Shown here: piece by piece, positions 1 to 64,000 of the stretch | Layout: each line of letters opens with the position of its first letter | Numbering within the stretch: position 1 is the stretch's first letter | Source: Mugil cephalus | Lineage: Eukaryota > Chordata > Actinopteri > Mugiliformes > Mugilidae | Direction of reading: 5' to 3' | Assembly: GCF_022458985.1 (NCBI RefSeq) | Contig: NC_061771.1 | Span: 31,387,764-31,451,763, forward strand | Length of the DNA stretch: 64,000 nucleotides | Program-made: the position numbers and the translations under genes | The notes under the pieces: generated by a model | Database searches by the model: none | Told to the model about the DNA's origin: nothing | What the model saw: only the letters and a program-made list of their open reading frames with translations

Positions 1-2040
1 TTTTCAGAGCGTTGTGGTGTCCTCATCCAAGCAGCCAGATCTGTCCAGAAGTTTAATTCATGTACAAGAAATTCTGTTCCTTTTTTAGTATTATTTTTTT
101 TTTGAAGCACTACCACTGCACTTAAACCTCTCATGAGCTACAAAGTTCCTCTTTACAGCAGTCACTGTTTTGTGTTGCCTGGCCAGCAAATTCTGTTTGT
201 GACTTTTTCTACTGTGAGCGAACACACTGCTGTGTATTTGGAATTATGACAGTTTGTCCATAAAACAAGTGTTTTGGGAATCTATCGCCACTCGCATATT
301 GAATTTATTTTAATGAAGTTTATCGGGCAGATTTGAAAAGCATGTACTTATAACGGTAATGTCACAGAGGCCTGTAGGGTCAGATGTCACATCAACATCC
401 AAATCATTAGTCTCCAGGTTAAAGGTCCTTCCTTCCTTCCTTCCTAAATCTGGATCATCATCTCCAAGTCAACATCCATGTGTTCTTGGTTCTGGTCCAG
501 TGGGTAGGTAGAGATCCATCAGACAGCAGCTGATACAATATTCTACTGACCACATGGTGGCGCTGCTTCTGATTTACACACAGACTGAGATCAGATCTTT
601 AGTTCTGGCTGGGGACGCATGAAGAGACACATTTTAATTAACACACAGGGACTTAAGGAGCCTGAACTTAAAGTAAGACCAGATGTTAATGTGAGGACGA
701 TGCGTTGACATCCTGATGACGGGAAACTCTACTCTGTTTCTGTTTTAACTCAACGACGATTCATTCTGTAGGAAAAGATTTGACGTGTATCGCTTGGAAA
801 ACTTTCCGTCTTCAGTAAGATGCTGAACCCTGATCATTTTGTTTTTATGTGCAGGTTTTCTCAGACCAAAGCTGCAGCACTTCTTTCACCAGGTTTTCAT
901 TTCAGATTTTCAACAAACTGCATGTAAAAAAATAAACAAAAAAATTGCGGTTAAACTCTGCTGCTGTGGAGAAGACGTCGTTAAACTGTGAAAATTACTA
1001 GTCAGAGTTCACTGAGCCGTACATTGACAATTATTTTGTTTTGTAGCTACACACCTTAACCACATCAGTTGAGTCATTGTACACAGTGCTCTGTTTGCAG
1101 TCTTTTTGTAAAACAAGATGTGCATATTTTACATTATCTAATTAAAATTTCTTGATTTAAAATAAACATTGACACCACGTCTTAAAGTTGGTCGTTTTTC
1201 TTTTAGTTTCTCAGTTCCACCGTCTCCCAGGGAGTTCTAGGTTGTCGGTTGACACATGTTCTTGTGAAACATCACCATCTTTGTCCAAGTTCTGTTCCAG
1301 TTCAAATACCCAGATGCTTTCTCGACCTGCCGGTTTCCTTGAGGACACATCTGGAGATAATTTGGATGGACTTGGCGCAGCCAGGTATCCCAGAATGCAT
1401 TTCAAGTGCAAATTCCAGAGTAACCTAAACAAGAAAACTGTGTTGCCTGATACAAAAAGGTAATTAAGTAAACATTACTCATCTATGTTGTTAGGTATTC
1501 TTAACGTCTTGTGTTGCCAGTTTGTCTTTTAGTCTCTTGGTTACGATATCTTGTGGTGCTGCCATGACTGTGATAAAAAAAAAAGTCACATTAAGCTCCA
1601 TCCAAATGATCTGATTGGCCCACTAGATTCTTTCTGGAGCAGAATCAATTCCCAACACAGTGACTTACATGCTTAAAAAAAACAAAAACCTGATGGAGTT
1701 TGAGCAGTTTTGTAAATAAGAATGGAGTAAAATTGTCCAAATGTTCAAACCGTGATTGAGATCATGATTGCATCTACGGAGAATTGACTTGAAATAACGA
1801 GCGTTACTTGTAATACTTGTGGTGTAAATGTAAATAAGCTAAATAAGAGAAAACATGTCAGATTGTCTCCATATGTTTTCATCAAACTCCCACAAAACAA
1901 ATACAGTTGTTATTGATTTTTATTCAATTTTAAGCCTACCATCCGCCTAAAATAAGTTCTTTTGTAGTCACCTAGACGGCTGGAATGGTGATACAACAAA
2001 CACAATACAGACATCTTGTGCTCATCTTGTAATTAGCACT
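1..2040. other. Intergenic sequence upstream of hpgd
   Basis: AT-rich sequence with no exon that I can recognise. Open frames here are short and lack plausible splice context. Small features are a short CCTT run near 430-445 and a CTCF-like CCACATGGTGGCGCTGC string near 550. The CTCF resemblance is by eye only. Confidence 0.5.
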
Positions 2041-2224
2041 GATATGTAGCCTGTCTTGGTGACAGGTTTCCCAGGGCAGGTATATGTGTGAACGACAGCC
2101 ATATGAAGGAAATATTAATATTTTTTATGAATTCTATAATGTGCACAAATGTAGAATGCAAAGATGTACAGGCTAAACAAAATGTCCAAAGGTTGAATTG
2201 TGTTTATGTTTCCTCCTGGTTCTA

Positions 2225-2730
2225 TTTTTACTAAAACCTTCGGTTCCACAAGGCTCGGTTTGAGTTCCCCATATATTTTACGTTTAGAGAGATCTTACTG
2301 TATAGAGCCAAAGCTCTGTGTATTATTCACACGCTTAAAGACAAATTGTCAGCCAGATCATTGGGTACACTCATGAATGCTTTTCAGTATAAAAGTCACA
2401 CTCTAAATAGTCATCATTAAGGTTGAAACCTTTGCACAATATCTGAGATTTGTGGTATTTCTATAAGCTCTTGGTCCACTCCTGGTCAAGGCGTTGATGA
2501 ATGACTTCAGAATGATGTCATTATCCGATCTAGAGAGTTGGCCTGGCTCGACCTTCAGTATCTTGGAGAGATTTCCGTTTCTTGAAGTTCCACAGGGCTC
2601 TATTTAAGGACCCCATATTTTTAATGACTTAAACCAAAGCCCTGTGTATTATTTACACATTTTAAGACAAACTGACAGCCAGATCATTAGCTACACTAAT
2701 GAACGCATTCATCTGGCCCATTCTTAGAGA
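2225..2730 (+). repeat. Two decayed LINE reverse-transcriptase fragments in direct repeat
   Basis: Two related stretches, about 2225-2385 and 2575-2725, share the order: a GTTCCACA-GG-CT segment, 'cccatat', 'gccctgtgtattatt' and 'cagccagatcatt'. Read on the + strand, the second gives VPQGSI then GP, matching the GVPQGS(I/V)LGPLLF motif of L2/Rex-type LINE reverse transcriptases, with stops. The spacing of about 350 bp between copies suggests a local duplication of an already dead LINE. Clade assignment is tentative. Confidence 0.45.
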
Positions 2731-2786
2731 CCAGGGTCTTGATTGTAGACCTGATATTTTCGGAGCTAGTCCTGATTTGTTTGGTC

Positions 2787-2811
2787 TTATTTATTTATTT
2801 ATTTATTTAGA
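2787..2811. repeat. (TTTA)n microsatellite
   Basis: About six TTTA units in a row, upstream of hpgd. Confidence 0.85.
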
Positions 2812-3332
2812 CGAGCTTCACCTCCCAGCATCCTAGAGCTGAAGAGGTCAAAAGGAGGCAGCTGGAAACATTAATGACATTAATGCATCTCCTCCCGAAC
2901 CCGTCCAGACTGTGATGGAGAAATCTGGACCTCACCTGGATCAGGAAGTTCCTCATCTCGGTCATGGACGCTTCTCTGCAGACTGAGCGAGCGGAGGAAG
3001 GATGTCCGATAAGAAGGTCATGGGGAGGATGGGCTGCGAAGGAAGGGAGAGAGAGAGGGGGGACGAAAGGAAGCGTAGGGGATGTTCCTGGAGCTCGGCT
3101 ATCAACACAGAGCTTTATTTTCTAAGAATCATCACACTAATGTATTTTTTAACTCCTTTGGTATCGCCACGAGTCGACGTGCAGAGACCTGAGTCCCGGT
3201 TGTAATGTGCCTCTGCTTTGATGTTGTGCAACAGCTGCAGGACTCGGATCAAAACCTGTAATTATTATTCTACAGTTTACTTAGCCTCCCTCTCTCTCCC
3301 TTTGACACACATGTTTGTATAGACTGATAAGC

Positions 3333-3467
3333 AGAGAGAGAGAGAGGGAGAGAGAGAGAGAGAGAGAGAACAGAGAGGGAGGGGAGAGGGGAGGGTAAAC
3401 AGTGAAAACTCTAGAAAACCTCTGCGAGAACACATATGTGCATGAGGACACGGTGCAGAGAAGTAGT

Positions 3468-3500
<33 letters not shown>

Positions 3501-3516
3501 AAAAGAAGAAGAGGCG
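3333..3516. repeat. GA and GAA microsatellites in the hpgd leader
   Basis: A GA-rich tract (about 3333-3391) and a GAA tract (about 3466-3516) flank a short unique segment. The GAA tract ends only about 10 bases before the hpgd start codon, so it probably lies in the 5' UTR. Purine-rich repeats in this position are length-variable and could change leader length or frame of any upstream start. Confidence 0.85.
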
Positions 3517-3524
3517 CCGAGATC

Positions 3525-6500
3525 ATGTCTCTGGATGGGAAGGTGGCGCTGGTGACCGGAGGCGCTCAGGGCATCGGCAGAGCCGTGGTCAAGCTACTAC
3601 TGGAGAGCTCGGCTAAGGTCAGTGGGTCATCTCCGACACCAAACTCTCACAGCTCCTGCATCAGCCTCCCCGACTTAGTGTCCTGTTGTGTCTCAAGAAG
3701 TGTTGCTGAGAACTTGCTTTATTCTGTGGGACGAGGAGCTCAGGAAGCCGCCAAAGCTGTCAACGAACTGAGCGCTGCAGAAACGCAGAGCAGAGCAGAG
3801 CGTCATTATTGTCACTGCAACGAGTAGAGCGGAACTACAAGGACTAGTATAAGAATAGATAGGAACAGCAGCAGCGCTCTGTGAAAAACAGTCTCATAAA
3901 ACTAAACGAAAGTCAAACAGTGTTTAGTGCAATAATAATCCGCCGTGAAAATGTCTGCCAGAGGGTCACCGTTCAACTCCAGCTGCAGCTCAAGCCCTTC
4001 TCACCGGCTCGAGTCTCGTCCTGCAGGTGGCCGTGGTGGACCTGAACGAGGCCGGCGGCGAGGAGTGCAAGGTGCAGCTGGACGCCGAGTTCGGAGAGGG
4101 TCGCTGCGCATTCATCCAGTGTGACGTGTCCAACGGAGACGCTCTGAGAGGTGAGAGACGCAGCGCGGAGCTTCAACACTGATAAACAAACAAACAAACA
4201 AACCGGTAAGTGGTTTGTTTGTTTGTTTGTGTGGCTGTTTCTGCTCCTGGACACAGGCTCTGTTTCCCGCGGGTGTCGGTGCTGGTTTATTTCTGGGCGT
4301 GTGAGAGTGTGAAGAAGCATTAGTAAAGAGTAAACTAACATTTTGAATCTGTCCCAGAGAGACAAGGAACAAGGTGTCTGTGGCTAAACCCCTGCAGGCA
4401 ACGCTGAGGAATGTTGTTGCTGTTTCGTCTGACTAGAGGTAGTGAGTGGTTAACCCTTCACGAGCCAAGGGACCATATTTGATAACTTCAGCATATTTTT
4501 AAATTGCGTCTTTGTTCCACTCAGTGAGGTTTATTGTCATGTGATTTTCATTGAGCCAATCAGAGAAGATCAAGGAAACATTCTCAGGTCTAATCAGGCT
4601 CTAATGTGGTCTACGAGGTCCACCTCTGCATGGAAAACAATTTATTAGGTACTAAGAGGAAGAAGTGTCCTAATGTTGTCTAACGTGATAATATTGACAA
4701 GTGCGTCCATCAGCGCTGATGTTCTAATACTCTAAATATGATGTTTGCATTTGTTTAAAGACTAGGAACCAAATATGGGAAATTCTATCTAGGACGTAGC
4801 CAAAGTAAACATTTTGGAGCTCATTCATGGTCTCGGTCTCTTTTTAAAGCCAAGACTCTGAAGTTTCATTAAAGTCAGAATCACTCGTAAGTGGTTTAGT
4901 TGCTATCTGATGGCGGCTGCGTTGGTTCAATCCTATTAAGGCTTTTAGGAATGAAATCAGAAGAAAACTAACTTCCCAACGACACATTGCATACAGCATT
5001 TACTCAAACACAACTCATGTCCAGAGCGCTGATTGGTGAAAGGGAAGCTGCTGCTGTCCCATAGATCACCCAGGGGAATCAACTTTTACCATGAAAATTT
5101 AAGTAATTGAAAACTGTTTTCTGACGTCCTACGCGTCACTCCAGGGTTGACATTTAGAGTTTTTTTCAATGAGTGTTGACATTGAGAGTTTATTTCGATG
5201 AGTACCCTATAAAGGGTTAATATTGTTTACAGGTTGCTCTGCACTTTTCTTGTGTAAACGTTGTTGCACGTTTGTTGGTTTGTAATTGCAAGGCTCTTGG
5301 ATAGGAATGCAGCAGGTGGTGAGAGACATACAGGTTTCAACCACTGATTTGTATCAGAGAACAACCTGCCCAAGGCCTCATTGTGTAACTCCACTATTAC
5401 GGTAGGCAAGGCGAGATGAGTTTATTTATACAGACACAATGCAACTCGAAGAGCTTTTAATTAAAAACAAGATAAGATGAGACTTAAACGATGATAAGAC
5501 ACAGATAAAACAGGAGCTTGTTTAGGCTAATGTTGCAGCTAAACAGCATTTTGTTTAGGCTAATATAGCAGCTAACAATATTTTGTTCATGCTTATAGAG
5601 CAGCTAATAATATTTTGTTTAGGCTAATGAAGAAATTAACATGATTTTGTTAAGGCTAATGTAGCATCTAACATTTTGTTTAAGCTAATGAAGCAACTAA
5701 CATTATTTCTTTTAGGCTAATCGAGAAGCCAACAATATTTTGTTTAAGCTAACACAGTAGCTAACAATGTTTTGTTTAAGCACTATAGCAGCTAATATGA
5801 TTTTGTTATGGTTAACATAACGGCTAATAATATGTTGTTTAGGCTACTAGAGCAGCCAACATCATTTTGTTTAGTGTAATGAAGCAACTAACATTATTTT
5901 GTTTAGGCTAATGTAGCAGCTAACATTGTTTTGTTTATGCTAATGTAGCACCTAACATTGTTTTGTTTAGGCTAACATAGCAGCTAACAATATGTTGTTT
6001 AAGCTAATAAAGCAGGTAAAATTATTTTGTTTAGGCTAATGTAGCAGCTAAAATTATGACATAAAGCAGCACAAGGAAGTTTAAACAAAACATTAGAGGT
6101 CAAATTAAAAAGATCATAACACAGAGAATAGATAAAACAGGAGAGTAAAAGTTGCAGTGAAGTGTAAGATATTGATAAAATAGACTGAACTAAAAACAGC
6201 AGCAGAGAGGAAAGTTTTCAGCCTTGAAGAGCTGAGAGTTGGAGTTTGTTCCAGGTATGTGGGGTATAAAACTGTACTGTACACCCCCCCCCCTTCCCAA
6301 ACACCACCTCCATTCTCACTGTTTATATCCAGCCAACATGTCTGAAGTCAGTTTGGCCTCATATACGAGGAAACTAAACACGCTGGCTTCAGGAATGGGG
6401 AAAAAAACCAACACAAATTCTTTCATAAATATTTTAGAGAGAGATTTTCCTCTCTGCATGTCGAGACTAAAACATGTTTGTTTAACCCGAGGACAAAGAG

Positions 6501-7931
6501 TTTTGTAATGTTGAGTCACTTTTAGCTCAGTTTTTGTTCTGTGTATCTTGAGTTTTAACATCAGTGCTCAATTGTTCATAATGACCAAGTGAAAATGTGT
6601 ATTTTGACAAGTGAAAAACTGAAAAACTATCATTTACAATTAAAAATAATTTTCAGTTCATGCAGTTTTTTTTCAAGGACCAACTTATAAGGCCTTTAAA
6701 TGTCTTACTGTTGGGAATTGATTCTGCCTTCTAATCAGAAAGTGTGGATGGGGCTTAATGTGATGATGTAACAGTAGTCATCCACATCATTTCAGATGAA
6801 AGAATTATTTGACCTTATTATATGAAGCTAACATTATTACAACATAATAGCTAATATTACCTTGTGTAGGCTAATATAACTTATAGCATAACATTAATTT
6901 GTTGAGCTTAAATAAAGCAGTTAACGTATTTGGTTCAGGTTCATTTAGCATTATTTTGTTTGTATTTTGTTTTGGCTACTATAACAGTTATAACAGCTAA
7001 CATTATTTTGTTTAGGCTACTAATCTTTTTTGGGCTGCCATTAGCTTGTATAGGCTAGCGTAGCAGCTAATGTTACTTGTTTAGGCTAACATAGCTATCT
7101 TTATTGAGCTACCATTAGCGTGTATGGGCTTGAGCAGCTAACAATATTTTGTTTAGCCCAACATAGCAGCTAATGTTATTTATTCAGGCATATATAACAT
7201 AGCTATCGTTCTTGGGTCAATATTGGTTGTACAGGCTAACATAGCAGCAAATGTTACTTGTTTCGGTTAACATAGATGTCTTTATTGGGCTACTGTTAGA
7301 GTGTTTAGGCTAATACAGCAGCTATCAATATTTTGTTTAGGCTCATAAGCAGCTAACCTTTTTGGCTAATGAAGTGGCAGCTTGCAGCTAAATTGGTCGC
7401 TCAGGGGAGAAGTGATATGTGTTGATCGATCTCCTTTAAACCACAACAACACCCTGTAGCGTCAAAACTTTTTCTTCATGAAAAGTTTACACTAAACAAC
7501 TGTCCTTTTAATTTGGGCACATTGCTGCCACCTGCTGTTTAGTTCTGAATCACAGTGTTCAAACAATCAATCAGTCATATAGTACTTTTCATACAAAATG
7601 TACAATAATTCCACCTGTGCCCGAAGCAAACACAATGCAGCTGACTACAGTCTGGAGTCAGAATACTTTACTAAATGAGACAAATGTGTTTTTTTGTTTT
7701 CTGAGAGGATTTGTTCAGTCAATGATTGATGAGGAGGATGTTTGGTACCGTCGGTGTGGACCCTCTGACATGTGGTTTGTGAATGAATACAAATAAATGA
7801 AGTCTTGTCGTCTTTGTGCAACAGAAACCTTCCAGAGGACCGTGGACCAGTTCGGTCGCCTGGACATCGTCATCAACAACGCCGGCATCAATAATGAAAA
7901 GGACTGGGAGAAGACCATACAAGTCAACCTG
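3525..7931 (+). CDS. hpgd: 15-hydroxyprostaglandin dehydrogenase, exons 1-3 (3' part missing)
   Basis: NAD-dependent short-chain dehydrogenase that oxidises the 15-hydroxyl of prostaglandins in the cytosol and so inactivates them. Three coding exons are visible: 3525-3617 ([20 protein letters not shown], the Rossmann TGxxxGxG nucleotide loop), 4027-4150 ([11 protein letters not shown]...IQCDVSN, with the acidic residue that favours NAD and the CDV motif) and 7825-7931 ([17 protein letters not shown], with the structural NNAG). All junctions are GT-AG and phases agree (31 codons; 41 codons plus 1; 35 codons), giving 108 residues. The family is about 266 residues. The YxxxK catalytic exon and the C-terminus are absent before the gap at 9339. 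ATG at 3525 matches the family N-terminus, although an in-frame upstream ATG exists at 3402. It could be an hpgd-like paralogue. Confidence 0.9.
4151..5404. other. hpgd intron 2, first part
   Basis: Starts with the exon 2 donor GTGAGA. Near 4186-4230 there are back-to-back (AAAC)n and (GTTT)n runs that can pair as a small hairpin. The rest is unremarkable AT-rich intron. Confidence 0.6.
5405..6245. repeat. Fish interspersed retroposon split by a minisatellite
   Basis: 5405-5515 begins 'gcgagatgagtttattta...' and 6057-6245 continues with 'gaaagttttcagcc...gagtttgttccagg', the two ends of a repeat I recognise as very common in teleost genomes ('tttatttgtatagcac ... cagcttgttccaga'). The middle is occupied by the minisatellite array listed separately. 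A related fragment occurs at about 31650-31860. The family name is uncertain. Confidence 0.5.
5517..6056. repeat. ~33-bp minisatellite array 1 in hpgd intron 2
   Basis: About sixteen imperfect copies of a unit built from 'ttttgtttaggctaat' followed by 'gtagcagctaaca'. Copies differ at scattered positions (for example aagctaat and gaagcaactaac variants) and in length by a few bases, so the array is old. It contains no conserved frame. Confidence 0.85.
6246..6815. other. hpgd intron 2 between the two minisatellite arrays
   Basis: Contains a C-rich run (about 6284-6293) and ordinary AT-rich sequence. The open frames 6239-6508 (+) and 6316-6561 (-) lack recognisable protein content, and I regard them as chance. 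Confidence 0.5.
6820..7370. repeat. ~33-bp minisatellite array 2 in hpgd intron 2
   Basis: A more degraded array of the same 'ttttgtttaggcta...agcagctaaca' unit as 5517-6056, interrupted by variants such as 'cttgtttaggctaacatag' and 'ggctaccattagc'. It looks like an older or separate expansion of the same seed sequence. Confidence 0.7.
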
Positions 7932-8044
7932 GTGAGACGACACAACAACGACCTACTGCTATGCAAGAAAAAAGAAAGAAAGTGTTTTAAAATAAGGAAT
8001 ATACATGTTATTACTAATACTGTGTGGTCTTCTGACGGTGTCAG

Positions 8045-8560
8045 TGGGGGGCCTTTGAGGGGAGGGGTCTTTTTATTCTTTCTTTATTAGGATCCCCATT
8101 AGTGGTCGCTAGTCTTTCTCTGGTCCATACAACAAATTCAACAAAAAAAACAGACAAAGGTTAAAATTGTACTATATAAATAAAACAGAAAACACATAAC
8201 AGATAAAATATAAGAATCAACAAGTAAGTGAAGTCACTCTGAAGTCAAACAACAAAATGATAAATTTATACTTACCTACAGTCGGGCTGCACTATTCTGT
8301 GCAATCTGAAATTTTAGTTAATTAAGTCAGTGATTTTAACAGCTCAAGGTGAGTCTTTTATGAAGATAGAAAATAAAAGTGGACCCAAACTACTTCCCTG
8401 CGGAACTCCGCAAGGTATGTTCACGTTGGCAAAAAATGTGCCGTTAAAAAAGAAATGTTCAGCCAAAGAAGCATCCTACAGATACAGTTTGATCAGTTTG
8501 AGATGTGGTGAATTTGAAGACCGGGGTACTTGGTCTGGTCTAGGTGGGTGCTACATGTCT
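8045..8560 (-). repeat. Truncated LINE (L2/Rex-like) with reverse-transcriptase palm motif
   Basis: The minus strand around 8340-8410 reads PCGVPQGSSLGPLLFSIFIKD, the palm region before the YADD box in L2/CR1-type LINE reverse transcriptases. Downstream on the minus strand it reaches a 3' end matching the fish 'tttattaggatccccattag' tail at about 8075-8110. Stops are present, so it is a dead 5'-truncated or internally deleted copy, inserted in hpgd intron 3. Confidence 0.65.
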
Positions 8561-8569
8561 AAGTAACAT

Positions 8570-9338
8570 CGACATGAATGAATCCCAAAAAAAAGAAAAA
8601 AAAAAGAAAAATTAAGAGACATAAAACATCTGTAACAGCTATGTAATATATCACATATATATCACACAACAGTAAATATATGTGGAGGTCAGAGAACCCC
8701 CAGCTTTCTCTAAACAATATTAAGCAATATTTGTGACTTTACCATCAATACTGACACTAAATCAACGAATTACATTTTGTTTTTAATACGTTCACAGATG
8801 AAAAGGAGGAGAATTGATTGTTCCACTTGTCTTTGTTCATCTGAAAAATGTAAGACCTATAAAAAAAAAACAAGTTTATTAAGAATCACACAGGCCTTGA
8901 TATCAGATATTTTATCTTCGTTATATCTTTGCAGAAATGCGTTTCTTCGACTCTTTTCTAAAGTCTCTGAAGGTAATGGAGTGGTCACGACCTGAGTTTA
9001 TATCAGAATGATCTGAGACAGAAGAAGAAGTCAGACATTCCTGGGGAGCAGCCGTAGAGAGATAACAGTCATTGATGCCAAAACATGTCGCTCCACACGG
9101 GAGTTTAAACAGAGATAAAGTCACGATTTCTTCTTCTGTCCTGATGCTCCAGATAAAGAGTTTCATGCAAAATCAGAACAAACTCGTCCTTTTATCAGAA
9201 GAGTGAAGCAGAAGAAAGAGAAATAAAGTTTCATATTTGATCATCTTATACTTCTCATATTTACCACATCAGAGAAGAAACTCAAAGACACAGACATTAA
9301 CTCTTTGGTCCGTCTTTGCCCAAAAGGACAGAAACTGA
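8570..9338. other. hpgd intron 3 up to the gap
   Basis: A-rich sequence with no hpgd exon 4 (expected to continue VSVISGTYLG...). I looked for this and did not see it before the gap. Confidence 0.55.
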
Positions 9339-9838
9339 NNNNNNNNNNNNNNNNNNNNNNNNNNNNNNNNNNNNNNNNNNNNNNNNNNNNNNNNNNNNNN
9401 NNNNNNNNNNNNNNNNNNNNNNNNNNNNNNNNNNNNNNNNNNNNNNNNNNNNNNNNNNNNNNNNNNNNNNNNNNNNNNNNNNNNNNNNNNNNNNNNNNNN
9501 NNNNNNNNNNNNNNNNNNNNNNNNNNNNNNNNNNNNNNNNNNNNNNNNNNNNNNNNNNNNNNNNNNNNNNNNNNNNNNNNNNNNNNNNNNNNNNNNNNNN
9601 NNNNNNNNNNNNNNNNNNNNNNNNNNNNNNNNNNNNNNNNNNNNNNNNNNNNNNNNNNNNNNNNNNNNNNNNNNNNNNNNNNNNNNNNNNNNNNNNNNNN
9701 NNNNNNNNNNNNNNNNNNNNNNNNNNNNNNNNNNNNNNNNNNNNNNNNNNNNNNNNNNNNNNNNNNNNNNNNNNNNNNNNNNNNNNNNNNNNNNNNNNNN
9801 NNNNNNNNNNNNNNNNNNNNNNNNNNNNNNNNNNNNNN
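9339..9838. other. Assembly gap, 500 N
   Basis: Exactly 500 Ns, so a placeholder of unknown true size. It must hide the 3' exons of hpgd and most of wdr17 if the flanking contigs are truly adjacent. Confidence 0.99.
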
Positions 9839-10550
9839 CAGTACTGCTTGAGGCCGACCAAAAACATGAAAAAGATGGAGGTGAGCATTGCTGCAGAATA
9901 TGGGTAACTTTTTTATACATTCGTTAATTAAACACAGAGCCTAAACACTAAGGAGGCCGTGGCAACAGATAGAAACCTTGAGCAGAACTTAGCTAATAAA
10001 GGTTGGGACAGTACTGCTTGAGGCCGACAGAAAACATGAAAAAGATGGAGGTGAGCATTGCTGCAGAATATTTACGCCCTTTTTATACATTCAGGAATTA
10101 ATTCACAGTGGCTAAACCCCAGCAAACAACCGCTAAGGAAGAGGAAAGAAACGTTAAACAAAACCTAGCTAATAAAGGCTGGGCCAGTACTGCTTGAGGC
10201 CGGCCAATAAAATGAAAAATGGAAAATATGGAGGCAAGCACTGATGCAGAATATGTGCACCTTTTTTATGCATTCATTAACTCAATACAGAGCCTAAACA
10301 CAGAGAAGGCCGTGGCAACAGAAAGAAACCTTGAGCAGAAACTAGCTAATAAAGGTTTTGACAGTACTGCTTGAGGCCGACCAAAAAGCATCGCATTAGA
10401 CCTCATACACACTGTTTATACATTCATTTATTCAACACAGAGAGCACGCACTAAGTTTAAGGTGGCATCAGAAAGAAACCATAAGTGGAGACCAGCTCAT
10501 CTAGAGGGGGGGACCAGCTGCTTGAGGCCGGTCAGAAAAAACGATGGAGG
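9839..10550. repeat. ~175-bp tandem repeat beside the gap
   Basis: The phrase 'gtactgcttgaggccgac' recurs at 9841, 10011, 10187 and 10364, with a variant near 10515, giving periods of 170, 176, 177 and about 150. Units share 'gatggaggtgagcattg', 'ctgcagaatat' and 'tagctaataaagg'. The array abuts the gap on its left and stops about 30 bases from the wdr17 splice donor on its right. It probably extends into the gap. Confidence 0.9.
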
Positions 10551-10583
10551 TGAAGCAGAAGAGAGCGCACAGAGGTAGTTCAC

Positions 10584-13500
10584 CTGGTAGATGTATATGG
10601 CCAGGGTGGCACAGTAGGCGAAGCGATCTCCGCTAGCTGCACACACGTCTTTATTCCAGGGCTGACAGCCGGCTGCCAACAAGCCCACCTGCTTCACCTT
10701 GGCCATCCTCACCTGAGACACACAAACACATGGATGTTATGTTTCACCTGCTTCCACTTAAACGAGTATTTATATTCAGCTCTGCGTACAAAAAGGTGTT
10801 TAAAAAAGGCAACTGGACATGTAGAGCTTTGAGAAGACGTTTCATCTGAGTGTCTTCTTCAGTTCTAAGGGACTGGAGGGAAGTTTGAGGTTTAAATGGG
10901 AAACTCTGTGAACTATCAGACGTGCTTGACTTGTTGAAACTGGTGCCCCTTGAAAATAAGACAAAATAACTTCTAAACGTGTGTTTCTGCTCATGGTTGG
11001 GCGTGCATGTTACTGTAAATTTAACTGTTATTTTTCAAGTGAGACATGAGCACTCAACCTAAAGCATAAACAGACCAAACTGATCATCATGTGTTTTTAA
11101 TACGTTCAGAGATGAAAATAGTTTCACTAGACTGTGTTCATCCCTGTGAATAGGGAAAGTGTTCAAGGGTCAAAACAAAACACAGAAACAAGTCCGGCGA
11201 GTACCCACCGAGTTTCATAATTAAACCTCAACTTCCCTCCAGTCCCTTAGAACTGAAGAAACTACTTGGATGAATCGTCTTCTCAAAAAACTCTACAAGT
11301 CCAGTTACCTTTTGGATAAACCATGACCTTAATGACTGAGAACCTTCACGGACGTACTGCCTTTTTTCTATGACACGTTGGAAGACCAGACTGGGCGGAT
11401 GGACAGGTGGAAGGAGTTTAAAGAGAGGATTGAATTAATCTGTGCTGTGATTGGCTGAGACGGCCGCTGATCTGCTGTTACCGTGAGCAACTGTGACTCA
11501 TCATGAATCTCAATGGTCACTCTGCACAGCTTCAAACTGAGATTGCTCAAAATAAATGAATGAATAAAATTGCTTCTGTAGTTTTGCCCCCCAAAAAAAT
11601 AACAATAAAAAAATACACCATGTGTTTGTCACGAGTCTCTGGGCTCCCACGGGGACATTTGACATGTCAGACATGTCTGACGAAGGTGTGTTTTTCGTTG
11701 TGAGGGATTATCTGTAAAGAGCCGACTCGGTGGAGGAGGGGAGTGAGGGGAGGATTCACCATCAAAGGTAATCTCCAATAAAAACCTGTTGATGCGTCGC
11801 CCCGTGACCTCGTTCTGTAAGGTGCAAATAGGCTGATTAACATTTAAATTGGAGCGTGTGAACAGTAACGACGTGCAGTCACGGTAATCACCAAGCTTTT
11901 ATAACATGGAGGATAAAATGTCACGTTTCACATGTTTCACGTGGTCAGACTTAAATTTAAATAATTTTAAAATCCAAACATAAACAGTACAAATATATAT
12001 ATTTGATAGATTAAATATCTTTCATATCCGTTTCTGTGTGGTGAAGCTAATGGACACCAAAGTTCCCTCGAGATAATAAAGTTATCTATCTGTTCTGGTC
12101 TCCATGAGTGACGCTAACTTAAATCCAGCCTTCCAAGAACAAGGCTTCACTGAGAAAGAATAATCCTCCATATACAGATGGAACTGAAGGGTTGGCATAG
12201 TTACCGCCAGCATTAATGATGGCTCTGTTCCTTTAGCATCTCCAGTTAGCTAATGGGAACCAAACCAAAGGTGGTTAATGTGGCCTTAATTAATGCTTTT
12301 AATGACTAGTATATTAAAAGTCATTCTCTAGTGTTTCTAGTGTACTGTTTACATTGATTTATTAATTTAGTTTTACATTTTTTTGTATCTTGACATCCAT
12401 TAAGAGGTCTTTTTATCCATTAATAAAGGGTCTGTCCCATTAGCATTCCCAGTTAGCTAGCGGGAACCAGACCAATTAAGCCCTGGAACTGACTGAGCTG
12501 AGTGGAACACAGCCTTCCCTCATAAATGCTTTAAAAGACATACACTACATAGGAATACATTCACTAGTGTACCTCGTGCTCGTGCGGGAAGGAGTTTGTT
12601 TGTATTTACAATTGGATTAGCTAGCGAGAACCAGACAGATTAAGTCATTGAACCAACTCAGCTGAATGGAATGTGGCCTTAATTAATATTTTTAATGACT
12701 AGTATATTAAAAGTCATTCCCTAGTGTTTCTAAAGAGCTGTTTATATTATATAAAATATTGTAATCATGTATAAACGAACTACCACTTTTAGGTTTACAT
12801 TTCTAATTTACAGTTTATATTTTATTGAAATTTATTTTATTTTTAGTTTCAGATATACATTGATACCTGTATTTATTTATTTATTTATTTACCTTGTGTA
12901 CTGTGTGAGATTATTACTGTTTCTATTCTAGTACATTTCTCGCTGCATTTTTACACTTTTTATATCTTTCAATCCATTACAAGGTCTTTTTAATCATTAA
13001 TAATGAGTCTGGTTCATTAGCATTCCCAGTTATCTAGCGATCAATTAACTGATTAACTGAACTGACTCAGCTGAATGGAACACAGCCCTCATCAGTGCTT
13101 TAAAGGCCTACGTGAGAATACATTCACTAGTGTACCTGATGAACTGGCGAGGAAGTTTGTTTGTTTAACGAGATTTAGCATCTCCAACCAGACCAAACCA
13201 AGGAACTCACTAGAAAGTGGCCCATTATTAATGATTAAAAATACCTCTCAACAAATGTAAATTAATAAATAAAGATAGAAAGAAAAATAAAATAAAATTA
13301 AAATTGAATAAAATATGCACTGTAAACATGAAATGTAAACCTAAAGGTGGTATCTCGTATATTAGCTGGAGATTTAGCATCTCCAATTAGCTAACAGGAA
13401 CCTGAGCAATTAAGCTCTGGAACTGACTCAGCCCTCAACAACTCTTATAATGTGTTAATAAACTGTCTATGTCTTATGTGTTAGCACGTAATCCAGCACA

Positions 13501-14165
13501 AAACAGGCAAAAAAATGTTTAGCACTTGTATTGCTATGAGGTAAAAAATTAATTTATTTACTTATTTTTTAGAAATTTCAGTAAATGCTATTTTTGGCCC
13601 AACAGACATTTTATCTTTGAATACACCATTAGTTTTTAGACTGTGAATTGAGCCAACTTAAAACATTTTCTATGATATTCTTTGCAGATCATAGACTATT
13701 TGACCCATAACACACCACAGACTTTCACAATTTAATTAATGGTGAAAAAATGTTTTAGTTGTGTTAAAATGTCTGTTCATTGGGACATCGTGAAGCCTTG
13801 TCCCCATGAAAACAAGATTAAATTTAATTTTTATATATTTAATATTTCAAATTGAACCCGAACACAATATGAGGGTTAATGCTCATAAATGACATGTGTC
13901 AAAATGTCCGCCGTGGGGGAGGTATGTCTCCTGGGGACACCGAGGATGTCCCCAGGAGACCAATCAGGACAGCTCAGCTTTAAATGAAGCATTAGCAGCG
14001 ACCAAGGGACATTTAAGCGACATTTAAGGGACATTTAACCCCGTTGTGTCCTCACATCCCTCAAGTGTCTGCGCTAACAAACACACTGACCGTTATTTAT
14101 TTAAATCTGAGGAACGTGACGTCAACAGGTTTCAGCAGCACGAGCTGATTCGCGACGAAGGTGTG

Positions 14166-14221
<56 letters not shown>

Positions 14222-14440
14222 GCAGTCTGAACACACACACAGACACTGACAACCTGCGGTTGTGTTGCGCTGCTTCACATTTCCGTGTTGCTGAAGCGCT
14301 AACAAGCTAACAGGCGTAAGTGTGTGTGTGTGTGCGTGCGTGTGTGTCCTCTTACCGTCGGTTGTCGGTAGAGGCTCGTGCACAACGGACAGCTCCCGGT
14401 GCTGAAATGCCTCCCGTTCAGCAGCGTCCTCCGCGAGCGC
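10584..14440 (-). CDS. wdr17: WD repeat protein 17, 5' leader exon and first coding exon
   Basis: The coding exon on the minus strand runs 10712-10584, with acceptor CTCAG and donor GTGAAC. ATG at 10706 in good Kozak context (gaggATGG) starts MAKVKQVGLLAAGCQPWNKD and ends AYCATLAIYIYQ: 41 residues, which I recognise as the conserved N-terminus of WDR17, a large WD40-repeat protein of poorly known function. The probable non-coding first exon ends at 14356 with donor GTAAGAG in a GC-rich island, and minus-strand CCAAT boxes lie upstream (14461, 14496). The intron of about 3.6 kb holds repeats. The remaining exons should lie to the left but are missing beyond 10584 and the gap. The right edge of the first exon is approximate. 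Confidence 0.8.
10785..11345. repeat. Inverted-repeat-ended dispersed element (possibly Penelope-like 3' ends)
   Basis: 10790-10885 ('ggcaactggac ... cttcagttctaagggact ... gaggttt') and 11222-11325 ('aacctcaacttccctccagt ... gaactgaagaa ... gtccagttacc') are inverted copies of about 95 bp around roughly 340 bp of unique sequence. Related pieces occur at 18735-18945 and 61875-61995. The motif resembles the 3' ends of Penelope-like retroelements as I remember them, but that assignment is weak. Confidence 0.5.
11346..12030. other. wdr17 intron 1, unannotated part
   Basis: AT-rich intronic sequence. I see no exon or recognisable repeat. Confidence 0.4.
12220..13440. repeat. Degenerate long tandem array in wdr17 intron 1
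   Basis: The phrases 'ttagcatctcc(a/c)agttagcta' and 'gggaacca(g/a)acca' recur near 12233, 12438, 12613, 13018, 13173 and 13373. They are often followed by 'gactcagctgaatgga', 'aatgactagtatattaaaag' or 'attcactagtgtacct'. Two alternating block types suggest a higher-order unit of roughly 380 bp made of two half-units, now well decayed. Confidence 0.65.
13480..14160. other. wdr17 intron 1, region next to the 5' exon
   Basis: AT-rich, with 'tccccaggagac' and 'ggggacacc' repeats near 13925-13960. There is no coding signal. Confidence 0.4.
14171..14220. repeat. (GT)25 microsatellite
   Basis: Uninterrupted GT run, followed by a short (AC)n run near 14231-14240 and a second imperfect GT run at about 14320-14346 close to the wdr17 donor. 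The open frames over it are artefacts. Confidence 0.95.
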
Positions 14441-14560
14441 ACGGCAGTAACGGGGGCCCTGATTGGTCCGTGGGGCAGGTTCGTTCTAAACAGCTATTGG
14501 CTGCCCGGACTGTCAGTATGAGTGGGCGTGCACGGGTAATGGGCGTGCCCCAAAAGTGGG
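14440..14560 (-). promoter_or_regulatory. Putative wdr17 promoter
   Basis: CpG-rich segment with GATTGG at 14461 and ATTGG at 14496 on the + strand, that is CCAAT boxes on the minus strand, upstream of the minus-strand first exon. There is no TATA box. Inferred from composition and position only. Confidence 0.45.
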
Positions 14561-14599
14561 CGTGTCCAGTAGTCGCTAGAAGCTACACACCCTCTTTGG

Positions 14600-16255
14600 T
14601 ATGCGTTTTTTAATTTCTCTAAGATGTTTGGGATTAGTAGGACCAAAGAATTATAAAATAAAAACAAAGCATCAGCTTTCAACAGGAAGTCGTTTTTGAA
14701 TTTTTAAAGTAAAAATAAAATAAAATAAAACTTGAGCTGTACAGATATATGTGTAAGTCAACCATCCTCTGCAACACCAACGTGACTTACTTATATGTAG
14801 ACTATGTATCTGTACAGCTCTAGTTTTATTGAATAATATTTCTAGTACTTATTCTATTGTTTTTATATTTAACAAGTTAAGTCAATGTCCTCAAACGAGT
14901 ACTTGGACCCTAATGTCCTCATATGTGAACGCAGGGTCTCGGGAGACTATGACAGCAGTCCCACCAGGGTCCATTCATTTTTCATCCGTTTTTTGGAAAG
15001 TTCAGTTTTAATTTCAACAGTTAAACACCACATCATGTCTCCATTATCATTTATAAAATATTTATTTATATTCATTGGTCAAACATTATAGGAGTTGTAG
15101 AGGAGCTGAACAAAACTGGTGAAAATAAGAAATGATAAAAAGTAAAAAGGCCAAATCACAACTCTGAAAACAGCGTACGGTCAAGATACATCATAACATT
15201 ATGACCACCTTCCTAATATTGTGTCAGGTCAAAGTTTATCTCTAGAGCACATTTAAAAACAACCTCAGTTGAACCAAAGTGTACAAGCAGAACAAATGTG
15301 AATTAATCAACAATCCTGTTAGTAGAAAACTAATAATTATGAGCTAAACGAAGTACAACTGTGAAAACAGTGGTTGCATATTTAAATCCATGATATCCTG
15401 CTCAACTTGGACTGAAGGCCAAGATATAAAAGGGTCGATGGTCCAGAGTTCACCACCTAAAAGGATCCATGGACTCTGGTCCTGATCCTGGATCTATAGG
15501 AGGTCCAGCAGCAGCTGGTCTGAGGTCTGAGTGGAGGCCACGTCTCAGTAACATCCACATAAAAACAACCAAAAGATGCTGCGTTCTTTACTTCTGTCCA
15601 CGAGTGAAGTCATTTAAATCTAAATATTGTGGAGTTACTGAGAGTAAAACCAACTGTACTGTTGTATGGAGGCCGATTTTATTTAGTCACTATATTTTTC
15701 TCTTATCCAGAACCTTTGCATTTTGTTTTATTTTATCTGTATATTTTTATGTGCGAGAGAAATGTTAATCTTGAATTCCAACCAGGGTCCATTCATTTTT
15801 CTTCCGATTTTGGACATTTCAATTCATTCCAGTGTCAAACAGAAAAAGAAACATCGTAAAAAAAAAAAATAGTAAATTATACAATATATTGATTATATTA
15901 AATGAGAATTTCCCTGACATCTGTCCTCATTCGTAGGACATGTGTGATTAGTATTGTTTACATTTAATGTTTTTACGCAGTCCAACCAGATTTGGTCTGT
16001 TCTTTCATTTCTATTTTATAGTTAAATTTATCCACGTTTTTTCCTTCAATTTAGTTTAGTATTTCCTTAAAAAACAAAAAAAGGCCGTTACAATGAAATC
16101 AACCTTCGTGATGATTTACTGACCCAATGAAGTGGCCGGTTCCGATAGTAAGTGGGATTAAACTCAGATTGTGAGAATTCGTGGTGAATCTCTGGACTGA
16201 AATGGTTCTGAACGTTGAACAGACACAGCGCTTCACACGTTTATAATCAATATAC
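14600..16255. other. Intergenic region between wdr17 and hmgb2
   Basis: wdr17 and hmgb2 are both on the minus strand, so this lies upstream of wdr17 and downstream of hmgb2. A 'cagggtccattcatttttc' phrase occurs at about 14963 and again at about 15785, each within about 60 bp of similar flank, a short dispersed direct repeat. No gene is recognised. Confidence 0.5.
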
Positions 16256-16257
16256 AA

Positions 16258-16847
16258 AATTTTATTACAAAAAAAAAAAAGAAATCCATTCTACAAAGTT
16301 GTCAAAGTTCCACATTAAAATGGCTGCAAACATTTTTAACCCATCTAGAGATAAATCCTGGCGGTAAAATGACAGTGAAGAGAACGGCACCGCGTTGAAC
16401 ACAAAACGCCAGCAGTGCTTCCAGAAAACGAGCTTTTTTTTAATTTTATTTTATTTTTTTAAATTTACCGGCTTGCCGCTAGTCCGCTGCACGTTACACG
16501 AGTCTCAGTCCGTTGCATTTGTCACAGGAGGAGGAGGAGGAAGGAGAAAATCTGATATCTGGCCGCCCGTTTAAATGGCAACGAGGATCTACGATGTAAC
16601 AATACAGCAGAAAACGTTTAAAACAAACAAAAACAAAAGATATTGAATGGTACGGGGACTAAGTGACAATAAAAACTAAATCCCTGAATTGTAAAAAGGA
16701 ACAGAGGTCCGACACCGAGGCCGACCCACAGGGACAGCAGGCTATACTGATGGAATCATACACACCAGAAAAACAAAAAAAACAAAAACAAAACCAAAAC
16801 ACAATCAGGAGTTAGGCTGAACAACAAACTTCACATCCTCAAACCAC
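16258..16847 (-). other. hmgb2 3' UTR with poly(A) signal
   Basis: About 590 bases after the stop codon on the minus strand, reaching AATAAA (TTTATT at 16261-16266 on the + strand). There is no competing open frame. The end is inferred from the signal. Confidence 0.65.
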
Positions 16848-19800
16848 TTAGTCGTCGTCCTCGTCGTCGTCGTCTTCATCGTCCTCCTCGTCGTCCTCGT
16901 CATCGTCGTCGTCGTCGTCGTCGGCTGGCTCCGCCTTCTTGGCGGCGGGCCGGCCCGGTCCGCTCTTCTTACCGGCGTCGCTCTTCCCTGAGCCGCTCTT
17001 GGCTTTGTAGGCGGCGACGTCCTTTAAAAAGGAAGAGAAAGAAACGGCATCAACATCTATAATATCTATTATCTGTAATATAATCTACATAAACCCCCAG
17101 ACAGAGACATTATGTTAGAAGTCTGTCGATGGGATGAATTAATTATCTGCTGAACATGCAGCTCCTGATTATATTAGATGTGTTATTAATGACTGGACCA
17201 ACTAAGTGTAACTAGACACTTGTGTCACATCTAACGCACAAAACAAATGGGGATTTATTATTGACGTTTTAAATGAGTAAAATTATTATGATGATAGTGG
17301 CGACTATAGTTTCACTAGTGCTATTACAGTATTTTTGTGTAATTATACTGGTATTACTACATTGTATCATGCACGTGTGTATTATAATTGTGTTATATTG
17401 TTGTGATAGAAAAGTTTCTTAAATCATTTTTGTATTTTACGTCCTTTGCGACAGAGAGAAAATCACTTGTGTTTGTTACAACCTAATTACTTCTTGTATA
17501 AATGTCCACACTTGTCCAGTTTATTCCTTTAAAAAATTAAAAAAAAATCTATTAATCTTTAACATAATCCACAAAGATGTGGTCGTGTCCCCACAGCGAC
17601 AAACCAATAAAGGTTTTCTATTCTGGTCTATTAGTGGTTGTCAAGGAGACAACAAACAATAAGTCTGTTTAGATGTTGTTTAAATAGATCCACGCGTTTA
17701 AATGGATTCTTTGTATAAATGTACATGATGTAAACGGTGGCGTGTGAAATAAAGTGAAGAGGACGTTGTTTTTCAGCTGTAATAAAGTTTAAACATATTA
17801 TATATAAATAACAGTGAGATAAAGATCTTCCTAATAATTCTATAAGTGAAACTGAAGCAGCTCTTGTCACCAGCTGTCGATACTTGTGTATCTGTGATGT
17901 GTAATGACTCAGTGCTTCGTGTTTTTGTATCGTAGAGTTCGTTTAACTCGGAGAAGTTGGACGTTTATTTTTACTCTGGAGGCCGAGACGTGTGATCGGC
18001 TGCTGGTGCTGGTTTGGTTGAGAAGTGAAGCCGTTTATCCAACGACTGAGACACTTTAACACGTCTATTATCTCATATCTGCACATAAATGCTGCATGAC
18101 TCAGGTAAATGGGACATTTACATTTGCTACCTCATTGTTTTCCTGTGTTACTTTTATTATTTCGTTTTCTAAATGTGTGGTTGAACTTATAACCCGGTGA
18201 CTGAACGAACTAAGCACCTTCTCGTATTTCTCCTTGAGCTTGGCGGCCCGGGCCTCGTACGGCTGCTTGTCTTTGGACGTCTGCGTGGCCCACAGCTCGC
18301 CCAGCTTCTTGGCGATGTCGCCGATGGAGATGCCGGGGTTTTCCTCCTTGATCCTGGGACGGTGGTCGGAGCAGAAGACGAAGAAGGCGGAGCTGGAGGG
18401 AGAGGAGAGGAGAGAGGAGGCGGTGAAGGTTTGGGGAGACGCTGCGTTTTTTCTGGAACAAGATGCAGCGTCTCTTTGTGCGCGTTCCCATTTAAATGTG
18501 TGTTTGTGAATGAGCTGTGAAGTCTTTACGTGACTTGTCGTCACTTTGAGGAAGATGGATTCAGATGAACTGGTCACATGATAAACTTCATGATCGTAAA
18601 CATGTTTTATCACGTTTTATTGAGATATTTGCACATTTGTAGGTGGAACGCAGTGTTAAGCTTATTCAACTTATTATTTAACGTAATATAACAAAGATAA
18701 AAAGTTCTCAGTGAGAGTCTATTTAAAATAATAACATACGTTCCCATTTAAACCTCAAACTTCCCGTCGGTCTCTTAGAAGTGAAGACGCCGCGTGTGTC
18801 GGTCACATTAAACAACTCTACTCTCTTTTTTAAAAAGGCCTTTTGTATAAATGAGCTCGTGGAGTTTTTCAGAGACAACGTTTCATCTGAGCAGCGTCTT
18901 CAGCTCTAAGGGAAGTTTGAGGTTTAACTGTGGGTAAAAACCATCAGAAACTTAACCAGAGCCTGAGTCGCTCTAGTTTTGTGGTTAATTCTAGTTTAAT
19001 ATCTGGTTTAAGATCAGATTCTCTGGAACCTGTAATAATATTCACATAATATCCTGTAAACTGTGTTTATTAAGTTGCAGTTTTTACTGTTTACGGTCTA
19101 AATGTCGTTAAGCTGAAGCTGATTCTAATGTTTTCAGAAAACATTTTGTATTCTTAGACATTTCTCATATTTCTTTCACTAATTAGCTTTCAGGCCAATT
19201 CTGCTGCTTCTTGTGTGTATTATTTTAGAGCCAGGACTCCTGCAGACTTACGGTGGCCTCTTTGGTGCGTTGGGGTCCTTCTTCTTCTTGCCCTTCTTGG
19301 CGCCTTTCGGTGGGACGTACGTCTTCATCTCCCGGTCGTATCGGACCTTGTCGTTCTTGGCCATGTCCTCAAACTTCACCTTCTCCTTGGCCGACATGGT
19401 CTAAAAAAAATAAATCAAACGATAAAAATAAATAACTTCCTGAAGTGGAGCACACATCCTCCTGAGGCGCGAGGTTCTGCTCGATGTGCAACGTAATTTC
19501 TCTACGGTGTTCGTATAGAAGCATAAAATAACTAGTATATTTAAAAACTAATCTTTGAACAGGATGTTGTCCTCGTGTGACTTTTATTGACTTTATTACA
19601 TGAGTATTTGCTGATTAGTGACGTTGTAGCTCGTTACTATTTGACCCGTTTATATTGTTATTACCACAATATTCCCACCAGTCGATCGTGTGTCTAAATA
19701 AAGCAGAATCACTTCCTGAACTGTTGCATGCAGCGATGTGCGTCCGTCCTCCTGAGACTCTGGCTTAGGAGGACGCACACACAACACAACACAACACAAC

Positions 19801-21797
19801 CACAGGTCTACTTGTATCTGCAGCACTAATCTCAGGCCGGCTGTGATCGTACCTTCCATCTCTCGGAGCATTTCTTGGAGAACTCTGAGAAGCTGACGCT
19901 CGTCCCCGGGTGCTTCTTCTTGTGCTCCTCGCGGCAGGTCGCCACAAAGAAGGCGTAGGAGGAGGTTTTCCCTCTGGGCTTATTCGGGTCCTTTGTCATG
20001 GCTGCGATTACTCTACAAAAAAAAAAAAAACAAACCGAAAGGTTAGATATGCAGATCTACTTTAATTAATGAGTCACGGGCTTAGACGCACAGAAATAAC
20101 AAAGGATTAAAATAAAACATGAGTAATATCTGGTAAAAAAAAAAAAAAAAAAGGAAACTAGTATCAACCGAGTTTTATTCTCAGAAGAACCTAAACCAAT
20201 ATGAAATATGTAGAAACTACTAAAATTAAATAGAATAAGCAAAAAACAAATGTATAAATTAAGGATAAAAACAAATATACAAAGGAACATGGTTTCTACG
20301 GGTTTCAACAAATGACCTTTTAACACTTTTTAAAACCTTTTTAAGGCCATTGTTGGTTCAAGAAATATTAAAAAAAAATATGAAAAATAAGGAAAACGAA
20401 ATGCACTTTCAAAATAACAAAACGTATCGTCGACCTGAGCTGAACCCTGGACTCAACTTCTAGGTCACATTTGTAGTTTCATTTCTGCTAAATGCAAAAG
20501 TCCTACAGTGCAAAAATACGCTCGTATTTAGGACTTTAAGGCCTCAAAATGTGATAAGACTCCGTGTAAACACGAAGGAATTTTATAATGTGCATGAATG
20601 TGAGTTTAAACAGCGATCGTTTAAATAAAGTATTTTTTTTAAAAAATATATATAAATATATATAAACAAAAGGGGCATTTAAAACGTAAACTACTCGCTG
20701 TAAACGTGATATTCGCCTCCTATCCGGGGACAATTAGGCCGAGAAGACGCCGAGGGGGAGTTTTAAGGCTTTAATCGGATTTTCTGCCTCCACGGGACAA
20801 AAAAGACGCGACTCCATTTTGTATCTTCCCGCCTAAACCCCAACAGCGCCAAAAAACTTCCCCAAATTTAAAAAAATAAACCCCCCACCCGGACAAAAAG
20901 ACCCTCTCCGCCGCCTCCCCCGCCTCCACCGCCGCCCTCCTGTCCCCGGGGGTTTTTAACCAGAACCGGATCCGAACCAGAACCCGAGACTTTCTGTCCG
21001 CAACTTTAAAATGGGAGCAAATGGCGTTTGAGCAGCATGTTGCGCACTAACTCGGAGCACGCGCACACGCAAACAGGGGAAGAGTTGCGGCTTCGACGGA
21101 GGATCGTGTTTAAAACGAACTTTCCGCTTTAAAACATCCACGGAGACATGGATCCTAACACAAATAGTAAAGTTGTGGTTTATATCGACTCACGCTGCGG
21201 TCAAGTGAGCCGTGACTCGATTTTTTTGCTTGCGCGTCTATTCCCGTACTTACGGCAGAGTCGGAACAGGCTAAAATGCAAAAACAACCCTCCTAAACCA
21301 AAATTAAACCTTAAAACTACAGTTACTATGGTTCAGGTTGTTAAAATATGGTTAATTTCATGAGTTACCACTATTACCGACTTGGTTCTTGTCCACAACT
21401 ATTATTGTACAATAGTTCAAATGATTTTACTGCGTAATTTTAAAAAATAAAGCCTATACTAACAAAATCCTTCAACCTAGAGGCGTTCTGGCAGTTAATG
21501 CCTCTTATTAATGAAGTTCTGAACCCATTTTTCATAGTTTTGTTCAAATAATCTCTTAATTCTCGTTTACTGACCCTTTACCGAAAGTACAAAAGTAGAC
21601 GCGCAGGAAAATCCGACCAAGGCTCACTTGACCGCAGTTCGTCTCATAAGCGAACTATTACCTCACTAAAGCGGATTTTAGTTGTTTAAGCTGCTCAAAC
21701 AGACGGATTTGCCCACATTGTAGACGACTACAGGAGAAAAGTCGGAAAATAAGTGAAATAAAGTGGTAAAAAGCTACAAAAACTGTCGACACTTACC
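16848..21797 (-). CDS. hmgb2: High mobility group box protein 2 (complete, left arm)
   Basis: Non-histone chromatin protein that bends DNA through two HMG boxes and carries an acidic C-terminal tail. The leader exon ends at 21797 (donor GTAAGT). Coding exons on the minus strand are 20012-19853 (ATG at 19999, [18 protein letters not shown]), 19400-19252 ([17 protein letters not shown]... box A end and linker [13 protein letters not shown]), 18392-18218 ([17 protein letters not shown], box B) and 17021-16848 ([10 protein letters not shown]... then a tail of about 25 Asp/Glu). Phases join exactly, giving 214 residues as expected (human HMGB2 is 209). [17 protein letters not shown] and the Asp-rich tail match fish hmgb2 better than hmgb1, and the hpgd/wdr17 neighbourhood agrees. 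Confidence 0.95.
18725..18945. repeat. Fold-back copy of the dispersed element, hmgb2 intron
   Basis: 'taaacctcaaacttcccg...gaagtgaagacgcc' (about 18748-18795) and its near reverse complement 'gcgtcttcagctctaaggga...gaggttta' (about 18895-18930) sit about 100 bp apart. The sequence is related to 10785-11345 but with the arms facing the other way. Confidence 0.55.
19735..19778. repeat. Imperfect hairpin in hmgb2 intron at the arm limit
   Basis: 'gtgcgtccgtcctcct' and 'aggaggacgcac' flank about 14 bases and can pair. Next to it lies a short 'acaac' repeat that differs by one unit between arms. The right-arm copy (about 43887-43926) ends exactly at the gap. Confidence 0.8.
20880..20955 (-). other. 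G-rich segment in hmgb2 intron 1
   Basis: The minus strand is strongly G-rich, with runs of 3-5 G separated by GGCGGC units, in a CpG-rich zone downstream of the promoter. It may form G-quadruplexes, though the loops between the longer runs exceed the usual 7 bases. The right arm lacks one short unit here. Confidence 0.4.
21195..21637. mobile_element. MITE-like element with ~70-bp terminal inverted repeats (left arm)
   Basis: Begins 'ctgcggtcaagtgagcc' and ends 'ggctcacttgaccgcag'. The inverted similarity continues inward through 'gcgcgtcta' and the 'taccgaaagtac / gtacttacggca' segments for about 70 bp, with about 300 bp between. There is no coding capacity and no clear target-site duplication. 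It sits in intron 1 of hmgb2 and is also present at 42050-42494. The superfamily is unknown to me. Confidence 0.7.
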
Positions 21798-22080
21798 TGT
21801 TCTCTGCGAGTCAAGTTGTAAACGAGTGAATGAGGAAAACGCGCAACTGTTATGTGCCTCTCTGCGAGGCCGACCTAACTTGACTAGAAGTAGTCCCTTA
21901 GCTCCGCCCCTCTGTCACACGATTGGACCGAATCTCACATTTAAATTTGAATTTTGAGCTCGAGGCCAGACGCGGAACCGCGATTGGTAAAGATCCTTAC
22001 CGTCACCGCGTCACGTTTGTGTGCGCCACCCGTGCGCTGATTGGCTGCGCTGGACTTTTAAACATACGGCGCGAAAAAAA
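21795..22080 (-). promoter_or_regulatory. hmgb2 promoter with three CCAAT boxes, GC box and E2F-like site
   Basis: On the + strand GATTGG occurs at 21921, 21982 and 22039, that is three minus-strand CCAAT boxes about 60 bp apart. CCGCCCC lies near 21904 and GGCGCGAAA (an E2F consensus on the minus strand) at 22068-22076. An AT-rich 'catttaaatttgaa' near 21940 contains a CHR-like TTTGAA. No TATA box is seen. NF-Y, E2F and CHR elements fit the known S/G2-phase expression of HMGB2 in vertebrates. The assignment to factors is inference. Confidence 0.6.
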
Positions 22081-22278
22081 ATGTCTCTTTGTTTGTTTGT
22101 AAGCAGCAGTCAAAATATCTTCGTCTGTTTTTGTGCGGTTACGCTTGAACCCTTTGTTTTCTGCGAGAGGCGGACAGCAGCTGGTTAATTCCGCCGGAGA
22201 AGACGACTCAAAGCGCTCCGTGTCGAAGATTTAATCATTTATGTTTAACCGCCGCGTGTGCCTGCGAAACTCCACAGC

Positions 22279-23390
22279 ACTTCCGGGTTTATTAAGTTCC
22301 AAAACACAACTCGCAGGCGGACAAAAGCCGAAGAAGTCGCCATCAACAACAGATATAGGATAAATACTGCAACACTAGAACAGATATAACCTGATAGAGT
22401 TCAGTTTAAAACAAAATAATGCTTAAAATTCTTTAAAATGCGAATTATTTTCCTCACAGCAGTAAAACTGGTTGATGACACGTAGTAAAAATGATATTTA
22501 CACTATTTTCTATTTTAGTTTAATAGATATTACTCATATTTCATTTTAATCTTATTTTGTCTTTCTTTTTTACTTCTCTTAACTGTTTCTTTTATGTATA
22601 ACTAGGTACTGTGACCGAGTAATTCCCTCGTGGGTCATTAAAGTCTCTAAGTCTAAGTAACACATCACATCACATATGAGTTCAGGGAAATGTAGAAGAT
22701 CTACCTGTAAAGAAAATAAATCTCTGTATTAGAACCGTAAAGAGCTGTTTGTTGTGTGTGTGTCATGAAAAGTGTAAAGTCTCTTTTGTCCCTGAAAGGT
22801 CTCTTGGGCCGACGTTTCTGTTTTGAGGTTTTTGTGTAATAACACATAGCTAAATCCATCAAAACAAATGCTACATGCTACGCTGGAAGCTAGCTGTTCT
22901 GGAGTCTCTCTGTTGGAAACTGATCAGATAATTTGGGCAGGAATTTAAGTGGTGAGCATTTAAAAATATTTAGGCTAACACAGTAGCTACCTTTACTTGT
23001 TTATTCTAACATAGTAGTTCACACAGTTTCTTATCTTTCTTGGGCTGCTGTTAGCTTGTTTATGCTAACATTGCTAACTTCACTTGTTTTTGCTGTTATA
23101 GTTGCTTAAGTTGCTTCAGTTATTATAGATTATTTTCTGAAAATATCATTTCGGGGTTTATTAAGAGTCTCAAAACACAACTTTAAATGACTGTTGGTAC
23201 CCACAGGCAAACAAAAACAGAAGAACTCATACTCGAAAATGGATATTGGATAAATACTGTCATTTAAAACAAGGCTGATGAAGCATAAGTCCTTTAAAAT
23301 GGGAATTATTTTCCTTACAGTTGTAAAACTCGCTGATAGCACATTGTAAAAGGGATATTTACACTATTTTCCATTTTATTTTGTGTGGGC
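22279..23390. repeat. Diverged direct duplication upstream of hmgb2 (left arm)
   Basis: 22279-22520 and 23149-23390 share the same order of blocks: 'gggtttattaag', 'caaaacacaact', 'ggataaatactg', 'tttaaaatg(c/g)gaattattttcct', 'gtaaaactgg', 'gatatttacactatttt'. Similarity by eye is around 75-80 percent. The interval between them includes 'gctaacatagtagc'-type sequence like the hpgd minisatellite. The same pair is present in the right arm. Confidence 0.7.
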
Positions 23391-23662
23391 TTGTCATCGG
23401 GACCCAGGTCACACGATGTGTTCACACTTTTATTTTTAACTTTCGAATTACAGGAAACCTAATTTATCTCAGATGTGTAATTCACGGGTAATTCAACTCA
23501 GTGATCATTTTGGTGGATGGAGTTTGTGGTGCTGTTAAAGTATTTTTAATGTTTATATTACAGCACAACAAACTTCAGAACACACTAAGTCAGCACTACA
23601 CACACATAAATATTACATTTAATGTAAATATGTAGTTTATGATTGAAATACTACAGCCAACA

Positions 23663-24246
23663 CTATATTGAAAGATATTGGGTCTTTCTTTCCAAGATTT
23701 AAAGGAGAGCATGAATCAAAGGAACTGTAAGAGGCTGGACAAGCTGGTTACGAAGGCCGGGTCTCTGATTGGCAGGAAGCTGGACTCACTGGGGACTATT
23801 GTTGAGAGGCGCACATACAACACAGTGCAGTCCATCCTGAACAACATCAGGCACCCGCTTCATGACATCCTGGAGGGGCAGCGAAGCAGCAACAGTAGGA
23901 GGCTTCTCTCACCACGCTGAGAGTTTCAAGACTCCTTTGTCCCCACAGTCATCAGACTGTACAACACCACTGTTTAAATGCTTTAATACTAATAGATGTA
24001 TGTGTGGGCTGTATATAGTTTTTTCACACAGTGATTCATATTGACATACCAGTACAGCCCATACACATACATATACTTCCACACATTTCTACATATTTTA
24101 CTTGCACTGTAGATTCTGGTGATTTTGTTGGTGTGTTATGTTGATGTATGTGTGTGTTTGTGGACCAGCTAGTGGAGCTTGAAGCTAGTTTCCCTCAGAG
24201 GATGAATGAAGTAAAGTTTTCTATTCTACTCTATTCTATTCTATTT
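23663..24246 (+). repeat. 5'-truncated L2-like LINE 3' end (left arm)
   Basis: The + strand encodes LVTKAGSLIGRKLDSLGTIV, ERRTYNTVQSILNNIRHPLH and DILEGQRSS...RRLLSPR, the C-terminal end of fish L2/CR1-type ORF2 proteins (HPL..., then ...RLLHPRC...). A PQSSDC...LFKCFN remnant follows in another frame. It finishes in a (TCTAT)n tail at about 24222-24246, typical of these elements. The right-arm copy is at 39436-40020. Confidence 0.8.
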
Positions 24247-24499
24247 GGAACGTAGCTTCAAGGTGAAGAAAAGTCAGAATACCCATTATATGTCCCATAA
24301 AAAACAACAACAACAACAACAACAGTTTGTAGGTTTTTTATAGTGTTTAGACTCTGAGTTTGTAGCAACGTGAAATAATCAGTCAGATAATTAAAGTCCC
24401 AGGAACGTTTGATTTTATGGCTGAAAAATTAAAACTGACTCACTATGTCATTTAATTCACAAAATCAAGGCTCTATCTATAAAGAAGTAATCGGGTAGA

Positions 24500-25436
24500 A
24501 TGGATGAAAATGAGCTTTGACATAGTAGTTTCCCTATCTCATTATGTCTCGTATAAATTACCTCATGGCCATTATGGTAACCTGCTAGTGAAAAGTGACC
24601 CTTGCTCAACTGTCTATTTAAACTCCACAATCCAAGGTCTCTATGCTAATTGGTGGGACCTGATACATGACTATGTCAGTTAGATATAGTTTGTGTAGCC
24701 TCACCTGCTTGAAGTACCGTCAAGTGTCCACTTGCATAAAGGATGACAGTCAGCATACACTCAGTAGCTGTGCCATTTAACATCAGTTGTACAACCATTG
24801 CCATTCCGCTCCTCAACAACTTGGCTCCTATCCTTTTGACCTTCAGAACTCTTAATATCTGGATGTCAAACTTTCACCACATCCCAAAGGTTCCTCTATT
24901 GCTGAATATCTAGAAGACACCGGAGCCGTTAGAGTACATAAACCCCTTTGTCCATGTTCTGATCATGAGCTTTGACATGGTCATGATCCCTCATGGAAGT
25001 AGCCTCGAAGATGTCCACGTGTGGCTATAAAGGATGTGACAAAGGCACAATTAACTCAGGGGCTGTGCATTAAACACTCTCAGTTTGTACTAATCCGTAA
25101 GTATGCCATTCCTCCTCTGACCTCTCACATCAACAACTTCTGCTCACTGGTATTTTCTCTTTTTGGACCATTCCTGTTAAACCCTAGAGTAGGTTGTGAG
25201 TTAAAATCCCAGTAGATCTGCAGTTTCTGAAATACTCAGACCAACAACCAGACCACGTTCAAAGTCTCTTAAATCCCCCTTCTTCCCCATTCTGATGCTC
25301 AGTTTGAGCTTCAGCAAGTTGTCTCGATCACCTCTACATGAGTAAATGCACTGAATTGCAGCCACGTGATTGGCTGATTAGCTATTCGTGCTAATAAGCA
25401 ATTGAACAGGGGTGTACCTAATAAAGTGGCAAGCTT
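24500..25436 (-). mobile_element. Decayed Tc1/mariner-like relic, left arm
   Basis: The right half (about 24815-25436) matches the right-arm element in reverse and ends in the fish Tc1-type terminus 'ggtgtacctaataaagtgg' (25411-25429). The left half (about 24500-24810) does not match the right arm one to one. It carries a second, more decayed copy of the same internal segment ('ctgcttgaagtaccgtc', 'cataaaggatgaca') and lacks the second terminal repeat. Confidence 0.55.
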
Positions 25437-25479
25437 CTGGTTTTAGTTTAACACTCCGGTACAGTAGGCGGCATCAGCT

Positions 25480-25626
25480 TCCTGCTGAGATCAACACCAA
25501 AGAAGAAGAAGCCTGAGCGGAAGGAGTTGTAGTTCAGAGAACAGTGGACTGACTACAGAGTGAGTACAGACATAAGGATTGTGTCCACACTGACGGAGAT
25601 AGTCTGTTTATTCTGAGGCAGAAGAC
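25480..25626 (+). promoter_or_regulatory. Putative pmm2 promoter and leader (left arm)
   Basis: TATA-less. Contains GCGGAAGG (ETS-like) followed at once by 'agttgtagttc', whose reverse complement GAACTACAACT resembles the core of ZNF143/STAF sites found in many housekeeping promoters. Site calls are by eye. Confidence 0.4.
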
Positions 25627-28093
<2,467 letters not shown>

Positions 28094-28375
28094 TGAAGTC
28101 AATCTAGTTTAAATAATGTTGAGCTCATACGTTAAACACAATGCTAATGGGGAGGCTAAAGTCAATGCTATATATCATGCTAAAGACAATCCTAAAGACA
28201 TAATTATGAATATGATCAGTTATTAATTATTTAATTCATGGATGTCATGTTCAAATATGTTTTAAAAGTTAACTGAGGCAGTTGTGTTTATTATTTATTT
28301 GTTTGTTAATAAGAGGATTTAATGGACGACTCAGAAAATAAACAGATTCAGCAACTTATTTTCTGTTTTCATTTC

Positions 28376-28875
28376 NNNNNNNNNNNNNNNNNNNNNNNNN
28401 NNNNNNNNNNNNNNNNNNNNNNNNNNNNNNNNNNNNNNNNNNNNNNNNNNNNNNNNNNNNNNNNNNNNNNNNNNNNNNNNNNNNNNNNNNNNNNNNNNNN
28501 NNNNNNNNNNNNNNNNNNNNNNNNNNNNNNNNNNNNNNNNNNNNNNNNNNNNNNNNNNNNNNNNNNNNNNNNNNNNNNNNNNNNNNNNNNNNNNNNNNNN
28601 NNNNNNNNNNNNNNNNNNNNNNNNNNNNNNNNNNNNNNNNNNNNNNNNNNNNNNNNNNNNNNNNNNNNNNNNNNNNNNNNNNNNNNNNNNNNNNNNNNNN
28701 NNNNNNNNNNNNNNNNNNNNNNNNNNNNNNNNNNNNNNNNNNNNNNNNNNNNNNNNNNNNNNNNNNNNNNNNNNNNNNNNNNNNNNNNNNNNNNNNNNNN
28801 NNNNNNNNNNNNNNNNNNNNNNNNNNNNNNNNNNNNNNNNNNNNNNNNNNNNNNNNNNNNNNNNNNNNNNNNNNN
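28376..28875. other. Assembly gap, 500 N
   Basis: Placeholder gap. The left arm of the inverted duplication stops at its left edge, and the myotubularin gene on its right lacks upstream exons. Confidence 0.99.
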
Positions 28876-28989
28876 AATCTATAAAAAACTAATATTCCTG
28901 TGTAGTCCTAGTCTCAGTGTTGTGTCATGTCCACAACTCTCACTAAAACTGTGTGAACCTTAGGAATAGAAGATACTTTTAGTGTCTTC

Positions 28990-29090
28990 AGTGTCATTTT
29001 TTGCACTTTGCAAATTCCTCCCATGGGCCAGATTAGACCCTCTGGTGGACCTCTTTTGGACCGCGGGCCGTATGTTTGACACCTGTGGTG
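28990..29090 (+). repeat. Dispersed repeat fragment, copy 1
   Basis: 'gggccagattagaccctctg' and 'cgcgggccgtatgtttgaca' recur in the same orientation at 35338-35392 ('gggccacattagaccctctg', 'gcggcccgtatgtttg'). The motif is widespread in vertebrate genomes. It lies in an intron here and in pmm2 intron 6 there. Confidence 0.6.
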
Positions 29091-29120
29091 TAAGAGGATG
29101 TTGTGTGTCTGTGTGTCCAG

Positions 29121-29694
29121 GCTTCATGAGCGAACTCACTCCGTGTGGCCTCAGCTGTGGAAGGACAGACGTCAGTTCTCCAACCCTCTGTACCAGGCCG
29201 AGCTGAGTCAGAGTCAGGGCGTCCTGAGACCCAACACCTCCCCCTACTGCTTCAAGTGAGTCACTGCAGCTCAGACAGATCAGTGCAATGGAACATCACA
29301 GAATGAAAACACACACAAAAAAAACAAATGTAATGATAAAGCAAATCGATGCTAGAGAGCTGCATTTTAATTCAAACCAGACACAAAATAAATGAAACGA
29401 TCTGCGTTTCGCTACTAAATGAATCCTCACCTTCATGAACCGAACCTCTCTGCACCCCTGCAGGATGTGGAAGGGTCTCTACGACCACGGCGACAAGGCC
29501 ACGCCCCCTCGCCAGTCACCTGCCGACTTCCTGTCCGCCGTGAGGGAGGAGTCTCTGCAGCTGGAGGAGGAGCTGACCAATCACCAGGAGGTACCACCAG
29601 GAGGAACCGCCCACCACCCGGCCCCGAGACAAGGCATACGACACACAAAGACACCCCCCCACCCCTTCAACTCCAACACCAGCAGATAGATAGG

Positions 29695-29756
<62 letters not shown>

Positions 29757-30814
29757 CATAGATAGATAGATAGATTTTAACTTTTCACATTTACAAACAC
29801 AAAAACAGAGCTGTTTCAACGTCTTGGAAGAAGAAGGAAGATACGTCGCAATCTTCGTGTTTTATCAAAAAAATACACGTTAACTTTAACAATGTTTAAT
29901 TTTAAAAATGGCCGCTGAACTCTGACCTTTTGATTGACACCTCATTGAACCAATTCAGAGTCGAGAAGCCAGTGAGAGTCAGCGTGGGACAGAGGCCCCT
30001 TCCCCCTTCTTTCATTCACACACTGAGCAAACATCAGTCAACTTAGCGGGTGATTGGCTTGTTGTGTAGCCAATGAGCTGCTCTAAACAACGACGTGTGA
30101 CACATAGTTTGGTTTACTGGTAGACAGACGTCTGTGCGTAATTTTCAAATGAGAAACATGCAAAAAATGTGAAAACCTAATATCGTGGCAGCCCTACTTC
30201 ACACCATAGAAGAAGAGTCTGTTTACATCTCAGTATTTAGCTCCTGATAAGGGAATCAGAAGAAAAGTTCATTTTTTAACCTTGAATCCTTTTGAATTTT
30301 TGTTTATTTCATGAATAAAAACTGAAGAAACTGATTTTTTTTTTCCATAGCGTAGTGAACACACCAACTTTCCCCCAAGTTATATCTGGACAAGGCAAGA
30401 GCTTTCACGGAGGCGGCCATCTTGTTTTCAGACTTGCATTAATATGCATTAAGATGACGCAGAGCTGTGATTGGTCGGCTGTGGATATAATTAAAAACGT
30501 GCCCCGTTGTTTCCAGACGTGAACCAGAACGTTGAGTCTCTGCTGATCTGAAAGTTCATTTCTTTCATTTGTTTTGCTTTGTTTTGCAGAGGATAGCAGC
30601 TCTGACGGGTCGGCCAGTCACGTGGCCGAAGGTGGAGGTTCCGAGGAGGAGGAGGAGGAGGACTAGCCGGACCGGGACCAGCGGGCCGGACCCCCAACCA
30701 ATCACCAGCCCCGTACAGGTCCCCGACGACCCCTCCACCTGCAGCGACCTGGAGTCGGGCGTGGCCGACCTCAGCAGCCACTCGTCCAGCGGCGGCGACC
30801 CGGACCTGGAATGA
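29121..30814 (+). CDS. Myotubularin-related phosphatase, last three exons (MTMR6/7/8 group)
   Basis: Exons 29121-29255 (HERTHSVWPQLWKDRRQFSN, PLYQAEL, GVLRPNTSPYCFK), 29464-29590 (MWKGLYDHGDKATPPRQS then EESLQLEEELTNHQE) and 30590-30814 (RIAALTGRP, Arg run, DLESGVADLSSHSSSG, stop). Splice sites are GT-AG and phases agree, giving about 161 residues. The W...NPLY, VLRPNT, FK-W and PRQS landmarks followed by a coiled coil match the C-terminal end of MTMR6/7/8 phosphoinositide 3-phosphatases, which dephosphorylate PI3P and PI(3,5)P2 on endosomes. PH-GRAM and phosphatase domains must lie upstream, in or beyond the gap. The last exon also has a second open frame ending EEEEED. I prefer the frame that continues the coiled coil. 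Confidence 0.75.
29682..29776. repeat. (GATA)n microsatellite
   Basis: About 23 GATA units with a few substitutions, in the last intron of the myotubularin-like gene. Confidence 0.95.
30350..30430. repeat. Dispersed 'AAGATGGC' repeat, inverted relative to 32650-32720
   Basis: 'acaccaactttcccccaag...gagctttcacggaggcgg' followed by CCATCTTG is the near reverse complement of 32655-32720 ('aagatggccgcctccatgaa...gtggaaacttggtgtgttc'). Further CCATCTT/AAGATGGC strings occur at 33192, 33733 and (as GCCATTTTG) 33770. Confidence 0.55.
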
Positions 30815-30950
30815 GGACGGTCTTTATCCAGACGGCTGGAGGGAGGGAGGAGGGAGGAGGGAGGAGGAGGGGGGAGGACGGGTCCTGTCCTCCACTGAAA
30901 AGGGAGGTTTTAATTTCACTTTTAGTTTAATGGCTGCTGTTAAATAAACT
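30815..30950 (+). terminator. 3' UTR and poly(A) signal of the myotubularin-like gene
   Basis: A GGA-rich tract (about 30838-30880) follows the stop codon, then AATAAA at 30943-30948. Confidence 0.65.
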
Positions 30951-30959
30951 CAGAGAGCA

Positions 30960-33695
30960 GAACAAACTCTGGAGCTCGTCTCCGTATTTCTCTGGTTAGT
31001 GGTTGTGTTAGTTGACGCAGGGTTTGTCCTCGGAGTCTTAAATCTGAGGACACAAATATTCACAAGTCTTTTATAATTTATTTTTTTTGTCGTTGTTGTT
31101 GTCGTGTTTTGTGCAATGTTTGATTTTCTCCAGGAGACGTTTCCTCTTAAAGGAGACGAGGATTTTAACCGGCTGTGTGTCCGAGCTCATCGTGTTGTTT
31201 AATGAAATAAATCCACACATGAAACAAATTAAAGAACAAGCGGAGACACAAAGATAACTGGACTTTCTAGGAAACATTTCCTCAGAAATCAGATCAGGAT
31301 CAGACTCAGACGGTGAATTATCAGGCACATCCTGATAAAAAACAAATCATTTAGAGCTGAAACATCTTGTAGAAACACAATGAGTCCACGTGTCTCGTTC
31401 TTTAATCTGTTGTCCAGGACATGGACGACTGTGGACCTTCCCGACCATTTAAAGGACGTCTCCTTTTTACCTGTAGCCCGTGGTGTGCGTGTCCCGTATG
31501 TGTTGATGTAAACGATCAATCAATAAAACGCTCTGTTAAAGGGAAAGAAACGTCTCAGAGTCCTGATTAAATAATTATAACACTGATTAAATCTTATGGG
31601 GTTGTTACTGTGAACTTTAACCTCTGGAATATTCCTTATTTTAACACAGTAAGTAAGTGAACTTTATTTCTATAGCACGTTTCACAGTGAACAAACCCAC
31701 AAAGGGCTTCACAATAATAATAATAAAAAGACAGAATAGTTAACAAAACAAAGACAATAAATCAAAGTACATTCAATTCAAACAATTTACAGAAGGCCTG
31801 TTTAAATAAAATATATACTATAAAATAAATAAAAGAGTCTAAGTGTTTTCAGTCTGTAAACTTTATATAAATATGGACCAAATGACGTCACACCCGAGTT
31901 ATAGGTGACCGTAGTAAATTAGGCCACGCCCCCATTCGGGTTAAAATAAACCAGTAGCAGTAAATAAAGTGTGTTGCTAGTATTTGTTGGCCGGAGAGAA
32001 GGTGAAATAACTAACGTTAGTCAGACAAACACATAAACAACGTCGTTGAGTGATGATTAGTGATGTTACATAGAAAAACAAATACTTATGTTCACACAGC
32101 GCAGCGAGCGTGAAATGAGTGGACGACCCCACTCATACCGGATATTTACTCTATTACCTCATCGAATCTCTGTATAATATATGACATCTGATATCAATTT
32201 ATAAGCATCCAATGATGTTAAACTAATTAATTATGACATGAATACAGCATGAAGCTTAGCCGACGTTAACCCTTTAGTTAAGGTAACTCTGTTACCTGCG
32301 GTCATTTCAGCATCAACATTCACTACTTTGACTTTTTAACATGAATTTGGATTTTTAACATTATAATTAACAACTCTGACAAATGACTTTATCTAACGCT
32401 CGCATCATAATTTAAAATGATAACGCGTTTGCCGCACACGTTCACATATCGACTGTCAGGGTCCATATTTGTTGACCTGAAGACAAACATTTCTACGGTT
32501 TATCCTTGTCTCTGGAGAGGAGCAGAGAAAATATCAGAGTTTTATCTTTTAAATTGTTGCAGTAACAATACACAACACAGCAACTTCTTAGTTCTCACAC
32601 TGAAGGGGGCGTGGTCCATCTGCGTTACAGTTACAGAAGTTGGAGAAAAAAAAGATGGCCGCCTCCATGAAAGCTCTTGACTTCACTGAATATAACTTAG
32701 TGGAAACTTGGTGTGTTCAATATTTACATGTTTTAAGTTCATAGTGAAATTAAAGTTGCTTATTTAAAAAACTTGATTTTAACTCATAGTATTGCTACAA
32801 CTATATTTAGGCTGTTTAAGTTCCACAAACTAAATCGAAGTTTTTTTTACTAGAATTATTTACAGTGATGGAATTTGCAAGACCACACGAGGCAGAAATT
32901 AAAATATATATATATATATTCCAAAGTTTTAATTGTGGAAAAAAATACACTATTAATCCCAGTTTGCCACGATGGTGTCTGGCTCTGTTTTGGTTTCACC
33001 AGGCTATTGTTTTTAGCCGTTGTTAGCACGAGATGTGCTTGTAGTTCCCATATAACACATGAAAACCTTAAATTACCCTGTAACAACGTATTTATGTGGA
33101 TAAATAATGTCCGTACGACTGGTTTAATGTAACAAAAATAATCAGAAGAGCTAATAAAATGAATATTACAAGAGCTTCTAATTACTGTTTATACACAGGG
33201 CGGCCATCTTAGAAACTCAACTCAGAGGGTAGTGAGGATTCTAAGACTTTCTGAGCAGGAAATCCGACTTCATGGACGTTCCAGTTGAAAATACCGACAA
33301 ATGGAAGGCTAACTTATTATTTAAAATAGTTTCCACAAATCTCATGGTCCCACAGGACCACTTTATGGAGCGGTTGGCATGACAATTTGCGGTCGCCAGT
33401 ATGTATGTTTTGTCCTGTTTCTGAAGCGTTCATATGATGAACTGAAATTAAACTTTGATAAAAAACAACACTTGAGCATTCAACATTATATTAAACCACC
33501 TGAAATGACCGAAACCATCCTTGAAAATAATTTATTAGATGTGTATTTTAGTGTTTTAGTTTGGCCCAAGTCCCGCCCACTAACATGGAGGGGGTGGAGC
33601 TTATGACCACTACCGCAGCCTCCAGCAGGAGCTCTAGTAGCTTTAGAGGAGCTGTCATGACGTCCATATTTATGAACAGTCTGTACAGGTCAGAC

Positions 33696-33733
<38 letters not shown>

Positions 33734-33850
33734 GATGGCGGACATCTGTCCTCCTCCATATATAGAAGCGGCCATTTTGAGGCGTAGTCTTGTTATCAAA
33801 TGGGCGGAGACTAAATCAAATGATCGGATCATGAGTTTACATTAAAACAT
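30960..33850. other. Spacer between myotubularin-like gene and pmm2 (right copy)
   Basis: Tail-to-tail intergenic region without a recognisable gene. It holds a fish retroposon fragment at about 31650-31860 ('aactttatttctatagcac', related to 5405-6245), the AAGATGGC-type repeats and a (TA)n run at 33699-33730. Open frames here are short and unconvincing. Confidence 0.6.
33699..33730. repeat. (TA)n microsatellite
   Basis: 16 TA units between two AAGATGGC-type repeat pieces. Confidence 0.9.
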
Positions 33851-33865
33851 CAATCACTGCAGAAC

Positions 33866-34223
33866 TTTATTGATGAAGAGGAGCATTAAATCTACTGGAA
33901 ACAGAACAGAAGAAGAAGAAGAAGTGTCCATGTAAGTGTCCAGTCCTGAATGTCTTTGAGAATCTTTGAAGACGACCAAGATGTCTCCACGTCTCCACCA
34001 TCTCTGTCCACATGTGATTCCAGCTTCGGTTCATCTTTGTTTTCTTCCCCCTGGTTTCTGTCCCTCCTGGAAACTGTATTCATTCATTCATTCATTCATT
34101 TATTTAGGAGATGATTGGTGAAGGTTTCCACCACCTGAACCTCGTCCCTCAGCCTGGTCTGGTCTGAGTCTTATTCTCCACCTTGAGTTTGTCTTTTAAA
34201 GTCATTTATTGACAGTCTGGTCC
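33866..34223 (-). other. pmm2 3' UTR with poly(A) signal
   Basis: From the stop codon to AATAAA on the minus strand (TTTATT at 33866-33871). Includes a short (CATT)n run at about 34081-34100. Confidence 0.65.
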
Positions 34224-38230
<4,007 letters not shown>

Positions 38231-38419
38231 GTCTTGTCTCAGAATAAACAGACTATCTCCGTCAGTGTGGACACAATCCTTATGTCTGTACTCACTCTGT
38301 AGTCAGTCCACTGTTCTCTGAACTACAACTCCTTCCGCTCAGGCTTCTTCTTCTTTGGTGTTGATCTCAGCAGGAAGCTGATGCCGCCTACTGTACCGGA
38401 GTGTTAAACTAAAACAAGA

Positions 38420-39092
38420 AGCTTGCCACTTTATTAGGTACACCCCTGTTCAATTGCTTATTAGCACGAATAGCTAATCAGCCAATCACGTGGCTGCAGT
38501 TCAGTGCATTTACTCATGTAGAGGTGATCGAGACAACTTGCTGAAGCTCAAACTGAGCATCAGAATGGGGAAGAAGGGGGATTTAAGAGATTTTGAACGT
38601 GGTCTGGTTGTTGGTCTGAGTATTTCAGAAACTGCAGATCTACTGGGATTTTAACTCACAACCTACTCTAGGGTTTAATAGAGAATGGTCCAAAAAAGAG
38701 AAAATATCCAGTGAGCAGAAGTTGTTGATGTGAGAGGTCAGAGGAGAATGGGCAGACTTACGGCTTAGTACAAACTGAGGATGGTTTAAATGCCACAGCC
38801 TACCTGAGTATAGTTGCTGACCATGTCCATCCCTTTATGACCACAGTGGACCATCTTCCGACGGCTACTTCCAGCAGGATAATGCACCATGTCACAAAGC
38901 TCATATCATGAACATGACGATGAGTTCACTGTACTCCAACGGCCTCCACAGTCACCAGATCTCAGTCCAATAGAGGAACCTTTGGGATGTGGTGGAAAGT
39001 TTGACACCAAGAATTAAGACAGTTCTGAAGGCAAAAGGGGGTCCAACCTTTTACTAGCAAGGTGTACCTAATAAAGTGGCCAGTGAGTGTAT
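38420..39092 (+). mobile_element. Decayed Tc1/mariner-like element, right arm
   Basis: Both termini are recognisable as inverted copies: 'gccactttattaggtacacc' at the left and 'ggtgtacctaataaagtggc' at the right (39061-39080), the signature of a fish Tc1-type family. The interior retains pieces reading like FQQDNAPCH (about 38870) and SPDLSPIEE (about 38953) of a DDE transposase on the + strand, with frame breaks. Non-autonomous and dead. Confidence 0.7.
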
Positions 39093-39435
39093 ATTTTATT
39101 TAGAGGACATATTGAGAATAACGGGGGGCTAACAACTACTACTACTAGTCCAAGAGACTTCAGGTTTTCAATCCATTTCTACCCCGATATCTATTTTTCT
39201 TGCTTTTATAGATGGAGCATTGATTTTGTGAATTAAATGACATATAAAGTCAGTTTTAATTTTTCAGCCATAAAATCAAACGTCCCTGGGACTTTAATTA
39301 TCTGACTGATTATTTCACGTTGCTACAAACTCAGAGTCTAAACACTATAAAAAACCTACAAACTGTTGTTGTTGTTGTTTTTTATGGGGCATATAATGGG
39401 TATTCTGACTTTTCTTCACCTTGAAGCTACGTTCC

Positions 39436-40020
39436 AAATAGAATAGAATAGAGTAGAATAGAAAACTTTACTTCATTCATCCTCTGAGGGAAACTAGCTT
39501 CAAGCTCCACTAGCTGGTCCACAAACACACACATACATCAACATAACACACCAACAAAATCACCAGAATCTACAGTGCAAGTAAAATATGTAGAAATGTG
39601 TGGAAGTATATATATATGTATGGGCTGTACTGGTATGTTAATATGAATCACTGTGTGAAAAAAATAAATACAGCCCACACATACATCTATTAGTATTAAA
39701 GCATTTAAACAGTGGTGTTGTACAGTCTGATGACTGTGGGGACAAAGGAGCTCCTGAACCTCTCAGCGTGGTGAGAGAAGCCTCCCACTGTTGCTGCCCC
39801 TCCAGGATGTCATGAAGCGGGTGCCTGATGTTGTTCAGGATGGACTGCACTGTGTTGTATGTGCGCCTCTCAACAATAGTCCCCAGTGAGTCCAGCTTCC
39901 TGCCAATCAGACACCCGGCCTTCGTAACCAGCTTGTCCAGCCTCTTAGAGTTCCTTTGATTCATGCTCTCCTTTAAATCTTGGAAAGAAAGACCCAACAT
40001 CTTTCAATATAGTGTTGGCT
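39436..40020 (-). repeat. 5'-truncated L2-like LINE 3' end (right arm)
   Basis: Counterpart of 23663-24246. The minus-strand frame reads LGLSFQDLKESMNQRNSKRL and LVTKAGCLIGRKLDSLGTIV onward, ending in an (ATAGA)n tail at 39436-39460. Confidence 0.8.
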
Positions 40021-40294
40021 GTAGTATTTCAATCATAAACTACATATTTACATTAAATGTAATATTTATGTGTGTGTAGTGCTGACTCAGTGTGTTCTGA
40101 AGTTTGTTGTGCTGTAATATAAACATTAAAAATACTTTAACAGCACCACAAACTCCATCCTCCAAAATGATCACTGAGTTGAATTACCCGTGAATTACAC
40201 ATCTGAGATAAATCAGGTTTCCTGTAATTCGAAAGTTAAAAATAAAAGTGTGAACACATCGTGTGACCTGGGTCCCGATGTCAAGCCCACACAA

Positions 40295-41405
40295 AATAAA
40301 ATGGAAAATAGTGTAAATATCCCTCTTACAATGTGCTATCAGCGAGTTTTACAACTGTAAGGAAAATAATTCCCATTTTAAAGGACTTATGCTTCATCAG
40401 CCTTGTTTTAAATCACAGTATTTATCCAATATCCATTTTCGAGTATGAGTTCTTCTGTTTTTGTTTGCCTGTGAGGTACCAACAGTCATTTAAAGTTGTG
40501 TTCTGAGACTCTTAATAAACCCCGAAATGATATTTTCAGAAAATAATCTATAATAACTGAAGCAACTTAAGCAACTATACCAGCAAAAACAAGTGAAGTT
40601 AGCAATGTTAGCATAAACAAGCTAACAGCAGCCCAAGAAAGATAAGAAACTGTGTGAACTACTATGTTAGAATAAACAAGTAAAGGTAGCTACTGTGTTA
40701 GCCTAAATATTTTTAAATGCTCACCACTTAAATTCCTGCCCAAATTATCTGATCAGTTTCCAACAGAGAGACTCCAGAACAGCTAGCTTCCAGCGTAGCA
40801 TGTAGCATTTGTTTTGATGGATTTAGCTATGTGTTATTACACAAAAATCTCAAAACAGAAACGTCGGCCCAAGAGACCTTTCAGGGACAAAAGAGACTTT
40901 ACATTTTGTTCCAAAATGTCATGACACACACAACAAACAGCTCTTTACGGTTCTAATACAGAGATTTATTTTCTTTACAGGTAGATCTTCTACATTTCCC
41001 TGAACTCATATGTGATGTGATGTGTTACTTAGACTTAGAGACTTTAATGACCCACGAGGGAATTACTCGGTCACAGTACCTAGTTATACATAAAAGAAAC
41101 AGTTAAGAGAAGTAAAAAAGAAAGACAAAATAAGATTAAAATGAAATATGAGTAATATCTATTAAACTAAAATAGAAAATAGTGTAAATATCATTTTTAC
41201 TACGTGTCATCAAACAGTTTTACTGCTGTGAGGAAAATAATTCGCATTTTAAAGAATTTTAAGCATTATTTTGTTTTAAACTGAAACCTATCAGGTTATA
41301 TCTGTTCTAGTGTTGCAGTATTTATCCAATATCTGTTGTTGATGGCGACTTCTTCGGCTTTTGTCCGCCTGCGAGTTGTGTTTTGGAACTTAATAAACCC
41401 GGAAG
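40295..41405. repeat. Diverged direct duplication upstream of hmgb2 (right arm)
   Basis: Counterpart of 22279-23390. The two related blocks lie at about 40295-40535 and 41160-41405. Confidence 0.7.
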
Positions 41406-41839
41406 TGCTGTGGAGTTTTCGCAGGCACACGCGGCGGTTAAACATGAATGATTAAATCTTCGACACGGAGCGCTTTGAGTCGTCTTCTCCGGCGGAATTA
41501 ACCAGCTGCTGTCCGCCTCTCGCAGAAAACAAAGGGTTCAAGCGTAACCGCACAAAAACAGACGAAGATATTTTGACTGCTGCTTACAAACAAACAAAGA
41601 GACATTTTTTTTTCGCGCCGTATGTTTAAAAGTCCAGCGCAGCCAATCAGCGCACGGGTGGCGCACACAAACGTGACGCGGTGACGGTAAGGATCTTTAC
41701 CAATCGCGGTTCCGCGTCTGGCCTCGAGCTCAAAATTCAAATTTAAATGTGAGATTCGGTCCAATCGTGTGACAGAGGGGCGGAGCTAAGGGACTACTTC
41801 TAGTCAAGTTAGGTCGGCCTCGCAGAGAGGCACATAACA

Positions 41840-43816
41840 GTTGCGCGTTTTCCTCATTCACTCGTTTACAACTTGACTCGCAGAGAACAGGTAAGTGTCG
41901 ACAGTTTTTGTAGCTTTTTACCACTTTATTTCACTTATTTTCCGACTTTTCTCCTGTAGTCTTCTACAATGTGGGCAAATCCGTCTGTTTGAGCAGCTTA
42001 AACAACTAAAATCCGCTTTAGTGAGGTAATAGTTCGCTTATGAGACGAACTGCGGTCAAGTGAGCCTTGGTCGGATTTTCCTGCGCGTCTACTTTTGTGT
42101 TTTCGGTAAAGGGTCAGTAAACGAGAATTAAGAGAATATTTGAACAAAACTATGAAAAATGGGTTCAGAACTTCATTAATAAGAGGCATTAACTGCCAGA
42201 ACGCCTCTAGGTTGAACGATTTTGTTAGTATAGGCTTTATTTTTTTAAATTACGCAGTAAAATCATTTGAACTATTGTACAATAATAGTTGTGGACAAGA
42301 ACCAAGTCGGTAATAGTGGTAACCCATGAAATTAACCATATTTTAACAACCTGAACCATATTAACTGTAGTTTTAAGGTTTAATTTTGGTTTAGGAGGGT
42401 TGTTTTTTTGCATTTTAGCCTGTTCCGACTCTGCCGTAAGTACGGGAATAGACGCGCAAGCAAAAAAATCGAGTCACGGCTCACTTGACCGCAGCGTGAG
42501 TCGATATAAACCACAACTTTACTATTTGTGTTAGGATCCATGTCTCCGTGGATGTTTTAAAGCGGAAAGTTCGTTTTAAACACGATCCTCCGTCGAAGCC
42601 GCAACTCTTCCCCTGTTTGCGTGTGCGCGTGCTCCGAGTTAGTGCGCAACATGCTGCTCAAACGCCATTTGCTCCCATTTTAAAGTTGCGGACAGAAAGT
42701 CTCGGGTTCTGGTTCGGGTCCGGTTCTGGTTAAAAACCCCCGGGGACAGGAGGGCGGCGGGGGAGGCGGCGGAGAGGGTCTTTTTGTCCGGGTGGGGGGT
42801 TTATTTTTTTAAATTTGGGGAAGTTTTTTGGCGCTGTTGGGGTTTAGGCGGGAAGATACAAAATGGAGTCGCGTCTTTTTTGTCCCGTGGAGGCAGAAAA
42901 TCCGATTAAAGCCTTAAAACTCCCCCTCGGCGTCTCCTCGGCCTAATTGTCCCCGGATAGGAGGCGAATATCACGTTTACAGCGAGTAGTTTTAAATGCC
43001 CCTTTTGTTTATATATATTTATATATATTTTTAAAAAAATACTTTATTTAAACGATCGCTGTTTAAACTCACATTCATGCACATTATAAAATTCCTTCGT
43101 GTTTACACGGAGTCTTATCACATTTTGAGGCCTTAAAGTCCTAAATACGAGCGTATTTTTGCACTGTAGGACTTTTGCATTTAGCAGAAATGAAACTACA
43201 AATGTGACCTAGAAGTTGAGTCCAGGGTTCAGCTCAGGTCGACGATACGTTTTGTTATTTTGAAAGTGCATTTCGTTTTCCTTATTTTTCATATTTTTTT
43301 TTAATATTTCTTGAACCAACAATGGCCTTAAAAAGGTTTTAAAAAGTGTTAAAAGGTCATTTGTTGAAACCCGTAGAAACCATGTTCCTTTGTATATTTG
43401 TTTTTATCCTTAATTTATACATTTGTTTTTTGCTTATCTATTTAATTTTAGTAGTTTCTACATATTTCATATTGGTTTAGGTTCCTCTGAGAATACAACT
43501 CGGTTGATACTAGTTTCCTTTTTTTTTTTTTTTTACCAGATATTACTCATGTTTTATTTTAATCCTTTGTTATTTCTGTGCGTCTAAGCCTGTGACTCAT
43601 TAATTAAAGTAGATCTGCATATCTAACCTTTCGGTTTGTTTTTTTTTTTTTTGTAGAGTAATCGCAGCCATGACAAAGGACCCGAATAAGCCCAGAGGGA
43701 AAACCTCCTCCTACGCCTTCTTTGTGGCGACCTGCCGCGAGGAGCACAAGAAGAAGCACCCGGGGACGAGCGTCAGCTTCTCAGAGTTCTCCAAGAAATG
43801 CTCCGAGAGATGGAAG
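41840..43816 (+). CDS. hmgb2: hmgb2 second copy: leader exon and first coding exon only
   Basis: The leader exon ends at 41890 (donor GTAAGT) and the coding exon is 43657-43816, with ATG at 43670, encoding [18 protein letters not shown]... to CSERWK, 49 residues identical to the left copy. The contig stops 110 bases into the next intron at the gap, so exons with the rest of box A, box B and the acidic tail are absent. The sequence after the gap is unrelated. Most likely this is the same gene seen on another haplotype. The promoter with three CCAAT boxes lies at about 41600-41830. The leader start is approximate. Confidence 0.9.
42050..42494. mobile_element. MITE-like element with ~70-bp terminal inverted repeats (right arm)
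   Basis: Counterpart of 21195-21637, within hmgb2 intron 1. Same termini 'ctgcggtcaagtgagcc'. Confidence 0.7.
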
Positions 43817-43926
43817 GTACGATCACAGCCGGCCTGAGATTAGTGCTGCAGATACAAGTAGACCTGTGGTTGTGTTGTGTTGTGTGTGCGTCCTCCTAAG
43901 CCAGAGTCTCAGGAGGACGGACGCAC

Positions 43927-44426
43927 NNNNNNNNNNNNNNNNNNNNNNNNNNNNNNNNNNNNNNNNNNNNNNNNNNNNNNNNNNNNNNNNNNNNNNNNNN
44001 NNNNNNNNNNNNNNNNNNNNNNNNNNNNNNNNNNNNNNNNNNNNNNNNNNNNNNNNNNNNNNNNNNNNNNNNNNNNNNNNNNNNNNNNNNNNNNNNNNNN
44101 NNNNNNNNNNNNNNNNNNNNNNNNNNNNNNNNNNNNNNNNNNNNNNNNNNNNNNNNNNNNNNNNNNNNNNNNNNNNNNNNNNNNNNNNNNNNNNNNNNNN
44201 NNNNNNNNNNNNNNNNNNNNNNNNNNNNNNNNNNNNNNNNNNNNNNNNNNNNNNNNNNNNNNNNNNNNNNNNNNNNNNNNNNNNNNNNNNNNNNNNNNNN
44301 NNNNNNNNNNNNNNNNNNNNNNNNNNNNNNNNNNNNNNNNNNNNNNNNNNNNNNNNNNNNNNNNNNNNNNNNNNNNNNNNNNNNNNNNNNNNNNNNNNNN
44401 NNNNNNNNNNNNNNNNNNNNNNNNNN
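43927..44426. other. Assembly gap, 500 N
   Basis: Placeholder gap. It starts immediately after an imperfect hairpin in hmgb2 intron sequence. Confidence 0.99.
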
Positions 44427-44609
44427 AGTGTTCCCATGTGTTTCTTTGTAGAATCTGTCAGACTCACCCCTCAATAAAAAGTAGAGCATGCAAACATAAG
44501 CTTTCAGATGAGAGAGTGCATACACTGTGAACAAAACAATAACACCCAATAGAAGCTTTAGACTCCTGACATTTGATCCCCTGTTAAACGGAACCTAGTA
44601 ATAATGTCA

Positions 44610-44770
44610 ACTACACTGTAAAAAAAAAAACAATGTAAAAAAACGGTAAATTTCTGGCAGCAGGGGCGCCATAAAAATGCCGTAAAATAACGGAAAATTA
44701 CTTTCTCGTGAAAATACAGCTATTTTCCATAATTAATTATAATAATATAATATAATTTGCCGTATTTTCA
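44610..44770. repeat. Fish MITE fragment ('acactgtaaaaa' family)
   Basis: 'ctacactgtaaaaaa', 'cggtaaatttctggcagc', 'cgccataaaaatgccgtaa' and 'aataacggaaaattac' follow the pattern of a very common non-autonomous fish DNA repeat. Partial copy, classification from memory. Confidence 0.55.
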
Positions 44771-44779
44771 GGTTGTTTT

Positions 44780-45950
44780 AACATTTAATTTGAAACATTT
44801 TCACATTTTAAAACAATTCAAAAGAGCCATTTGGAAAGAAAACACTGGGAGCCACAAAACCCCTTTGACATCTAAAATGAAGATAACACTGCATATATCG
44901 TTTTCACCTCTATGCTAGGCCCATAGTGTGTTGCATTTATGAAATGAAATAACTGCTACAGAAAACGAAATTGCATTATGCATACATAACGGGGATTTAT
45001 CCACGGTCGGCTTACCTGGGGTCGAAAAGTTCAGTAGATAGCGGGCTGGACTTGCTGGTGGGTGTCGCACGTCGGCAGTTGTGGCGTATATTTTGTGCAA
45101 CAAAAAATTAAATACATTTTATTTTAATGTTAAAAGATCACCATCAATTCAAATTTAGAATTATATTTAATTCTATAAGACTGACTATACATGGGAACTA
45201 AATGAACAACATATTGTTTTTGGGGGAACTATTGCTACTACTGGATACAAAAGTCATTTTTTTCTGTACATTGTGATAAAGTATCCTGTGTTCATCCCAT
45301 AATCCCATCCAATCATTAGTTGTGTGTCATTTGTTACCGAATTAGAATCTAGAGAAGATAGACCCAACTGATGATACTAATTTCTAAGCACACTGTCAAT
45401 TTACTACTGCTGATTGTACTATATTACACTAAGTTACAGGTAGATTATGTTATTTTTCAGCCCATCCAACCCAAAAGAGTAATTGTGTGCAACAGATGCA
45501 TGTAGTCACCAGAGAGGGGCATCTGGTCAGACTGTGTTACTGGACTTGTACTGGTACTGGCTCTGCTCAACTGTTGGTTGCTCTGGCTGCTTGGAGGACT
45601 GTCCAAGACATGTTGTTGGCCTTATTAAAGGACAGATAGTAGTAATATTTTAACACAGACATCACATAGCTCAATCTGGGTATATTATTACCTAACATAA
45701 TTATATCCTCAGTAGCCATTGATATATTTTAAACTGTTCCTTTCTCAATATAATGCAGTACACCACCACTAAGACCCACTATGAAATCAATGATGAACAA
45801 GGTGTAAATGTAGAGAAGATTCTTTTAAGTATAATTCATAGTAGAACTGCTGTATTGGACTGCATTGATTAGTACAGGGGGACCTAATAAGTAGATTTTG
45901 ACTATGCACATATTTTCAATGTGAAAGTTTTTTCTGTACAAATTGAAACA
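44780..45950. other. Sequence between the MITE fragment and the SAM-like exon
   Basis: No confident gene. The minus strand at 45103-45020 has an open stretch ending in a good donor (CCCCAG/GTAAGC), which could be a leader exon, but nothing recognisable is encoded. Confidence 0.35.
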
Positions 45951-45955
45951 CATAC

Positions 45956-46142
45956 TTGTCTTTTTGACCAGTGACAGACGTTTCCTGGCTTCAACTGGTC
46001 TGAGGACAGAAAGGAGGTCACTCTCCTGCAGGTAGCTCAGGTCCTCAACTCCTAAACATTGCAGATGCTCCAGCAAAGGCTCAGGGTCTCTCAGTTTAGG
46101 CACTGATTTGATGAAAGACAGAAGCGAACCCTCTGCATCCAT
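45956..46142 (-). CDS. SAM-like domain exon, uncharacterised fish protein family
   Basis: The minus-strand exon starts with ATG at 46142 and ends at 45956 before donor GTATGT. It encodes MDAEGSLLSFIKSVPKLRDP, EPLLEHLQCLGVEDLSYLQE and SDLLSVLRPVEARKRLSLVKK: a helical, Leu-rich SAM-like fold (about 62 residues). I recall very similar sequences in many fish proteins annotated as SAMD3-like or uncharacterised. Later exons to the left were not found before the gap at 44426, so the gene is partial or a relic. Function unknown. Confidence 0.55.
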
Positions 46143-46315
46143 GACTAGGAGGACTAGAAGGGATGAAAAATACTGTTTTACTGTCAGATTTTAATCTTTC
46201 AAACTCCAGATGACTGAGTCAACAATGCTATGCTTAAGTGAAATTACTCTTGTCCCACAAAGCTTGTACACATGCAAAGGGTAGTAATCTAGTTTCTGCT
46301 CAGGCTTCCAACATT

Positions 46316-46504
46316 TCATGCTTGTTTCACTTCATACAATGCAAATGCTGGCACATACGACACATCATGAGGTGTAACAAAGTATACGTGCTGGTCCTGC
46401 ATCACAAGCATGAGCTGAATATGTCTGAATTCAAGAGCCTCACCTTGGTTTAAACACAGAAAGACCTTTTTTGTACTGAGTGCCAATGCTTCACAGTTCA
46501 GCAT
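46316..46504 (-). CDS. Possible exon of the same uncharacterised family
   Basis: The minus-strand open stretch reads STKKVFLCLNQGEALEFRHI and LMLVMQDQHVYFVTPHDVSY then VPAFALYEVKQA. The hydrophobic LMLV...VYFV pattern recalls a segment found in fish proteins that also carry the SAM-like module. It lies upstream of the SAM-like exon on the same strand, but I cannot define splice sites, so this is tentative. Confidence 0.3.
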   Translation of the reverse strand: MLNCEALALSTKKVFLCLNQGEALEFRHIQLMLVMQDQHVYFVTPHDVSYVPAFALYEVKQA

Positions 46505-47445
46505 GGAAAGGAGTTCTTAAACACAAGTTTATGCCATGAAATCAACTCTCACCACTTATCTGCAGAGAGAAAGAAAACAAATGATGAATCATGAAATTTG
46601 CCAAAATCAAAATAAATGCTATTGGTTGTGAAAAGGTCGACCTAAACTGTGTTACCAGATCTCCCCTCCCCTAAGAAAGAGTAACTGGTTGAAAGAAACC
46701 ATTACCAAATCTCAGTATCATTTATAAAACATTTGTTCTCTCTTCTTTGGAAGAAAATCCACTTAAAATGGCTTATTAGCGACACCTGCAAGTGGAGGAG
46801 TAGGAGCAGCCTGCGTGGAAAGAAGACTTTGACATTTTGACACATTCCATAAAATCCAGCTTCCTATCCTAGCCAGAAATCATGCCATTTCAAGACACGC
46901 AGTAAAAGTTATGGCCAAAAAATTAGTGAAAATGTAGAAGAGGGTTAATAATCGATTATTGTTCATTGTTGTAGCTCTAAACAAATGTTGTTCCTCTTTC
47001 TCTCTGCCTATGTCAGTCAGTTCACAAAAGTAAACGTAATGACTCACTGTTAAGTGCTAAGCTAACGTTAGCGTAAATAAAATAAAAAGTGGTTGGTCTG
47101 GCTGACTACTAACACTCATAGATATATATCTATGACTAACACTGGAAGACGCCGCCGCCGGCCATACTTTTGTCATCGTAGTTAGCTAACATTTCAATTG
47201 ACGACATGCTAGCAGATTGGTTTGGTCGACTGAGTAAAGTCAGAGGCATGGTGGTAAATAAAGCTAATACTACTGAGCTTCAGCTTGATACTTGCCTTCT
47301 GCCTTCGTCCTTCCTCCAGCCTCGACATTAGCTGCTGTTTGCTCCACGTTTCTGTGACCAAACGGGAACAGCCGCGTGGTGGTTGTTGACCTTGTTAAGC
47401 GTGACGTCGAAGACGGATGTTCAGTGTCCCAACAGCCAATGGCAT

Positions 47446-47487
47446 GTCTTCTTCTTCTTCTTCTTCTTCTTCTTCTTCTTCTTCTTC
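47446..47487. repeat. (CTT)n microsatellite
   Basis: About 14 CTT units, just outside a GC-richer segment (47140-47400) that could be a promoter for the minus-strand gene. Confidence 0.9.
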
Positions 47488-47759
47488 AAATCCAAACGGG
47501 ACCCGCGCTTTTCAAAGCACGCACTCCAATGACATGTCGTCTTCACGTTTTTGTCTTTTGTGTTTGTGCAGGGAGACGTTGCAGCAGTAAAATGTCTCCT
47601 GATTACACGTGTTTTGTTCAGAAATGCTGTGAAAAATTCAAGACGTTGTGATTTACATTGGATTGTATATATATACTGAAGTGTGTGGTATCACCGTGCT
47701 GAGCTCTGAAGAGCTCTTAGATCTTAAATGAAAGTCAATTTGTCCAGGGCAGATCAGCC

Positions 47760-48990
47760 CAGGACTAAAAAAAAAACAGTTTCCAGGAAGAGCAATGGAG
47801 GATCTGCAGGTGACCAAGTAGTTTTAGCATCTACAGTCACAAAAGATTCTGAAAATCTGACCTGGGAGGAGGAGGAAGTCTGTCCTGTCTAAATAAGTCT
47901 ACGTGGAGCCAAAGGCCTGTTTGTTCACGAATACCTGTAGAAACGTTTGGAGCTTTTCAGGAGCAGATGTGAAGAAGGTCATTACTCATCTCACATCCAC
48001 AGGTGGGAAGTAACCAGTTACATTTACTGCACCATACTTTTTTACTTTTACTTGAGTAGATTTGTGAGATGTTACTTTTACTAAGTTCTTGTTTCTTTAT
48101 TTTTTTAAACCATTTATTCTGCTTGTTAACTTTGCTGTATTGTGGTCAGAGAGTTGGCGCCAGTGGATTCACCACATGACACCAAACAGACATAAACAAT
48201 AAATACATGACTCCGTTCCTCCACTCAGGTGTAGCTATGCAACACAAACTCTTCACACATGAAGAAAAGAAAAGAACAAAGTAAAGCGGAAGCAACTGTG
48301 TCCAGTGCTAGTGGGGAAGTCAATGTGCAGTATAAAGTATGTATTCTATATTATTTACATCTCATTTTGACTAATCATTCATTAATCATGGGTCATTTTT
48401 TGATGTCTGCTTTTTACTTCTACTCAAGAATTATTATTTTGAAGTAATGCCACTCTTACATGAGTACATCTCTGGGCTACTCTACCCACCTCTGGTCACA
48501 TCAAAGGGATGAAGATAATGTGAGACCATGGGTCTGACGGTTGAACCTGAGGTGGAGCTTTCAGAAGGATAGTAGTCCTTAACACGCCAACAAATCCACC
48601 AAAGAACAGTCACCTTGAAACTCCTCAAACATCGTGTTTCTGAAGGATATTTGCAGGAAGTTTGGTCAAAAAGTTCATCAAACTGGTGTCAGAGCCTGAA
48701 GGACAATTAATGCAAAACAAGAAGTAATGTCTTCTGATGGAGGCGATTCTAGCTTCTGATACATGATTACATGATTGGAAAAATAAACTTCAAGTATACA
48801 AAGATTACCTAACGTTTGTGTCAAAAAGAATTACTGGTAGCAGGTAGTCAGACTGGAAGATGATGACATCTCAGTTAAGTCATGTTTGTGACAACACCGT
48901 GGTGGAGCGTGACTAATGCTAAGCTCTGCTTACTCTGGTCAGAGTGACACTTGTGAACACGTTAAAGAGACTCTAAATTTGTCCCGGGAT
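47760..48990. repeat. Old DNA-transposon-like sequence interrupted by the hAT MITE
   Basis: Flanks of the MITE contain strings reminiscent of Tc1-type transposase DNA, such as 'aacacgccaacaaatccacc' near 48580 (compare NDPKHTSKST) and 'aaaggcctgtttgttcacg' near 47911. Heavily decayed, low confidence. Confidence 0.3.
47998..48494. mobile_element. hAT-type MITE with 8-bp target-site duplication
   Basis: The termini are inverted: 'cacaggtgggaagtaac' at the left and 'gctactctacccacctctg' at the right, with subterminal 'tacttttacttgagtag' and 'ttacttctactcaag'. This pattern is familiar from fish hAT-type non-autonomous elements. Flanking octamers ctcacatc (47990-47997) and gtcacatc (48495-48502) match at 7 of 8 positions, as expected for a hAT target duplication. 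No transposase is encoded. Confidence 0.75.
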
Positions 48991-48999
48991 CTGTGAACA

Positions 49000-51900
49000 C
49001 AAACATCCGCATGAATATTAATATTTTCAAATGTGTAAATGTTGTGGCAGGTAGAGGTCAATGATAATGTTAGATCACTAGAGTTTTGCAGGACTTTACC
49101 TTGCATGTATGGGGAGATCCAGGACTGGCTGCTATGTATGGGCTAACGATACTGGGCACCATAATGGCCCATGACAGTGCTGACTCTAATGGTAGTAACT
49201 AGACTGATCTGGGTGCTTCATTTGGTGCCAGTGAGTTTTTAATTAGCTTCAATTAGCATGAACCTGCATGGATGGAGGTGAACCTTCAACATGCCTAAGG
49301 ACAGAAGTTTGTCTGGACTTCTCCTCTAAAGATGCAGACAACAAGGAGGCACCACCTGGAATTAGACTCAACATCTGACCACGCATAGCATTTTATTAAA
49401 AGACCAGAGATGTAGCGTCTTCGATAGCCTGACAGACCCCACACCACTGGTTTATTAGGAGAATTATGACAGTTCATTTTATATTGGTTCATTTATTTCT
49501 TAGATGTATTTGTATTATTTAAATTAATATTCTGTTCTCTTTTAAAATAAAAAGGCTTCATTTTTGGGATATTGGATAAAATCTTAAAGACACCCATCCC
49601 TACTGGCTGCCCCTCAATCCGTCATTATATTGTACGTCAACACAAATGCTATGTCTCAGAGATGATAGACTAACAGCTAAAACACTGATCTACGTACTGG
49701 GCACATCGACCAGTGGGAGGAAGTGGAGATGCATCCTCCATTCTTCTACAGTCAAAAGCAAACAGGTTCTAATCTGGCCTGTGGGATTAATGAATGAATG
49801 AATGAATATTCCAGGATTAAGTCCACAAATACACAAGACAAAATACAATACATAAAAAATCAGTTTATATATAAACGTTTCAGCCAGTGCACCATCAGAC
49901 TGGAGGTACAGCAGGTACAGCTCAGAGTGGGATCTACAAACACCGTTATGATACCATCCCCAGATTCCTCCAGTCGTTGCATAAATTTGAACTTAAGTTT
50001 CGTAAAAGTGCTCTGAATGTGCCAACTACTGCAGTGACAAACATCTGGCTGTGTGCAACTTGCAGCCTCTGCATGCTGATCTCTTGTAGTTTGACCACAG
50101 ATTGTGGTGAAAGCAGTGTGCAATAAGCTGTGAACGGTTCATCTGTTGTGTGGTTGTGAACAGAAGCTGAACCTGCGTGCAGTGGTGTTTGCCTGAAGGT
50201 ATTATTTAACAGCCTTGTCTATATAGATATATATTCCTAATCCCTATATCCCTACATCTACAAAGTGATGAATGCAAAAATTACACTTCAGACATTAACT
50301 GCAATTTTGTCCAAAACAAAAAAAACAAAAAGCTAAGACCTGTTCTAAAGTTCACACTGTTTAGTTAGAGCTGAACACTGAGACTAGAAGGGTGAACAGA
50401 AAATTTCCTTTTCCTTTTTCTTGAGGAATGTCCCATTGTTTCTTTTCGATGCGTTGTAATAGAGCAAGGTTAGTGTTTAATGTAAAGCTTTATAATGTGC
50501 TTAAGTGCACTTAAACAAGGGAAAATTTATGGGTTTATTGTGTTATTGTTTGTGGCCCTCTGGACCGAAGATTACGTTTGACTCCGTGTTCCACCCTGCT
50601 GGTCTCGCTGGAGCCCTAGTGGACATTAGTGGAACTGTAGTTTGTAGTTGCGACCTAAGACAAAGTATCGTTTCTTAAAGCATCGGACGCGACTTTGTAA
50701 AGGCACTTATTGTAAATGCAGTTTTTTACAACATGCACTGTATGTGTCAGACAACTTCAACTTTGTAAATCTCAGTCTGTTCCCACACAAGGCAGGAAGA
50801 ACAGACACACACATCTGAAATAGTCGCATCCCCAATTTTTTTTGTGAGCTGAACACAAAACCACACAGTTATTATTAACGTTTATTCTTGTCTCATCTAC
50901 TTCTCGACTACTTTCTGTCAAGAACGATCTTATCTGGCGCCTCATTACTCCACCTTCCCATTAAAGCACACAACGGTTTATGAAAACTAAATATTTGTTT
51001 TGTCATCGGCCGAGTTTTACTGCTGCAGTATGGTTAACACTGACAAGAAGAGTTCCAACAAACTGAGAGAAGACGGGTGTCAGAGCGTTCTTCCTCCTCT
51101 CTATACTTAGTGCTTGTTTTTTCCTGCCACTGTTTTTATTGTGATAAATTAAAGGCTTATCTTACTCTTGGAGTCATCTACCTGCCCACCTGTTTTGGGG
51201 TATTCTTTCACTGTCTCCTGTGTTTGTTCTGTCCTCATATGTTCCACACTTAGAATTTAGGTAGAAAGGTGTGAGTTGTGTTTTTTCTGTCTTCGTTGTA
51301 GTTTTATAAAATGCCATCTACTGTATATGGATTAAACATTAATGAGCGTCTGAGACCACTGAAATAATGCAAGTGAAAGTAGATGCATGCATCTTTTTTT
51401 TTTTTTTTTTTTTTTTTTAATTTTATTCATCCACCACAGTTTGATCTGCTGCAGCTCAGTGACAAAATGGAAGTCGAAATAACACGGCAACCACAAAAAA
51501 GTAAAGAAGTCCACTTCCAACGTTCAGACCATCTTTCTGTGACTGGAGCTGCATTTTTATGAATCCAAATTCTTGACACAATGCTAAGGAAAACCAGAGA
51601 AAAAAAGATTGTTTTTGTACCTGTGAACACGGCCTCTAATGGTTCTGTTCTAGCGGGTACGATCAATTACTGTGCAGCTCCTTCTCAGTTCTTGGGAATT
51701 AAAGGAGCCTCCACCACAGTAACGAGGGCTTGTTCGGACTTGATTTTCATGTACTTTCTGGCTTCATGTTTGCAGCTGCAGGCTGTTTCTCTTTCAACAT
51801 TATAAGCAAAATTAGTAAAACCTAATGATGGATGAGGACCAGCACCTGAAAACGCTCTGCTCACACTATGCTCACTAGAACAGAACTGGGGGACATAAAA

Positions 51901-53170
51901 GATTTATTTTAAACATGCAAATCTTCTAGAACCCCCAGATAACAGTTATATTGATACAAAGGAAGATGTAGTCAACTGCGATAGATGTGACTTTCTACAG
52001 TAAATACTGGCCAATAAGGGCAATGATGACATGTTATGTGGTAATTTGAGAGAATCACACGCTCAAAAAACACAAAACTGCCTGATACAGAGAATTATCT
52101 TAGTAACACGTTTAACTTTAGTTAGATTTCAGTATCAGTGTTCAGTCCACGTTGTCTGCTTTGCTTCTCCACTGTTTTTAGTTTTTTTTACTCACTTTTC
52201 TGCTATTACATTACACAGTAAACAGAGACACATGTATTCTCCCAGAGATGTTAGCTCTATATAAACAGATCAGTGTCTCATGTATGTTGCTGCTGTGAAT
52301 TCCCCCTCCCTTATCTCACAGCCCACATTTAAATAATTTATTCTCAGTATTTTGTCTTTCGATTGACCTTTCTTGACATTTTTTCCATCTGTTTCTCTCT
52401 CTGTGCACAGTCACTGTCTTCCTGTAAGTTGCAGCCATGTGTATTCATATAATGTGGTTATTCCCACTCCTTCCCTGTCTGGTAGCCACTACTGCCTTGC
52501 AAGGATGAGACCAGAGTAGAATAGTTTTGGTTTTAAATGTTTGCAGATGAACCACCGCTGCATTCCAGCATCAGAACCTCATCCCTCCATGACAATTTCT
52601 TGAATAAGAAACTGGTTTCTTTTTGTTCCACTTTCAGAGCATCCTCTGATGTTTTGAAGATTTGTGTGGCTTAAATTTTTAATATGCAATACTTTCTACG
52701 TGGATGTGTCGAGGCTTGAAAAAAGTCTCCTGTTGTATCTGTTGTATTTCAGCGGACATTTGAGAAGTGAATAAGAAAATAATTCCACTTTCTTTTGGTT
52801 CCTGAAAAATATCTGATATAGATCTATGACTGTTTATAAAGTTGCAGCTCGTAAGAAAAAGAGAGAAGGGTGAGGACACGGAGCACGAGGGGGGGTGGAC
52901 AGATGGAATCAAAACGTTTTTTACCTGGAAGTATATAATGTACATTTTAATTTAATATAAGCTGAGTATGATGATGATAAATCCGATATCTCTTTTTTCT
53001 CCAAATAAATATTTATTTTTTTCAAGTTTCTCTTCAACAATCGGAACCACATGAAGCTCCGCCCACAATGATCTAATATTTCTCCTAAAAAGTGGAGAAC
53101 AGAATCTTTCCGCTACCGCGTCCACGGATCAGCTTCACTTCTCCATGTCTTTGTCATTTAATGATGCTTT
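49000..53170. other. Intergenic sequence before the immunoglobulin-receptor gene
   Basis: AT-rich, with a 25-base poly(T) run at 51394-51418 and a short (ATGA)n run near 49790-49805. I recognise no exon or named repeat. Confidence 0.45.
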
Positions 53171-53182
53171 AATGTCTCAGTG

Positions 53183-56100
53183 ATGGAGCCACGGAGGACC
53201 ATCATCTTCCTCTTCTTAGTAAGTCTTCACGGAGGTATCTTGAGACTTTTCCCTGAGCTGGATGGAAGGGAAAAAAAGAGTAGAAACATGAGGAGCTTAT
53301 TGGCTTTTGAATAATATCATCACAGATTTCATTCCTGCATGCTTCTCTGTTACTGGGGATTTGAGATCATTGATCAAACTTTTCTCATTCTCTACACGTG
53401 ACAGTACATAGATAACAACAAGCAACAAGATCACTAGTGACTGATTTATTAGTAACTGGAGCTTTTGCTTGTTTGCTGCGACATCGTTTCAATATTTTTT
53501 TTTTTTTCCACCCTAGTTCCACACGTGCAGAAACCACTGCGTTTGTTTTCAAAAAGAAAAAAAGGATAGAAAGAAAGAAAGACATCCGAAAGAGGCTGAA
53601 AATATTTCATTTCATAGCCCAGGGGGGGGGACCTGCGTCAGAGTTAAGTGTCTGAACGATCCAGCAGCAGCAAACATGACTGGAAATGTTTTCTCTAGTT
53701 AAGTTTATTTCCACTGCTTGACACAAAAAACACAACCTCTTTAATAGCTATTAAAATAATTTCAGTCAAATACATTTTTGTATCATACACAAACCTCTAA
53801 AACAACAGGACTGTAGAGATGTTGTGTCATGAACGAACTGAATCTATTGACAGCTCTTTAAAAGAACATATGGGAACTGAGTCACAGCGAGGAGAAGTGC
53901 AGCTCATTGGCACTGTGTACTTTTTAAATTTATATTCAAATATCAACTACATCATCTGAGTTGTTCACATGTCTCTGAGTGTGTCAAAAATGAGGGTGAG
54001 GACACTTGAGTAGCTGGGTGACTCAAAAAAGATGAAAAATCAGCAAATGAAAATGCAAAATAAGTATAGATGTATCTTTTATGGTGATAAAATAACAATA
54101 AAGCGCATAAGTGTTATTATATTCTTCTGGAATAATTGAAACTCTGACATCCCCAATAGAATGTAAAAATATCCGAGATTTGAATGATTCTGATCCAAAA
54201 CTTACTCTTATTCTATCCCTGTTTGTACATTTCAGCATTAACTTTGCATGAAAATTATTCTTTCATCATTGATAACATTTCACAGAATCAGTGTTTTTTA
54301 AACTCTTTTTTGTCTCTAAAGGGCGAGAGAGTCGTCTCCACTAACACAATATGTTATAAGATTAGCTCTGACAAAGAAAACGGTTTGAAGGACCATTTAC
54401 TTCCTGGGTTATTCAACTAGTAAATTACTCACTAGTCACTCAGTTCTCTTAATAAGTGTGAAATTATTTCCTCAAAGCCTAAGGAACAAAGTAAAAAAAA
54501 GTCGTCAAGTAGCAGCGGGACTGATCTTGAGCTTGTCCAAATGTTGCAAAAAAGGACTCTTTATCAGAACATTACCTTTAAAAGGAGATTAAACTTAAAA
54601 ATAAAGTGTGATACAATTTTTCAATCTCTGCAAACTAAGTGTAGACAACAAGTTGACTAAACTTACGTAATAACCTCTAGATTTATTTGATTCATTACCA
54701 TGTTAGAATTTACGTGCAGTGTGAAATCGGAGACAGACCTGGAGAAGAAGATTCTAATGGTTTACAGCTTTAGGTTTTTATAGAAACATGATTCGGGGAC
54801 CAGTTTTAGTCCACATCAGTTAAACTTTCATTAAGTTATATTGGACATTTGCCAACAGAAACATTTGGACATTTGCCAAAAGTAATGGAGGTTGTCCTGT
54901 TTGCATCTTTCAAAAGCAGTGGACTATTTGTTCTTTTTCTTTTTTTATTATTACTGTTTAGTCATTTATATTTTAGATATAAACAGAAACATTTATTTTA
55001 ACTTTATTTATATTTTTAGCAAATGATTATTGACTGAGGAGCAGAGACGTAACCAGTGTTGGAGCCGAAAGCGTTTGATCTCATGATCACAGTTATTTCG
55101 TGTTATATTTTAAAGGGTAGAGTTCGATTAATTGGATGATGATTGGTTGGTGGTCGTATGTGGCCTGGAGAGTTATTTAGGATTGTAGAGGAATGTTTAT
55201 TTCGTGAATGTGCCAACTGAAATAATTTTATTACAACTCCTGTGGAATCTTTTGATATTTTAGGATGTTACAGTGAAAACTGGCACTAAAAAAAAAAAAA
55301 CAAGACATTTAAAAGAATTTTAAATTTCCCTTATTATAATTTTTTTTTTGTAAAATAAGAGTCCGAGGAGGCCGGTATATGAGTTAACAGCCTGACCTAG
55401 TTTCAGCATCTGTTGGATTCACATTTTTTCCAAGTCCTCGTTATTCATAGAAGTAAAGATGCCTATAGATAACAGAAAACTATATCAAACTAAAATATGA
55501 TTTAAATAGAAAACAAAAACAACTGACAACAAATGCAGCTGATATAGTTTTTATTACCTTCCAATGTCGGTCAGATGCGGACTCATTTTCCAGCTTGAGC
55601 TACTGGCATTTGTAATAAATCTTTAAACTGGTCCCGTCCTGTCCTGTGTGCACTGCTTCTGAGGATTTTAAACAGGACTTTGCAGATTTACTGGATGGAA
55701 TAAGAGGCGACTTATGCTCCATTCTATTGTTGTGTTTGTAATATTTCATGTCTGGACTGTGAATCAAGTCCCCTGGACACAGAATAATTTTCTGAAATGT
55801 CATGACTCATTTAAACTGTTCTTGCTTTCATGTTATGAGACAATTGTAATCTCTGCCTGAGTTTATGCTGTTTTTAACTCTACTGTGTATCTGGTTTACT
55901 ATGGACTGGCTCTTTTCGATGATTAAACGAGGCCAGAGACAGAGGATCACCTTCAAGTTCAACAGCCCATAGAGTTGAGTTAGCCTGTAAAACACCAAGA
56001 ATCTATTTTGTTTTATCGTAAATCTCGTATCCACCAGTAGCTACAAATCATGATATTGTAGATCTTAGTTAATTCTTCTCTGATGTCTTGGTTGTTCCAG

Positions 56101-59100
56101 CTGCTTCTAAACGTTCCTCTTGTTTCCCCTCAATCACAAAGATTAGTCTCCACCTTTTCGTTCTGTCCAACCTCAGCTCTGCTTTGAACTGTTGATAGAG
56201 AGTCGGACGCTTTTATTCATCCTAAACTGGGACATTATTTTTAGAACAGAAAACCAACTTTTAAGCTGAATCACATTTATCTTCATGGACCAGAATGGAA
56301 ACCAGTGCTCTTTTTTTTTCCTTCCCATGTGCACATTATTCACGAACTCATGGCTTATCTATTGATCAGATTAAAACTGCTGCTGCTCTTTTTTTGAAAG
56401 CTGGATAATGGCTGCCAGAGAACTGTCAGAGGCTGAGACTTGATGTTTACTGTGTTGTCTCTTTATGTTTTACAGTGAATTAGATTTGTCTGAAACTGAG
56501 GAGGTGAAGAAGAACCTGACAGGAATGTGGGAGGAAACATCACAGATACCTGGACCCTTTGTGATGGAGGAGAGGATTTCTATCATATGGGAGTAAAGAC
56601 TATTGACTTCAGTGAGAGAAAGGAAATATCGAGATAGACGAGGAACATTTACCATGAACAGACATCACTGGGACCAAACCACTGGATTTTACACTCACAG
56701 GTCTGAAGAGAATGACTCAGGAGTTTATTATGTTGACTCTAAAAAAGGGTAGAGTTTTCTATACATCTTATGAACTCTCAGTGTTTGGTAAGTTCCATTT
56801 CTTCTTCCAGTTTGTGTGTCTTGGTGCTGTCTTGATTCTTAATAAACATCCATATCCAGTTCATATGCTGCTGCTTGATCTGAGAATCCTTCCTTAGAGT
56901 CAACACTTCAGTCTGGTTGGTTTGCTGACACCTGTAGTTTCTGGGATCTAAACCGTAAATGTGTTGTAATGGAACCATCAGAGAACTCTGGAGCGGACAG
57001 TAGAAAAACATAACAAGCTCTAATATCAGCTCAGTTAAGAATATTAATGTTTCCCTTCCTTGGCCTCGTTGTCCTCGTTCCTTAGTTTTAACTTCCCGCT
57101 CTTTGTATTTTTCTGACTCACCTTTATCATTTGTGGGCTGCAGCATTTTATCCTTCCTTGTGGAGTTTTCATTATTCACTATATTTAATGACGCTCTCAA
57201 CTTCGTCTCGTTTGTTTCTCTCTAGAAAATTGTAGATTCAGGAGGAAACAATTTTTGACTTTATTTATCCGTGTGTGGGGCAATTAGAAGAATGAGTGAG
57301 TCTGAATATAAACATTAAAGAGCAAGAAAAGAAATGCTCAAAAGCAGCAGATGTGTGTAAGGCAGGGCCACAAGAGTGAGATGAATGGTGGTAAGAGTGG
57401 GACAGTGTTTCCTCACTGCTCTTCAATTCCTCAGTGTTTTTAAAATTTTCGTGCCTGTGCATGTGTCTGTGGTTTCTTGGGTGTATTGTTTTTTTTGTTT
57501 TTGTTTTGTTTTTATTTAAAGCGCTTTGGGTGCATCCTTTGCATAAAAAGGGCTCTAAAAATGGTTTTAGGCAGGTGTGAACAAATGCTGTAAACTAAGA
57601 ATGGTTTCAAAAATGGAAAAGTGAATAGTTTATTTTCAGATGGTAACAAAATGCAGTGAAATAACAGAAAAGAAATATAAATCCCATCAATATTTGCTGT
57701 GACCACCCTTTGCCTTCAAACGAGCATCAGTTCTTCTACTTGGACGGTTTTTGAAGGACCTCGGCCGGTAGTTTGTTCCAAACATCTTGAAGAACTAACC
57801 ACAGATCTTCCTCAGATCCTTCTGTCTCTTCATGTGATCCCAGACTCACTCCATGATGTTGAGATCAGGGCTCTGTGGGGTTCATGCCATCATGTCCAGG
57901 ACTTCTTGTTCTTCTTTACTCTGAAGATAGTTCTTAATGACCTTGGCTGGATGTTTGGGCTCTTTGTCGCGCTGCAGAATAAATTCGGGACAATCATCCT
58001 CCTCCCTGATGGTGTTGATGATGGATCAGTATCTGCCTGTTTCTCTCAGCATTGAGGACCATTCATTCTGACCAAACTTTCCAGGAGCCTCCTCCATGCT
58101 TCACTGTTGCCTGCAGACACTTGTTATTGTAGCTCTCTCCAGCCCTTCACTCAACAAACTGCCTCCTGCTACAGACAACTATTTTATCAATCCAGAGCAC
58201 CTGCTGCCATGTTTCTGAGCCCAGTTCCTATGTTCTGGTTCATAGTTGAGTCTCTTGGTCTTTTTTCCATATCAGAGGGATGAATTTTTGGTTGCAGCTC
58301 TTCCATGAAGACCACTTATGGCCAAACCTTTCCAGACAGTAGATGGTGAACCTGGGTCTCATTGGTTTCTGACGGTCCTGAGCTGATGGCTCTGCTGGAC
58401 ATCTTCTGATTTTGAAGGGAAATAATCTTGATGTGTTTTTCATCTGCTGCACTTTGGTCAACCACTGCGTCTATGATCCTACAGAATCCCTGACATAAGT
58501 GATGTGACACAGGGAAGGTGAGCTGAATAAGTTAAAAATGAAAGCAAAAAGCACTGGCACCATCTTTGATCCACATTGTTACTTGGGAATCATTGAAGTG
58601 TGATATTGTCTGAGAATAGTTGGTTTCCAGGCTGTGCAGCTCTTCATCTAACAGCTCACTGCTGCTCCTCCTTCTTCTATTACTGCCTGAAGTATTCACA
58701 TCCACTTATGTGTTAATAGAGATTATAGTAAATAATAGTGTTGATACAGAAATGTTTTCACAGACAGTTCATAATACAAATATGCCAGTATTACAATGTG
58801 TTCCACTTTGCTTTATCTCATTTTAACAACTTTTATTTTAATGAAAATCTTTCAGACTAAGCATCAATGTGAAAATGTTTCCTCTTGACTTTCCCTGGGA
58901 ACCTGAGTAAAGGCAGTGAGTGAAGTGTAGTTTGTAAAGTCAGTGGTCTTCATGTGTCTTTCCTCTGCAGACCCTGTCCCATCTCTTGCAGTGGAAACAC
59001 AGAGTGTGAGCTCTGAGAGCTGCTCCCTGCTGTGTTCGGTGGACCCAGCTGAAGAGACCACACTGTCCTGGTACAAAGACGAGAAGATCATGAACCAGAG

Positions 59101-61307
59101 CAGCCCTACTGTCTTTCTCTCTGTACTCAAGCAGGACTTCAACTCTTCATTCAGATGTGTGGCTTCCAACCCTGCAGAGAACAAGACTCTTCCAGTCGAT
59201 GTGACCATGTTCTGCAGAGAAAAGAAGAGCCAAGGATCAGGTAACCCAGACCATAGACATCGTAAGATTCATTCTAAAAATTGAAATCTCATCTTTTAAT
59301 GGTTGTTGTTGTGACATATTTTATTTCTTTATTCCACAGATTTGATTCCCATTGTAATCTCTGTTGGCATTGTTGTTGTTCTTGTTGGACTGGCTGCCTG
59401 CTTCATCAAATGCAAGTATCTTAACCCAAAGAAGACAATGAGTCAAGCACAAGGCAGGTTTCAGCTCTGTTTCTATTTGATGCCACTGATTAGATTTTAA
59501 ATGAATACGTTTGTCTAATAGTAGAAATAGTTTGTCAGTGTTTCTCTGAATTAGATTCCTGTGTGTGTAACTTTCTTTAAAGGACAGTTGTGTTAATAAA
59601 GAGTTTGTTCAGGACAGTAAATGTTATTTCTCTCAGAAAGATGAGTGATTTTACAGCAGAATGTTCTCAGGTCACTATCATGCTGCAACAGGATCTCTTT
59701 GTGTTGTGCTGGATCTTTCCTAAGCTGCACAACATAACAAGTCCAATCAGTTAAGATGGAAAAGTGATATGATTTTTTTTTTTCCAATTTTCACCAAATT
59801 TTTATTCTTTATTTTAACAAACCGTTGGTTACTACCTTTAAGCTCCACAATCACATTTACTGTTAACTGGAAACAAACCAGCATCTTTGGATAAATATTC
59901 ACTGGAGACATTTAGAAAATGGACAAATTAAAAAACATAAGAAAAACAACAGCTTTTTGAAAAGTTGCACACATGGCATTTGTTTAAAATTTCTACAACA
60001 GAAATGCAGATGAAGCATGACCCATGGAGAATAATGGAAAATAAATCTAATTTTCCTTTTTATAAACCATTATATATTTACAGACTTTCATCAAGACTTT
60101 TGTGTTTTTCAAAAGTACTGACAGCCTAGAAATCTCTCCTGCCGATATCTCCTGAAATATTCAACTCACTACAAAACCAGAGGCCAGAGTTAAAATAGTT
60201 TTTTTTTTTTAGTGTTGTCCTGGCATTAAAGAAAGAAAGATGCAGAGGTTGGGGTCTGACACGTCACCTCCCACAATCATTCAGGAAGCACAACAGGAAA
60301 TTAACACAGATTGTGGAACGTTTTCATTATGACTCAAACTCCTAATGGTCCATGAGTTGTTTTGTTTTTGTTTGTTCTTCTCTTTCAGTCGTTCTGGTGC
60401 AGGTTGAGTTTCTTCTGACCAAAGAATAACGTTCCAGATTTTCTTTTACTTATTTGTCCTTGACCACATCTCATCTGGTCTTTCTCTTCTTGAGGCTTAT
60501 GAACAGTTCCTCTCTATGTTAGACTTGGATAATGATGAGCCTCCCTCTGTGGTGTTGTCAGATGATCCTGAGATGCCAGAGTTTTCAGATCAAACCAAAC
60601 TGACTCATCTAACAGGACCTTGTAATGATGTCTGCTTGTCTGATATATTCCTATATAAATAAAGTTTTCTTGTTGAAATTTAACTTAACCTCTGTGTCTT
60701 TGCAGTGGTGGACAACGATTCAGACGTGCAGTATACTGATGTGAACATATGCAGACGTGTTCAGGTCAGTACTTATTCTCACAGAAATCCCCTTGGAACT
60801 GATTAATGATGACGATCTACTTATCCACCCTCCCTCACCCTAAACTCCTCATGTTGACTCAGTGACGCTTTGCAGAAGACATTAGATCTGATCTCTTTTA
60901 GTTCACTGGAAATAACCTGTTTGCACTCAGCATCTATTTATAGTTGTGATTAAAAGTGTTTGAATTTTCTACATTTCTGCATAAAAATGATTCAAATCAT
61001 CAGTTGATGAAAGTGGACAAAGAGAACGTAGTGAAACCAATGAAACAGAAAATGATTTATTCAAATAATAAATCATTATGATTTATTCAAATAAGTGAAT
61101 CGTTGCTGAGGATTTAAAGTCAGTGAAGGACTCAATTTGCATTAAACATCACTCTTCATCACCTGCTTCCTGTGTTTTGTGTTTCTTCCTCTGCAGGGAG
61201 AGAATTTCCCGGACTCTTCAGAGACCGTTGATCGTCCGAATCTGTCGACAGTCTACGATCAGCTGGAGGCTCATCGCATGTTGCCTGATCCTGCTCAGAC
61301 CACCTGA
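53183..61307 (+). CDS. SLAM/CD2-family-like Ig receptor, V exon disrupted
   Basis: Exon plan: signal peptide start 53183-53218 (MEPRRTIIFLFL, donor GTAAGT), V-type Ig exon 56476-56787, C2-type Ig exon 58971-59240 (SCSLLCSV...TLSWYKD...FRCVASNPAENKT), membrane exon 59340-59453 (IPIVISVGIVVVLVGLAACF then KCKYLNPKK) and cytoplasmic exons 60706-60764 (SDVQYTDVN) and 61197-61307 (LSTVYDQLEAH, stop). VQYTDV fits an ITIM and TVYDQL is ITIM/ITSM-like, as in SLAM receptors that recruit SH2 proteins at the lymphocyte surface. The V exon shows VGGNITDTWTL, RGTFTMN and NDSGVYY only by changing frame, with at least one frameshift and one in-frame stop, so this copy is a pseudogene or carries sequence errors. 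Membrane exon phase fits only a GC donor at 59454. Confidence 0.7.
53219..56475. other. Intron 1 of the Ig-receptor gene
   Basis: AT-rich intron of 3.3 kb. Contains a T run near 53495-53507 and an A-rich run near 53550. No nested gene or named element is recognised. Confidence 0.5.
57555..58500 (-). mobile_element. Tc1/mariner transposon relic in the Ig-receptor intron
   Basis: Closely follows a Tc1-family element I know from fish: 'ggttttaggcaggtgtgaac' terminus, 'tttgctgtgaccacccttt', 'ttgagatcagggctctgtgg', 'aggaccattcattctgacc', 'cttcactgttgcctgcagac' and 'gtccagagcacctgctgcc'. The transposase reads on the minus strand and is broken by indels. After about 58470 the sequence jumps to the far terminus ('acagaatccctgac'), so the N-terminal part of the transposase and the 5' region are deleted. 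Non-autonomous and dead. Confidence 0.8.
59458..60705. other. Intron between membrane and first cytoplasmic exon
   Basis: AT-rich. No ITAM/ITIM-bearing extra exon was recognised, although a short one could be hidden. An alternative AATAAA occurs near 60658, just before the acceptor. Confidence 0.45.
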
Positions 61308-61525
61308 GACAATATTAAGGGATTTCCATCTTTGATCTTTAAATGAACTATTGGTCGTATGTACATTTCATTGTTTAATATTTATTGTATTGCTTTGTTT
61401 GTATTTACCTGCACTTTTTACTAAATACATTCCTGATTCCTCTTCCATTTTGTCTATGTGATAGTTTCACATTTCACTCCTTTTATTGTAAAGTGCTTCA
61501 AGCTTCAGCATCTTTCAATAAAAGA
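61308..61525 (+). terminator. 3' UTR and poly(A) signal of the Ig-receptor gene
   Basis: 'caataaaagatg' at about 61517-61528 gives AATAAA about 210 bases after the stop codon. Confidence 0.6.
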
Positions 61526-61874
61526 TGTTCAACAGTAACAAATGCTTTTTATTTCTAATTGAGACGCTGCTGAAATCACACTCATCCCTCTGACATCACC
61601 GTTGAAAGCACAAAAAAAAGTTCTCTTCACTTTGGACGTTAAACTTGTGTTTTCATGTGTTTTTATTTCCAGGTGAGTCTCAGATCAGATCTGATGTATC
61701 AAAGAACACAGTTTTCCTCTGTGTTTGTTACCATTATTATGTCACACACAATGTTTGGATTAACAACTACAACCGTTCAACCACAGTAGAGAAATTACAA
61801 GACAAGCACGCTTTCATATGTCAGTTTGGTTTCTGTGGTCAAGCAGAAGGAAGTTTCTACATGACTAAGACTAA

Positions 61875-61995
61875 ACTTATTCAAAAAAGTATCTTAAAAA
61901 AGTCAACTGGACTTGAGGAGTTTTGAAAGATTTTTCATCAGAGTAGCTTCTTCAGTCCTGAGAGCTGCTGGTGGGAAGTCTGAGGTTTAAGTAGG
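61875..61995. repeat. Single copy of the dispersed inverted-element motif
   Basis: 'aaaaagtcaactggacttg', 'tttttcatcagagtagcttc', 'ttcagtcctgag' and 'gtctgaggtttaagtaggaa' match the arms of 10785-11345 and 18725-18945, here as one arm only. The following 'aaccagaaaccggtgcaac' also resembles the interior at about 10935. Confidence 0.55.
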
Positions 61996-61999
61996 AAGC

Positions 62000-62680
62000 T
62001 TGCTTGACTTGTTGATGTAAACAACCAGAAACCGGTGCAACTAATGTGTGTTAACGTCTAGATACTTACCTGTCATCCTCTTTCCCTGTGAATGATCTAG
62101 ACCCATTATTAATCATAGGCTCCAGTCTCATGGTGTGAATTAGGGTTGGAACTTCTTGGGGACATAAATTAAGACTGGATTGTAAATTGATGGCAGATTA
62201 TATCTCTCTCCACCTCCTCTGTTTAGAAAAGTTTTTTTTTCAGTGGCTTTAACTACACTTCAAATCGTGTCAGTCTAAAGCTACTGATGAAGTTACTGCT
62301 GTGGCTCAGGAGGTATAGGGTTCTTCACGATCCAGGGAGTTGAGCAAGGCACTGAGGAAGAGATGCATCATTGAGATATGAAACTCCCCTCAGGATGTGA
62401 CATATATCAGGCAGCAAATTAACAAACTCATCCTCAGAGTTGATGCTGGTAGAAGGACCAGAATGTGACATCTCCACCAGGGGTCTACACTATTATTATC
62501 ATGCTGCTTTCAATATTTATACACAGGTTCAAATATTCATCTTTTTTCTTTCATTTGTTTTTGTTTTGTTTTTTTTGGCCTCAGTAGTTGTCTGACGTGT
62601 GCTAGCTGCACTGTTAGCTTCTCTTCTGCTAATATTGTAGCATGCCTCTGGGATTTAACCTGGGGACTGAATAGGATTTT
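62000..62680. other. Intergenic sequence
   Basis: No gene recognised. 'ggtataggg...gttgagcaaggcactgag' near 62310-62355 resembles a common fish interspersed repeat. Confidence 0.35.
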
Positions 62681-62850
62681 GGCCAATTGCGGGGGACCTG
62701 GGAGAGTCAGTGTGTAATATGCAGCCTCGTGATTGGCTCAGTAACGATGGGGGCGGGGCCTACTGTGTACAGGGAAGCTTTGATTGACAGCTCTAGTGTG
62801 ACGGTATGAAACAGTTATTGTTGAGACAGCTCCCGTATCGCTGAATGAGT
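62680..62850. promoter_or_regulatory. GC-box and CCAAT cluster, possible promoter
   Basis: GGCCAATT (about 62679-62686), GATTGG (about 62731) and GGGGGCGGGGCC (about 62749-62760) lie within 85 bp, then GATTGACAG. It may be the promoter of a gene outside the window. No transcript is visible here. Confidence 0.4.
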
Positions 62851-63014
62851 GAAGTGCTGACTGATAGATAACTTCTTCTGCCTCCATTTATCGCTTTACT
62901 AAAATATATATTGGATTCATGTTAATGTGTATTTTAAGAAATTTAAATTTGTGGGGGGAAATTAAAAAGATGTGTACATATATATATATAAATGTCTATC
63001 ATCAAAGATTTTGC

Positions 63015-63015
<1 letters not shown>

Positions 63016-63073
<58 letters not shown>
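63016..63073. repeat. (GT)n microsatellite
   Basis: About 29 uninterrupted GT units. Confidence 0.95.
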
Positions 63074-63074
<1 letters not shown>

Positions 63075-63079
63075 GTTAT

Positions 63080-64000
63080 TATTACCGCTATCACGACCCA
63101 GGTTGACTCGCCTTTGGTGCTTTCACATCGGCAGAAGTCCCGGGTCGGACCTCCGGCTGTGAGAGCTGCGTGCCTGTTTTTTCCACCTCCCTCATACGTC
63201 ATCACGTACATTGCAGATAAAGTTGCAGTTTGTTAATGACCTGAAAATGGACCGGTCAAATCCCCGCTCTTTCAAAAGGCTGCTGATATTAGAATAAATC
63301 ACTATGTCCTGCACAGAGCCTGGTATTTGCCGCCAAATCTCCTCTTTTCCTTGGATGCAGAGCTGCCATGAGCGTTAAAGTGTGGGATATCATTTTACAA
63401 GCTGGATATAAATACAGTCACCGTTCACCCATGCGCTTCCATTAACGATCGTGTAACAACACATTTGATTTGTTTGATTGAAAAAAAATAAATTAACAAA
63501 AAACTCTGCCCTTCAGAGATCTGTCCTTATGGGAGTAGATCAAAACTTGTTTTTAAGCTGAAGCTTCTACAATGATACAGTCTGTCAGGCCATCGAGTCA
63601 GAATTTAACAGGCAGATGTATCAGCGTCAGAACGAAAAACCCAGATTGACGCAGCATTCCTGTTCATATTGAAGCCTGTCAGTTATTTGTACATAGGCCT
63701 ATATATTTTTTATTTACTACCAACTTTCAATGAAAAATAAATATGAATATGGTGCTATTGTCATTATTATTTCATTTAAGACCAGTATGATTGTAGCTAT
63801 GCCACATCTGGGCCTCTAAGGGTTTCTTCAGCAAGAAATGACCTTGTCCTGATTCACATGTGCAGGGAAAACCACCCAGTGACATCACAGGAGCCCCAAC
63901 ACTAGTGGTCAAACTAAACTGGTGTCCAGTGTTCAACCTGCACTGTACGTGGTCGACTTATAGACCATGGCTTAAGGTCCTTAAATTCAATCAATGAGAG
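63080..64000. other. Right end of the window
   Basis: A short CpG-richer stretch (63090-63190) followed by AT-rich sequence. No gene is recognised. Confidence 0.45.

Follow-up and report, generated by a model that had tools for sequence, protein, structure and literature searches.

An apparent 8.5-kb palindrome at an hmgb2-pmm2 locus is in all probability an assembly artefact

The 8.5-kb palindrome that appears to carry hmgb2 and pmm2 is almost certainly an assembly artefact and not a biological structure. Judged from the assembled sequence, this artefact would quite probably have arisen from allelic contigs, placed next to each other with one of them backwards. An artefact had already been proposed in an earlier note on this DNA, and the reading is now supported by the base-exact continuity of the two contigs, the manner in which the genes are split between them, outer exons that are found singly, and a second dovetail upstream.

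Layout of the window and the inverted pair

The window, that is the whole stretch of 64,000 nucleotides analysed here, represents C2:31387764-31451763 of a 634.8-Mb assembly consisting of 24 sequences; from its gene content and the 24 long sequences, the organism would be a teleost. It is interrupted by three gaps of exactly 500 N each (9339-9838, 28376-28875 and 43927-44426), the positions of which define contig 2 as 9839-28375 and contig 3 as 28876-43926. Scans of the window with Rfam, at gathering thresholds, and with ARAGORN returned no matches. The following elements make up the apparent palindrome, numbered from the first base of the window:

9839-28375, plus strand: contig 2, 18,537 bp, with 500-N gaps on both sides; its tail, 19738-28375, is the left arm
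28876-43926, minus strand: contig 3, 15,051 bp, reversed relative to contig 2, with 500-N gaps on both sides
19738-28375, plus strand: left arm, with hmgb2 exon 1 (minus strand) and pmm2 exons 1-5 (plus strand)
35512-43926, minus strand: right arm, the outer 8,415 bp of contig 3, with the content of the left arm inverted, matching 28375-19738
28376-28875: gap of 500 N, on the inner side of the left arm
43927-44426: gap of 500 N, on the outer side of the right arm

Self-BLAST and alignment place the inverted pair at 19738-28375 and 43926-35512, within 2 bp of the limits that had been assigned to it previously (19740-28375 and 35512-43926). Two inverted matches were recovered by self-BLAST, 19738-24483 with 43926-39205 (97.9%) and 24832-28375 with 39038-35512 (95.4%), while a global alignment with affine gap penalties yielded 8,210 matches, 135 mismatches and 100 gaps totalling 363 bp. 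The affine alignment was used instead of an earlier MAFFT alignment with zero gap extension, which contained 308 mismatches, mostly located in a single divergent block:

24484-25170, plus strand: poorly matching block of about 690 bp, set against about 38685-39204, with many small indels between the arms

Outside this part of the left arm, the affine alignment displays substitutions at 95 of 7,862 sites (1.2%), accompanied by 12 gaps longer than 2 bp and by 20 gaps of one or two bases in about 7,950 bp. The earlier note put the arms at roughly 98-99% where they had been compared, with small indels, and did not mention the badly matching block. When 1 kb of the left arm was searched against the 635-Mb assembly, 41 matches were listed: the two arms themselves, near-identical to the probe, and 39 short pieces at 68-92%.

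Contig ends and missing junctions

Both arms are flush with a contig terminus: the left arm stops at the final base of contig 2, the right arm at that of contig 3. The inner limit of the left arm and the outer limit of the right arm are in other words contig ends, so the arm ends are not independent of the contig ends, and the coincidence of both with placeholder gaps, which had been pointed out before, is exact to the base. Upon flipping of contig 3, a flush dovetail is obtained: contig 2 ends with the sequence with which the flipped contig 3 begins. Contig 2 ends with ...TTTTCATTTC; in flipped contig 3 the sequence is ...TTTTCATTTCGACAG, followed by pmm2 exon 6 (with a putative acceptor), the likely first base of which lies 5 bp beyond the point where contig 2 stops. 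The proposal that flipped contig 3 would extend contig 2 seamlessly is hence borne out, with continuity that is exact to the base and that proceeds through pmm2 exons 6-8. The orientation given to contig 3 in the assembly is contradicted by this overlap with its neighbour, as it is the flipped form that continues contig 2. With contig 3 misoriented, a plain end-to-end overlap takes on the appearance of a palindrome.

True palindromic segmental duplications are a known kind of structure, which the present arrangement resembles, with its two inverted arms, each about 8.5 kb long, on either side of a spacer. A young inverted duplication, with truncated hmgb2 (exon 1) and pmm2 (exons 1-5) and with contigs broken at the repeat edges, would agree with the order printed in the assembly, and flush ends could also result from contig breaks at the edges of a true repeat, since assemblers that break at repeats leave such ends. 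We nevertheless regard this explanation as very improbable. The arm junctions that have been assembled are those of a single-copy locus, namely hmgb2 exon 1 to exons 2-4 and pmm2 exon 5 to exons 6-8, whereas neither of the two junctions specific to a palindrome is present in assembled form, both being situated in 500-N gaps. Hence, in contrast to a true palindrome, the inverted order comes without an assembled junction, the arms end where contigs end, and flipping of contig 3 restores one ordinary locus.

A real inversion that is polymorphic between haplotypes, with contig 3 inverted on one homologue, would similarly give the printed orientation for one haplotype. It is however barely conceivable, considering that no breakpoint has been assembled and that the end at 43926 coincides with the end of the contig, a short way beyond hmgb2 exon 1.

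Ko et al. 2022 (PMC9516828) describe a gap between copies on one scaffold as a primary mark of false duplication, and the two copies are here separated by an assembly gap, 28376-28875, on one scaffold. Half read depth over both copies, one-copy (heterozygous) k-mers and discordant linked reads between the copies are further criteria of Ko et al. for the heterotype form. Furthermore, the overlap runs to the ends of both contigs, a criterion that is our own and not derived from Ko et al.

Distribution of hmgb2 and pmm2 exons

To place the genes, 100 kb was added on each side of the window, and human protein queries were compared by tblastn with the seven contigs of the resulting 264-kb stretch, the outer two of which are cut by its ends (the exon numbers of hmgb2, pmm2 and hpgd are our own numbering). 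All exons of hmgb2 are present on contig 2 (about 19990-16860, minus strand), with exon 1 only on contig 3 (43679-43825), and with weak matches only on contig 4 (28-86%), mostly to acidic low-complexity runs. For pmm2, all exons are present on contig 3 (about 38203-34233, minus strand), and exons 1-5 only on contig 2. The exons that fall outside the duplicated arms are, by tblastn:

16860-19400, minus strand: hmgb2 exons 2-4, on contig 2, outside the arm
34233-35521, minus strand: pmm2 exons 6-8, on contig 3, in the 'spacer' of the apparent palindrome

In assembly-wide searches, where the best candidates were scored, hmgb2 exons 3-4 were found once at the locus; five of the seven matches were located elsewhere in the assembly and are 52-67% identical. 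A search of the assembly with the Pfam PMM profile returned 12 matches, seven at the locus and five in a C20 gene, and pmm2 exons 7 and 8 (profile positions 146-197 and 185-220) were each recovered once at the locus. Exon 2 of hmgb2 and exon 6 of pmm2 were sought within the 264 kb. The single occurrence of hmgb2 exons 3-4 and pmm2 exons 7-8 at the locus, among the best candidates scored, likewise argues against a true palindrome.

The assignment of hmgb2 and pmm2 to the arms, initially made from the letters and open reading frames, is confirmed by tblastn, Pfam and matches to solved structures, the latter backing the identity of PMM2, and Pfam that of the HMG box and of the short-chain dehydrogenase. 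The 'mtmr' gene suggested to follow pmm2 could on the other hand not be confirmed: for three pieces of ORFs situated past pmm2 on contig 3, Pfam gave no family, and two of them, joined, gave no match in a search of solved structures.

Differences between the arms

In all, 603 coding bases were compared between the arms. Exon 1 of hmgb2 and exons 1, 4 and 5 of pmm2 are identical, and over the roughly 450 coding bases of pmm2 that were compared, the left copy departs from the right by four replacements and a single silent change, all in exons 2-3. Of the replacements, three fall within 13 bp of exon 3 (27407-27419 in the left arm, 36444-36456 in the right) and alter a 10-residue motif, the right-arm form of which is common to two PMM2 chains among the solved-structure matches. 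The changes in the left arm may reflect a real allele, an error in the consensus, or decay of a true copy. The non-silent nature of these changes could suggest a decaying copy and thereby a true palindrome. A real recent inverted duplication would then present a second, truncated hmgb2-pmm2 head-to-head promoter pair surrounding the 3' half of pmm2, with the left pmm2 decaying in the 10-residue motif, a scenario to which we attach hardly any credence.

The poorly matching block is rich in short gaps, with 31 of one or two bases in the 331 bp of 24840-25170, compared with the 20 in about 7,950 bp outside 24484-25170. From about 24872, the block matches many dispersed repeats at 71-90%, with one 30-base piece at 97%. 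A tandem repeat was sought as the cause of the divergence in 24484-25170, and none was found. A poor consensus in a multi-copy repeat would explain the noise. Neither the oddities of the left pmm2 nor the noisy block supply the missing palindrome junctions.

It is also possible, although rather unlikely, that the two contigs originate from the same haplotype and were left unmerged through residual long-read errors, i.e. a homotype false duplication, which is a sub-case with the same error in the layout. Such an origin is compatible with the density of short gaps in 24840-25170 and with the cluster of three unusual changes in exon 3 of pmm2. However, the 95 substitutions and the 12 gaps longer than 2 bp outside the block look like ordinary polymorphism, and an allelic origin is likelier than one from read errors.

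A second dovetail upstream

The 264-kb stretch harbors six gaps, all of 500 N, between its seven contigs. In an all-against-all BLAST comparison of the contigs, limited to matches longer than 300 bp and at least 85% identical, a near-identical overlap that reaches an end of both contigs was detected for two of the six adjacent pairs, the studied pair included. The other case, directly upstream of the studied pair, involves 13.9 kb, with bases 1-13,899 of contig -35209..-8057 equalling bases 3,001-16,895 of contig -7556..9338. The identity is 99.4% by BLAST, with 36 substitutions in 13,876 aligned sites (0.26%). In this pair the strands agree and the order of the contigs is swapped. Two features lie in the window:

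1-9338, plus strand: terminal part of contig -7556..9338, the last 13,895 bp of which equal the head of the preceding contig
about 3525-7934: hpgd exons 1-3, on contig -7556..9338, where hpgd is cut after exon 3

Using tblastn, human HPGD matches contig -35209..-8057 in pieces over residues 1-257 of 266, so that hpgd is all but complete there, and contig -7556..9338 over residues 1-109 only, equivalent to exons 1-3. The upstream dovetail thus yields a false truncated copy of hpgd.

With two flush overlaps, one inverted and one swapped, the assembly in this region retains unmerged overlaps and misorders or misorients short contigs. The same geometry in another layout next door speaks against a true palindrome, as two true duplications that both end at contig ends would be needed, and the swapped pair is left unexplained by a real inversion. 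The divergence is uneven, with 1.2% substitutions and a noisy block in the studied pair versus 0.26% in the upstream pair, the latter low figure being in favor of unmerged contigs of the same haplotype.

Second copies were also sought throughout the assembly for three contig starts that do not take part in a dovetail (those of contig 3 and contig 4, and near the start of the contig at -7556). For all three, the only full-length match was the query itself, and the other listed matches are partial (69-100%), the longest being to a repeat piece of 550 bases, at 95-97%, within the start of contig 4.

Possible origin and consequences

Returning to the artefact, we propose that two contigs cover one hmgb2-pmm2 locus and overlap by 8.4-8.6 kb, most likely representing two haplotypes of one fish. 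These overlapping contigs would have been neither merged nor purged, and the scaffolder would have joined them with a fixed 500-N spacer and with contig 3 the wrong way round, a flip that may be attributable to Hi-C scaffolding. The real locus would be single copy, with hmgb2 and pmm2 head to head and the rest of contig 3 downstream.

This scenario resembles the heterotype false duplication, or haplotypic duplication, of Ko et al. 2022 (PMC9516828) in the near-identical neighboring copies, the gap between them, and the genes that are cut and falsely duplicated. It differs in that one copy is also inverted, and in that the present case is judged from assembled sequence alone. In two 3D-DNA projects, 500 Ns are placed between contigs (PMC10320752, PMC12879420). 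Separately, 3D-DNA is reported to misorient short contigs, a benchmark having put its rate of orientation errors at 4.3% (PMC7672694). The contig of 15 kb, its wrong orientation and the gaps of fixed size are reminiscent of a misoriented short contig in a 3D-DNA scaffold, as addressed by HiC-Hiker (PMC7672694), the 500 N here being consistent with that scaffolder.

Taken at face value, this DNA would lead to spurious copies of hmgb2, pmm2 and hpgd, a spurious palindrome, and spurious rearrangements in synteny maps. A near-identical overlap of neighboring contigs that reaches the ends of both offers a check that does not require reads; applied to the six gaps in this 264-kb part of the 635-Mb assembly, it picked out both cases.

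Other repeats in the surroundings

The two most upstream contigs (-99999..-35710) have the look of a tandem family, and the pair was therefore left out of the dovetail count. They share 20 listed blocks of 0.3-4.3 kb at 88-96%, 18 of them direct and two inverted; two of the 20 extend to where the first contig ends, yet are internal to the second. The shared blocks probably represent a tandem gene or repeat array. Close to hpgd, self-BLAST revealed overlapping self-matches at 75-86% in 5508-6058, a degenerate tandem array. Finally, the start of contig 4 contains, at 45178-45727 of the window, a 550-base piece of a dispersed repeat that recurs at 95-97% at no fewer than 39 other places in the assembly, and that represents a young repeat family.
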